From: Hydractinia symbiolongicarpus
Lineage: Eukaryota; Cnidaria; Hydrozoa; Anthoathecata; Hydractiniidae
Length of the DNA: 64,000 nucleotides
Assembly (NCBI RefSeq): GCF_029227915.1
Contig: NC_079883.1
Location: 19,840,001 to 19,904,000, forward strand
Reading direction: 5' to 3'
The position numbers and the translations under genes are program-made. The first letter of the stretch is position 1, and the number at the start of each line of letters is the position of its first letter. Under the pieces are notes generated by a model that ran no database searches, had not been told where the DNA came from, and was given only the letters and a program-made list of their open reading frames with translations. Of the stretch, positions 1 through 64,000 are shown piece by piece.

Positions 1-389
1 GCCGATAGGCGATGCTTATGAGATTCGAGAAGGCAAAGGCAAGTGCAGCATTGACAGAGCCTACCAATGTGGCATCACGGTGTAGCAGCTTGCAAAACTT
101 CGCATGCTTGAATTCTACTACGACTTCCTGGATAAGTATGTGGATCGTAGAGTATGCTACTGCCAAGCTACACAGATTAGCTCTTTGGATAGGCTGTAAT
201 AGTATTCCGCATTATGCATCGATAAATTATAGTCATCGGCCCACATCTCAAACAATTCCTCTTTATATAGCTGGCTGAATTTATCATGAATATTCCTCAT
301 CGCCCTCTTTAAGAATTCAGCCCATTGCTTATCGAAATAGACCACCATGTTTGCCATTCTCTTTATTATATACAGATTTTACTTATCAA
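1..389. other. No supported gene
   Basis: A 66-codon minus-strand frame at 157-357 has an ATG start but no motif I recognise. No splice context or repeat structure is evident. The stretch is left of the Helentron-like terminus at 390 and is probably unrelated flanking DNA. Confidence 0.4.
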
Positions 390-524
390 CAAGAAGCCGG
401 ATGGCTTGAGGATTTCGCAGTCAGGCTTAAACTTTCTCTAACATGATGTTTACGAAATCTTCTAAAAGGGCTACTTTAAATCAATTTCGTCCTCAGAACG
501 AAAGATATTTACGCTGGGTTGACT

Positions 525-1213
525 TTATTGTTTTCTTTTTGTTTTAAACTTGTTAAACTTTCGTTGCAGATAATATGCATCACCACGCTGCCTCATAACT
601 TCTGTCAGTTCAGCAATCTTAAAATATTTCCAGCAATGCGAAAGATTTAGCCATACATCTTTGTAGTCTGCATAAATTGGTCTTGCTTGAATTGGTGGCA
701 GTTGGTAGAAATCCCCACATGCTATAACAGATATTCCTGCAAATGGAATGTCATCTGAGCATCCAAATATTTCAGTTAGCCATTGGTGAATGTGCAACAG
801 CAGCTTGTTGAATTTGAGATTTCGTCTATTACGATAATGCTTAGCTCTGAAAACTTATTTCGCAACATGCATCTCTTTTTATCACTCAACTTAGAAATGT
901 TTTTAGTAAAACTTATATCAACTGGTATACCTAAAGCTGAATGTATTGTATTTCCCTCTACATTGATAGCAGCAACACCAGTTGGCGCCAGAATGAGAAT
1001 CTTATCTTTTTCTAAGTTCCCTGCACGATAAGAAAGTTCCTTACTTAGCTTGTCAGAAATTGTTTTTATCAAATGTGACTTTCCACAACCTGCACTTCCT
1101 GTTAGAAAGATATGAATTGGCTCAATATTGTGGTGTGCGTTACATGCCAAGCCTTTTGTGTAAGTTCTAACCCAATCATTTACGAATTCAAAAACTTGCC
1201 TTTGAGCTGCGTT
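525..1213 (-). pseudogene. PIF1-like helicase, N-terminal half
   Basis: This is an SF1 helicase fragment. Translation shows Walker A as GSAGCGKS, the PIF1 motif APTGVAA, Walker B as IVIDEIS and the motif GDFYQLPPI, then ELTEVMRQ. A small deletion and frameshift near 810-820 separate Walker B from the following helix, so two frames (1150 to 776 and 797 to 525) are needed. After the MRQ motif the reading stops; the C-terminal helicase motifs are absent, so ATPase/unwinding function is not expected. The helicase lead-in (LNAAQRQVFEFV) directly follows the DUF6570-like segment, which places it in one former polyprotein. In Helitrons this domain unwinds DNA during rolling-circle transposition. Confidence 0.8.
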
Positions 1214-1953
1214 TAATGTTCAAATTTTTTCATGGAGTTCGCCATCTGAAATTCCAGGTTTACTAATGAAATATTGTTCCCAATAACTGTGACGTTTTCG
1301 GTTTCATTTGGAACTTTGTCATTGTAATGGTAATTTATATTGCTCATGTCATTAAAAACATCGTCATTTTCTTGTTCAGCGAAGGAATCAAGATTATTTA
1401 CATTCGTGTGAAAATTTATCATTGCTTCTTCAACAAGTTCACCGAATGATTCGCATATTCTTTTATTTGTATTTATAATTTCTAACACACCGTTTTCTAA
1501 TAATTTCTCTGAGTAAGTACCTGAGTTTTTGCTTAGCAATTCTGCTTTTATTGTAACATTACAGATTGCCCCTTTTATTTTGGGACACTGACCCTTGAGC
1601 ATTATTGCAATTCGTTTAAATAAAATTCTTTTGGATATAACGATTTTTTCCAATCGTCGTAATGTGCTCATTGATTCTGGGAGATCAAATATTTGAAGAT
1701 TATTAGATACAGCTTGGGAAGGAATTTTTCCTTTCGTAAGTTTCAAATGGCACGTTGTACATATATATTCTTTGCCATCAAAACTTTGTACTCTGAAACG
1801 AAAGTGCTCTTCCGAAATGTCAGTATAATCGACATGGCGAAACAATTTAATTGACCGCTTATACAAAGAACGATTACATATGACACAAATATAAAATGGT
1901 CCATTCTCAATGCATTTTTTAAATTGGTTTATTTTCTCATTAGAATCGGGCAA
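1213..1953 (-). pseudogene. DUF6570-like Helitron N-terminal region
   Basis: An open frame of 246 codons with an ATG start. It contains two CxxC pairs (CVIC near residue 22 and CTTC near residue 66) and a segment LPESMSTLRRLEKIVISKR followed by IMLKGQCPKIKGAI, which resembles the DUF6570 region that precedes the Rep domain in Helitron-type proteins of animals. The domain's biochemical role is unknown; the Cys pairs suggest zinc binding. The frame ends 60 bases before the helicase, with the Rep nuclease missing. It is probably an internal part of a larger protein rather than an independent gene, so the ATG is a convenience. Confidence 0.55.
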
Positions 1954-2039
1954 ATTGTTAACATGCTTACGTTTGGTTGTTTTACCTTCTTGGGCTGCAT
2001 GTCGTTTTTTGCAGTTTTTTGCGTTTGTTAGCCCTGCTC

Positions 2040-2270
2040 AGTGTCACGATATTTAGTAATGGACTCTCTTTGCCTCGCTTGGCCCTGTTCCGTCTCTTTA
2101 TATTTGCTGATCGACGCTTTTAGTCTAGCTTGGCCCTGTTCTGTCTTTTGATAATTGCCTATTCACTCTTTTAGCTTAGCTTGGTCATGTTTTGTTTTTC
2201 TATAAGTGTTTGTTGACTCTTTTTGCTTTACTCGGCCTTTATCGGATTGACGGTACTTTTTGTTCTGATC
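2040..2270 (-). repeat. Tandem 72-bp coding repeat (24 residues)
   Basis: About three to four tandem copies of a charged 24-residue unit built around SIxKYKxTEQGQARxR can be read on the minus strand, with frame changes between copies. On the plus strand the words CTTGGCCCTGTTC and TTTATATTTGCTGAT recur every 72 bases. Lys/Gln/Arg-rich repeats of this kind are common between the protease-like and DUF6570-like regions of animal Helitron proteins. They may form a coiled coil or nucleic-acid binding spacer. Confidence 0.6.
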
Positions 2271-3054
2271 TAGTTTTCTCTTTCTACGAATGGAAAGCAT
2301 AATGTTGTCGGTTATCTGTTCAGTTGTCAGTATTTTAAAATATTGAGTTTCGAGACACCTTCCTTGACCAGGGGACACATATACTTCGCGTATGTAGTTT
2401 TCAACTTGTTGTAATGAATCAAATTTTAAAAGGACTGATGTACCACATTCTGTTCTTTTGTCCAAAACTATTTCGGCTATAAGGATCAAATAAATAAATT
2501 TGTGGATGACCCCAAATTATAGCAAAACTAACGCCGCTTATAATGCCCAACATTCCTTTTCCTTTATCGGAATGTGATGAATTATGAAATGTACGTAAAG
2601 TAGTGCTATTATCTGTAACAATATGAGAAATATTTTCTAAACTTTGTATTTGTATGACCTCGTTTTCAATAGTCAAACTATTTGGGAGGTCACTTGCACT
2701 CAAGTACTGGTTTGTTTAACCTAGGCTCGTGTACAACTTTGTTCCTTCGCAGAGGATATGATCAAGATCACCTGGGTTCCAAAAAGAAACCTTTTTAATA
2801 ACCGACCAAACTAAAGAATACAGGGAATTACACATATATTGTGTGCCAATAAAAGTTCCAAGCCTGACATCCCTTCCTTGATGAAAAGATCCCTGTACCG
2901 ACTTTAAAACAGCGTAAGGCCCAGGATTAGTTTCAACATCACCGGAAAGTAAAGGAACCATACGGCGGCAGATTCTATACGCGGGGTTCACAATAGCAGT
3001 GCAGACGTATGACCAAGAAAAATAACCTTTAAAAACTAGAGAAACCTCTGTCAT
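2163..3054 (-). pseudogene. 2A-like peptide plus C76-type protease-like fold
   Basis: Starting at an ATG at 3054, residues 38-46 read GDVETNPGP (nt 2917-2943), an exact match to the 2A consensus DxExNPGP that makes ribosomes skip a peptide bond. Next comes a segment resembling the herpesvirus tegument-type C76 deubiquitinase fold found in Helitron proteins: FIGTQYMCNSL, then a WxxxDLDxIL motif, and after a frame change near 2710 the segment LFDPYSRNSFG and a second frame change near 2480. At the sites where the family usually has Cys (QC) and His (DxH), this copy has Tyr and Tyr, so it is probably not an active protease. The family assignment is from memory of the motif pattern. Confidence 0.55.
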
Positions 3055-3316
3055 TGTTTAAAAAACACATAGTTTTGCAGGAGGTCTAATAACTTCAGTA
3101 AGTTCACCAATAAGTAACCAATAGGTTTACCAAATAATTCTGAATATCTGATAAGTCTGAATATCTGATTGTCTAAATATCTAGCTTTTATACTCTGTCG
3201 AGTTTCTTCTTTTTATACTCTGTCGAGTGTTGGTTGTCCATGTCGAACCTAGAAATAAGAAAAAGAGATTCATTGCGTGCATTTCTTCATGGCTAAATAT
3301 TTATGCGGCTATTTTT

Positions 3317-3826
3317 GATTTCCGCCGGCGAAAGTGGGATCATTAAAATCGGGAGATAGATAGAGACAGCCAGAGCCTGGACGCTTAAATCTAAGCTAAA
3401 GCTTAAATCCTCGTTTTGACAGATTTCTTTCTGAGAACGAGGCTAAAATGAGTTTTAAGCCAATAAGAATCCTGACAGTGCAACAAATTGTTTTATTATG
3501 CAATGAACATTACTTTATTTTAGAGTTTATATGCTATCGAAAGTTAAAGCTCGTGCAGTGTAGCATAATGAAGATCGTCTTATAATGCGCCATCTTTGAT
3601 GTTCTTAACGTTTCCCTTTAATGATTACGTCATTTCCTTCTGTACAATTTCGCAAGCACGTAGACTAAAGCTATATTCAGCAGAACTAATTAATTATTCA
3701 TGAATTTTAATTTAAAGAGGAGTTGTTGAGGCTGGATATTTTTGGTGAAAGATAATGTATTATAGCTATAAAATCGTGACAAGTATGTCACAGATGGCGG
3801 AAATCTTTAAGCCGCAGGGCTTCTTC
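3317..3826 (+). mobile_element. HINE-like non-autonomous Helentron, family R1
   Basis: The 5' end GATTTCCGCC (3317-3326) is repeated in inverted form as GGCGGAAATC at 3796-3805, just upstream of a stem-loop AAGCC-GCA-GGGCTT and the end TTCTTCG. An inverted repeat whose 3' copy lies inside the terminal stem-loop is the asymmetric arrangement described for Helentrons and HINEs. The body from about 3478 is shared with the repeat at 15417-16282. No coding frame is convincing. Confidence 0.6.
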
Positions 3827-3912
3827 GTTTATTTTTTTAACAATCGCTGCACACACAAATTTAAATTCATTGTAATTTTTTTATTTCATTGGCAAGGTAT
3901 GTTCAAATTCAC

Positions 3913-3970
3913 GTCTGTCAGATTAGATAGAATACCAAGTCCTCACGGTATTCTCTCTAATCTGGCAGAC
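3913..3970. repeat. 24-bp hairpin with 10-nt loop
   Basis: Arms 3913-3936 and 3947-3970 pair at 22 of 24 positions around a 10-base loop. The pairing stops sharply at both ends. It could be a hairpin RNA precursor or the remnant of a foldback element. Confidence 0.7.
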
Positions 3971-4167
3971 ATAAGATGAGTTGTGGGGTGACGTAAATAT
4001 TGTGAATTTTAGTTTCGCCATCCACACGCATCAGATAGACAAAATATATAAACAACATAAAAAAGTCAAGTTAAAAAGTAGAAATTTATTGAAACTTGCA
4101 CTTAAAGCTTACCTCCCACTCCCAAATAAGTTATACCATCAAAAACTTCTATAAAATACTAGTTAGC

Positions 4168-4247
4168 CAACCTCGTTCCCAGGGCATTTTGCCTTGTTGA
4201 TAAAGCTGATAGCGGCGAAAAGGCCCTGGAACAGGCTGGTCACATGA
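4168..4247. repeat. Left terminal inverted repeat
   Basis: Outer motif 4168-4185 and inner motif 4224-4247 match the right end (9971-10054) in inverted orientation. The outer and inner motifs are also partly complementary to each other (CCAGGG/CCCTGG), so each end can fold back. Confidence 0.75.
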
Positions 4248-4492
4248 TCGCTTATAATTTATGATAATTATACACAAAATATAATTTATGCATAGTTGTC
4301 TTTCGCGGCTGTATATGAAACAGCCTACTATGTTTAAACTACTTTATGTTGAGTGTACAAAGGAATATAGTAACTATATTGTTTTTTTGTTTTAGTTTAG
4401 CTAGCTACATATTGCTAAGTTAGTAGTGATAACAGTGCAAATGTTTCAAGTCAGTTTTGGAGTACTTTTGTCAATGTCATCTTCACATTGTA

Positions 4493-4753
4493 ATGGCTAA
4501 AGTTGTTAATACACCAACAAAGATATATACTAAACATGCCACTTTACCTAAAAATGAAGTGCTTTGTCGGTTATGCTGTATTGTCACTGCTCAAAACCAT
4601 GTGACAAAATGTTTTTCAAAAAGTGGAGAAAAAATTTACCTAACATTTAAAATTGAGCAAACATGTGGAATAAGAGTGTCACAAGATGATGGAATGTCTG
4701 ATGCTATATGTCGTAAATGTATATCGTTTATTCAAAAAATGCATGAATACTGA
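4493..4753 (+). CDS. ZAD-like zinc-finger N-terminal segment
   Basis: From the ATG at 4493 the frame encodes 86 residues with CRLC and, about 50 residues later, ICRKC. This C-x2-C...C-x2-C spacing, with a hydrophobic KIYLTFKIEQTCGIRV core, resembles the ZAD (zinc-finger associated) domain used for dimerisation in insect zinc-finger proteins. The frame ends with TGA at 4751-4753, which overlaps the next ATG in another frame. The last residues (FIQKMHEY) look like an interrupted domain end, so a one-base shift probably separated this segment from the transposase. It may have been the DNA-binding or dimerisation head of the transposase. Confidence 0.5.
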   Translation: MAKVVNTPTKIYTKHATLPKNEVLCRLCCIVTAQNHVTKCFSKSGEKIYLTFKIEQTCGIRVSQDDGMSDAICRKCISFIQKMHEY

Positions 4754-7595
4754 TGTCAGTGCCAAAAAATCAAAGTTTACATAGACAAAATGTTTCAGTT
4801 AAACGTTGTGCAGTTTCTTCACCAAGTAAAACCACATCTGTGGCAAAAAAGAAGCTTTTTGAAAATAAACCTGCTCTCTGTGATGTCACAAACATACAAA
4901 GAAATAAAGAAAATTGTGAAAATTCCATGGTAGACTTTGAAAGTAAAATGTTGCTGGAGGTTGAAAGTGATTCTGCAAAACTTTGTAGGAGAACTAAACC
5001 ATCATACTTACATGATACAAGCTACAATGGCTTACAGACATTTGATTTCGAAAGTTTATGGGAAGAGTTAGAATCAAATCATTCTTTATTGTTAAAAATT
5101 TTGCTAGCAAGCACTGGTAAATTACACCAACCCTTGAGTAATAGTTTAAAAGTTAAACTTTGTTTTGTCTATTCAGTGTTAATGCAGATTAGATGGCATG
5201 AATTAAGTCGACTACAGAGAATTAACACCATTCTTGCAATTGAAGGAGGTTGCAGTAGACAGGTATTATATATACAACTCTATTTCAACATACTTTAGTT
5301 TTTATCCAAATCAAAATATCAAAAATAAAAAAGTCTATATACAATTAAATTAAACTTCACAAAAAAATTAAAAAATCAAAATTATTGTAACATAACATAA
5401 CAGCAGCAATAAGTTTTACCACATGTACACAAATTTTTAATAAGAAACTTAATTATTATGAAACAAAAGGCTGAGATTATATAGGTAATTTTAACTGCTA
5501 ACTCACAAAGTATTGGGAAAATTGAAAAATTAAATTAATTGGCTTGGAAAAGCATTTTAAAGGCTTAAAGGAGGGGTCAGCTCTAAACCGTTCTAAAAAA
5601 GTATCAAACTAAACCTAAAAAGTATGACCTAAACCTAAAAAATGTGTTATAAAGTAGCTTTATCAAAACTTTAAAGAAAGATTTTTATATTGGCTTAGAT
5701 AGACTAGAGGTAAATTAAATACTTCCAAGTTGTTTATTTGATATTACATACATATACAATTTATATAGTTCCAAAGAAGATTAAATCAAGTTGGATTTTG
5801 CTTATCGAATTCAATGCGCGATGTTTTGTTAAAATTAGCAGGTGGTCATTTTATGAAAAAGGCTGTTAATATTATCAGAAATGGTGGATCTTTGCGTGGT
5901 ACATCAGATAACTGGGATATGAGGGTGCTTGTGGCTACAAGGAAAAATGTTGACAATAACGACCTCCACATGATGGCCAGTAATCTAATTGAAAATCGAA
6001 TACCATTGCAACATCTGTCTAATGATATTCCTTTAATCAAAAGTGTACGTACTGCATCACCAAATTTGTTTATGCCAAATGTTCAAGAATGGCAACATTA
6101 TGCTGACACCTCGAAAATTTTAATTGGGAGAATAATGTTGGAATTTCTTTCACAATTTAAGTTTTTAAAAAACGTGCTGCCAGTGCATTTACCTCACCCA
6201 CATAGTGAATGCATGAAACAAAAATCAACCATTATTTCCATGCCAATTATTAACGCAAACGAATCAAAATATTCAGACTGTGTTGAAATTCTTAGAACGT
6301 TTGAAAATTGGATTGCAGAAATCTACTATCAAGCGGGACAGTTAGAGAAGTTACCAGACCCACAGCGGTTACCAAATACAGTAGATGTTGACTATCAAGC
6401 AGATCCTGGTCAGACCATTGGTCATGTTGTTTTTACTGAAGACGATCCCATGAGGGAAATGAAAATACCTTTTTCTGGAGACCAGCTCACAAGAGTTCGG
6501 TTTGCTGGTGCAAAACACCTTCTTGGTGGAGCACACACACCATCTGACTGTTTGGAACACTGTGCTCCATTTAAATCTGTGATGTGGCATTGCAAAGCGT
6601 CACTATTGCAGTACAGTTATTCCCTGCTTTATGCACCTGAATCAGTCAAAGAAATTGGAACTCTTAAATATTTCAGGGAAAAGTATAACCGAAAGGATGC
6701 GAAACCGTCTAAAGTATTAGATTCATATGAAGGTAGTGAACAATTATTTTTAAGTACGGGTCGTGCCTACATAATCGTCGCATTAATGAAATTTTTGGGT
6801 ATGAGCTCTCTAGAAGACAGACCATCAAATTAACCGTTTCCAGTCAACATTACACATGACAAAGAAAAGCAAAGAAGGTATTTTGATGATGTGTTAGGTA
6901 CATTTGTTCAAAATTTTTTGTTCCAAAAAAATCCAAATGTCACAGGAGGGGATGATTATGTCAAGAACTATGGGTTATGTTCGATTTTTCTTACTATTTT
7001 AATTTTGCAAATGAAGGATACAGCCAAAGAGGGTGATGGTAAACGTAACCTTATTAATCAAAAGCTTTTGTTAACTGTATTCAGATCACTAGGAGGTTTT
7101 AGTAAGTATTCTATTGAAATGTTCGTTAGCATTGCACAAATTGAATGTATGTTGACACCACGTTTATCAGAACAGTTTAAATATGGCTTTTTTGTTAATT
7201 GGAGAGGTGGTCCTGGAAATAATATGGAAGAAGATCTTGCTCAGGAAATTTGCAACAAGTTAAGCAAGAGCATTGTTCAAAGAATGGGCCCTAATAAAAC
7301 TGTTCAATCTATTAGCAAGGTATGTAAAGCTGTAAGTGGTATCAGAGAAATTTCAGAAAATTATGACAACACATCAGGGATCCATCCTCTGTCAGTACAA
7401 CATCAAACCCGTGAGACGAACCAAGACGAAAAGGAAATGATTGCTGATCTGCTGACAATTAAGCCTTTTGAACATGCACCATTGCGCCACCATTCTAGTT
7501 TTCCAAATATAAGACGATCTCCACTTCGATATATCAACGTCATGGAACATCAAAAATGGATTAAAAAACATCTAAGTGAACTACCAGAAAATTAG
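4753..7595 (+). pseudogene. DUF6589-type transposase, two exons, one stop
   Basis: Exon 1 (4753-5262) ends CAG|GTATTA; exon 2 starts at 5769 after TTTATATAG. Joining them in phase 0 restores a continuous family segment: GGCSRQ, then RRLNQVGFCLSNS. Exon 2 contains the family signature FSGDQLTRVRF followed by AKHLLGGAHTPSDCLEH, where the Asp of GDQLT is a likely catalytic residue of an RNase H-like transposase. A single in-frame TAA at 6831-6833 breaks exon 2; the same frame continues past it to 7595. Without that stop, and apart from the 5' shift at about 4750, the protein would be complete. It lies inside a bounded transposon with a convergent helicase, so its role was probably excision and integration of that element. 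Confidence 0.75.
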
Positions 7596-7866
7596 AAGTA
7601 TATAAGTTATTTGTGATGGTTTTGGATGGGTTGTTTTCTACTTTATATATTTTACTAAACTTTTACTCTATATATATGTTTTTATTTCAAATTTTTGGAC
7701 AGTTTGTTGCGTAAGACTAGTATCAAGAAAAAAAATATATACACTCTTTTCATAAAGCATAGATATAAAAGGCTGGTCATACTCTTCTTTAAACAATATA
7801 ATACTTTACTGACCTCTGTAGGAAGACTTTTGGTATTTTTATGAAACAAAGTGTATATGTATTTTC

Positions 7867-9845
7867 TCAAAAATACTTTGACAAAATATTTTGAACTTCT
7901 TTAGCAATGTTCTCATCTAACATGGATAAATCAGGGGCGCCTGTGTTTGATTGTGAGCTTGTGTAACAAATGTCAGCGGCAAGCTCTTTGGGAGTCCCAA
8001 ACAAAAATATCGAATTTTCTTCACTAATGTTGGATAGGGCCATACATAGTTCCTTATTTAATTCATTTCTTAATTTTGCTGTTAAACGAGTTCTTACAGT
8101 GGTTGGTTTTTCTACCAATTCCACTTTTTCACAGATTGAACAACATTTTTCTTGAAGTTCGTGCTTGAAACCAAAATGTTTTTGAATATGCTCCCTTAGG
8201 CAAGTTGATGTCTGGCAGTACAATTTCATATTTTTATCCACATTTGTTTTATTTGCCGAAACATCGGAATTATTGTAAAACAAAATAGCTGTTGCAGGTT
8301 GCTCACTTCTGCCAGCTCGTCCTATTTCTTGAACATAAGCTTCAAGATTGCTGGGTGGGGTAATGTGGTAAACATTTTCTACATGTGGAATATTAAAACC
8401 CATTCCGAGCGCAGTGGTAGCAAAGATAACTCTGATCCGTGAGTTCTTCTTAGAAATTTCCTTTATGATAATTTGTTTCATAGCTTTTGTCTGCGGTGCA
8501 TGGTATTGACAAAAAAACGACTAGATGGTGTCAAATCCCACGTATTGAAATGTGCTTAAAATTCTTTCAAATAGATTAAAGGCAAGACCACAATATTTTA
8601 ATTTCATATAAATGATTTTCATTGGAAATTGTTCTCTTACTGAATTTAATGAATTTGCTATAGGTAAAAATATATTCTCATAGCTTTCGAATCCAGAAGC
8701 ATTACTTTTGCGGATCTTTTTGTCAAGAAATATGTTTTTGCGGTTGGGATTTACTCTGATAACTTTTGCTGTTGACATATTCAATGACTTCACTAAACTT
8801 GTTATATGATGAGGTGAGGCAGTTGCAGTAAGGGCTAACATAGATGCTTTTGGAAAATAAGTGCGCACTGTGGAAAGTTCTTTAAAATCTTTTCTAAATT
8901 CTTCTCCCCTGAAATGTATATTTAGATATTTTATTGGTTAATTTTTTTTTTTATATAAAAGTACATAGTCCTTTTTAGAGCAGCATCTTATTAATTTATT
9001 TTGTTATATATTTTTTATTAATTATTTTCTTTGTCAACCTGACAAAGAAATAATCGAAACGTAAAATCAAAATAAAATGAATAGTTTTTTTTGACTCCAT
9101 ATGTATAGCTAGCTATTCGAGGTAATTTAATGACATGACCAGCTATTGTACAAAAACCCAATCAGGACTTGCACCCGAACTGCAGAGTTGCAGGTAGCTT
9201 ATCTACTTTAGGTTTTCCACAATACAGTACACATAGCTAGTCATAACATTGTAAATTACTTTAACTTAGTCAAAAATGTTTCTAAGATGTAGCTAACTTG
9301 TTCTTAAATATATATATGAGAAGAAAAAAACAGTATATATAGCTATACTTACCAAAATTCTACACAATGGGCCTCGTCAATAACATTTCCAACAAAATTA
9401 TCTTGATACACAGTTGACTTTAATAAATTTCTGCCTTGCTCGGAAAGTATTGCCTCTGGATGAGCGAAGAGTAGATTTATATCCCCTTCTTGCACCTTTT
9501 TTGATATATTGATTTCTTCATGAGTTTTCATTTCGGCAAACAAACTTTCATAAGAGCTTGTGGAACTATTATTGCAATGAAGTGACATTGCTGAAATACC
9601 AACACTGTTTAAAAACTGCACTTGGTCTTCCATAATTGAAGATAAAGGACACACCACAATAACGATATTCCTTGTACTTTTTTGTGGTATAACGTCAGGA
9701 AGAAGTTGAAAAATTAACGACTTTCGATAACCCGTAGGAAGGACAGCTACAACAACAACAATTGAACTTGTTTAGGCTTAAGGCAGTGAGAAGGAAAACC
9801 TTCGTGCAAATTAAATACAAAATCCAAACGTTTCAACACATCCAT
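7867..9845 (-). pseudogene. RecQ-like helicase of the transposon, two exons
   Basis: Translation starts at an ATG at 9845. Motif 0 (LKPKQVQ) is followed by a frameshift in a TTG run near 9760, then motif I as LPTGYRKS, motif II as DEAHC, and a splice donor (TTTTG|GTAAGTAT, exon end 9353). Exon 2 starts at 8908 (TTTCAG|GGGAG) and gives WGEEFRKDF, then LALTATASP, FHAPQTKAMKQ-like YHAPQTKAM, ATTALGMGFNIP, QEIGRAGRS and a Cys-rich RecQ zinc segment ending CCSIC. One TAG at 8521-8523 interrupts an otherwise continuous frame. In motif I the usual GYGKS reads GYRKS, from one G-to-C change. The protein would unwind DNA during transposition; this copy is probably dead. Confidence 0.8.
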
Positions 9846-9970
9846 CTTTTGGCTATTTCCTATCTCGCTTGTATTAATGCGTCTCTGTTAAAGCTTGAGA
9901 CGAGCGTCAAATTTGCATCTCATTATCTCTGGAATTTCAAAAATGCTCAGTATATCTGGGCATTTTTGTA

Positions 9971-10054
9971 TCACATGACCAGCCTGTTCCAGGGTCATTG
10001 TTGGCCACTCCGAAATAACGGCTCAGGGGCCACAAGACCCTGGGGACGAGGATG
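9971..10054. repeat. Right terminal inverted repeat
   Basis: Inner motif 9971-9994 and outer motif about 10037-10054 mirror the left end of the transposon at 4168-4247. The 9 bases after 10054 repeat the 9 bases before 4168. Confidence 0.75.
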
Positions 10055-10063
10055 CTAGTTAGC

Positions 10064-10526
10064 CTGTTGAAATTTACGAATTCGCCGGTCCTAATTCTGG
10101 TCTTAATGTTAAGCTGTTGTGTAAGTATATATACAGGTTTACAATGACCCGTCCATATAGGAAAAAAAATTAGAAACAATATGATCATGTGCTTTCTACA
10201 AACTCTTAAGGAGATACAAGGGTTTACAACTTTTGCTGACATCAGTAAAAACCAGCCAATGTACACAAAACTTTATCCACAAATTTGTTTACCTATTGCA
10301 TCGGTGTATAGCGTGAAACTCTGGTCAAGAAGAAGTCTCGGATCATGCACTTTTGACAACCGGTTAATGAAATATATTGGTTTTAAAATTTTGCTGACGT
10401 CAGCAAAGTTCTTCTCCAAGGAACAAAAAAAAATTGTATACCCGTTGCCTTCATCGTAAATATCTGGAAACACTCTTTTCCAAGTTTCAAATTTCCAAGT
10501 TATTTAACCTCAAAGCTATGATTGCA
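10064..10526. other. Flanking DNA without a recognised gene
   Basis: Short frames on both strands overlap and show no motifs. Two similar words (TTTTGCTGACATCAG near 10231 and TTTTGCTGACGTCAG near 10389) recur, 158 bases apart. Confidence 0.4.
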
Positions 10527-11500
10527 TTGGCGAAGGCGTAGGAAATTCTTTAAAACCGTCGTTTTTTCTTTTGGAGCATTTTTTGAGAAAAAATCGACCC
10601 TGGGATTTCACGTTCCTCTGATTTTTTGTTACCTAAATGTCATTTTAGGCCAAAATTGGTCCAAAAATTAAAACTACTTTGTTTTCCAAAAAAATTGACA
10701 CAGTTAACAAAAAAAGTATGCTGAACATGATTGTGACATCAAAAATTTCGATTTTTGGCCACCTTAAGTGTCATTTTAGGCCAAAATTGGTCCAAAAATT
10801 AAAACTACTTTATTTTTCACAATATTCGGCTCAGTTAACAAAAAAGTATGCTGAACATGATGGTGACATCAAAATTTCGATTTTTGGACACTTTAAATGT
10901 CATTTTAGGCCAAAATTGGTCCAAAAATTAAAACTACTTTATTTTTCACAAAATTTGGCACAGTTAACAAAAAAAGTATGCTGCACATGATGGTGACATC
11001 AAAATTTCGATTTTTGCCCACCTAAATGTCATTTTAGGCAAAAATTGGTCCAAAAATTAAAACTACTTTATTTTCGACAAAATTTCGCACAGATCACAAA
11101 AAAATATGCTGAACATGATGGTGACATCAAAATTTTGATTTTTGGCCACCTGAAATGTCATTTTAGGCCAAAACTGGTCCAAAAATTTAAACTACTTTAT
11201 TTTCGACAAAATTTGGCACAGTTAATAAAAAAAGTATGCTGAACATGATGGTGGCATCAAAATTTCTTTTTTCTCAACTAAATGCCGTTTAAGACCATAA
11301 ACGTTTCAATCGGAAGACTTTCAACCATGAATGATAGGCTATAATTTTTGTTCGCAGTTTCTTTCAAAGTGTGAGTTTATTATGACACGTTTCGTTTTGT
11401 TTGCGTTTGTTGTAAGATGTAATGTCACTTGTCAATTAGCAGGTTGTCATCAAATATTTTGGTAGCGAGCGGAAATTCTTATAGCACCCAGGGCTTCTTG
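10527..11500 (+). mobile_element. HINE-like element, family A, copy 1
   Basis: The body holds five tandem units and the 3' end reads GCGGAAATTCTTATAGC, then CCCAGGGCTTCTTG. Copies 2 and 3 (minus strand, 19047-19975 and 26891-27947) share head, units and tail. In those copies the 5' end GAATTTCCGCGC is repeated inverted before the terminal stem-loop. The 5' end of this copy is eroded, so its left limit is approximate. Confidence 0.65.
10638..11285 (+). repeat. Five tandem units of about 130 bp
   Basis: The word TGTCATTTTAGGC starts at 10638, 10769, 10898, 11027 and 11156, giving spacings of 131, 129, 129 and 129 bases. Units differ by scattered substitutions and one-base indels. Long frames here are repeat artefacts of an AT-rich unit, not genes. 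Confidence 0.9.
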
Positions 11501-11840
11501 TTTACGTTGACATTTAATTTCACGATTAACATGAGACGTTTTTTGGTGACTTCAAAAATAATATTCACTTTGCCCGGCACCGACGGACACACCTTTTGTA
11601 ATAATATATAGACTAGCCGGTGTCCCTTGGATAAATCCATGGATTCTCCTGTCCTTTATTTACCACATTTCGTGTATCTCACTGCTACAGCTACCATTTT
11701 GGGTGACAGACACACGTATACATGTATTATATCATAGATTTGGTTTTCCTTAAAAACTTATTCGTTTACCGTTTTCTGCACAATCTAGAATTTCCTGCGG
11801 ACTGCAAAAAGTTTGACGCAATATTTTCAACATTTTGTTT
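11501..11840. other. Unassigned DNA
   Basis: No gene. Contains a GACTAGCCGGTGTCCC-like stretch near 11612 that is vaguely reminiscent of the Helitron array at 16.9 kb. Confidence 0.3.
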
Positions 11841-11912
11841 ATATATACCCCGTCCAACCCATGCTAGCATGGAAAACGGACGTTAAGCCGAGAATGATGA
11901 TGATGATGATGA
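11841..11912 (+). mobile_element. SINE/LINE 3' tail with (ATG)n
   Basis: The sequence CCGTCCAACCCATGCTAGCA, then TGGAAAACGGACGTTAAGCC, ends in (GATGAT)n. I recognise this as a tail very common in molluscan and other invertebrate SINEs and their partner LINEs, with a GAT-repeat end. The head upstream could not be defined. Confidence 0.6.
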
Positions 11913-14900
11913 AATGCAGATACTCACTTTTAAAAGAACAACAATCTCCAAGCATCATATAAAAGGTGCAAACTTTTAGCTACACACAAAGAATGAGAAT
12001 TTCCAAGTGGACTCAGTAAGTAAGTACGTAACTGTGTGGCAGTTTATACTTTATTTTTGTGTGTACATTTTCTGTTTAGCTGAATGTTAATTGGACGTGT
12101 GGAAAAGTGGGAGTGCTCTCTCTTTCCCAAATCCAAACTTACACATTCTTTTCGTACAGCTGAAATTCAGGGGACTTCACTTAAAGAAAAACAATTAAAA
12201 TTAAAAGCTACTTACATTACATAGACATATAGCTAGCTACCTCCAGGGTGTAGGCTTTCAGCAGTGTTCAAATGATGAGTCCAGCATGGAAATTGATCTA
12301 GCTAGCTATCAACATTATCAACAAATTGTTTTTCACAGCTATGTAATGCAAGAATGTATAAAGTTGTCATCATTAGAAGATTCTTCCAGATCACTGTCAT
12401 CATCGCATTGTTAGTTACACAGTGATACTTACTCTTTTTTACACGAAATCAAGTAGCACAGCACGAAACACAAGATTTCGCTCAGCACAAAAATGTTTTT
12501 TATTAACGGCTGGCGGACTAATAGCAATTAAAGAGATTCCGGTCCTTTTATCAACACCGTTTTTCTTCTAGATTGAGTTCTGGTGGTCCATAACGGCCAA
12601 CCTTCTTTTGTACAAAATTTTGTTAATAGCGTGCCCAACAGGACCACAGCGGAGTTTAAACAACTAACACATTCCTCTGGGTCTCACTCTTCATCGAATA
12701 CCCCTGTCGTGAAGCTTTAAATGTCGCTCCACACTTTCCTCAGGTGACCGAGAATTTGTTAAAACCTGCTTGTACGCTACTGCATCTCGTCATTCTGGCT
12801 AACCACTTTATTTTGGCCCTTTTTTTCAAGATACCCCAGTTATCAAGCTTTGAATGTTTCTCCACACTTTGCCCAAAAGGGTGCAAGAATTTGGTAAAGC
12901 TTGTTTGTCAGCTTCTAACTATTTTGGACCTTTTTCAAGTTAAGATCGCAGAAATGGGTCTAACTTTGATCTAGGACTTACGTTTGATGGCGTTAAAATT
13001 TCCATAAACGGTTCAAGCTCTTCTCACTCAGGTGTTGGCCCTGTCAGTGAAAAATGTTGCCAAGTTTTCTAGCAGTTCCCATGTCGTCTTGTTAAACAAA
13101 ATCGTCTTGCAGGTTCTGTACCCTCTCTGAGGTCTCCAGCACGCTTCGACCTCCAGTGCTCTCATTCACGGAATTGTTTTAATCAGAATTGCTACTGTTT
13201 TCACCCTTGGAACTTGGTGTACACCATGAAATCTCGCAAGATTTTGCAGGATAAAATCCGAAATATCAAACAAAATTACGGCGAACTACAACCCGTAGCG
13301 CCTTTGGGAGCATCCGAATTCGCGTCAACCACCTTTTGGGCGGATCCACCTAGGTTAGTGATTAACGTTTTATACCGTCGAACACCTTAATCCGAAAGTT
13401 TTGGGTGTTTTGAAATGGTTCTTCTACCGTGCGACATTGGCAGCGGGAGTACCGCGTGTAGAAATTATGCTGCTCATAAATGACACCACGTGAGATGTTC
13501 TGGCGAATCAAATCGAACCGAACTATACTTTGCAGTGTCAGAGTCTGACATTGCTCCCGAGGTTGTCTTATCCCCCAGTTGTAATACCCGTAACAATATT
13601 GTGTAAATTATTACTTGTGGCGCAAAATAATTCGCTTTGAGTAAAGATTAAAATATTTTAAAATTAAATTAAATTTGTTATCTTCTTCATTAATATACAT
13701 GTTTTTTATGATCATTTCAAAAAAATACTGTTGAAAAATTGACAAAAAATTACCACTGTCTGTGTACATTAGACCCTGCATAAACTTTAGTATTGGTGGC
13801 TTGTGCTATTTTCTACTCGCCGCGTGTTCGCGTATCCCCGTGCGTTTCCGTCATTTATTATACGTAGCAGGCAGGCGTTAGACAGCTCAGCAAATACGGC
13901 TGACTTGAACCACAGGTGTTTTAGCTTGTGCACTGTTTTTGGTACATCCTTTACTCTCGCATGGTTCATCTACGGTAGACCCGCGTCTCTAAAGTCCGTG
14001 AGCACGAGGAGTAAGGGTCTCTGGGTATGTTTACCCTTTCATAGTGGGGCCCCCTTTATCCTTGTGTGCACATTTTATCGACTACCTCGGCCATCAGCCT
14101 AGTTTTAGATTCATGCAGATTACCCTGGGTGCACGTGTTCTATATCTCTACCCCTAGGTGCGCGTGTACTCACAAACTGTATATTAAGTCACTTACCCCA
14201 GGCGCAGTGATTCTCTCAACCAATCAAAATCCTACCATTACAGTACAGGTGCAATTTACCTACCAATTATAATTACCCATACAGTCACTTTTTTTCTTTT
14301 CTTATTAACCTTGCTAATCGCCGCAAGTATGTTATCGTTCGTTTACCAAATCTGTTAAGCATGACCAACAAACAAATCGAGAAATATTATCAGAGGTCAA
14401 AAACAGACCTGTGATAATGGACCGCCAGGTCCACTAGCTTTAATTCGATCAAGCATTAATTTCACTACCTGAGCAGAGAAAGTGGTATAAGAAAAAATGC
14501 CTACACGTTTGATGAAGCCCTTGTTTCTTAAGTCATCCCTTTACGCACACAACACCCATGCTCCCTACATACTTCCAGTCCTCCAGGACTTCCAGTCCTC
14601 CAACGGAGAGCATGGGAACCCAATCGAAAAACACGTTGTTGAGTTCCTAGACCTGTCAGGGCTGCCGCTTGACCGACCTTTTTGAGCATAAATAAAACAG
14701 GTGTAGAAACTTTAGCGACACAAAGTTTCCCAGAAAAATAATTAATATTTTCGCGAATTGGCCGATTTTAGATTTTTCGCAAGAAATATAACGAAGAAAC
14801 TAACTGCATTATTTCACACTTTTTTAAGTAGATACAGATAGCGCCCGGTAATTGCAACCTCGAATAATTCGATCATTTCGTTAACCTAGACTCATCTTTG

Positions 14901-15416
14901 GTCCCCTCTTCGGATATTTGTTCGGATAACTCAAACTTTCTACTCGAGAAAAGACTAGATAAATGTCAGATTTTGATTATTTTTAGTTTTTATTAGCTCT
15001 TGATGTGATATAGATAGAGAATGTTGTCTGTCAAGGAAAATTCAATTTACAAGGGACTTGCAGGCCTTTTTTATCGCCAAGATTGCACCTTACTTTCCCG
15101 TTGCCTCTACAAGCGCTTCGCTAGTGCCCAGACCTGCGCGGTATGAAACTCCGTTTCGCCGGTCAGGGCAAAATCTTCAAAATGGCCTGAGGAGCTTGGA
15201 TGCACTGATGAATGGCGTATCCAGACTACCCCAACAAAGGCTGATTTACACGGCAGTTGGTCGGAAATTCCTTGCGACGTCTAAAATAATAATTAATAAA
15301 GATCAACATTTTATCTAGCTCTTTAATGTAAAGAAAGTATATCATTAAAATGTATAATTTTAGTACGCAATATATTTTCAAATGAAAAATTAAAATTTTC
15401 CGTGTAAATCAGACTT
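11913..15416. other. Long stretch without a supported gene
   Basis: Both strands hold only short frames. The part 12.5-14.3 kb is noticeably richer in G and C than the surroundings and has CpGs, which could mark old repeat sequence or an unannotated RNA gene, but no motif, splice pattern or terminal repeat was found. Confidence 0.4.
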
Positions 15417-16282
15417 GCAGTGCAACAAATTGTTTTATTACCCAATGAACAATATTTTATTTTAAAGTTTATATGCTATCGAAAGTTAAAGCTCGTAAAG
15501 TGTAGCATAATGAAGATCGTCTTAAATTTCTACATAATGTACCATCTTTGTTGTTACTAACGTTTCTCTTTAATAATTACGTCATTTCTTTCTGTACAAT
15601 TTCGCAAGCACGTAGACTAAAGGGGGATTTTCACGAAGAGAATTGGCCATTCGATGGCGAATTCGCTTTTTAATTTTCACGACAAAATAAATTAGGCGCC
15701 AAATTCATTGTTTACATTAGCTAACCGCGTTCTGATAGGTCAAAAACTAACAGCGACACCTTTAAGCCGCTAAAAAGTAGGAACTGTTTCTACTTTTCAG
15801 CGAAGCGAATATTTCGATGCAAAATCAAAACAAACAAAACTGCGCATGCTCAGACACAATTCGCCGTCGAATTTGCCGTTCAATTCGCTTCGTGAAAATC
15901 CCCCTTAAAGCTATATTCGGCAGAACTAATTAATTTTTCATGAATTTTAATTTAAAGAGAAATTGTTGAGGCTGAATATTTTATATTATATTAAATTAAT
16001 ATATAGTCTGAGAATAACCTTTCGTAACTAAGTATGTAAAAAACATTTTTCGATTTTTATAAGGTCACTGCCACCAGAAAAGGTATTTTTCAAGTTGTTT
16101 TTTAAAAAAAAGGAGAAAATCGATAAATTTTCAGGTTTATTATTTTTCTTTTAAAATTGTTCTTAAAAAGAAAAGACTATTCAATGATTTTGTTCCCCCA
16201 TATTATTTAGTCCTCGTTAAAGTTCAGTACTTTTTCAGATCATTGCTAATGGCGGAAATCTTTGAGCAGGGCAGGGCTTCTT
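15417..16282 (+). mobile_element. HINE-like element R1, second copy (5' truncated)
   Basis: From CAGTGCAACAAATTG the sequence follows the R1 copy at 3478 with scattered differences and ends with GGCGGAAATC at 16251-16260 and the tail CAGGGCTTCTT. It is longer because of a 285-bp MITE (15621-15905) and extra AT-rich sequence after 15980. The 5' terminal motif seen in the first copy is missing. Confidence 0.65.
15621..15905. mobile_element. MITE with 18-bp TIRs and TAA duplication
   Basis: The element starts AGGGGGATTTTCACGAAG and ends with its exact inverse. TAA is present on both sides (15618-15620 and 15906-15908), while the empty site is visible in the sister repeat at 3661-3670, with a single TAA. 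A 3-bp TAA/TTA target duplication and GC-rich TIR tips fit PIF/Harbinger MITEs. Confidence 0.85.
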
Positions 16283-16889
16283 AACTTAACTCAACTTAAC
16301 GGGAGCTTCGTTTAAAACTCGAACATTCGCTAAGTCGAACTACTATCCCTGATCCCTTGGAGGTTCCAGTTACCATAGGTAACCGCATGTACAAATGCAA
16401 GTGAATTAAAAAACAAATATTTCGCGAGAAAAAACTTTCGCATTTTACAGAAATCAATTTTTTCGCCTACCTAACTTTCGCGATTTAGGCCAAAAATCGT
16501 GAGTCGGCATGAAAACGATGCACTTCCTAGGTAGTTTTTTATACATGGACCCGAAATGAGATTTGAAACCGCAATGACATTTTGTTTTGAAAAAGATGAA
16601 TACATATTTTGCGATGGCGAGTAGAAGTTAGGAAAGATAGCAAGAAACCGAAAGTAAGAATCTTAAAAAATAAGAGTTTTATGTTAATATACCTAGATAT
16701 ATAGGAAATAAATTACAAGGACTGAAATAAAATAAAGCCACACTATTGCTTGTTTAAGGATGCATGTCCACAAATTTACACACAGCCGATTTCATACAGT
16801 AGTAGCTAGTGTGAAAAAGAAAAGGTAAGATATCCATAACAAAAAAAACACAGAAGGATTAACTAAAACAAAGCAATATGTTTAGTTTA
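16283..16889. other. Unassigned AT-rich DNA
   Basis: No frame or repeat that I can place. Confidence 0.3.
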
Positions 16890-17957
16890 TCTCTTTAATA
16901 ATAGTCTGTGTGTCTGCAAAAGCGGCGTCCCGTAACGGAAACACGAAATTTTTAAAATGCGCACGATTATCAAATTTGTTAGATTTTTATTCACTTTGTT
17001 GCGACGGGTAAATTTAAAGGACGAGCGAACGCGACGGGCGATCCCGTGGATTTTTCCACGGGCTAACGACTAGTCTCTACAATAATAGCCGTATTCCGTC
17101 TGTCTGTCTCTGCGCGGACCCCCCGCTGAGTTAGAAAATGATGTTACGGAAACACGAATATCAAATGCGATATATTTTTATCCACTTTGTTGTGACGGGT
17201 AAATATAAAGGACGGGCGAACCCGTGGATTTTTCCACGGGCAACGACTATTCTATATTTTAATGCCCGTATACGTCTGTCCGTCCGTCTGTCTGTCACGC
17301 AAAATGGTAGCTTAGCTGCAACGGACGAACTCGTGGATTTTTCCACGGGCTAACGACTAGTCTCTTTAATAATAGCCGTATTTTGTCTGTTTCTGCGAGA
17401 AGATCGTCCCGTAACGGAAACACGAAATTTTTAAAATGCTCACCAATACCAAATGCGATATAACTTTATCCACTTTGTTGCGATGGGTAAATATAAAGGA
17501 CGTGGATTTTTCCACGGGCAACGACTAGTCTCTTTAATAATAGCCGTATTATGTCTGTCTCTGCGCCGACCCCCCGCTGAGTTAGAAATACGTGCTATGG
17601 AAACACAAAATGCGATATATAAAAGACGGGGTAACCAGTGGATTTATCCACGGACTAACCACTGGTTTATATTATAATACTTGTATACGTCTGTCTCTCA
17701 CGCAAAATGGTAAAACCGCAGTAGCGATACAAATGAAATACAGTAAATATTTATGATATTTTTATTCACTTTGGTGCGACTGGTAAATTTAAAGAACGAG
17801 CGAACCCGTGGATTTTTCCACGGGCTAACGACTGGTCCATATTATGATACCCCTATACATCTGTCACGCAAAATGGTAACCGCAGTAGCGAGATACACAA
17901 AATGATGTAAATAAAGGACGGGCGAACCCGTGGACTTACCCAAGGGCCACCAACTAG
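16890..17957 (+). mobile_element. Tandem array of seven mini-Helitrons
   Basis: Seven units join head to tail with no spacer: 16890-17073, 17074-17250, 17251-17360, 17361-17528, 17529-17665, 17666-17835 and 17836-17957. Most start TC (TCTCTTTAATAATAGCC or TCTATATT types) and end with a hairpin (CCCGTGG-ATTTTT-CCACGGG or variants), 7-8 bases, then CTAG, CTGG or the variant CTAT. A 5' TC and a 3' hairpin followed by CTRR are the canonical Helitron ends. Units of 110-184 bp are too short to code and must be mobilised in trans. Confidence 0.75.
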
Positions 17958-18890
17958 TCTCTTTATTAATTATGTGATTATGAACTTTGTCCTGCAAGGA
18001 AAGTACACACTGTGCTGTACCATTAACTCTGCCAAGATGCGTCTCGAAATTTCCTTTTTTTATGCTTGCTTTGACATAAAAAACAAGTGTAGTTGTTGCT
18101 GCGAAACCACCATCTTACGTTAGAGAACGTATTTCAAAACAACTCTGACAAAACGATAAATATTCTCAAGTACAATATGCTTTACTAAACAAAAAAAAAG
18201 ATTTAAGAACGAAAAATGTGAAATTTTATGTGCGATATTTATTTTACACAAAAGGTAATGATGTTAAAACTACTTGACAACGACGAAAATATAGCTAACG
18301 AGCTATAGGACTTTTGTTTCTTTCTAAAAACACAACAAAGTTTACCAACTAAAAAATTCTAACAATACAAGAACAAAAACGACCGAATATATTACATATT
18401 TTATGGCTTTTCACGTTGCCCTATATTAAATCATCCAAACAAAAATCTCATAGCAAGCTGGTAAATCATCCACCACAATAACACGCCGAAGGTCAAACTG
18501 ATAATATTACTGTTTTTGTCTGAGTTTTCATGAGGAGAGTAAGTTGCAGTAACTTTCTTTCTAAAGGCAGGTCTCCACTAAAACGAATTTCCTTCATGTT
18601 TATAGTGAACGCGAATTCTTTACCACTATTTGCCTCGTTTTCACGCACGCGACATTGTACAGAATATAAAATCAAAAATTTTCGGCTGACGTCAAACAAA
18701 AAAACGAACATTGCTTTTCAACAATCAAGAAATTTTATTTATACACAAATATAATGATGAAATGGTTCTCCCGAAGACTAAAAAATATACAACAAAGCGT
18801 GTGCTAACGATTCGCAGATGTGTGTATGTTGCACCTGCAACTGAAAATTTAAGAGAAGCAAATTTGCGCTTACGGCTTTAAAGACTACTT
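17958..18890. other. No supported gene
   Basis: Short overlapping frames near 18493-18754 lack motifs. A palindromic CRE-like TGACGTCA is at about 18688, which alone does not establish a promoter. Confidence 0.35.
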
Positions 18891-18988
18891 TAAACGGTTG
18901 ATGGGGTAATTCAAACGGTTAACAGGGTAATTCAAAAAGTTGACGGGGTATTTCGAACGGTTGACGGGGTAGTTCAAACGGTTGAGGG
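18891..18988. repeat. Minisatellite of about 21 bp, five copies
   Basis: Consecutive units of the form CGGTTGACGGGGTAATTCAAA with a few substitutions. No frame or TIR is associated with it. Confidence 0.75.
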
Positions 18989-19046
18989 GTTAAAAAAAAA
19001 TGGTACGAATAAAGGTTTAACCGACCTTTAATTTGTTCAAAATAAA

Positions 19047-19975
19047 CAAGAAGCCCTGGGGACTCTAAGAATTTCCGCGCGCTACCAAAATATTTGATGA
19101 AAACCTGCTAATTCGTTGTGTTATTGTGCCAAACATTCGAAGGCGGGTTTGGTGCATGAACCTCTGAAGATAAAGCACACCAGTGACATTATATCTTACA
19201 ACAAACGCAAACAAAACGAAACGTGTCATTAAACTCACATTTTAAAAGAAATTGCTAACAAAAAATACAGCCTATCATTCATGATTGAAAGTCTTGCGAT
19301 TGAAACGTTTATGGTCTTAAACGGCATTAGTTGACAAAAAATTAAAATTTTGATGTGACCATCATTTTCAGCATACTTTTTTTATTAACTATGTCAGTTT
19401 TTGTCGAAAATAAAGCAGTTTTAATTTTTGGATAAATTTTGGCCTAAAATGGCATTTAGGTGACAAAAATCAAAATTTTGATGTCACCATTATGTTCAGC
19501 ATACTTGTTTTGTTAACTTTGCCAATTTTTGTTGAAAATGAAGTAGTTTTAATTTTTGGACCAATTTTGGCCTAAACTGACATTTAAGTTGGCAAAAAAC
19601 CAAAATTTTGATGTCACCATCATGTTCAGCATACTTTATTTGTTTACTGTGCCAAATTTTGTTGAAAATAAAATAGTTCTAATTTTTGGACCAATTTTGG
19701 CCTAAAATGACATTTAGGTGACAAAAATCAAAATTGTCACCATTTTGTTCATCATACTTTTTTGTTAACTGTGCCAAATTTTGTCGAAAACAAATACCAA
19801 TTTTAGCCTGAACGTCAATACGAGACTTTCCAGTAGTTAAGGAGCTTGGGTACGAAGTTTACATCTGTGATGGAGCAATGTGACATCCCAGGGTCGATTT
19901 TTTCTCAAAAAATGCTCCGAAAGAAAAAAACGACGGTTTTAAAGAATTTCCTATGCCTTCGGGCGCGGAAATTCA
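19047..19975 (-). mobile_element. HINE-like element, family A, copy 2
   Basis: On the minus strand it begins TGAATTTCCGCGCCCGAAGG (about 19975) and ends with GCGCGGAAATTC, then a stem-loop and GGCTTCTTG at 19047. Four tandem units of about 130 bp fill the centre. The 12-bp inverse (GAATTTCCGCGC/GCGCGGAAATTC) is terminal at the 5' side but subterminal at the 3' side. Confidence 0.7.
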
Positions 19976-21363
19976 ACTAGCGAGATGTAATTAAGCAATA
20001 AAATTAAATCAATGTGACTTCTTCATTATGCTCTTTCCCCATCCGCGTCCCGCGTTAATTCTCAAGACTGTTTCATCAGAAACATTTCATGCGTAGGTGT
20101 TCCCCTGTTGATTTTAGTTGTGTTACTGGCCATATAAAAATCGGATGTTAGATAGAACGTTAACACATTTTTTATGAAAAGCTCAGTTTTGTTGTAAACA
20201 GACGAACATGTTACCGCCAGTCGGCAAATCGCTGATGAAATCCCTTTTTCTCATTTACTTGTTGCAAGTGCGAATTTAATTTTAATGATAACACGAGATA
20301 TTGAAATCGAGTGCGAACTTAGAACTAAATTAAAAAGCTTTTGAAAATTCAAAATAACTTTAATTTGATTGTACGTACGAGTTGTTTCTTCATGCTTGCG
20401 TAGTTCTGTTACCTCAAAAATTTCATTCTTTAAACGCGGAGAATTACATCACGCAGAAGCTTTAAAAATTCACTGGTAATTATATTAAAAAATTCACTTT
20501 TTATTGGGACCCAGTGAAAATTATTTTCCTATAAAAGAAACGCAAATTGTGGGCCGGCTGTAAAAGAAAAAGATATAAGTAGTAATAAAAAACGAACTCT
20601 GAAATAAAAAGCATCTTTTTTAAAAGATGAAAAACAACACTAAAGGAGTTGAATAAGCTCTTTATGACAACAGACAAAAAATGATAATGAGAACAAAAGT
20701 TCTTTGTGATGGAGTATGCAATCGCTTAGTAAAATATTGCATGAAAAAAAAATGTGAAACGCAGATGGGAAAAACAAAAAAGTTGAAAGGCTCTGTAAAT
20801 TGTTTTAACACTTCGAGAATTTTGTCATATTTTTTATCTCCTATATAAAATATTTCGCAGAAGGAAGCCTAAACGAAAATAAGAAATATATTAACACAGT
20901 GGAGGTAAAGTAAAATATAAAATTCAAAATATTTTTTATCTATATTTTGAGATTTTTAAATTTTTACACTTGTCTCATCGGTATACATAACAAATGTAAA
21001 TAACATACAATATAAAATATAAAGAGAATATGCATATAAATACAAGCAGATGAAAATTTAGAAGAAAAGCAGACGTAAGAAATAACAAAAAAAAAAAAAA
21101 AATGAAATGAAAAAACATGTTGTATACATCTGATGTTTTTGTTTTTTATTTCATTTTAGCGGAGAAATGTATTTGTAAAACTCGTTACTATTATTATAGA
21201 ATTTAAAACAAAACAAAAAACATTTGAAAGACCAAAAGAATATCAGATTTACAGGAGAACGTAAAAAGACAACTAGTTGGAATGTGGTAAAAGACAGATA
21301 AGGTTTGAGTTTCGTTACGGGTTAAGTATACGATAAAACCCAGAAACGTTTTGACGGGAAAAG
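19976..21363. other. Intergenic, upstream of the innexin
   Basis: AT-rich with several poly-A tracts (for example near 21088). Any innexin promoter and untranslated exons should lie here, but no clear TATA or start signal could be chosen. Confidence 0.4.
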
Positions 21364-23062
21364 ATGGGTTCGCTTGGCAGCATAAAAGATATATTATCGA
21401 TTAAAATAAAAGTCCGACATGATAGCTACACAGATCAATTTTGTCGTATCTTTATGTCGAAAATGTTCATCATCAGTGCGTTGGTGATGGGTGTTGATTT
21501 TTTTAACGATAAAGTATCATGCATTGTACCGAAAACAAGCAATTTAGGTTTGTTTTGTTTTTTAACCTTCCTACGCTGTTAAATCTTTCATTCGCGTGAA
21601 GATTTTATATTGTATAAAGCAAAAAAGAAACTCCACACTAGAATATATTTCTGTAAATTTTTAGGTTCCGATTTCGTCCATAGCGCTTGCTGGATACAAG
21701 GTTTTTATATTTACGCTGAGATGTCTGATCGATTACAGGAATCGGGCTACTATGGTATACCTAAAGAAATCGATTATGATGGGATAGATAAATACGGAAG
21801 ATTGTGTTCCACTCAACAAAAAGGCTCATGTACGTACAAATACTACTTCTTTTGTAGAAACTCTTTTTTGGTAAATTGGATGCGACCTGTTTCGAGTGCT
21901 CTTTCCTTCTTTATAACTACTCTCTGTCGGTGAATCCATCTGAGCAAACAAATACTTGATGCGGTTGCATTTCCTTAACATTTGCTTGGATAGCAAATTC
22001 CCTCTATTCATCTCACTTCGATATAACCTTTTTGTGACGTATATACATCATTCGAAATGGTTTTTTTCTAGATCGACTAAATTACAATTGTGAAGCTATG
22101 ACGAAAGTATTCTACCTGCAGTTTCAATGGATGCCCTTTTTTATAGCCAGTCTCGCTTTAATGCAATATTTTCCATATCTACTGTTTCGCATCGTCAACA
22201 CTGACATTATAAGCTTAAAGTCAAGTCTTAAAGGTGACATAGATACTGAGTCGATTGTGAAGAACTATTTTAACTACAAAATAAATTCAAAATCTAAGAT
22301 GCGAATTCGAATCGTGATGAATATTTTTATCAAGGTCATGTATGTATGCGTATGCATCATCGGCTTCTGGTTGCTGGATAAAGTACTGAACGGAAATTAT
22401 TTTAGCTATGGACCAAATTGGATAAAATGGACCAAATACAACAACAGCATGTCGCATGACATCCGGATACGAGACCATGCAAAACCTGGTGCGTTAGTAA
22501 CTTCTTTTATTTCCTTCATAAAATGTTTGAAATCTCATTTTAAAATGCTTCTTCCATTTTAGGTAATGTTCTGTTGCCGCCTATGGGATTTTGCGATGTC
22601 CACGAAAGTATAAAAGACAAGAGAATTACATTTAATAACGTCAACAAATTTGTGTGTGAAATCAGTCCCAACATTCTCTATCAATACGTTCTTATAATTT
22701 TATGGTTTCTTATAGTATTCAGCATTATCATAAGCATCAGCGGTTTGCTTATTAGTTTAGTTGGCCACTTGGTGACAATAACATGCTTTTTACGTCACGA
22801 TAATCCTGCACGCGAAATTTATCGAATACTTACCTTTCGTGAATGCGAATACCTGGAGATGGTGCGAAGACACAACATTCCAGTATTCGGTGAAATAGTT
22901 CGCAAGCTGCAGACGCAACGCACTGATTGTCTCACAACTAAATCATTTGATAATGAAACTGAACCTCTTAAGAAACATCCATTCGGTCAATTAAAGAGGC
23001 AAGATTTGTCAATATCAAACGGGCCGAATGCGCCACTGCAAAGCAATGAACATTTTATGTGA
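21364..23062 (+). CDS. Innexin (gap-junction channel protein), four exons
   Basis: Exons 21364-21547, 21665-21829, 22072-22488 and 22563-23062 give 421 residues; all three introns are GT-AG and phase 1, and the sum is divisible by three. The protein has a short N-terminus, TM1 (about residues 29-47), extracellular Cys53 and Cys70 in a C...CWIQGFY loop, TM2 containing FQWMPFF, followed by YFPYLLFR (the innexin QW signature), TM3 (about 195-220), a second loop with paired Cys (MGFCDV and FVCEIS) and a long TM4 from ILYQYVLIILWF. The cytoplasmic tail carries ARxIYRILTFRE-like sequence. Innexins oligomerise into gap-junction and hemichannels at the plasma membrane. No break is seen. Paralog identity cannot be decided here; an unannotated 5' exon is possible. 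Confidence 0.9.
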
Positions 23063-23486
23063 TCATACATTAATTAATAATTGGGTTAAGTTATGTTATA
23101 TTTTTGTGGGCTTTAACGTTTATATGAATAATTTATTTTTTTGTAAACCAGGACATACATATTTATTAATGAAAAATTGCACCTTTTTATAAGCATATTT
23201 TAAGGCCAACATCAACAGAATCGATTTCTATTTAAATCAAAATATCACCAATGACAATGACATTACAAAATGCGACATCAAATAATACCAAGCATCAAAG
23301 TATAAAATGAGGTTTACATTAGAAAAAATAAGCATATTGGGAAATACACAATGGATACAAAAATGGTGTATCAACGAAACGTAGAAGACAGAAACTAAAG
23401 GAAATCATTAATCATTGACGCAATGGTTTAAAAATTGTATTAAAAACGATCCTCGAAAAAAAAAAAATTTGAATATGCAGCGAACG
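23063..23486. other. Innexin 3' region
   Basis: AT-rich; holds the likely 3' UTR. No canonical AATAAA was picked within the first 200 bases after the stop. Confidence 0.35.
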
Positions 23487-23931
23487 AGGGTGGCCACAAA
23501 AAAATATCTAAGAAAAAAGAGGATTTTAGAGGATTTTAAAGGATATTCTGCACTGAATTCAGAGAAGTTTTTTCGCAAAAATAAAAAATTTTGAAGAAAA
23601 ATAGAAGATTTTAGAGGATGAACTTTTTTTTATGTCTTAGGTCTATCAATTTCTGAACAAATACGTTTAGGAAAGTATTACTTTCAGGATAAAAGATTTA
23701 AAAACAATTGAAATAAAGCTTGTGATGAAAGACGTATTGCTAAAATGAAGGGTAGTTTATATCACTATAACAAATATAAAATAATAGTGGAACTATCAAA
23801 CTATTATCAGTGTACCTGAAAAAAAATAAAGGCGTTAAAGAGGAGATTTGGTCAATTTTCAATTTTTTAAAGGACAATAGAGGATTTCAGTTTTTAAAAA
23901 ATGAGGACTTAAGAGGAGGTGTGGCCACCCT
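23487..23931. mobile_element. hAT-like MITE, AGGGTGGCCAC termini
   Basis: AGGGTGGCCAC at 23487-23497 is matched by its inverse GTGGCCACCCT at 23921-23931. The interior is rich in GAGGATTTTAGAGGA and AAAGGA words, typical of old hAT-derived repeats. Flanks (GCGAAC and GTGAAC) are similar but not a clean 8-bp duplication. Confidence 0.5.
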
Positions 23932-24289
23932 GTGAACTCTCAATATGTACATTAACCTCTAGTTTTTACGAACTTTGCGTACATCCCTTCAGAGTTCCTT
24001 ATATCGATAGTTCACTAGATGTACAATATTTGTTAACTCGGTGTGAACTTGGAAGAACTTTTTGTTTCAAACATTTTTATTCTAGAAAAATGAAACAATT
24101 CCTATCTTGGCATCCAAACTCAGTGTGCAGAACCATAGTTGAAAATTTATTTAATATATAAGAATATTTGTGTATTGCACTAAGTTTTTTGGGATGTTTG
24201 TGAAGATAAGTTAAATAATTTTATGTACTGTATATGGAAACATTTTGAAACAACTTTTAAATGTAACTTAGTTTGTCTTTTGTTTTAAT
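23932..24289. other. Unassigned DNA
   Basis: A short plus-strand frame (23919-24161) has no motif. No repeat structure. Confidence 0.3.
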
Positions 24290-24725
24290 TATTAGCTCCT
24301 TAATACCATTATACAAGGTACGAAGTTTCCTCAAATAATTATTTTCACCGTTAGCTCGTTGATACCATTATATAAGTACGAAGTTTCCTCAAATAATTAT
24401 TTTTACTGTTAGCTCGTGGATACAATTATATAAGTACGAATTTTCCTCAAATAATTATTTTTACTGTTAGCTCGTTGATACCATTTTATAAGTACGAAGT
24501 TTCCTCAAATAATTATTTTTACTGTTAGCTCGTTGATACCATTATATAAGTACGAATTTTCCTCAAATAATTATTTTTACTGTTAGCTCGTTCATACCAT
24601 TATACAAGTACGATGTTTCCTCAAATAATTATTTTTACTGTTAGCTCGTGGATACAATTATAAAAGTACGAATTTTCCTAAAATAATTATTTTCACCAAT
24701 AGCTTGCCGATACCATTATGTGACA
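24290..24725. repeat. 58-bp satellite, seven copies
   Basis: The word GAAGTTTCCTCAAATAATT (or close variants) starts at 24322, 24380, 24438, 24496, 24554, 24612 and 24670, exactly 58 bases apart. Each unit also has TTAGCTCGTTGATACCATTA. The array continues in degenerate form after the element at 24731-26559. Confidence 0.9.
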
Positions 24726-24730
24726 TTTCC

Positions 24731-26559
24731 AGGGAATTTGATAACAAACTATTATTATTGATAACTATTTTGCAATAATTAGATGAAATAACTAAATTAT
24801 CGGTAAACAGAAATTGATATGGCTGTATAGCGATAAACAATGCTAAGCTAACTTGATTTGTTTTCTCTGTCGATATCGATAATAATGCGATATGGCTGAC
24901 GCATAAACTTTATAGCTAATTATGCTGAAAGCAAGTAAGACAACATTCTTTGTACGTTTTTCGATTAAGTAGCTTGCAAAACAACAACAACAGCTTGATG
25001 TTTCTTATAAAATGTGTTAATATTCTTTTTAGAATTATAAATATAATTTGTTTGATCGCCGTAAAAAATAAAACACTAATTTAGTTAGTCTCTTTTAACT
25101 TTTTTTGTTTCGCAAAATACGTCCAGATCCCTTTTATTTTAGATTTTTCTCTAGACAGGCTGCGCTGGGACAAAACCTTATGAAATTATTATATCACTAT
25201 TATAATTCCTATCTACGTTCGTTGATTTCATGTTTGAGAAAAATTATGCTGCTAAGCAACAGGCCTAAGCAACTAAAATTGACTGTAAATAAGGTTTTCA
25301 TGTATGTCTAAAAATTTTATTGTTTATGCTCATGTTTGATAATCGTGTGTGACCATTAAGATGTAAACTTATTTCACTGTACCAAATCCAGTGTTTATCA
25401 ATATTTTTGATGTGGTTTTCATTATTAGCATGTAGCAAAATTGAAATTTTAGATTTGTAGTTATTTACATAACCAGGTACTTTATGTGTTAATTTGTAAA
25501 AAAATTAAAACTTTGTTTGCTATAAAAATATGTCATGAGGAGATTATTTTATGGTTAATTCTTGCATTCGTAGTTAATGAGTTTTTCTTTCAGAAAAGTT
25601 TAGGCATTTTTATAACAGAAAATGACAGTTTCCTTCAGCCATACAGTGTGTATTTCTTTTCTTGTGGACAAAGCCTTTTGTCAGTTGTTTTCTTTTGCAA
25701 TTTTTTTTTACATAATATTAAATGAAAATGTTTACATAATATTAAATTAAAATGTTGATGTATTCATTTTAGTTTTTACCCTGTTCAATGTTATCAAATT
25801 TCTTTCCTTTGGTGGCTACCAAGGAGAAAATTTGCAAAATTCTCTACAGTTTATTTTTAGGTTTTCATATTCACAAGACAAACTGGAAAAAAATAGCAAA
25901 ATTAAAGAATAATTTTCTGAGAAAACAAAAAAAATAATGAATGCAGATACAAATTATAATATTTTATTCAAATCCTGAAGTTTAACCAAAAAGTTGCTGG
26001 GATAAAATCAGCTACTAAGAACTTCCTTTAAAATGCTTTTAATGTAAATGGATAAAAAATCAACTTGTATAATGCTCTCTTATTTCTAAAAACACAACAG
26101 AATCAATAAGTAATACAAAAAAGGAATTCTTTTAAAAGGATGTCTGCTTATGGCTGAACACCCTTCCTCTGTCTGCTTTTGTCTCTATTTTTGCTGATCC
26201 CCTTCTGCTCTAAGGTGCCCCTTCCCCTGGATTTGCTGTTGCAGAAAAGAAACACAATTTATTTCTTGGTAACAAGAACTACATAAAAACGAGCACACTG
26301 TTAAAAAAAAATGCCTAAACCATCTTCATGTTCAATGGGCATTGGACATGAATGTCCTCTTTTTTCATTCTCTAGATCTTGATCCTGTTAAAATTATAAA
26401 TAATGCTGACTAAAACTATAAATCTTGGAAACTAGCTAAAGTTTCTTGGTCATTTTGTTTGCTTCCTTTATCTAGAAAAATATAATTTTTTTTACTGTTA
26501 GCGATATAACACATTGATAAGTGAAAATTATCGCTATATAGTTTGTTATCAAATTTCCT
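24731..26559. mobile_element. 1.8-kb element with about 21-bp TIRs in the satellite
   Basis: AGGGAATTTGATAACAAACT at 24731 is matched by the inverse at the right end (…AGTTTGTTATCAAATTTCCT, ending 26559). It separates two blocks of the same 58-bp satellite. Internal frames (25105-25311, 25486-25725) carry no recognisable domain, so it is non-autonomous or decayed. No clear target duplication. Confidence 0.55.
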
Positions 26560-26574
26560 AAAATCGTCACAAAT

Positions 26575-26880
26575 AAGTACAAAGTGTTCTCAAATAATTA
26601 TTTACACCATTAGCTCATCAATACCATTATATAATTACTAATTTCCTGAAATAATTAATTATTTTCACTGTGAGCTGGTCGATAACGTTATATCAGCAGG
26701 AAGTTTCCTCAAATAATTATTTGAGGAAACTTCGTTATCTTGTTGATAACATTATATAAGCACAAAGTTTTCTTGAAAAATTATTTTCACGCTTAGGTTG
26801 CAGATACAGTTATTTCAGCATAAAGTTTCCTCAAATAATTAAATTATATAAGCAGAAGTTTCCTCAATAATTAGGTTTTG
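26575..26880. repeat. Degenerate 58-bp satellite with a 34-bp palindrome
   Basis: About four diverged units of the satellite at 24.3 kb. At 26700-26733 a unit is fused to its own inverse, giving a perfect 34-bp palindrome centred on AATT (arm GAAGTTTCCTCAAATAA). Confidence 0.8.
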
Positions 26881-26890
26881 AACTAAGAAA

Positions 26891-27947
26891 CAAGAAGCCC
26901 TGGGGGCTCTAAGAATTTCCGCGCGCTACCAAAATATTTGATGAAAACCTGCTAATTCGTTGTGTTATTGTGCCAAACATTCGAAGAGGTTTGGTGCATG
27001 AACCTCTGAAGATAAAGCACACCAGTGGCATTATATCTTACAACAAACGCAAACAAAACGAAACGTGTCATTAAACTCACATTTTGAAATTGCTAACAAA
27101 AAATACAGCCTATTATTCATGGTTGAAAGTCTTGCGATTGAAACGTTTATGGTCTTAAACGGCATTAGTTGACAAAAAATCAAAATTTTGATGTGACCAT
27201 CATTTTCAGCATACTTTTTTTATTAACTGTGTCGATTTTTGTCGAAAATAAAGCAGTTTTAATTTTTGGATATATTTTGGCCTGAAATGACATTTAGGTG
27301 ACAAAAAATCAAACTTTTGTATCATAATCATTTTCAGCATACTTTATTTGTTAACTGTGCCAGATTTAGCCGAAAATGAAATGGTTTTAATTTTTGGACC
27401 AATTTTGGCATAAAATGGCATTTAGGTGACAAAAATCAAAATTTTGATGTCACCATTATGTTCAGCATACTTTTTTTGTTAACTTTGCCAATTTTTGTTG
27501 AAAATGAAGTAGTTTTAATTTTTGGACCAATTTTGGCCTAAAATGACATTTAAAGTGGCAAAAAACCAAAATTTTGATGTCACCATCATGTTCAGCATAC
27601 TTTATTTGTTAACTGTGCCAAATTTTGTTGAAAATAAAATAGTTCTAATTTTTGGACCAATTTTGGCCTAAAATGACATTTAGGTGACAAAAATCAAAAT
27701 TATTATGTCACCATTATGTTCAGCATACTTTTTTTGTTAACTGTGTCAAATTTTGTCGAAAACAAATACCAATTTTAGCCTGAAACGTCAATACGAGACT
27801 TCCCAGTAGTTAAGGAGCTTAGGTACGAAGTTTACATCTGTGACGGAGCAACGTGAAATCCCAGGGTCGATTTTTTCTCAAAAAATGCTCCGAAAGAAAA
27901 AAACGACGGTTTTAAAGAATTTCCTATGCCTTCGGGCGCGGAAATTC
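26891..27947 (-). mobile_element. HINE-like element, family A, copy 3
   Basis: Nearly collinear with copy 2: 5' TGAATTTCCGCGCCCGAAGG at 27947, about five tandem 130-bp units, inverse GCGCGGAAATTC before the terminal stem-loop and GGCTTCTTG at 26891. Many positions are identical between copies 2 and 3, which suggests recent spread. Confidence 0.7.
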
Positions 27948-27976
27948 AAAAACTCTAAATTCTATGCAATATCATG

Positions 27977-29040
27977 AAGGTATAAAAGAACAGGAGATAG
28001 ATCTTCTTTAGAGCTATTAAAATCATGCGTGATGCAAAAACAGGTGCCACATTCCAAGAAAACGACTCCTCCTTAAATTTGCCCACAGGAAGTTAGTTAG
28101 ATTGTTTAAAAATGAATTGTGATTGGCCAATTTAGACCAACTGTCAATCAATTTAATTTATGCAAAAAGTTGCCAAGTGTTGTGTGCGGTAGCAGTAGCT
28201 AACAAAAACTACGATCACAGTCCTTATAAAAGAGTTAGCCTAATAAATAAATAAAAAAAGTTTATCTGTTGATATTTAGTCACACGGTCTTAGAATGTTA
28301 ACAAAATCTTCCTCAGGATCTTAAGTACATCATTCTATAAAAACGTTTCTCTCTTCACTCTATGTTCACAATAAACATTTCATATTTATTATCTTATTCT
28401 TCTAGGCTAAGAAAAAAAGCAAAAGAAAAAAAGCATGATTTTTTAGAAAGTATCTGAAATTAACGTGTATTAATTAGACATAGATGCTTTCTAAAAAGTG
28501 ATGCTTTTTTCTTTCGATAAGAGATCTTAAATAAACAAAACTTTAGCGTAGAAAAGAAACAAAAGGACCATTCAGAAAATCAAAACAATTATAGTGGCTC
28601 TTGCCCGCGTTTTTTACAGAAATTTTGCTTAAAAGTATGTCAGAAATAAAAGCCTGTAAACTGTGCAAACATCAATGGATCGACTTGAAATTTTCAGGGA
28701 CGTTTTCTTAAACATTAATTGTGCCATGTTTACAACGGCGCATGTATATCCTATGTTTTAAGCAAGTTTTTGCAACACATATTTTTAATGTTTTTCCACT
28801 TTCTCTCAAGAATACTGAAGTTTCCTCGTGCTTCTAATGTTTACATATTCTTTAAAGATGATTGGCTAATAAAGTTTAGAAGCCACTAAGACCTCAGCCT
28901 TCAGGGAATATGTATTTGAATAGCTTTTTAGCAAATCTGTGAATATCCAGTGAACTTCGCATCGCGCATAGTTTCAAAGAAATTTGAATAGAATTTAAAT
29001 GGTCGATTCATGAGTTGTATCTCCTGTTCTTTTATACCTC
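27977..29040. mobile_element. 1.06-kb TIR element with CATG duplication
   Basis: AGGTATAAAAGAACAGGAGA near the left end is matched exactly in inverse at the right end (TCTCCTGTTCTTTTATACCT). CATG stands on both sides (27973-27976 and 29041-29044), a plausible 4-bp target duplication. An imperfect 34-bp inverted repeat (arms near 28421-28455 and 28486-28519) sits in the interior. No coding frame, so it is non-autonomous. Confidence 0.65.
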
Positions 29041-29044
29041 CATG

Positions 29045-29964
29045 GTTATATCGAACATTTCTTATATTGAAATAAATTTTTACTTTCTTAAAATAATAAA
29101 AAGATTTACTTCTTAAAAAAATTAAGTTATCTTACACAAAACATCTCAAGTACAAGGAAAATTCTTTGTTCCGTTACATATTTTTGGCCACTGTAGATTC
29201 TATTTCACAGTATTGTGTGACATTTAGCATCAAATATGTTCCAATTTCTTCATGTTACGTATAAAACCACCCCAAAAGCATAACGTATTTAGCCATATAG
29301 ACACCTAAAATATAAAATGCACATAGGAAAAACAGCATACATACTTTTTTGTTATTGTTATTGAAAAATTTTAATTCTTGTTAAAATTTTTCCCTTTGAA
29401 TACTTGCAAATTCTAAGTAAAACAGTTACACCAGCCAGTAAGTTGCATTTACATGCATACATGCATGTTAACATAAACAAGAAGGAGAGGGTTGGTTAAA
29501 GGATAGAAATTGACTACCAAGAAAAAAACCCAAAGCAAAATAACACTTACAGTTATTCGTTCATATTGTGAATAAAAATGACTTGCATCAAAGTATTTTG
29601 GAGTAAAATACTTAAACTCAATATTCCAAATTGTTTCTTCATTACAACTATAAAAATATTAATAAACAAGTCTCAGCTGGTAAAGCAAATGCTCAAGAAA
29701 AAATTAAGTTTCAAGATATACGTAAAGATTTCGAGAACATACTTTAAAAGAAAAACGATGCAATATCCCAATTGACAGCAAGTATACGAGAAAGGAAAAG
29801 ATTGTAAAAAGTGAATAAAAGCTCTGCAGAATTAAAGATTTCGGGTTTCTTTCTAGTGTAAGAAAAAAATTATTTTAGTCATGACCCAATAAAATTTTGA
29901 TTATGCGTTTATATTGATGTTTATTGCATAGAACATTCCTTTTTTGATTCGATATCAGTGCATA
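29045..29964. other. No supported gene
   Basis: AT-rich; a 65-codon frame at 29578-29775 is basic but featureless. Confidence 0.35.
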
Positions 29965-30275
29965 CTTTTATATTATTATTGTTGAAATTATTTACCCAGG
30001 ATAACCTTTTCAGTTCCTATTGGTACTACTATCAATGAGGGTCCTGCGAAGGGGAGCGCATTTAAAGCTCCCATTTGAGCTACAAAAGTCATGCAAGCAC
30101 AACAATCGCTCAACTAGACAACCGCCTATGATATCAATCCTATTCTCATGCTGAGGGCTAAGCAGAAAGGATAGATTCACACTTTTATGGTCTCTGGCAT
30201 GACTCGGCTGGGGTTTGAACCCAAGATCTCCTGCACTGGAACCAAACGCTCTACCACTGGGCTACCAGTAAAAGG
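29965..30275 (-). mobile_element. tRNA-derived SINE
   Basis: The minus-strand head reads TGGTAGCCCAGTGGTAGAGC (A box) and GGTTCAAACCC (B box), about 30 bases apart, but the acceptor stem does not pair, so it is not a tRNA gene. The body contains GTAGCTCAAATGGGAGC, shared with the SINE at 54.3 kb, and it ends in an (AAT)-rich tail near 29970. Confidence 0.65.
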
Positions 30276-30724
30276 AAAAATATTTAAAAAAAAACAACCT
30301 ACACTGGTGCAGAATCCAATGAATTACAAACAGAATAAAATCCTGCGCTAAAAATGAATGCCATAAACAATGACAGCAGACAAGAACCAAACAAAAGTAT
30401 CCTCGACTGTTTATTATTAAACCTGAAAAAAAATGCAAGATGTAGACAATAAACCATAACACAAATAAAATCACAAAGCTTTTTTAAGAATGTCCTTTAA
30501 ATATTGTTTAGTTGAGAAATAGAAAAATTTGTTTGATAATTAAAAAGTTTCCTCAAAAAAATATTTTTTAAGAAGGTAACCTGTAACAAAAATTTTTTTG
30601 TCACTAAAAAACATTCATTGGGTTGAGGGTTGCAAATCCAGCAGCATTAAAAATCGAGAGCAAAAAACGAGAAAAAGACCTTGGGTCATCGAATTATAAC
30701 ACATATAAGGTTTTATTTATTCAA
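30276..30724. other. No supported gene
   Basis: Short hydrophobic frames in AT-rich sequence; no motif. Confidence 0.3.
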
Positions 30725-31157
30725 CACGTTGAGTCCCGATCACGTATATATACGTTTTATGATCTTTTACAATAGCTCAGTCACATTTATTTTTATTCAG
30801 GGAAAAAAGGGGATAATTAGTGTTTTTTTTCAATTTTTGATAGTTCTTCTTATTGATTATGGTTGTTCTAGTCCAAGGGTGATTAGTTTTCTATAAAATT
30901 ACCTCAAACGATATAAATAATAGTATTTTCTATACTGCCTCACAGTTAGTTTATTTTTACGGGAAATGTACAATATAATAAGTCAGGAGACCACTGCAGA
31001 ACACACAATCTCTTTCTTTACAGCCTGTGCAAATGTGAAGGGGATTTGAATTGAATAACCATGACATTACTTAAAAGTTAATTTAACACTTCTTCCAGTT
31101 TCAGAAAGCACAGTTAGCTAAAAATAAAATTGTAAAAGTTAGACAAAATCCAATAAT

Positions 31158-32639
31158 CTACTTTTCATAGTATGATAAGCATGAATCGTTTTGGTTTGGA
31201 GATGGAGTTAACTTGGAGTAATGGTAGAAAGCATTTGCCACCAAAATTTCTATGATATGCAGCCTAACTTTTTTGTACCATCTGATTGTTTTCCGCAAGC
31301 CAGAATGATACGAAAGCATCTGGTCGGATCTATCAACGCCAGAAATATCATGATTGTAAACATTGAAGATGTTTGGTTTGTTCTTTGATTTGCCACATCT
31401 GTTGACAGTTTTTACAATCTCGAGAAGGAAAGCATTTCTAATCATACGGACATCTCTCTTGTCCTTCTATTTGGTGATTATAATGTCGTCTGATGACTGA
31501 AAAATTATCTTCCTTTCTTCAATTTCTTCTTTTTTACCACATCAGGCTGATGTTTTCTGTCTGTCTGTAGAGTGCCAGTTATGTAGGTTTTCCTCTGTGA
31601 CATGTACTTAGTCAAAGTTACTGAATTATACCAATTGTCAGTGAAAACATGGTAACATTTATCCAAGTATGGATTAATGAGGTGAATGACAAGGGCTGTG
31701 GTTTGGCCCACGGATTGGGTGTCTGCAAATTTTGTGCCTGAATAAATTTCTGTTTTTAGGACAAATCGGTCATTGGTGCACAATTAAAAGAATTTTATAC
31801 CATATTTGTTGCTTTTGTTCTTAATATATTAGCGGAAAACTAATCTTCCCCGCCAAAGCATCATGGACTCATCCAAGATTTGCATGATTGATTGAAACCG
31901 ACTTCTGGAAATTACAGATTTGAACAGTTCATTTTTGTACAAACGATCTTTAGACCAGTAACTGCAATATGATGGCATAGAAACAAGACCTATGTGGAAA
32001 ACCAGACCAAAGAACTGTTTCATTTCTTCCAGTGTTACATCTTTCCATGTTTTCATCAAGCTAGACCTCAGTGGGTGAGAAGAATTTTATAACACATGCT
32101 GCATAAGCATTAGATCTTTCGACAATTTGTTGTAAAAACTCATCATGTACGAAAAGATTAAAAAAACAAAGGATTGTCATCATTAGGAGCTTATACATTT
32201 ATTCCTAGGTGAATTGTTTTATGGTGGGGTTTTCGTTTGACCATTCAAATTCATCTTCAGAGTCACCATCAAGAATTTCTTCTAAATCGACATCTTCTGC
32301 CCCACCACCTTCTTCATCAATATTTTCGCCGTCGTTTTCACTAGCTTAATTTGTTACCTCTTTACTTCTGTTTTCTTCATCTTCTCTTAAATGAGGTTCT
32401 GGGAAAGATCCTGATTCTTCAGTGCTTCTTTTCCTTTTCTCAGGCTGGCGCAACGTTCGCCCACCTTGTGTTTTTATACCTCAACCCATTCCTCTAAATC
32501 CTCTTCCACCTCTGACTCGAACTCTGCCTCTTACTCGTTGGTGTATTTGTCATTCTGTAATATTTTGCGACCATCAAAATCTGATTTGTCTGATTCTATT
32601 TCTGATTGTGAACTTGATTCAACATCAGAGCTCTCTTTA
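31158..32639 (-). pseudogene. piggyBac transposase, main part
   Basis: The minus strand shows the acidic N-terminal region (SSSQSEIESDKSDFDG and EEILDGDSEDEFEW), then ITLEEMKQFFGL-like VTLEEMKQFFGL, CTNDRFVLKTEIYSGTKF (first Asp region), HVFTDNWYNSVTLTKYM (second Asp) and NHDISGVDRSDQML (third Asp region), as in DDE_Tnp_1_7 (PGBD4-like) transposases. At least four in-frame stops and some frame changes are present; two TAA stops lie between 31783 and 31829 in one continuous frame. The enzyme would cut and paste at TTAA sites. The N-terminal 29 codons lie at 38665-38753, on the far side of an inserted LINE. Confidence 0.8.
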
Positions 32640-33496
32640 ACAACTCACAACATGGTTTTAGAGAAGGTCGTTCCTGTTTATCACAGCTACTGACCCATTA
32701 TGATACAATCCTATTCTTTCTTGAAAGCGGTTCAAATGTAGATACAGTTTACTTAGATTTTAGCAAGGCATTTGACAAAGTGGACCACTCCATCTTAGTT
32801 GCCAAACTGAAGCAACTTGGTATAAATGACAAACTGATAAAATGGATTAAATCATTCCTTAAAGACAGAATACAACATGTTTATGTCAATGGTGTAAAAT
32901 CTATACCCGCTAACGTTGGATCAGGGGTTCCACAGAGGTCTGTTCTTGGCCCACTGCTTTTTGTAATCATGGTTGGTGATATCAATCAGAACTTAAAATA
33001 TTCTTTAGCATCCAGCTTTGCAGATGACACACGAATTCTGAAAGAGATTAATGGCCTCATGGACACCTTTAAACTCCAAAGTGATCTAAATATAATTTAT
33101 AAGTGGACAACTGAAAATAATATGAAACTCAATAGGTGTAAGTTCGAGCACCTAAGTTATGGAAAGATTGAGTCTTTGAAACCACTCTCTGTATATCTAA
33201 GTAACACGTCAGAAAAGATTAACAAAAAAAATCACTGTGAAGGACTTAGGAGTTATAATGTTGAATGATTGCAAATTTAATAAGCATATCTCAAAACTTA
33301 TATCAAAGGCAAACAGGATAACTGGATGGATATTACGAACATTCGAGAGAAGAGAAAAAAACGTGATGCTGACTCTTTGGAAATCATTAGTTATTCCCCA
33401 CCTTGACTATTGTTCCCAGTTATGGTCTCCACTAATGAAAGGACAAATACAAGACATAGAAATGGTGCAAAGAACCTTTACTAGAAAAATCCTTGG
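32640..33496 (+). pseudogene. LINE reverse transcriptase, CR1/Jockey-like
   Basis: From HGFREGRSCLSQLLTHYD the frame covers RT domains 2-7: DFSKAFDKVDH, GVPQRSVLGPLLFVIMVGDI, the catalytic SSFADDTRI, then a one-base frameshift near 33235 in an A7 run. The second frame gives LGVIMLNDCKFNKHI and IPHLDYCSQLW. The endonuclease and the RT N-terminus are missing (5' truncation, typical of LINE insertion). The enzyme copies its RNA at nicked target DNA; this copy cannot. It stops at the Copia LTR and resumes at 38161. Confidence 0.85.
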
Positions 33497-33610
33497 TGTT
33501 GATATTGCGATTTGTGTTAATTCTGTTGTTATCTTTCAGTAACCAATACAATAGTATTAGAGACTGGTGAAGCCTTCAAGTTACCTCATCAAGGTAAGAA
33601 TCATTTAACA
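33497..33610 (+). repeat. Left LTR (114 bp)
   Basis: TG...CA ends; matches 38042-38155 at every position I compared. It must hold promoter and start site, but no TATA was assigned. Confidence 0.9.
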
Positions 33611-33611
33611 A

Positions 33612-33622
33612 TGGTAGCAGAG
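33612..33622 (+). promoter_or_regulatory. Primer-binding site, initiator Met tRNA type
   Basis: TGGTAGCAGAG starts two bases after the left LTR. Copia elements typically prime with an internal fragment of initiator tRNA-Met whose complement has this form. Confidence 0.7.
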
Positions 33623-33749
33623 TTAAAAGGTACAGATCAACTGGCCTGGTATTTATGATCATTGTGCGAGTGACATTTGAGTTGATAGTTTGTTGGCTAT
33701 TTGTTGACACGTGTGTGTGCAAACCAATTGGTGAAGTGGTTTGTGAACA

Positions 33750-34576
33750 ATGGCAACAACAACATTGAAGGCTCCACCAGCGTTTAAAGAGGATGATGAC
33801 TATAGCAGTTGGAAGAACGATTTGGAGATCTGGCAGATGTTTACAGAACTACCAAAGAAAAAGCAAGGTCCAGCTGTATACCTGTCACTGACTGGTCGGG
33901 CACGGGAGGCAGTACGCGACCTGACACCTGCAGAAGTGGGATCAGATGATGGTTTGGACAAGATTATATCTAAGCTAGATTCAATATATTTGAAAGATGA
34001 AAGCACAAGAGCATTTATTGCTTTTAAAGAGTTTTATGACTATAAGAGGAATAGTGGAGACAAATTTCCTGATTTTATTGTGCAGTTTGAGAAGCTTTAC
34101 AATAAGATATCCAAATATGATATGGCATTGCCTGAAGCTGTCAGGGCATATTTTCTTCTCACAGCTGCGAATATGTCTGAAGAAAATGAAAAACTGGCTC
34201 GTATAAGAATATGAAGGACACAATCATGAAGATATTTGGAGAACTGAACACAGCAGAAGACGCTGCACATTTGGGAGCTCTTCCTGTGAAACAAGAATGC
34301 TTATATGGAAATCTTCATGCTGATACCAAGGACAGCTTGTCAAGGAATACACGTTCAAGAATGAATCCTGTTGATAAGGATGGGAAACTCATGAGGTGCC
34401 ATGAATGTGATTCAACAAGACATTTTGCTAATAAATGTCCTCATAGAAATCAAGAGCAAAGAGGTTTCAGATCACGGAACAATAGACCTACAAAAAATTC
34501 TGCAATTCTCTCTCCTTCATTTGAAAGCTACAAGAAATCTAATAATACCAGTTATTCTAGGTGGCAACAAGTATAA
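33750..34576 (+). pseudogene. Copia Gag with zinc knuckle, frameshifted
   Basis: An ATG at 33750 opens a frame with the Copia Gag start (FKEDDDYSSWKNDLEIW, then TELPKKKQGPAVYLSL). It ends early at 34214; the next frame (from 34211) continues with the hinge and a CCHC knuckle CHECDSTRHFANKC (C-x2-C-x4-H-x4-C). The shift near 34200 therefore splits Gag in two. Gag packages the RNA and forms the particle. The frame then runs into the region where the protease should be. Confidence 0.8.
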
Positions 34577-35914
34577 ATTGTCTGTTGACATAGTAGAGAT
34601 TGAAATACCACTACTGATTAGTCGTAGTACCATGAAGTCTCTCAGTATGAAGTTAGATTTTACCAGTGACTTGGCCCTTATTGGGAAGGAAAGAATTAAC
34701 TTAATATGTACCACAACAGGACACTATTGTCTTCCACTAACACATTGTGATCTTGATGCTCAAAAAGGAACAAAAATCATTCTACATGGAGAAAATTTGA
34801 AAAATATTAGTAAGACAGAGAAAATGAAGAAAGCTATGAAACTGCACCGCCAATTCGCTCATGCTGGCAAAGATAAGCTACTCAAACTTGTAAAGGATAG
34901 TAATTTGTATGACAAGGAATTTTTGTCATGCATCGAAGAATGTTGCAATGATTGTGAAATATGTCACAGATATAAAAGGCCATACAGTAGACCAGTTGTG
35001 GGTATACCTCTGGCAAACACTTTTAATCAAGTAATATGTATGGATTTAAAGGTTTATGAACATAATAAACAACACATCTTACATATCATTGATGCTGCAA
35101 CTCGTTACTCTGCTGGATGTCTTATCAAATCGAAACATAAAGATGTCATTGTCAGTAGAGTGTTTAGATTTTGGATTGCATACTTCGGATCACCAAGTAC
35201 AATCTTGACTGACAATGGTGGTGAATTCTCGAATGAGGTTTTACAAGAAATGAATGAAAAGCTCAATATTGAGACAAAAACAACAGCAGGCGAATCTCCT
35301 TTCAGCAATGGTATTGTGGAAAGACATAATAAAATTCTGGCAGAGACCATGTTCAAGACAATTGAAGATACGAAGTGTGAACCAGACGTAGCACTAGCAT
35401 GGGCCCTCAGCGCAAAGAATTCTTTACAGAATCATGGTGGCTACAGCCCAAACCAATTGGTATTTGGCCATAATGTGAACACACCCACTATTCTGACAGA
35501 TCATTTACCAGCATTGGAGCCAACTACGTCAAGTGAAATAGTGAGAAAAAAATCTATCTGCTCTGCATAAGGCAAGGGAGAATTTCATTAAAGCAGAATC
35601 CAGTGAGAGAATTAAAAGAGCGCTGAGACATAATGTTAGAACATATTCTGATGAGACGTATTTGAATGGAGAAAAAGTCTTCTACAAGCGCAAAAACACC
35701 AAGGGTTGGAAAGGTCCAGGTGTGGTTTTGGGACAAGATGGTCAAATGGTGCTTGTCAGACATGGTGGTAACTTTTACCGAGTGCATCCCTGTCAGTTGA
35801 TGAAACATAGCCAAAATTGTAAAGTTAGTGAATTCAAGTCAGATCATGTCAAGAGGAAGGAAAGCCATTTGAATAAGTTGTGTGATATGAACGATAGCGT
35901 CAATGATTGTGATA

Positions 35915-35947
<33 letters not shown>

Positions 35948-37905
35948 GTGGTGATGATTATGATAATGATGATGATGATGACACAGCTGATAAGAATGTG
36001 ATAGATGTTTATGATGATTCTGAAGATGTAGAGCAATATCATCAAGAACAAGCTAGAAATGTAGACGAAAATGACCAAGAAGATTCTGGCACAAGTGAAA
36101 ATGAAGTTGAGGAAAACAGGGATACTCATAAAAATAATGAAACTGAAGAAGACGAAGGTAGTGGTTGTACAAGTGACATTTTCAGAAGACCATCTACAGA
36201 ATCCAAGAAAGTTCAATCGAAACCAAAAGCAAAATCATACATCAAATACAATCTAAATGGAAGATGGTATCGTGCAAGAGTTCTCTCAGCACAACCCAAA
36301 AGAAGTGGCACTTATAAAAATTGGGTTAATGTGTCTAATGATGGTGATAGAAAGCCAAAAAGCATCAATTGGAATGATGTGTCCAAATGGGTCGAGCTGG
36401 AAAATCCGGAACTCCCTGTCTATATGTGTGATGTCGATATGTTTTCACAGGAAGTAGTTGATGCGAAGGAGAGAGAATTGCAGAATTTAAAAGAAAATGA
36501 TGTCTTCGAAGAAGTTCCAGACACTGGTCAAACAACTGTATCAAGCAAATGGGTCATAACTGAGAAGTTCAAAGGTGAAAAAAAGGTTGTGAAAGCTAGA
36601 TTGGTGGCTAGAGGCTTTGAAGAAAATTCACAATCGTTGAGAACAGATTCTCCAACTTGTGGCAAACAAAGTCTTCGACTTGCTATGGCTATCATAGTTA
36701 GCAATGATTGGCAGATCAATTCACTTGATATCACTGCAGCTTTTCTTCAGGGAGATGCTATTGAAAGAGAACTGTTTCTACAACCACCAAAAGACACATT
36801 GTCATTGGGAACAGTGTGGAAACTAAAGAGATGTTTGTATGGGCTAAACGATGCATCTAGAGCATGGTACAAACGAGTGAGAAGTGAAATGTTGAAACTT
36901 GGTGGTGATTGGTGTACCTACGACCCTGCTGTGTTTTACTGGTATAGAGTCAAGCAAATCACTGGAATTCTTGTTTGCCATGTTGATGACTTTGTGTATG
37001 GTGGTAGCCCAGCTTTCCACAAAGAAGTTATTGCTAAACTTTTCGAAACGTTCAAAATCAGTACGCAATCAAGCTCAACCTTCAAGTATCTAGGATTAGA
37101 TGTGGATCAATTTAAAAGCAAAATTAAGATTAATCAAGTGAGCTATATAGAGTCTTTGATAACTGTTAATATTGAAAATGATGTTAACAATGAACGAAAA
37201 TTGACTAGCAAGGAAAAGACCATGCTGAGATCGTTGAGTGGGCAAATTGCTTGGGTGGCCGGACAAACCCGCCCTGATGTGGCTTATGATAGTTGCCAAA
37301 CGTCTAATTATGGCAAGGAACCTACAGTTCAAAATTTGAAAGATGCCAACAAGATTATTCGAAAAATTAAGAGCAAGCATGTTGCAATAACCATTGCCAA
37401 AATTGAAAATTTGAAAAATTGTGAAATTATTTGCTACACAGATGCAACTCATGCCAGTTTGAAGTGTGGATCATCACAAGGTGCATTCATCATATTTGTG
37501 AAACACCTGAGCGAAGTTATACCAATCTGCTGGCAATCAAAAAAACTACAAAGGGTAACCAAAAGCCCAATTGCTTCGGAAACACTTGCTCTGAGTGAAG
37601 GAGCTGATGCTAGTTTTTATTTGGCCAATGTCATACAGCAAATCTGCAAGTTGACGAAGGTTCCAAAGATCACTTGTATTATCGACAACAAGTCATTATT
37701 TGAAACCTTGAAAACGACAAATGTCACAAAGAATTTGAGATTGCGAGTTGATATAGCCAGATTGAGGCAGATGGTGGAACAAGATGAGATTACTGTCAAG
37801 TGGGTTGAAGGAAAACACCAATTAGCTGACTGCTTGACAAAACATGGAGCGTCTCCAAACAAGTTGCTTGAGGTTTTGGAGACATCCAAAATATCTCTAC
37901 AATAA
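34401..37905 (+). pseudogene. Copia Pol: integrase, RT, RNase H; protease core lost
   Basis: Frame one (to 35570) has IPLLISRSTMK and GHYCLPL, the segment that normally follows the aspartic protease, but no D(S/T)G site between it and the zinc knuckle, so a short deletion near 34500-34560 removed it. Integrase shows HRQFAH, CNDCEIC, Asp in ICMDLK, ILTDNGGEF and NGIVERHN (DDE complete). An A7 run near 35543 shifts the frame. Frame two (35662-37905) has a (GAT)n acidic tract (about 35906-35990), RT with SLDITAAFLQG and CHVDDF, and RNase H with CYTDATHAS and IASETLALSEG. RT and integrase look intact at their active sites. Confidence 0.9.
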
Positions 37906-38041
37906 TTGATTGTAGTGATTACCGTTGTGTTTTTTTTTTGATGATTTTAATTTGTTAGTCATGTTGACTATGACAAACTGTTGCAGCATGCAATTTGATA
38001 TTCTACTTGTGTTGGCTTTAAAATTGTGTTACTGGTGGCAA

Positions 38042-38155
38042 TGTTGATATTGCGATTTGTGTTAATTCTGTTGTTATCTTTCAGTAACCAATACAATAGT
38101 ATTAGAGACTGGTGAAGCCTTCAAGTTACCTCATCAAGGTAAGAATCATTTAACA
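38042..38155 (+). repeat. Right LTR (114 bp)
   Basis: Matches the left LTR without visible difference. Preceded by GGTGGCAA, a weak polypurine tract, and followed by the CTTGG duplication. Confidence 0.9.
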
Positions 38156-38160
38156 CTTGG

Positions 38161-38664
38161 AACTCAAGGTTTTTCGTACTGGGACGTACTAAAAAGATTG
38201 AATCTGTATTCTCTGGAGAGAAGAAGGGAACGGTATGCCATAATTTACATCTGGAAAGTGATTGAAAAAATAGTACCAAACTTTGGTCAGGAAACTGGGA
38301 TAGGAGGCATCACATGGTACACGAATGATCGTTTGGGTCGAAAGTGTGTTGTTCCTGTAGTGAAGAAAGGGCCATTTTATAAGATTCGTTGTGCTAGCTT
38401 GGCTGTTCAAGGAGTACGATTGTTTAATGGTCTACCAAAAGCAACACGCAACCTATCTGATTGCAGCATAGACTCTTTCAAGTCGAAGTTGGATTGCTTT
38501 CTTGCTACTGTTCCTGATGAGCCACTGTTACCAAATTATATTCAGTTTCGAAAGGCCAACACGAACAGAATCATTGACATGATGAGCATTGGACTCGCCG
38601 AGTTGGATGCGTGAAGATCTCACAAAATCTACTTCAAAGTATTCAAAGTAAGTATAAGCTACAA
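38161..38664 (+). pseudogene. LINE C-terminal part, after the Copia insertion
   Basis: Continues the LINE frame across the Copia site: KILG then TQGFSYWDVLKRLNL, followed by LERRRERYAIIYIWKVIE and a conserved RCASLAVQGVRLFNGLP region, stop at 38612-38614. The 50-base 3' UTR ends at the TCTTTA duplication. Confidence 0.8.
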
Positions 38665-38753
38665 TCTTTATCGAGAGAGTCTGCTGGGTCCATCTCACCA
38701 TCATCGTTCATCAATAACTCTGCAGCTTCTTGGGAACTGTACCGTTTGCCCAT
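38665..38753 (-). pseudogene. piggyBac transposase N-terminus (displaced)
   Basis: From an ATG at 38753 the minus strand reads MGKRYSSQEAAELL, then a Glu/Asp-rich stretch ending DSLDK. It is the missing start of the transposase at 31158-32639: the codons join in frame when the LINE is subtracted. Confidence 0.8.
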
Positions 38754-39347
38754 TTCTAAACAAATAGAAAGAAACAATTAAAGTAAATTAGAAATTTCTT
38801 AACAGTCTCTATTTTGAATAATTTAAAGATGTCGCAAAAATGTTTTTTTAATTGAATTGCAGAAGTCTTAAAGGGTATATCTACCACTGCAAAACTCTCT
38901 TCTGCTCTTCTTCTTCTAAATCCTCGAATTACTGTTGTATTCTCACATTAGGAATGAAAGAGAATAAACAACTTACCTTATGCATGGACACCTCCACACA
39001 GGCTGAAGAGGTAAAAAAAAAGAAAGTTTAATTCACGAAGATACTCTACGTTAACAATCTAGATGCCTTCCTGGTTGGTTGAATCCTAAAAAGCCAGCAT
39101 ATAATTGGTTAATTAACGTATATATACGTGATTGGGTCCTAATATTTATCTGTTAAATAATCAGACCCAGTAACATATATATAAGTTAAACTTGCGAAAC
39201 GTATATATTTGTGGTTGGGTTTGGGTGTTGGAAATCCAATGGTCAGGACCAATAACGTATATATAAGTGATCCTTGGCCACACTTGAAAATTTGATTAAA
39301 ATAGTCAAAATGTCAAGGAAAATCAAAATAAAATGCGTAGATACTAA
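38754..39347. other. piggyBac 5' region, no gene
   Basis: AT-rich; palindromic CGTATATATACG words at about 39113 and a related CGTATATATAAG near 39251 resemble the left end of the piggyBac element. Confidence 0.4.
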
Positions 39348-39535
39348 AAGTAGGAACCAAAAGTAACCAGCAGTATTTCGAAGTAACCACCAGAGAACCA
39401 CCAGTATTATGAACTAACCACCAGAGAACCACGAGTATTATGAAGTAACCACCAGAGAACCACCAGTATTTTGAAGTAACCACCAGAGAACCAGCTGTTT
39501 TTTTAAGTAAGCACAAGAGAACGAGCAGTTATTAT
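39348..39535. repeat. 31-bp minisatellite, about six copies
   Basis: Units of the form AACCACCAGAGAACCACCAG plus TATTTTGAAGT. The same array appears inverted at 41165-41330 and again in this orientation at 43565-43645. Confidence 0.85.
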
Positions 39536-39633
39536 TAATTTACTCCAGATAAGGCAGCAACAGCGACGCAAAGGTGTTGTGATTTTTATGCACAACACTT
39601 CATGACCTTGAACTACCAAATATAAATAAAAGG

Positions 39634-39840
39634 GCATCTAGTTCCCAGGGCTTTTTTTATACTTTGCTCTTACTAACAAGCTACTTTTAAGTTGTTTTCA
39701 CGAGGTTCAATAAATGGATTCCGCGAAGATTAATTTTCGAAAGCATGAATAAAATTCGCAAATTTTATTAATTTTGACACAACTTTTATTCCTACTTCAA
39801 TTGACTCAAAATAACTCAAGAACAAGAAGGAACTAGATGC
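39634..39840. mobile_element. 207-bp MITE-like element, 12-bp TIRs
   Basis: GCATCTAGTTCC at 39634 and its exact inverse GGAACTAGATGC ending 39840. No target duplication was identified and no coding frame fits. Confidence 0.45.
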
Positions 39841-41164
39841 ATTGGGCGCACGCTAAGTAGGTGTGCCGTGGACACAAAACTGTGTTTGGGTTATTTTCGT
39901 TGCTTTGATGGACCGTAACATGACTAACAATCTCGGACTTCACAAAATTTGCAAAGAGAATTTTTGAATGAATTATTGATTTTGTAGGGCCGAAATTTCA
40001 CAACACAGCGCTTTTAGACTCCGACTTTCTTTTCAAAGGGCAGTGTTTTGGTCTTACTACCAGATCTGAGCAAAACCAGTTTGTTAAAGTTGCTTGTGAC
40101 GCAGCTGGGCGGGCCTGTAAAACGCCCGTGGCTTTACCGTATATATACGGGATCCGCACCACGAGAGTTAATAATGGTTAGTTAATAAGTAATAAAACAA
40201 GAAGAACAGAAAAAAACAGTGTTTTCAGGATTAAAGTTCATTCTTTGAAATAAAATGTAACACGTTTCAAGGAAAAAGCGTTCATATCGAAAGCATAGTT
40301 TGTTTACTTGAACAGAAACCATGTGAGAAAAACAAACGTATATTGTCTGCCGGATGCCACGATGTTTCTGTTAACCTACTGTTCGTGTTTAGACATTATA
40401 ACTAATTACAATAGTGTTGGATGGGGTTTTTGTTCTGTTTGGTGCAGATCTGATACATTGGTACAACGTTGCGTTGCTGTTGTGTTTAATGATTGTTGTG
40501 TTAAACAACAAGTCAGAGCTACAACGATTATCAGGTTAGTCACATATTTCGCCTTTCAACTGTTTCTCTTTTCTCAAAACATTTATTAATTCGAACTTTA
40601 CCCTGTCTACCAAAAGAAAAAAATGTCTCGTTATGGACCCTCCTCCTTATAGCGTTTTATTTGGTTTACGATACACGAGTTGCAAAATGAAAATCCTTCG
40701 GTCAAATACATAATCAGATTAAGCGGAATGTTTTAGGAAGCGTTGAAGGAAGTGTGTAATCGCTCCGAAAAATAAACTAAAATTTGACATGGATTCTTCA
40801 ACAGTGGATACAATAGCAGTAGAGGTATCACCATGTTCGATGACTTCAAACTGTGCAGTTTATTATTCATTCAATTTATTCGAACTTTAACCTCTACCAC
40901 AAGAAAACAATGTCTCGATTTGGACTCTCTTCCGTATAGTGTTTTTCGTTATATTTGGTTTACAATTATTAGTTTGTTATTTAAAATATTAATTTTGTTT
41001 TTGTTAATTCTCGCGTGTGGTTTTGAAAGCCTTCTGTCTCAACAGTTCCATAAATCCTTAGTCAAACCAGAAATAAACATTTCAGAAAAATGGGTCATGA
41101 ACTGTTGTGTACATTATAAAATTTTTCACATTCGAAGCGATAGTTGCGTTTATTTTGTTTTATC
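39841..41164. other. Repeat-rich DNA without a gene
   Basis: Contains two related blocks about 280 bases apart (near 40605-40672 and 40895-40972, sharing AATGTCTCG and TTTGGTTTA). The part from about 40990 to 41164 is repeated, inverted, at 44838-45010. Confidence 0.5.
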
Positions 41165-41330
41165 TATTTAACTGGTCGTTCTCTTGTGGTTACTTAAAAA
41201 AACTGCTGGTTCTCCGTTGGTTACTTCAAAATACTGGTGGTTCTATGGTGGTTACTTAGAAATACTGGTGGTTCTGTGGTGGTTACTTCAAAATACTGCT
41301 GGTTACTGCTGGTTCCTACTTTTAGTAAAA
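41165..41330. repeat. Inverted copy of the 31-bp minisatellite
   Basis: GGTTACTTCAAAATACTG and GGTGGTTCT recur about four times, the reverse complement of the array at 39348-39535. Confidence 0.85.
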
Positions 41331-41419
41331 GCGAATAAAATGGTATATTATGTGACCATGGCCACTTTGAACTGTGGGTCTGGTTCAGTACATCAAAAAA
41401 AGTGTCAGGACTCAACGTG

Positions 41420-42360
41420 TTAAGCAATTTATCTCTTTTTTTAAAAAACATAACAAGTGCATATTCATAAAACCTATGTTTATCAATTTGTAAAACTTTT
41501 AATTCACAAAACATTTATGTTGATACATTAACATATATATTTTTAGAAAGCCTTAAAATTTTCTACAATGCTATGAAAATTATATAAAAAAATAAAGTTT
41601 AAAGGTTTAATAGACAGGAATAAAAAATAAACCCTCTACTACAAATGAGATCTCTTTTACAAAACAACTAGATTCTCATATTGGTCGTTTTTTTTGTGAT
41701 CACATTAACATTATTGCAAAAACTATTTTTAAATTTTTTCTTAATATTCTTTACTTGTGGAGATATGTAGTATTAAATTTATGTCCACAATTTTCAACCT
41801 ATGATAATTGGAAAACTCATCATAACTCCTGTTCTGCTGAAACTCATAAAATAAAAAATAAAAAAGTATATATTTAGATTAAACATTCCTCTCTATGCTA
41901 AGCGTTCTCTCCATCCCAGAGCTTTTATAGTTTTGTAAAAGAGGTAAGAGGTTTAAAACATAAGAAGTACTTTTTTAAAAAATTAACACTTTAAAGTTTC
42001 CAACAGAAATCTTATAATTCTGCATAAATAATTGGTCACTATGTTAAGGACCATTAGCTATCAGGTTTTTTAAACATCCTATTATGCTGCATGTGTTTGC
42101 TCACATAATTGAGTAGTAACCCCCCCCCCCCCCCCCCCTCCCCCTCTTCCCCTTTCCTGGCTATCAAATTTGTGAGAAATATCCAATCAAGGCAAAAGTT
42201 TATTATTGCATTTCTAGATTTTCTTTTTTTCTTTCTTTCTTAGAAAGACAAGGAACATTTTTGACATTCTTGAGAACATGTAAATACAAAAAAAACCCTG
42301 AGGTTAATTATTTTCCCCTGTTATCTTTTGTTTTTATTTTTCCAACAAAGTATAGTACTT
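41420..42360. other. AT-rich DNA with a poly-C tract
   Basis: A run of 19 C bases begins at about 42121, followed by C/T-rich sequence. No gene. Confidence 0.5.
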
Positions 42361-42633
42361 ACAAAGAATTAGATTGATACAGACTACATTTGGTAGCTAA
42401 GTTCAGACCAGCAATTCCAAGTATGTATTGTGCAGCTTGAAATAACCAACACAGTGATATATAACCATCAATAAACAATCTTTTCATTTCAAATATTTGT
42501 CCAAATAATACACAATGTCCATTAACCTTTAAAAAATGCACTGTAAATTCTATAGCTGCATGCCATGAGAACACTAAAGATGCTACAAATAATAACACAT
42601 CAGCTGAGATGCTATATCTCCCTTTGATCATCG
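42361..42633 (-). CDS. Possible exon of a membrane protein
   Basis: The minus strand has a 91-codon frame bounded by splice-like signals: CCATATAG|AATACG at the 5' side (42633) and TTCTTT|GTAAGTACT at the 3' side (about 42363). It encodes several hydrophobic stretches (VLLFVASLVFSWHAAIEF, YISLCWLFQAAQYILGIAGL). No family was recognised and neighbouring exons were not found. It may be a host exon surviving among repeats, or chance. Confidence 0.3.
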
Positions 42634-43559
42634 TATTCTATATGGATGACTTTGTTGTACTCTAAAGTAAACAACAAAGGATACAAAAAATAAATCGATA
42701 CAAACCATTGAAGCTGTTCACTCAGCTGCAGAGTTTCTTTTTGCATGCTTGAAATAATTTTTTTGCACACAGATGCTCTTAAAATCAGATTCCAGAATCA
42801 GCAATTGCTCCCTAAATTGTCCTTAATGTTTGAATTTGCCAAACTATCTCAATATTTTCTGGCAATTCCAGGTTAATTGTTGACAAAGTTGATAGTATCT
42901 ATACTGGGGCTGATACAGAAAGTTATTTTGGGCGTAGTACTTTTTTTTGAAACTTTGCCTTTAGAGACAATCTAGAGATTTTGTCTCTGGATTGGCTAAA
43001 ACAGCCTTACAAATTAGAAACTCAAGATGTCTCTATAAAACTGTTGATATTTCCCAGTCAAAATCAGAAATAAAGCAATTCTCAAGCATTTTAAAATCAT
43101 GCGTCTCTTTGGGCACCTATATTAAATGTCCTCAAAATCGGTATACCGCTGTCCAGATAAAGAAAGGTACAGTGTTACTCAACCACAATTATCTATACAC
43201 TAGTGTGCGAACAAAGTGAAAGAATTATCATCAGTCAACGATAGTCAAGTATTGTGAAACCAGTATTCGGTCAAACCAAAAGTTATACACAGTTATCTAA
43301 GGCAATCTTACATTTTGCAAATTGAATTCAACATTGGTAGCAGGGACACACAAGATCATACTACCTCATTCTCTTTTCATTAGTTACGTTGAAACTGGAA
43401 AAATCACCCCCTTACCTATGACAACAGGAAAAAGTTCCTTTCCATTTGGAGTAAATTTAAAAAAATAGATAAGAAAAAGCAAGGAATGGTTGGTTTGCGT
43501 TCAAGAAGCAGTAATAGAACTTTCTGAAGCTGATATAGATTGCAGAGGGACTTCAGAAC
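42634..43559. other. No supported gene
   Basis: A 75-codon plus-strand frame at 42992-43219 is basic, with no motif. TGGTAGCAGG at about 43336 resembles a Copia primer site but no LTR was found around it. Confidence 0.3.
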
Positions 43560-43659
43560 GCTTTTACTAAAAGTAGGAACCAGCACAGTAACCAACAGTA
43601 ACCAGCAGTATTTTGAAGTAACCACCAGAGAATCAGTAGTTTTTTAAGTGACCACAAGA
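43560..43659. repeat. Third copy of the 31-bp minisatellite repeat
   Basis: CTAAAAGTAGGAACCAGC, then two to three units, in the orientation of 39348-39535. It continues on the other side of the insertion 43660-44837. Confidence 0.7.
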
Positions 43660-44837
43660 CAGTCTAATCGATATCCAAAACTGGATATGTTTTGAATACA
43701 TTCACTTTCGGATATAATGGGCGCAGCAACGCAAGCAGCTAACCCGCCATTGATTCTTCGGGAAAAACCGGGCGAAACAGGATAAAACATAATCGGGGAA
43801 AAAACGGGGAAATGGGCGGGGTTTTAGGGCGGTTTGATAATATACAAATCTATTACTTCATTTTCTAAAAGCGTACCTTGGAGTAAAAAAAGCGTACCTA
43901 ATACAAATCCTACATTATGTTAAAGAAGAAACTTTTGGCTTTCAGAAAAGCATAGAAAGTATACCTAGTAAAACCACGGATTCAATCTAATTTGCATGAA
44001 AGACAAGTAAAATGACGAGTTTTAAAAAATATTACGCTCACTTGTTAACCAACTTGAAGATTAATTTCTGTTTGATTGATACAAGCTAAAAACACGCGGA
44101 AAACTGGAAAAGAAGCGTTGGAAAATATCCTTTTTGGTGATATATTTTGTAACAATTTTATCCTGCAAGGTGGTTCCCCAAGGAAAAAGCTAAATTTAGA
44201 TTGGAAATAGATAGGACAATGATTTGTACATCCCAAATACATTAGTAAAAAACCTTCACAAAATTGATTGCCCAGTTTGGCTTTAAAAGTGCTTTAAAAA
44301 CTCTGTATTTTGTGGCAAAGTATCTCAACTTGTAATAATATTTATATTCTCATATTTGGAACAAATACTTTCCATATCCATATAATTCATTTGAGGGAAG
44401 ATTATTTGCTAAAAATACACACTTCAAAATTTAGGATTCAACGACTAAAGGGAAAAAAATTGGTCTCGGTTAAACGAGACGGATAAGCAAAAAAAAGGTC
44501 TTTTAAAATTAGGTACTGACAAATTTTTCTCTTAAATGATTTCTATACTGTAGGTCTGATAAACAAACATTGAAAAAATCAGCCTTATCACTAATTAAGC
44601 CAAAGTTGTGATGTTTTAAAATTTGAAAATGTCGTAAAACGAAAAAGTACATAAAATCTTAAAATTTAACAAAAACCAAGTTTTTTCCTTGGGGAACCAG
44701 CTTATATTATATAAGATATTATATTAGAGCAATCTGTCAGAAAAAATAGGGGAAATTATGCTTTTTTCACGAAATCTGGACATATATCCAAATTTTGATA
44801 TAATTGACATATCCATATTTGGATATCGATCAGACTA
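43660..44837. mobile_element. hAT-like element, 1.18 kb, in the repeat
   Basis: CAGTCTAATCGATATCC at the left and its near-inverse at the right (GGATATCGATCAGACTA). Flanking CACAAGA (43653-43659) and CAAAAGA (44838-44844) may be the duplicated target with one change. The uninterrupted site CACAAGAGAACGA is present in the sister repeat near 39514. No transposase is present. Confidence 0.65.
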
Positions 44838-45010
44838 CAAAAGAACGACCAGTTTAAATAGATAAAACGAAATAAACGCAACTACCGCTTCGAATGTGAA
44901 ACATTTTATAATGTACACAACAGTTCATGACCCATTTTTCTAAAATGTTTATGTCTGGTGTGACTCGGGCTTTATGCAACAGTTGCGAAAGAAGGCTTCA
45001 CACGCGAGAA
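44838..45010. repeat. Continuation of the interrupted repeat
   Basis: Reverse complement, at roughly three quarters identity by eye, of 41020-41190 (shared words ATGGGTCATGAAC and CATTCGAAGCG). Confidence 0.7.
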
Positions 45011-45345
45011 TAGACCTATTTCAATATCCATTTCCATTCCGCAAAATACACAGCCGGAATAGACATACTTACATGAAAATGAGGTTAGCTTAGAGCCAAT
45101 TTTAATTTGTCAGTGAAGTGTACACATATAGCTTGTTTACCTTTATTATTTCTCAAATTACTTTGGCAAATTGTAAAAAAAAAAGAAAATGGCACTTATT
45201 TTATAAGATTTCCGCCACCAGCATAGATAATAAGTATGGGAAAATAAGTCATATAGTGCAAAACTACACTCCACGGCCATTCAAGACGGGAAATTCAGTC
45301 TGCGCCTGCGCGATTCTTGTGCGTTATATTTCGCACAAATCCAAT

Positions 45346-45404
45346 ATGGCGCCCAAACGGAAAACAATGAGAAAGTTGATATGGTTCAATAACCTTTTTT
45401 GTGG
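45346..45404 (+). CDS. Possible first coding exon with YY1-type start
   Basis: CCAATATGGCGCC places an ATG inside the YY1 start-site motif AANATGGCG; 40 bases upstream is TGCGCCTGCGC, close to the NRF1 palindrome. The frame gives 19 residues (MAPKRKTMRKL...) and ends at TTGTGG|GTAAGC, a good donor. A CpG-bearing promoter plus donor in otherwise AT-rich repeats suggests the start of a host gene, but no second exon could be found before the LINE at 45.8 kb. Confidence 0.35.
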
Positions 45405-45789
45405 GTAAGCTTGTATAAGCCCTATATGTTTACTCACAAAATTTAATTGCAAACCGACATGCAGATCCCAAGTTATGAGTTCGTCAGCAAAAAGTTAAGA
45501 GGCCTGGGACGAGCAAGCGAGCATCATTTTGGCAAAAAAATGTTAATCAATTAACTTTTATAAATCTATGCATTGATAAAGTTTGAATGCACACCCCTTA
45601 ACAGGTCTAAATTTACTGATGAAAGGAAATGTCCAAATTTGCTATTACTGAAATATGACATCATAATTCATGCAGCATAAATAAATCTCAAGTTCTTTAA
45701 ATGTGAATATCTTGAGAACGAAAAGAGCTTTTTAAAAAATTTAAAAAGACTTGTTAGCTAACTTTTTCTCTATAATATAAGTCCAACAT
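45405..45789. other. No supported gene
   Basis: Would be intron sequence if the exon at 45346 is real. Confidence 0.3.
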
Positions 45790-46947
45790 CATTTTATACC
45801 TCCTCCATCTATGGAAAAGCCTCCTGCCCCAAACTGGTGTAAATTTAACCTTTGAACTACTTTCTTTAAATGAACATGACCCATCTAAATCCTTTGATCT
45901 CTTTTACAATTTTATCAACAAATGTATAAATGACTGTATCTCTCTACTCTGCCAAATCTCCTGCTCCATCATGTGTAAATATCAACAATGATCTCACCAC
46001 AGACCTTTCCTTTACCCACTTTCTTTAATTAGGTCTTTTTTAACAAATAGAAAACAATTTGTATGTATTAATAACTCTATCTCTTCTCAGAAATTTATCA
46101 ATCATGGGGCCCCACAGGGATCTGTACTTGGTCCACTTTTATTTTTAGTGTACATAAATGATTTTCATTTTGCTATAAATTATTCCTTAGTTCACCTTTT
46201 TGCTGATGACACCAACATGCTGCACATCAGTAAATCGCCAAAACAACTCGCCAAGTCTTTAAATGTAGATCTTAAATTCCTGTCACTGGCTTAATGCCAA
46301 TAAGATTTCTATCAATAAAACAAAGACCGAATATGTTATTTTGAAAAGTCCTTTTGAGCCACTTCATTTCAACTTTAAATTAAATGTTAATGGTACTAAA
46401 ATCTATCCCAGTGATCAAGTCAAAATCTTGGAATCATTCTAGACCCAAGCTGGAAATCACAAATTAATAATACCATTATTAGTCTTAAGAAAGCTAATGG
46501 AGCTCTAGCCAAAATCCGTCACCTTGCCCCCAAAAATATACTCCTGCTGATTTACTATGCCATCTTTTATTCACGTTTTAATACTGTTCACAAGTTTGGG
46601 GTAAAAAAAAGTTATCGTACACATCGTATTGAAATTCTTCAAAATCATGCTATTCGACTTATTTCTCAAGTTTCCCGACATGATCTCTATGCAAAATATT
46701 TTTCTGCACAACTTAGCTCATAATAGCCTTCATGACACTATCAAAAATACTTTTTCCATTAACTTTTCTCGTGATCAACACACTCGTGCTGATCAACAAG
46801 GGCTTATCATTTGGGAAAAAGTCTATCAGATTTCACTTTTTAAAATCGTGGAATAAGGTTTATAAATCTTTTCCCTTTCTACTTCTTAGTAAATCTATTT
46901 TTGAGATCAAACCTATTCTATTTGAGCATTTCTTAAACAGCTACTAA
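45790..46947 (+). pseudogene. LINE reverse transcriptase relic
   Basis: The plus strand shows HGAPQGSVLGPLLFLVYIND, then LVHLFADDTNML (catalytic box), LGIILDPSWKSQI and a C-terminal SWNKVYKSFPFLLLSKSIFE segment, spread over several frames with stops. The endonuclease is missing and part of the RT is deleted. It is a CR1/Jockey-type element, older than the one at 32.6 kb. Confidence 0.75.
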
Positions 46948-47399
46948 ATTTTATTATATTTTATAACTGTACCAGCCTCCCTATCTTTTGCATCATACCT
47001 TGTGCCTTGATTTTTGAGCTGCTTTTCTTGGTAAATTCCTATTTGACTAGATTTATCTACATGAACTCCTACCTTTGTGTATTGTAGTAGTCCTAGTCCT
47101 GTCTTTGTACTTTTCCCTATTTGTGATGTCCTGTTTCTTAGGTGGTCACCACTTTCATTTAAGCTATTTTGCTTTGTGATGATCTCCCTTCAATAGACTT
47201 ATTTACAACAATACTTATAAAATCATAGCCAGGGAAGTCGTTGCAATGTATGATTTTTTTTAAATTGATTTTTCACTGTATTTATATTGAAAAGTTGACG
47301 CTAAAAACTATATATTTATTTAACAGTTCAATTTTGTTGGAAACTTTCAACAGTTATCAAATTGACATCCTCGTCATCACTAAAAAGTTGTTTGCATGA
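46948..47399. other. Probable LINE 3' untranslated region
   Basis: C/T-rich sequence to about 47220, then AT-rich DNA. No gene. Confidence 0.4.
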
Positions 47400-49130
47400 T
47401 CTGGACCCTCTGATGCATAACAGTTGACTTCTGAGAAGGCTGAAATTTATTCTGCATCTTTTTTACTTTTTAAGTTTCTTCGTTCCCCTTCTTGGCAACA
47501 AATTCTGCCAATCTTTTGAAACTTCCTTGGTCGACTTTGTTCACTCGATTGTTGTAGCTTTTTTTGTTTTGTTTTTTCATTTGACTTGTGGACTGCTTCT
47601 AGTGAATGAGTAAAATGGACTTTAGCTGTTGGGTTGAATACCTTAACATCTAAGTACGCTACTTGTCCCCTTACCCAGAAACCACGTGCGGCTTTGTCAA
47701 CTCAAGCATCGTCGGATTTTATTGTTGAGGCTGGTAGAGTCTCGCCAGTCAGAATTGGCTCCACCGAAACATCTTTACAGCATTCTGATAGCAGTTCAGC
47801 AGTGAAGTCTCTCAGTTCGTTGTGTCTGATAGATATAAATCCACCTTTCGGGCAATATAAAGCATGATCCAATTTGAAGAGTGTACCACATACTCAAGAC
47901 GTCGGAAGACGCTTCAAAGGAATGTTATATCGATTATATAAGCTGTTCCAGAACGACTGCTTGTCCAACAGAAAACCATAACGTTTAATTGGCAAAGTAG
48001 TAAGCCAATTAGAAGCTCCAATCTCGAGACTCGCTTTAAGACATCTTTTGCTGATCGGATCATTTAGCAGCAATTTTATTTCTTCCAGCTCATCATCCTT
48101 TCTCTTTTTCTTTTATGATCGAAACGAGCTACGCTTCGTGTTTTGTTCAGCTTCAACAGTTTCATCGTATATTTCATCTTGCTCTTTAACTTTCTCCATC
48201 ATAGTTTCCGTCACACATTTAGAGTTGTTGTAATCCACAATAAAGCGTTCGCACACATTGTAAATACCTAGTCCACCACCATGTTTTGCCGGAAGAGAAA
48301 TCATCTTTCTTTGTACGTCATTACATTTGTATCCATTTAAGATTGATTTTAGGAAACGTTTCCTAATCACTTCTTCTTAAGGTTGTAGATCAACAGAAAT
48401 GTCTGGCACAGTTCTCATTAAGTACGTAAAAATTTATGCTGGTAACCAAAAACAAAGAACGTATATGCTGAATGAGGAAATGCTTGTGCTATCCTGACAA
48501 CACTTCAATTTCTTTCACCCATTCTTGTACAATGTTCGTAACATATTTCTTTTCATATCCCTTACTGCCAATTATATCTCCAATATGTGGATTTCCCTCA
48601 GTTATGATTTGCACACCAGTACCTTCAAATCGACGAAAAGCTTCATTCACGTACTGCTCTTTAACAATCAGCCAACTTTTATCTCCTTTTGGATAATAAC
48701 CAATGTTTGGTCTATGATGAACAATGTTCTCCCACCATGACCTAACGCGTTTAGGTACATTATTACTGTTCTCGTCAAGGTCATGTAGATTCAACCGGGT
48801 CACCTTGAGTGGTATCTTCATTAGAACGTATGTCTTTTCCACCATATACAAACAGGCGAGCAGGTGATTGATAACAAATCTGTATGTAAGTAGCAAACTC
48901 TGGACACAGTAGATTAACATTATAAAGTGTCAACAGATGCATCAACGGCAACTTCGCATCCCGATCTCACACCAGCACATAATTGTAAATTTCCATTTGC
49001 ATTTATCATGTCTTTCCTAACGCACATAACGGCAGCTTTGCCAACAATTCGTCGGATCACTTCTCCGACACCGATTGGTCTTAAACCGGGATTCTTGTCT
49101 AACGGAATTAATCTACAGGAAAGAAAAGAA
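47400..49130 (-). pseudogene. Non-LTR RT element with restriction-like endonuclease
   Basis: On the minus strand from about 49130: [20 protein letters not shown] (RT start) and [14 protein letters not shown], then (48920-48489) PKGDKSWLIVKEQYVNEA and GNPHIGDIIGSKGY, then (48370-48113) LPAKHGGGLGIYN, and finally (about 47870-47630) RHNELRDFTAELL and RGFWVRGQVAYLDVKVFNP. The last part has a D...DVK arrangement like a PD-(D/E)XK endonuclease at the C-terminus, as in R2-type LINEs. The catalytic YADD region is not seen, probably deleted around 48900. Frames change at least three times. The exact clade is uncertain. Confidence 0.65.
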
Positions 49131-49463
49131 GTAATTATAGAGATGGGGGTACGAGGACAGTTTGGTAAACCAAACTTTCCCCAAACACCCCATATCTATA
49201 TCTACTTGTACACGCAATGGTAACAATTGTTATTTGCAAGCGCTCTGGACCGCAATGTCAACTGATGATCGTAAGGAGCCGACCAGGCTCGGAAAGTAAT
49301 CGCAGAGCGATGAGTGAGGCTCCCTTCCAGCTCGCAGTGGGTAGAAACGAAGTCTCGTAGGACACCAGAGCAAAACGTAAAATCATCTGGTTACATATGT
49401 TACATCCACATCCTTTAACCAACCAGTTTTACCACCAAATGGGATGTTTTAGCATTGGGGAAC
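49131..49463. other. Unassigned, hairpin-rich
   Basis: No gene; contains GAGCC-GACCA-GGCTC near 49276. It may belong to the end of the virus-like element. Confidence 0.35.
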
Positions 49464-49510
49464 AAAAGCGGAGCTTTTGTGATGCAGTGAATTGATCGCA
49501 AAGCGATCAA
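49464..49510. repeat. Two adjacent perfect hairpins
   Basis: ACAAAAGC-GGA-GCTTTTGT at 49462-49480 and TTGATCGC-AAA-GCGATCAA at 49492-49510. Both have 8-bp stems and 3-base loops, 11 bases apart. Confidence 0.8.
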
Positions 49511-49609
49511 GAGGGGATTTTTCTTTTTGCGATGTTATTTGATGGACCATATGCTACATACATACAATTTAACCGTTGGATGGTGTTATTTTATGGAATA
49601 ATGACGTCA

Positions 49610-49690
49610 TTGGGCATGCCCAGGCACATTTACTGTACTACTTATCATATGACGTGAGCATTGCTATTGTGACATTGGGCATGCCCAGAA
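49610..49690. promoter_or_regulatory. Duplicated palindrome TGGGCATGCCCA
   Basis: CATTGGGCATGCCCAG occurs twice (about 49611 and 49673), 62 bases apart, upstream of a TATA box. A palindromic pair at this place could bind a dimeric regulator of the downstream frame at 49871. Confidence 0.45.
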
Positions 49691-49708
49691 CATGTTCTTT
49701 TAAAAGCA

Positions 49709-49716
49709 TATAAATA
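49709..49716 (+). promoter_or_regulatory. TATA box TATAAATA
   Basis: TATAAATAGGGC lies about 160 bases before the VLTF3-like frame. A start site about 30 bases downstream would fit. Confidence 0.45.
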
Positions 49717-49870
49717 GGGCTTAAATATTTACTTTCAACACTATACTACTGTGATGTCGGTTACATCCGATGTCTAAAGCGTTTAAGACTTAAAGAAATA
49801 ACCTGTATGTATAGTATATTTTGGTGATACTGATGATATAAGTGAGGACGTCATAGATTGTACTTGTGAT

Positions 49871-50518
49871 GTGGATAAGATTAAGAGTACAACAGCATCG
49901 ACACTAGGTTGTCCACAATGTGGTGTAGTTAGTGATATTCCAGTTTATATAAATTCATACAGTGTTTTTGAACGTTGTACATTTCGGAAGAAGTGCATTT
50001 ACAAAAGGGATGGGAATTCCACTGTTATCCTAAAACAGTTCATATGTATGGAAGATCAAGTGGTACCTGATGATGTGATAAAAACGTTATGGAGTCAGAT
50101 TAATAATACAGACAATTTAGTATACAATTACGTTATACCACTCAGTATCCCCATACTAGAATCTCTATTAAAGAAGAACAAGTTGATGTACTATAAAAAT
50201 AGTATATTCTACATTTATTTCACATTAATGAATCAACCGTTTCCACATCTAACAATAGAGGAATGTAATCGAGTACAACATCTATATACTGTCATAAGTC
50301 GCTTATACAATAAGTACAAACCAAGTAAGAAAAAGACCTTTATAAACTATTACTTTACACTAAAAAAGATATTCCAAGCACTGGGTATGAATGATTATGC
50401 AAAAATAATTCCACAATTAAAAACACAATCTAGGCAAAAGGAAACAGAAAGAATATGGGGTTTAATATCTAAGGATTCCAAATGGGCTGAAGCTCTTCAG
50501 AAACAAATGATCTCTTAG
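49871..50518 (+). CDS. VLTF3-like protein of a virus-like element
   Basis: An open frame of 215 codons; upstream of 49871 it stays open to 49799 but has no in-frame ATG, so the true start may be spliced or lost. It has a CPQCGVV zinc-ribbon-like pair and C-terminal KKKTFINYYFTLKKIFQALG, then PQLKTQSRQKETERIW, resembling the poxvirus late transcription factor 3 (VLTF3) family of large DNA viruses. In those viruses the protein directs late transcription. Its 3' end overlaps by 50 bases the end of the integrase on the other strand. Similarity is judged by pattern only. Confidence 0.45.
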   Translation: MDKIKSTTASTLGCPQCGVVSDIPVYINSYSVFERCTFRKKCIYKRDGNSTVILKQFICMEDQVVPDDVIKTLWSQINNTDNLVYNYVIPLSIPILESLLKKNKLMYYKNSIFYIYFTLMNQPFPHLTIEECNRVQHLYTVISRLYNKYKPSKKKTFINYYFTLKKIFQALGMNDYAKIIPQLKTQSRQKETERIWGLISKDSKWAEALQKQMIS

Positions 50519-51440
50519 GACCAACATCCAAATAATATAACGTTGGTTGATTACTTTTAATGTATCTATCTTTTACTTTATATACGTCCACCGACCATAT
50601 TGGATCAGTAGATCGTTTTCGTCTTTCACCTTTATAAATTTGTCCTTCCATTTCACCGGGCTCATATAGATATCTAACGTTGGTACCAACATCTAGCAAT
50701 GTTTTATTATCACTTTTGATGGGCTGTGAAAATCCCTGTTTTATTAAGGTATGTTTTATGGCGTCTACTGGTTTCATATCAATTAGTCTGGTTTTTTCGT
50801 TATTCAATGCACTAACTACTGTTTGCAATCTACCAACCCATTCTCTATTACTTTTTGGTGGATCCACAAACTCTTTATGGTATTGATAACTAAATAGTCT
50901 ATCTGCTAATGTTCTATTAAATCGTTCGACAATACCTTGACTTCTATGTTGGCTGGAATCACCACGTCGTATTATGACATTGTGCTTGTTCATAAATTTG
51001 GTAACATCACCATAAAACTCCTTACCAGCATGACAAATCAATGTTTTGGGGCATTTTAGTTCAGTGTAAACATATATCCAATCAAAGGCTTCACCAGTTT
51101 CTTTTAAGCTTTTAAGTTGATATGCTGATTTATACCTACTAGCTACATCCACAACACAGAGAGCATACTTATATGTTTTTCTTTTGTACTTATCATGTGG
51201 AAGATACAAGACATCTACCTGGTGTATATCATTGGGTGTAGCATAAATAGAATATGAGGAATTGGGTCTCGGAACATACTTTGGTGCTGGTAGATATATT
51301 TGATACAGTGATTGTTTCAGTAGCCATTTTTCTGGTTCTTCATTGGTTGTACCAGCTTTTTTAGCTAACTTACTTATCGCACTTTTACCTCTCCAGTAAC
51401 CAGTATCAGAGTAGTAAATCTGATTAAATTTATCATCCAT
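50469..51440 (-). CDS. Retrovirus-like integrase, Polinton type
   Basis: A complete 323-codon frame with ATG at 51440. The core shows DIHQVDVLYLP (first catalytic Asp), TLICHAGKEFYG (second site) and SQGIVERFNRTLADRL (catalytic Glu). At the second site the usual D-x-G-x-EF motif has His in place of Asp, so catalysis may be lost. A C-terminal chromo/SH3-like stretch (DPIWSVDVYKVKDRY) follows. Such rve integrases insert Polinton/Maverick and related elements. It is convergent with the VLTF3-like frame and upstream of a membrane-protein frame on the same strand. No internal stop. Confidence 0.8.
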   Translation of the reverse strand: MDDKFNQIYYSDTGYWRGKSAISKLAKKAGTTNEEPEKWLLKQSLYQIYLPAPKYVPRPNSSYSIYATPNDIHQVDVLYLPHDKYKRKTYKYALCVVDVASRYKSAYQLKSLKETGEAFDWIYVYTELKCPKTLICHAGKEFYGDVTKFMNKHNVIIRRGDSSQHRSQGIVERFNRTLADRLFSYQYHKEFVDPPKSNREWVGRLQTVVSALNNEKTRLIDMKPVDAIKHTLIKQGFSQPIKSDNKTLLDVGTNVRYLYEPGEMEGQIYKGERRKRSTDPIWSVDVYKVKDRYIKSNQPTLYYLDVGPKRSFVSEELQPIWNP

Positions 51441-51497
51441 TCTTATAATATTAGCAGTTAAAAAACATACAGCAATTCATGGCAAACACTAATTTCT

Positions 51498-52036
51498 TTA
51501 TATCGCGTTTTTTAAATTGTGTGTTTCATCCATAATTTTTTTCTGATAATTTTCTTCAATAGTTGATTTCATTTTATCATCACGGTTTCTAATGCCATTA
51601 ATTACTTCAAGATAAAGACTCTGGAGTTTGCCAAATTCATTTGAATCTATTACGAAACCATGAGTTATTGATTTACTGATAAGTAGTTCGAATTTACCAA
51701 TAGAAGTGGTCAACTTGTCTAATAGCTCAACAGTTTTAGCAATCTTTTTGTTATACCTTTTGGAATAAAATGTTAATACTGATGATACGGCAACTGCTAC
51801 AGTGGCAACACCTGTCAGGGTAGCCCCAAGAGGTATGCCAACAGCAGTAAAAATACTACCAACACCAGATACTCCTGTTAGTATAGAAACAACAGATGCT
51901 GAAGTAGATGCATCACTTAATCTCTCATGTTTTTTTTAAATATTTGTCTTGCTTGCCTTCATACTTGTTTCTTAAATTAATCAAGTCTTCAAGATACTTT
52001 CTCACGGTATCAATATGAAATTGATCAGGTGAATTC
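51498..52036 (-). pseudogene. Glycine-rich membrane protein of the element
   Basis: The frame is open from 52036 (HIDTVRKYLEDLINLRNKYE) to a T8/A8 run near 51931, where a one-base shift moves it to the frame DASTSASVVSILTGVSGVGS, then FTAVGIPLGATLTGVATVAV, a Gly/Ala-rich membrane segment, and a soluble tail ending at 51498. A similar protein accompanies integrases of this type in cnidarian elements as I remember it; its role (possibly a minor virion or membrane-active protein) is unknown. The homopolymer shift may be a sequencing error. No ATG before 52036 was found. Confidence 0.5.
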
Positions 52037-52101
52037 AGTTACGGAGCGGTAGGTAATGTAGGCTATATTTTCTTGGTCATATATATATAGATTATAAAAA
52101 A

Positions 52102-52500
52102 ATGGCAAAAGGATTTGAACCATTAGATAAGGATGAATTTAATAAAATTTTTGATGAATCTAAAGATTATAATGATGATAGTGTATTAAATTTTGATAAA
52201 GAATATCGTCAGCAAAGTGAATTACAAACAAGGTTAAAAAATATTGATAAAGGTAAAATATCAGAAAAGCAAATTGCTAAAAGAGAAGAATTGATGGAAA
52301 AGATTAATAAAAAAAATGAAAAATTTGAAATGGAAAAAGTTAGGATGGCTAAAACGATAGTATCGAAACTGCATAAAGAATATGTTAAACTAAAAGAAAA
52401 TAGAAGGGTAAAATTTGCAGATGCAGAATCCAGTAAAATATTGTATGATAAGCTTGAATTTAAAGATGGAAAGATTTTATTCAATAGTGCAAAAGGTTAG
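52102..52500 (+). CDS. Charged, coiled-coil protein of the element
   Basis: ATG at 52102, 132 codons, AT-rich. Very rich in Lys and Glu (ISEKQIAKREELMEKINKKN), likely a helical or coiled-coil protein. A second frame (to 52627) reads KVRDLLIGAKFTTAKEYKII just after the stop, so the original C-terminus was probably longer and was lost by a shift near 52480. The function is unknown; the position suggests a structural or accessory protein of the virus-like element. Confidence 0.5.
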   Translation: MAKGFEPLDKDEFNKIFDESKDYNDDSVLNFDKEYRQQSELQTRLKNIDKGKISEKQIAKREELMEKINKKNEKFEMEKVRMAKTIVSKLHKEYVKLKENRRVKFADAESSKILYDKLEFKDGKILFNSAKG

Positions 52501-52639
52501 AGATTTATTAATTGGGGCAAAATTTACAACCGCAAAAGAGTATAAGATAATATTAGGTGTAAAATTCTTAAGAGATATGGGTTTTTATACGAATTCATCT
52601 AAATCAGCAACAAAAATTAAAATTAAGTAATAAGGCTAC

Positions 52640-52901
52640 TTAACTACGGGGAGATTTTAACAAATTAGAATCAGGCTATGATAATAAAGGCTTTGATATT
52701 AATGTTGATATGGATCTTACTGAGTTTCAAAAAGCATCAGAGGCATCGAAAGGAGTAGAGGATTTTACACATACTATAGACACATCCTTTGGTGGTGGAG
52801 ATATATCTTATGGTGATGAAAATACATCTCTGATAAAAAAGGAATTAAAACCAAGAAATAGTGCATTTAAGAAACTCATAGATAGAATGAAAGCTTTATA
52901 A
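52640..52901 (+). CDS. Hypothetical protein fragment of the element
   Basis: Frame reading GFDINVDMDLTEFQKA and SFGGGDISYGDENTSL, then a stop at 52899; the following stretch (ESVKYKVMKDGEGYSEIQME) stays open in the same frame for about 35 more codons. No family recognised. The ATG at 52710 or an upstream start is possible. Confidence 0.35.
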
Positions 52902-53084
52902 GATAGAATAAAGAAAACCAAAAATAGGCTAAAGATGGAGTCTGTAAAGTATAAGGTAATGAAAGATGGTGAGGGCTATTCTGAGATTCAGATGGAGGAA
53001 ATCGAGATAGAATAGATAAAGAAAATGAAGATCTTAGGAAAAATTATAAGGATCTTAGTAAGTTAAAAGATGAATAAATAAACA

Positions 53085-53357
<273 letters not shown>

Positions 53358-53359
53358 AA

Positions 53360-53570
53360 TATTCATGTTCCCGAAATTGAATTCTAATGTTCCCGTTTTT
53401 CTAAATTGTTCCCTAAATTGAAATATAATATTTTAATTTCGGGAACATGTTCCCGAAATCAAAATTTTTGTTCCCGTTGTTCCCTAAAATGAAATAATAG
53501 CATTTCAATTTCGGGAACATGTTCCCGATTCTGAAATTGATGTTCCTTTTTGTTCCCGAAATTGATTTAA
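53360..53570. repeat. Repeat cluster with CGGGAACATGTTCCCG palindrome
   Basis: TTTCGGGAACATGTTCCCGA occurs at about 53439 and 53508, plus many half sites (GTTCCCGAAATTGA). The centre GAACATGTTC matches the p53-family half-site pattern RRRCATGYYY. Confidence 0.7.
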
Positions 53571-54330
53571 AAAAAAAACAGGTTCCCTTGTTTTGTGCAT
53601 CGGCTACATAAATTCAGAAACTCGTCCAAGCATGTACTGTATATGCAAAGAAGGAAAGCACTGTTGTTCTTGAGTGCGGGAAAGTTTCTACTTCCCTGTT
53701 TGTACACTTTTGTTCTAGAGTGCAGGGAAGCTTTTACTTCCGTGTTTGTAATAGATGTACTTATATTACATGGCTAGCTAGCTAAAGCTAAATAATGTTG
53801 CAGCTGATGTAACTGATCCTTTTTGAAAGCAGCGGTTGGCGGTAGCTTAGTCAAGAACATACTGAGCTTGTTCAGATTTCAGATAGATATAGCTAGTTAT
53901 ATATATAAAAAAATTAAAGAAGTTTTGTGGTTTGCCAATCAGGAAAAACTAACAATTAGCCTGTAACACAGAAGTATATAGTTAGCTTATACAGGATATA
54001 ATTATACTGTGTATACGTACCATATAATTAGCCTGTATTTGGTAACTATCAGCTTAAGGCTAATTATCAGTTCTTCCTGACTGTTTGTTTGCTGGTTTCA
54101 ATCTATAACGTTGTGATAAATCTATTATGAATTGAGGGGTAGTAAAAGGAACAGTACATTGGTAACTTCGTTGTTAGCTATAGCATTAAAATAGTCCATT
54201 GTTTTAAGATTCACAAAACGGCATTTTACTTTTACTATTTCTGACTGTTTCCAAAAAACTGTATTTTTAAAAATGACATCACATTTTGGATGCAAAATTC
54301 AAATAACGAATATTGTTTGATACTATATGT
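53571..54330. other. No supported gene
   Basis: A 60-codon frame at 53595-53777 has no motif and overlaps an internal near-duplicate (GAAAGTTTCTACTTCCCTGTT and GGAAGCTTTTACTTCCGTGTT words). Confidence 0.35.
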
Positions 54331-54667
54331 GGCGCCGTAGATTAGTGGTTATAGCTCTCGTACTCTGTGCGGGAGACCGGGGTTCGATTCCTCTTGACGG
54401 CGATTCAACATGGGCAAGTGAATGTTACCATAGCCCCGGGTTAACCCAAGCCATGTGAGGGAAATTGGGAAGATGGCACACTGTGTGGGCCGTTGGATGT
54501 TGCTGGGAGTTGTCTAGTAGAGCGCAGGCTCTAATTGGGTCTGCGTAGCTCAAAATGAGCATTAAATACTCTAGGACTCTCCATCTACGCCATGGCCCCT
54601 CCTGGAAATAATAGACAGGGTATATATATCCCTCGATATTTGTGAGGCTAGCCATGTAAAATATGCA
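54331..54667 (+). mobile_element. tRNA-derived SINE
   Basis: Head with A box TAGATTAGTGGTTATAGC and B box GGTTCGATTCC; ends of the head can pair (CGCCGT/ACGGCG), but the anticodon arm is not regular. The body has GTAGCTCAAAATGAGC (shared with the SINE at 30.0-30.3 kb) and CTCCTGGAAATAATAGACAG, then leads to the (ATCT)n tail. Confidence 0.8.
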
Positions 54668-54771
<104 letters not shown>

Positions 54772-55922
54772 CTTTTAAATTTTTTGTAGTTAACTTATTT
54801 TTAACGTTAAAGCTTACTTCACGTGACAAAAAAGTTTTAAATTGAAGCAATATTTGTTTGAATTTAACATTGTAGCCAACTTTATTAATAAAGAAATAAA
54901 ACAAGTTCAAAAGTTAAAAAAATATTTATTTGTTAAAGTTTTTGTATATTTTTACCAGTAGCTAACTTTTTTTTATGATTGGTATTTACTCAAGTCAAGT
55001 TTGTATGTTTTTATATTATTTCTTGTTTCCCTCACTCACCACATTTAATTGAGCTAACTTTCGGGATGTGACGTAGTGGAATTTACATGTAAAGAAAACA
55101 AAACAACACTGAGTAGAAACTGTGGAACACACTATGTTGTTTCATATGGAAAACTGTATGTTTTTATAAACTTTGTCCAGTGGTAGCTATTTGTGGTGTT
55201 CCGAATAAAATTATTTGGGTCACTCATGCTAAATCATAACATCCCTTCATCTCAGTTAAAATACTTTTTTATTAATTTCTTTCTAAATAATCTATTATGG
55301 GTCACAACTATCAAATCATGCCTAAGAATCAATTTTTACTCTATTTTATTGAAAAGGCTTTTATAGCAAACTTTGTTGCCACCTGATCTGCTCAGCTGCA
55401 GCATTCAAACTCTGGAACGGTGAGGAAAACAACAACAACAACAAACACGTGTTTGCCAGCTTACAGCAGTAGGTATTTTTAGTAACAAGGACAGGTTGTT
55501 TTAAGTTTTAGTATTGAAGTTTTGTCTTCTAAATTGGTTTTAAGATGATTAATACAGTGCAACTAGTTGTGCAGGGAGTGAATTGAATAAAAGAAGACTA
55601 TGTTATTTATACTCAGTTGTGAAAAGTCATATATCGTTGGGCTGCTCATTTTGACAAGTTTAAACGGACAAACTTTTTTGAGACAGAAGTTTATAACTTT
55701 AGGTGCAATTCATATATTGTGCGCTCTGAAAGTATTTGTTTTTTTGTCATTTTTTTGACAAAATTACGCTGATGCTGAATGTATAAGAAAAGGTTGGACA
55801 TTGATTTAGCGTTATTTTTACAGTGCTAATATTTCTCAAATTGTTGTGAAAAAACAGTATATATATGTACAATACAATTTTTTGCAAATATAGACATTAC
55901 TGATTTAGATATTACTAAAAAT
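54772..55922. other. Upstream region of the SET-recombinase gene
   Basis: AT-rich, no clear promoter. A (CAA)n stretch is at about 55428. 5' untranslated exons may lie here. Confidence 0.4.
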
Positions 55923-56847
55923 ATGACTGGAAAATATGGAAAGAGAGTAAGATTGTTATACTTTGTGTCAACAATACGCACTCTATAGAATATTTATGAT
56001 CACTAACCTTCTATTTTTTTATATTATTAGAGACTTTCGCCTGAGAAAGTGGCTGAGGCTTATATCAGGGCTGGCTGTGATCAAATGGGTTTACAGAAAA
56101 AATGGATCAATGAGATTAAAGGTGAAAAACTGCAAAAAATAAGAATTATGGGATCTATTCTGAAATAAAAATTGCAATTAATGGCTAAAAATTTTCATCT
56201 AGGTTATGGTGTAATATCAACAACTGATATAATGAAAGGAGGATTCATGGTCATCATTTAGAATGGAAACACATGCAGCAGAAAATGAAAACTTATTCTG
56301 TAAAAGAACGTTCATATATATTTGAATATGAAGTTAATAATAAAAAATACTGGTATGCACAACTCATTTGTATATAAGTGTTATATATAACTTATTTTCA
56401 GACTTAAGAAAGTAGACGTTATTTTACAGCATAGATGCAAGTAAAGACGATGGAACTTTGGGTCGGTTTGTTAATGACTCATTTTATTATCCCAATGCCA
56501 TAATGAAGCGGTTAGTCATCGAACGTTCCCATCACTTGTGTTTGTTTGCATTGGAAAATATCAATTCTGGAAGTGAGATAGTTTATTCCTACGGTGAAAA
56601 AGATTTGCCATGGCATAAAAATGTGTGTTTTTTTATTTTTTTGTTTTATCAAAGTGTAATAACAAAATAAAATGGCATTATAAAAATGTTTTTGCATATA
56701 TTCAGGAGCAGGCAAGGAAATTAGCTGAAAGAAAACAAAGCATTCTACCCAACAATAAAGAACAAAGAAAAAAAAGAAAATGTAATAACCTTCAGGAAAA
56801 ATTACCAGAGATTATATCAGAAAAAAAACTGGTATTTATATATATAT

Positions 56848-56878
<31 letters not shown>

Positions 56879-59800
56879 GATAGAGATAGAGAATGTTTAT
56901 GAATAAGCAATAACAATTTTGTATTATATTACTCCTTGGTATCATTGTAATGTAGTCATTTGTATGTGTAATTTTACTACAGGATGACAACTGGAAAAGC
57001 AATGCAACTCTTGGTAAGGTTTGAGGTGGAGGCTGGGATAATATACTTTGATATTTTAGTATTTTTACATGTCTGCTGGTAATTTTTTTTTTCAGAAAAT
57101 GTAGACTTTGAAGTAAACCACATAGGATCAGATATTGTTCATATTGAATGCAACCCTAATCATGCAAGTATTATTATATTGGTGTCCATTTACTTACAAT
57201 TTAATAATGAAATATTATATATTACATATGTTAAATACAAAAGTGTTGTTTTAATAGGGGAGTGAGAGTACTTCAAGTTTAGCTCCAAACAAGAAGGATA
57301 ATGATGATGACAACACACAAGTTATTGCAGATACGAGAGATACCATTGATTGCCAAAATGTAAATATATATATTTGTAACAATTATTACATTTTTTTTTG
57401 TATTTCAAAAACAGTTGTCCAATTACTTAAAATTTGATATTAAAATATATTACATATCTGTTAAATACAAAAATGTTATTTTAATAGGGGAGTGAGAGTA
57501 CTCCAAGTTTAGCTCCAAACAAGAAGGATAATGATGATGACAACACGCAAGTTATTGCAGATACGAGAGATACCATTGACTGCCAAAATGTAAATATATA
57601 TATTTGCAACAATTATTACATTTGTTTTTTGTATTTCAAAAACAGTTGTCCAATTACTTAAAATTTGATATTAAAATATATTACATATCTGTTAAATACA
57701 AAAATGTTATTTTAATAGGGGAGTGAGAGTACTCCAAGTTTAGCTCCAAACAAGAAGGATAATGATGATGACAACACGCAAGTTATTGCAGATACGAGAG
57801 ATACCATTGACTGCCAAAATGTAAATATATATATTTGTAACAATTATTACATTTATTTTTTGTATTTCAAAAACAGTTGTCCAATTACTTAAAGTTTGAT
57901 ATTAAAATATATTACATATCTGTTAAATACAAAAATATTATTTTAATAGGGAAGTGAGAGTACTCCAAGTTTACGTTTGAACAAGAAGGATAATGATGAT
58001 GACAACATGCAACTTATTGCAGATACGAGAGATACCATTGACTGCCAGAAAGTAAGTATATATTTTTAAGTAAATATTTAATAAATATATATCTCCATTG
58101 AATTATTCTAATGTTTGTTCTCCGGTACTTAATTTACAAGTATACTAACTTTCTTTAGCAATGTGTCAACTGCTTAACATTATGTACAGACCTGCACCAT
58201 TGCACCTATATTTCATGTTCTGATCGTCATTTAATGTACTGTCAATTTTGCTTTGATGATCATGTGTGCAAAAAGATTATTATATCACCAAGTTCAACTC
58301 CAAGGGAAAAAGATAATGATGATGACAAAATACAAGTTTATGCAGATACTAGCCATACCAATGAATGTCAAAAAGTGAGTATAATATTTTTAAAGAAATA
58401 ACAAGTAAATATATATCCAGTGATTTATTCTCATGTTTTTTAATCTCTGCTTACTTTACAAATTTACTAACCTTCTTTAGCAATGTACTAAATGCTCAAT
58501 ATTGTCTACATCTTCCGACTCGAATATCTGTTATATATTGTATTTTATAACACAATAAATTCGAAAATGTTTTTATCTAAGACTTACATGTTAATATTTT
58601 TAGATCGAGTCTGTAAAAGGAAATTTTTTAAAAAATGTTGGGGGGTAATTCTGAAGACATTAGTAGAAATATAGATTGTAATAATCAAGAGGTAAACCTC
58701 ATATGTCTATGTAATTTCTCCTGTGATAACACTTTCCTTAATTAACAAGATTTTCCATATGTATGAGATTTTTATGTATAAGATAAGAGAACCTGTGTAC
58801 TTCTTTTCTTAGGTCTATGCATAATTTTTTATTGTAATACTGTTGCGTAAGAGTTGTTTCTACCTCTCTTTAGAACAATTGTGTACAGTTTGTTTCAAAA
58901 AGAAGAAAAAAAGAAAGTCAGGTGCTGTCATTGTAAACGTTAAAATGATTTTGCATATTCATTTTCGCGATTGTGTTAAAGTTGATGATGGTTACAAGTA
59001 CTGGCAGTAAATCCAGAAAACTGCTTTCAGCTACCATGACATATACTAATTATTCAAAACTCATTTTCTTTTTAGAATAATTGTGAGGAGTTTGTTGTCA
59101 AAAGTGAAAAAGAAAAAGTTCAGGTACAAAGCTACTTCATTGAACATTATTTAATATAATCGCTTAGCTATATCCTGGTCTGTGTGTTGTATCTTTTAAG
59201 GATGAAATGCTGTTCAAAAACTTGATCCAAGAAATGAGAACAGGAAAGCCGCGGGAGGCTAAAAAGGTATGAATTTCCTGGAATTAGTACTGATGAGAAA
59301 GCGTTTTGAGCGTTTTTTAAAAAATCTGTCATTGCAGCTATAAACACTCATGATGTTATTGAGATTTTCTCTTTTAGATATTCTCAAGCTGGATGACCAA
59401 AAAAAGGTTCACAACAAGAACTGTTGATTGTCCATTTTGTGGAAAACCACAATCCAATTTAAAGTCTCATGTGATTCGTGTTCATAATTTAGATCCTAGT
59501 AACGCTAAAGCTCTCAGAAGCCAAACTAAAGATCTAGGTAAAAACAAAGTACAAAAGAAGCGTGTGCATCCTAAAAAGGTGTGCCCTGTCGCAACCTGCG
59601 GAAAAGTTGTCACAAGAATACACAATCACCTTAAAGATACACATCAGATTACCGATGTGATTCTATACAGGAAACTTTTACAAAGAGCAGAGACATATGT
59701 GGAACTTCAATCAGAGGAATCAGAGGTTTTATCGGAGTCTGAATCAGACGATGAAGCCGTTTTAATGAAGAAAATTTTAAAGCGTGGTGGTTATAAACAC

Positions 59801-62800
59801 TTGAAAAGGGTTCGCGATGTTCCGGTTGATTCTGAAGATAGTAGTGACGATGATTGGCTTGCAGTTAAATCATTCAAAATGTTCGGACCAACAAGTGGTA
59901 TGTGTTTTTGTCTAGATTGATTGTTTTCTCTATGCATTGATTTTGTATCGGTGAAAAAACTGATTTTTATTTCTAACATCAGCTCAAAATGTAGTTGTAA
60001 CAGATGGTATGGGCAATCCAGAGTATCCTGTTAGAAAAGTCCCCTCTTGCGACAAAACTATGAAAAATAAAGAATATCAAGGTTGATTTTTTTATTCTAA
60101 AATCGATTACATTCATAAGAGATTTGATATATTTTGTGTAAAAGATGTTTCAATCTGTATTGATTTATATAGAACAGTCTACTGATTCAGAAGAAAACGT
60201 CACCCAACAACATTCACCTCTTGTTCAAAATGTGACTACAATAGATCCTGAAATCACGATTGGTAAGCATAAACATAATAATAGTGATTAGTAATTTCAT
60301 TTTTTTTTTCGATAATAAAATGGTTAGTTATTTCTAATGACAATAGGTTAATCCTTGATATTGCTAATATATTATTCAGAATGTATATATAAACAATCTT
60401 TATTTGCACAGGTCAGATTGTAGATACAGAAAAAAGTACCATCCGACAGTCTTTACCGATTGCTGAAAATGTGATTGGCTGTGCCACCACAAAAAGTAAG
60501 TAAAAATACGTTTTACTATGGTCGCAATAAAGAACTCATCTGTTTTTTATCCCCAATTTTTCTCCTAATAGTCATTGGTTTCATGTTATACAGTAACATT
60601 CTTTTGTGAACGTCCCCTTTTTCATTTGTCATGTATTTTAAAAAGTGTTTTGATGTGAAAATATATGAATTGTTGAAAATTTGGTTTAAATTTTTTTTTC
60701 TGGTGAACAGTTAAATGTGTTAAGATTACATTAACAACAAAAATTTTCGGTCGAAAAAACTTGATGATTTTTTGATCTCCAAACATTTTCCGTCCGAAAT
60801 TTGTGTCAGCCGTAAGTTTTTCCGTCCAAAAAATTTGATTTTCCCAATTTTTTTAAAAACAAGATCAGTTTATAGAAATTATATACAAGGCAATCAGAAA
60901 ATCAATAAGAACTGCAGTTTTTATTTTCGTTATTTTCACATTTGGCTGAGGCTCTATCTATAAAGTTGGATCCTGAAGACCCTCTTTAGATTTTGATTGA
61001 ATATATGTACACTTTAAATGCTTCTAGCCTTCTTTTTGTATAATTTCCTGCAATCGTTAATTCTAAAATTTGATAAATTTGTTCAAAAGGCTTACGCACA
61101 AATTTTTTGACTTCATAAATCTTGTCCAAAAATTTCCGCTGAAATAAAAAATTGTTTTTGAAAGTTTTTCCGCTGAAACATTTTCCGCCAAAAATTTTAG
61201 TTTTTAATGTAGTTGAAATAACTGAGATTATGCATGAAAATATCTTGATATTTTTAAAATCAGGTGACCGTGGTTGTAATAGTGAGGATGAGATTTTCGA
61301 TAATGCCAAAAACGAAGAACGTGAGAGTGATGATGGTGATACCGCAGATGTAGAAGATGAAAATCTAGAGACGTTGATAACTCCATGGAAATCATCCCCA
61401 ATTCTAGAAACATTTTTTCAGTGGCTAATAAGCCCTGATGCTAAAGCAAAGCCTGCACGCCAGGCTGAACAGCATGTAAAACAAGTAATGGTAATACTCA
61501 AAGCATGTAGCGACAACACGTTCGAATTTCAACACTTGTTTGATAGGAAATGTGTCCGTGATAAGTGGCTGGTTCCTTTTGAAAATACTGATCGACTCCC
61601 AGCCACAGTAAAGGCTTACGTAACTTCGTTGCGATGTTTTTACATGTTTGTAGTCCATGATGAACCTGAAGCTTTGAAAGAATATGTCCACAAATGTGCG
61701 AGCCTTAATGTAACGTGTACAGACTGGATTGCCCTATATCGCAAAAAACAAAAGAAAGGTCGGTGGAAAAAAGATTTGGAGCAATTAACACAATTGTTCA
61801 ATGCGTCTGATATGAAGCAGCTTGACGAGTCTGAGATTGTTGCGTTCTGTAAAGAAACTCTAAAATCTGTCCGTTTTAAGGAGATTGCTCCTAGCTTGAG
61901 ACAGTTTAGCAATGTCAGGGACTACATCCTATTATACCTGTGTTTTGACAATGCTTCTAGAACTGGTGCTCTCGCTAACATGACTCTGAGAGAATTCAAT
62001 TCTTCCAGTTTCATAGATGGGTCGTATCGGATCAATGTTTTTGACCATAAAACTGTCACTACTTCTGGTCCCGCATGCATAGTTGTAACTTATGACTTGT
62101 ACCTGGACATGTGCACCTACGTCCAAAAAATACGAAATAAACTAGATGGTATTGATGCTGGTAAAAATTCGAATGTGTTCGTAAGTTGGAGTGGAAGCAA
62201 AATGTCTTCTTCAATGGTTACCGCACAAATTAATTCGTTTTGGGGCAAGGCGGTAGGACACACTGAAAACCGACCACGTGTGAGCGCTAATTTAGTCCGT
62301 AAATCAGCGGTGTCGAAAGTTCATAGTACGAGAAAGGATATGAAAGAAGATTTAGCAAATTTAATGTGCCATTCAGTCACAACAGCTGGGCGCATATATT
62401 ATCTTCAAAATAAAACAAAAAAGGCAGGAGAAACAAGTGCTGCCCTTCGTGACTTGCTACGACAGCAAGATCCCGAAGATGATCTTGAAGATTCCATCAG
62501 GAATCATTTTCATGAGGATATTAAAAAAGGAAAAATCACTCTGATGATTGTGCGAGAGAAAAAGAGCCTGAGTCCTGCTTTTGAGAATATCAGTGACATC
62601 TGTCTACGAGATAAAGTCAGATATGTAATCAGCAAAGGTTTGTATATTTTCTTCCTTACTTCTACTAAAAACTTATAAAGGTGCACTTAAAAATGCTTAC
62701 TGCAGAAGCAGAATATTTGTTGGACAATTATCCATTGTTGTGACTAAAATTAAAATATCAGAAATATTTCTCTTATTAAGAACGTTTGCCTTACGGGTAG

Positions 62801-63284
62801 AAATATATAACTCAAATTTTTACACTGAAAGTTTTATTATTCACCATAGGAATCACACAATAATTGTTCTTTTAAAATGTTTCGCGGGGATTATGTTAAT
62901 TGCGGATATTTAATTCCGTCAAAAATGTCTTTGACTTTAGATATGGCCAGTCAGTTTGAATCTAATGTAGCTGAAAGTGATACAGACGAAAGTGATGAGG
63001 AAAACAGCACCGAACTGCCACAATGGAAGACAAAAGGTAGAAAGGAACGAGTCGTGTTCACAAATCATGAAATCACACGCATTTACCTTCATTTCCAGCC
63101 TCTAATAACCGCTGATCGTTCGCTAAAAATTCGAATGAAAGAATTCAAATCACTTGTTGAAAAACGCGAAATCGAAGATATTCTCATTAAGTACGGTGAA
63201 GAGACACTTTTATCAAAAGTTAGAACGGAAAGAAAAAATTTCCTGCAAAATAAAAAGAGAAAAAGCGGCACTTTCAAAGATTAA
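55923..63284 (+). CDS. SET domain-zinc finger-tyrosine recombinase, 21 exons
   Basis: Exons: 55923-55946, 56031-56121, 56203-56352, 56430-56622, 56706-56831, 56983-57013, 57096-57181, 57258-57359, 57488-57589, 57719-57820, 57950-58051, 58159-58374, 58874-58921, 59076-59123, 59201-59266, 59378-59897, 59983-60081, 60173-60262, 60412-60495, 61264-62637, 62941-63284. All GT-AG with matching phases. About residues 15-150: SET like KMT5A (CIDASK, GRFVNDS, SGSEIVYSYGEKDLPW; the NHS motif reads NDS). 234-369: four 34-residue repeats. 370-410: Cys/His cluster. About 513-565: two C-x2/4-C-x9-H-x4-H fingers. About 800-1165: tyrosine recombinase with Arg (NASRTGAL), Lys (FDHKT), LVRK, His (LMCHS) and Tyr (RIYYL). 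C-terminal basic domain. Exon 3 has one frameshift near 56248. Its role in methylation plus DNA recombination is inferred from domains only. Confidence 0.75.
56248..56262 (+). other. Frameshift in the SET exon
   Basis: The frame before (KGGFMV) and after (GHHLEWKHMQ) differ by two bases, and about five residues of the usual SET strand (VVEY-type) are missing. GGTCATC at this place would allow deletion between direct repeats. Every other exon keeps the frame. Confidence 0.65.
56849..56892. repeat. (GA)n/(GATA)n microsatellite in intron 5
   Basis: GAGAGAGAGAGA then GATAGA repeats directly after the exon 5 donor. Confidence 0.9.
57258..58051 (+). repeat. Fourfold duplicated exon, unit about 230 bp
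   Basis: Four 102-bp exons (57258, 57488, 57719, 57950) with their introns repeat every 230-231 bases. Each encodes SESTSSLAPNKKDNDDDNTQ-like sequence ending DTIDCQN. Exons two and three are identical. The exons are symmetric (phase 0-0), so copies can be gained or lost without a frame change. Confidence 0.9.
58483..58556 (+). pseudogene. Dead second copy of the Cys/His exon
   Basis: After a TTTAG acceptor it reads QCTKCSILSTSSDSNICYI, similar to the start of the exon at 58159 (QCVNCLTLC), and then meets TAA. The gene model skips it. Confidence 0.55.
60727..61211. mobile_element. MITE in intron 19
   Basis: TACATTAACAACAAAAATTT at the left and TACATTAAAAACTAAAATTT as the inverse of the right end, then CGGTCGAAAA/TGGCGGAAAA. 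Many TTTTCCGTCC and TTTTCCGCTG words lie inside. It accounts for most of the largest intron. The target duplication is not clear. Confidence 0.6.
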
Positions 63285-64000
63285 TGCGTTAATGCTTGAC
63301 TTTTTTGTAATATATTTTTTTGTTTTCACACACATCTGTTTATTTTAGGAGAAGCCTTAATGTAAGGATTATTGACGCTACTTTTTGTTTATGTAATGTT
63401 TTTTCCCCCAAGTTTTCATTTATTATTTTTCTTGAAAGCTGTAGAGAAAACAAAACTTCCCTTGTTCGAACCATTGTCGTTCTATTGTCGAGGATAGGAT
63501 ACAGACGTTTTTACTAACTGTGCTCGTGTATTACATTTTAAACGCTATTTCGTTATTAATTGGACGTAAAACTAAGATGTTTTCACGTTATGAAGAAAAC
63601 GCAAGATGTTTCGTTTCCCAAGTATTTTATGCGATTTTTATTTTGTGTTTAAATATGCATTCTTTCCAATTTCTTAAACAAAATGTGTTTATTTTAAAGA
63701 AATAAATATTTCATTTGTTTGAGTTCTTGTTTGTAGTGTACGTATATTTTTCGAAATTTACTATAAAGCATGATTTTTTTTTTGATCAGGTTAGGTCGTA
63801 AAAGCAAATAAATTCAGTATCGTTAATCATGTTAATAGCATAAACAAGAAAAAGAGCACCTTTTGTCTTACAGAAGGCTTATATCACTTCATTCTAGTAA
63901 TAAATATAAAATGCATTACATTACTTTACGCGCTTCTTTACTTTCTTTATGCGTACTATAGGACGTTTCATTTCCCTAGTTGCCGTCGTCTAAATTTCCG
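63285..64000 (+). other. 3' UTR and downstream region
   Basis: Follows the TAA at 63282-63284. Short frames have no motif. Confidence 0.5.
63701..63706 (+). terminator. Polyadenylation signal AATAAA
   Basis: AATAAATATTTCATTTGTTTGAG: a canonical AATAAA with a T/G-rich stretch about 15 bases later, 417 bases after the stop of the SET-recombinase gene. Confidence 0.5.

What the first reader, a model, noticed from the sequence alone, without database searches (positions are those of the whole stretch)
55923..63284. One gene joins a KMT5A-like SET domain to a tyrosine recombinase
Twenty-one exons with consistent phases link a histone-methyltransferase-type SET domain, duplicated acidic repeats, zinc fingers and a YR integrase domain with all but one of the usual catalytic positions (R, K, R, H, Y; the first His of HxxR is Asn). 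Tyrosine recombinases in animals are mainly Cryptons, DIRS elements and domesticated Cryptons. A chromatin-modifying domain in the same chain could target or silence insertions, or be a domesticated fusion. I do not know a published description of this architecture, although I recall KMT5A-like multi-copy genes in cnidarian and fish annotations.
Basis: partly seen in the sequence, partly recalled or inferred. Interest (0 to 1): 0.88.

Follow-up and report, generated by a model that had tools for sequence, protein, structure and literature searches.

The report
Histone methyltransferase fused to DNA recombinase
An animal genome appears to hold a gene that joins a histone-marking enzyme domain, here damaged, to zinc fingers and a DNA cut-and-paste enzyme of the tyrosine recombinase type, which raises the possibility that some supposed extra histone methyltransferase genes are really mobile elements.

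Summary
The 5' exons encode a SET domain closest to KMT5A/SETD8 (best 14 of 42 PDB sequences listed, E 2.7e-11, read with X at two breaks). The 457-codon exon at 61264-62637 is a tyrosine recombinase (YR): p 1.5e-6 against a home-made Xer/integrase profile, reached by 0 of 3000 shuffles, with R, R, H and Y in register with the catalytic tetrad and Asn in place of the less conserved His. Pfam, PHROGs and PDB sequence searches gave no YR hit.

The 21-exon frame holds (1306 aa) but has two weak points. Exon 7 needs a GC donor, and exon 3 must skip the GxG part of SET; read from the homologous start, the frame meets a stop and a frame change. So SET is truncated or broken here, while YR is intact.

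That SET and YR share one transcript is inferred. Copy number and relatives could not be tested. A 2023 paper reports about 60 KMT5A-like genes each in Hydractinia and sea urchin, mostly with N-terminal SET; the longer ones share C-terminal ends. Its main text never mentions a recombinase.

Best reading: a copy of a transposon-like SET-zinc finger-YR family.

The parts
55923..55946 (+). exon 1 (first ATG of the chain, 8 aa)
   Evidence: start codon is inferred
56031..56121 (+). exon 2, N-terminal part of the KMT5A-like SET region
56203..56261 (+). SET-homologous segment with GYG (GxG motif; SAM-binding role recalled), excluded from the open chain; read in the SET frame it meets a TAG, and the frame changes before exon 4
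56262..56352 (+). exon 3 in the open chain (acceptor TTTAG, 3.6 bits, against 2.7 for the 56203 acceptor; both below the 95th percentile, 4.2, of 417 other AGs)
56430..56622 (+). exon 4, C-terminal half of SET (KYC-IDAS, RFVND, IVYSYGE)
56706..57163 (+). exons 5-7 (56706-56831, 56983-57013, 57096-57163); exon 7 followed by a GC donor (GCAAGT)
57258..58051 (+). exons 8-11, four tandem 34-aa acidic repeat exons with introns (unit about 231 bp)
58159..58374 (+). exon 12, Cys/His-rich module; a decayed partial copy starts near 58481 (translated by eye)
58874..59266 (+). exons 13-15 (58874-58921, 59076-59123, 59201-59266); exons 13 and 14 look like 16-aa repeats (by eye)
59378..59897 (+). exon 16, with two C2H2-like zinc-finger motifs (about 59429-59485 and 59582-59644)
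   Evidence: motifs seen directly
59983..60495 (+). exons 17-19 (59983-60081, 60173-60262, 60412-60495), linker
61264..62637 (+). exon 20, tyrosine recombinase domain. Catalytic positions: R 61959-61961, K 62049-62051 (register uncertain), N in place of His 62289-62291, R 62298-62300, H 62370-62372, Y 62397-62399
62941..63284 (+). exon 21, C-terminal tail and stop

Best explanation
The locus is one copy of a transposon-like gene family coding for a single long protein: N-terminal KMT5A-type SET domain, acidic and Cys/His-rich repeats, two zinc fingers, and a C-terminal tyrosine recombinase. By analogy with other YRs (recalled mechanism), the zinc fingers and recombinase arms would bind the element's ends. 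The active-site Tyr would cut one strand at a time through a covalent phosphotyrosine bond, and excision and reinsertion would go through a Holliday junction, moving the element as DNA with its introns. The SET domain, where intact, would mark histones (KMT5A type, H4K20) near the bound DNA, changing how the element is silenced or where it inserts. Shown: the domains, the catalytic residues, coding-like frame and codon use, and the break in SET. Inferred: a single transcript, mobility, activity of either domain, and the link to the published KMT5A-like expansions.
For: YR is real. The tetrad R-R-H-Y is intact in one unbroken 457-codon exon (the longest open frame in 300 shuffles of 54001-64000 was 178 codons). 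The human Crypton-derived DUF3504 domains, by contrast, all lost the Tyr and second Arg (PMC3212892, passages). Substitutions at the His that is Asn here are tolerated in Cre (PMC4381057, passages). SET is KMT5A-type. All 8 exon groups tested score best in the predicted frame under a codon model trained on exons 20-21. PMC10368294 section 9: many KMT5A-like genes in Hydractinia and urchin, mostly with N-terminal SET; 13 early-activated Hydractinia genes are non-adjacent and highly divergent; longer genes share SET and C-terminal ends between the two phyla; Nematostella has one KMT5A gene. Five of six Hydra orthologues have a truncated SET, as here. A multi-copy, patchy pattern fits mobile elements.
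Against: No second copy in the 64 kb window. No target-site duplication or long terminal repeat recognised; animal Cryptons also lack terminal repeats (PMC3212892 section 8). The only flanking direct repeat found is 16 of 17 bases, seen in 8 of 200 shuffles too. Twenty introns seem many for a DNA transposon (general knowledge). An intact Crypton YR frame that may be used as part of a host protein is reported in a bird ATF7IP gene, so a kept active site does not exclude domestication. Copy number could not be counted (genome search did not complete). It was not possible to check that the C-termini in PMC10368294 are YRs. The SET part of this copy is truncated or broken, so a chromatin role is not supported here.
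Confidence: 0.5

Rival explanations
1. A domesticated host gene family: an old fusion of a KMT5A-like gene with a Crypton-type YR, amplified by gene duplication, in which the YR serves as a sequence-specific DNA-binding or recombining part and SET as a chromatin effector, as in SETMAR.
For: Many introns and internal exon duplications look like a host gene. Between tandem unit 4 and units 1-3 the exon differs at 10-13 of 102 sites but the intron at 41-43 of 99-100, as under purifying selection. SETMAR is a precedent for SET joined to a transposase, and one SETMAR isoform also removes most of its SET by splicing inside a SET exon (PMC6715855, passages). PMC10368294 reports 22 predicted H4K20 methyltransferase genes activated early in Hydractinia. 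A bird ATF7IP gene may use an intact Crypton YR.
Against: Among units 1-3 exons are not better kept than introns (0-3 of 102 against 1-4 of 128-129), so the selection argument rests on unit 4 and its intron alignment. The catalytic tetrad is kept, unlike in the human Crypton-derived genes. Dozens of KMT5A-like copies in two distant phyla and a broken SET here fit mobile or decaying copies better.
Confidence: 0.27
2. Two neighbouring genes: a decaying KMT5A-like gene (55.9-58.4 kb) and a separate zinc finger-YR gene or Crypton-like element (about 59.2-63.3 kb), joined only by the reader's splice choices.
For: Open chains are easy to build in AT-rich DNA (shuffles reach 3141 nt and the reverse strand 3373 nt). 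The YR half has in-frame Met codons of its own in exons 15-16. The GC donor and the alternative exon-3 acceptor are special choices, and both exon-3 acceptors score no better than many other AGs.
Against: True-strand chain 4884 nt exceeds 200 of 200 shuffles, and the 5' part alone does too (1833 against at most 1419; reverse strand 1285). The exon groups prefer the predicted frame under one codon model. Long genes with N-terminal SET and a conserved C-terminal end are reported in Hydractinia and urchin.
Confidence: 0.18
3. A plain pseudogene (not exclusive of the other readings): a dead copy of such an element or gene with no present function; only the YR and zinc-finger exons happen to be still open.
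For: Stop and frame change in the SET segment; decayed extra copy of the Cys/His module near 58481 (translated by eye); weak exon-3 acceptor and GC donor of exon 7.
Against: A 457-codon and a 173-codon exon are fully open, and the catalytic residues are kept.
Confidence: 0.3

Closest known systems
Animal Cryptons (CryptonA) and Crypton-derived DUF3504 genes (KCTD1, KIAA1958, ZMYM2/3/4, QRICH1, WOC), PMC3212892 (abstract, sections 5 and 8, passages)
   Same: YR as the only recognisable recombination enzyme, no reverse transcriptase recognised nearby, no long terminal repeats; zinc-finger genes among the domesticated cases
   Different: The text holds neither 'SET domain' nor 'methyltransferase'. 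Animal Cryptons have no C-terminal domain, whereas here a 344-bp exon follows the YR exon. The human domesticated domains lost the catalytic Tyr and second Arg, which are kept here. Descent from Crypton was not testable (no Crypton sequences in reach).
KMT5A-like gene expansion of Hydractinia, Hydra and sea urchin, PMC10368294 (section 9 read, passages)
   Same: Mostly N-terminal KMT5A-type SET, followed in the longer genes by other sequence; many copies; C-terminal ends of longer genes conserved between Hydractinia and urchin; truncated SET in five of six Hydra orthologues
   Different: Read there as H4K20 methyltransferases; 'recombinase', 'integrase' and 'Crypton' do not occur in its main text. 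Whether our gene is one of them could not be tested; figures and supplements were not seen.
SETMAR (Metnase), PMC6715855 (passages), PMC6326780 (listing and start of abstract only)
   Same: SET domain fused to a transposon-derived enzyme; a splice form that removes most of SET
   Different: SETMAR uses a mariner transposase and one fusion in anthropoid primates; here the enzyme is a YR and the SET is KMT5A-type
Retrotransposons that took up cytosine methyltransferases, PMC5890265 (listing and start of abstract only)
   Same: Mobile element carrying its own chromatin or DNA modifier
   Different: DNA methyltransferase in retrotransposons of dinoflagellates and charophytes, not SET with YR
XerC/D, Cre and lambda Int tyrosine recombinases
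   Same: Catalytic tetrad R-R-H-Y in register; model of the query matches Cre, XerH and XerA in the PDB, but that model was built on a Xer-type alignment
   Different: 11-20% identity; Asn at the His-II position

Membership tests
Tyrosine recombinase superfamily | Profile similarity to YRs beyond chance | tested here: met
   NCBIfam XerD E 0.0014 (0.013 for the shorter piece), 18.1 bits against a curated cut-off of 329.6; own profile 14.1 bits, p 1.5e-6, 0 of 3000 shuffles reach it, best shuffle 9.7; against: no YR family hit in Pfam or PHROGs nor by PDB sequence
Tyrosine recombinase superfamily | Catalytic tetrad R-R-H/W-Y | tested here: met
   R61, R174, H198, Y207 of the query are the only invariant columns among 37 sequences; control: all four in register in 3 of 300 shuffled queries
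Tyrosine recombinase superfamily | First His of HxxR | tested here: not met
   Asn. Position known to vary; Cre H289 substitutions keep activity (PMC4381057 passages)
Tyrosine recombinase superfamily | Catalytic Lys in the beta hairpin | tested here: inconclusive
   HKT lysine aligns with the conserved Lys, three residues off, and Ser is placed there
Tyrosine recombinase superfamily | YR fold | tested here: inconclusive
   Single-sequence AlphaFold2 failed (pLDDT 38). With 34 Xer-type rows pLDDT 72, and the listed PDB hits are Cre, Xer and other YRs, TM up to 0.58, but that alignment biases the model
Crypton transposon | YR phylogenetically with CryptonA/F/I/S/V | not testable with these tools
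   no Crypton sequences reachable; protein database off
Crypton transposon | Multiple dispersed copies, defined ends | not testable with these tools
   The genome search unanswered (16 calls, last); no second copy within the window
DIRS-type retrotransposon | RT/RNase H next to YR, inverted terminal repeats | tested here: not met
   Eight further open frames of 81-143 aa in 54-64 kb on both strands have no Pfam hit at E <= 0.05; no convincing terminal repeats. The window ends 0.7 kb after the gene
KMT5A/SETD8 (SET domain) | Closest SET family | tested here: met
   The 14 best of 42 PDB sequences listed are KMT5A/SETD8, 2.7e-11 to 1.7e-10
KMT5A/SETD8 (SET domain) | Intact SET with GxG, NHS and catalytic Tyr motifs in one frame (motif roles recalled) | tested here: not met
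   GYG segment not in frame with the rest; NHS reads NDS; the YSYG tyrosines are kept

The most novel reading that the evidence does not exclude
A new class of animal DNA transposon that moves by a tyrosine recombinase and carries its own KMT5A-type histone methyltransferase. The reported expansions of 'H4K20 methyltransferase' genes in hydrozoans and sea urchins would then be largely copies of this mobile element, switched on at genome activation together with other transposons.
Probability: 0.38. Interest if true: 0.87.

Novelty: new variant of a known kind. Interest (0 to 1): 0.66.

Why it matters
If SET-YR genes are a mobile family, a published gene-family expansion (KMT5A-like genes in Hydractinia and sea urchin) would need rereading as transposon activity. 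It would also give a case of a DNA transposon that brings its own histone-marking enzyme, an animal counterpart to retrotransposons carrying DNA methyltransferases. If instead the gene is domesticated, it would be a recombinase-based counterpart of SETMAR with its recombinase residues kept. Either reading is testable with RNA-seq and genome assemblies.

Tried and rejected
Rejected: chance origin of the YR exon (300 shuffles). Rejected: DIRS element (no RT or RNase H recognised at 54-64 kb). Rejected: terminal inverted repeats; a 39-nt pair at 54899-54937 and 63694-63732 is 72% complementary and AT-rich, taken as chance (no shuffle test). Left open: a 16-of-17 direct repeat flanking the gene. 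Rejected as evidence: the single-sequence AlphaFold2 model (pLDDT 38). Rejected as strong evidence: phase consistency alone, and the comparison of exon codon scores with introns, since off-frame exon scores also often exceed introns. One search was a faulty first version of the splice-chain control (a cached set was reused); its numbers are not used. One search had two wrong exon ends, put right. Led nowhere: relatives of the YR in viral and prokaryote collections (none confirmed) and motif scans (1 and 5 stretches; best tblastn E 0.30). The 49-residue N-terminal SET piece alone has no significant PDB hit, best E 0.11 to an unrelated protein; it adds score only together with the rest.
Full report
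What was checked. The window is AT-rich, repeat-rich DNA with introns and an innexin-like open frame (Pfam Innexin E 3.4e-12), so it is taken as animal. The record is unnamed and I did not identify the species.

Gene model. I rebuilt a chain of 21 exons from 55923 to 63284: 3921 bp, 1307 codons with one stop at the end, so 1306 aa. Two choices in it are special. Exon 7 must end at a GC donor (GCAAGT). Exon 3 must begin at 56262, 59 bases inside a segment that is SET-like (GYGVISTTDIMKGGFMV). From the homologous start (56203) the frame meets a TAG and then changes before exon 4. The two acceptors score 3.6 and 2.7 bits against a matrix from the other 19, whose own scores are 0.8-11.7; both lie below the 95th percentile (4.2) of 417 other AGs, so splice strength does not decide. 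Either a short splice form without the GxG part is made, or the SET domain of this copy is dead. SETMAR offers a parallel for the first: one isoform splices out most of its SET inside an exon (PMC6715855, passages).

Is the chain more than chance? Partly. A permissive splice search gives 4884 nt on the true strand, 3373 nt on the reverse strand, and 2217-3141 nt (median 2691) in 200 dinucleotide shuffles. For the 5' part alone it gives 1833 nt, 1285 nt on the reverse strand and 735-1419 nt in 200 shuffles. So open phase-consistent chains are easy to build, yet this one is longer than all shuffles. A codon model trained on exons 20-21 scores each of eight groups (exons 2-4, 5-7, 8, 11, 12, 13-15, 16, 17-19; exons 1, 9 and 10 not tested apart) best in the predicted frame, at 0.06 to 0.45. 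The 400 intron windows all score lower (maximum -0.12), but several off-frame exon readings do better than introns too, so that comparison partly reflects base composition (exon GC 0.378, intron 0.255).

SET. The exon-4 stretch hits Pfam SET (3.8e-8) and KMT5A chains (1.4e-4). Exons 2-4 read with X at the two breaks give KMT5A/SETD8 at 2.7e-11 (14 best of 42 sequences listed), the next at 2.2e-9 and the rest 2e-5 or weaker. The NHS motif reads NDS and the YSYG tyrosines remain (motif roles recalled). The N-terminal 49 residues alone find nothing significant.

YR. Exon 20 holds a single open frame of 457 codons; the longest open frame in 300 shuffles of the 10 kb was 178 codons. Pfam, PHROGs and PDB sequences give no recombinase hit, but NCBIfam XerD does, weakly (E 0.0014, far below its cut-off). 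A profile built from 108 Xer-type sequences plus lambda Int scores it 14.1 bits, p 1.5e-6. Of 3000 residue shuffles (2345 gave a reported score) none reached that, best 9.7; of the 101 open frames of 80 or more codons in the window, the YR frame scored 13.5 bits and the next best 3.0. Profile-profile alignment gives P 4.6e-5 and puts R232, N342, R345, H369 and Y378 of the exon opposite XerD R148, H244, R247, H270 and Y279. In a plain MAFFT alignment with 36 bacterial and phage YRs the only invariant columns are R, R, H and Y, and the query has all four. As a caution, 3 of 300 shuffled queries also reached all four. The Lys is uncertain in register. Asn at the His-II position need not kill activity: that position is less conserved, and Cre H289 substitutions stay active, although the matching Flp change blocks recombination after cleavage (PMC4381057, passages). 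AlphaFold2 without relatives failed (pLDDT 38). With 34 Xer-type rows it gave pLDDT 72, and the PDB search listed Cre, XerH, XerA, Tn1549 Int, lambda Int and other YRs, but that alignment steers the model, so it is consistent, not independent.

Other parts. Exons 8-11 are tandem copies of a 231-bp unit. Units 1-3 differ at 0-3 of 102 exon sites and 1-4 of 128-129 intron sites; unit 4 differs from them at 10-13 of 102 exon sites and 41-43 of 99-100 intron sites. So the exon looks kept only against unit 4, whose intron is shorter and may be misaligned. Exon 12 is Cys/His-rich, and exon 16 has two C2H2-like motifs (seen directly; Pfam below cut-off). Eight further open frames of 81-143 aa in 54-64 kb have no Pfam hit. 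There are no convincing long terminal repeats. A direct repeat of 16 of 17 bases flanks the gene (55088-55104 and 63440-63456); 8 of 200 shuffled flank pairs hold one as good, so it is a lead, not a finding.

Relatives and copy number. No relative was found in viral or prokaryote collections, as one would expect for an animal gene. The protein database was off and the genome search did not complete (16 tries, last), so copy number, conservation and insertion sites are untested. This is the main gap.

Literature. PMC10368294 (section 9 read; passages) reports as many as 65 KMT5A-like genes in Hydractinia, 24 in Hydra, 61 in sea urchin and one in Nematostella. Most of the Hydractinia genes have N-terminal SET; longer genes share SET and C-terminal ends between Hydractinia and urchin (E below 3e-43 for the C-termini). 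Of six Hydra orthologues all but one have a truncated SET. The authors read them as H4K20 methyltransferases, and 'recombinase' and 'integrase' do not occur in the main text; I did not see its supplements or figures. Kojima and Jurka (PMC3212892; abstract, sections 5 and 8, passages) describe animal Cryptons without a C-terminal domain or terminal repeats, and human Crypton-derived domains that lost Tyr and the second Arg; they also report an intact YR frame in a bird ATF7IP gene that may be used by the host. None of the 10 searches, some with cut lists, showed a paper on SET joined to YR by title or opening of abstract; most papers of subscription journals and all bioRxiv preprints are missing from the library.

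Conclusion. The two domains are real. That they form one protein is likely (my estimate about 0.8) but needs RNA. The intact tetrad, and the published multi-copy, patchy, conserved-C-terminus pattern (if it is the same family), favour a transposon-like family; introns and the kept exon repeat leave room for a host gene family. In this copy the methyltransferase half is probably not functional.

Noticed in passing
55088-55104 and 63440-63456: Direct repeat of 16 of 17 bases flanking the gene; 8 of 200 shuffled flank pairs hold one as good. Could mark the ends of a YR element of about 8.4 kb, or be chance.
   Followed up: partly
33497-38155: Copia-like retrotransposon with two 114-bp end repeats that are 100% identical and long gag/integrase/RT-like open frames (labels by eye): looks like a young insertion.
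   Followed up: no
48489-52500: Cluster resembling a Polinton/Maverick: VLTF3-like open frame (Pfam Pox_VLTF3 4.1e-17) facing an integrase-like open frame at 50472-51476 on the - strand (integrase label by eye; no Pfam hit at E <= 0.001).
   Followed up: partly
4747-9771: DUF6589 open frames (Pfam 6.1e-15 and 9e-19) next to an oppositely oriented RecQ-like helicase (Helicase_C 2.4e-13); possibly parts of one mobile element.
   Followed up: partly
776-2037: PIF1-like helicase (1.3e-16) and DUF6570 (1.7e-5) on the - strand, Helitron-like (label recalled).
   Followed up: partly
58087-58510: The exon 11/12 junction is duplicated (58087-58188 and 58409-58510, 77%): a decayed second Cys-rich exon near 58481 runs into a stop (translated by eye). 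The middle of the gene seems to have grown by repeated exon duplication.
   Followed up: partly
54330-54771: SINE-like stretch with tRNA-like sequence by eye (ARAGORN finds no tRNA), ending in an (ATCT)n run of about 26 copies, 1.2 kb upstream of the gene.
   Followed up: no
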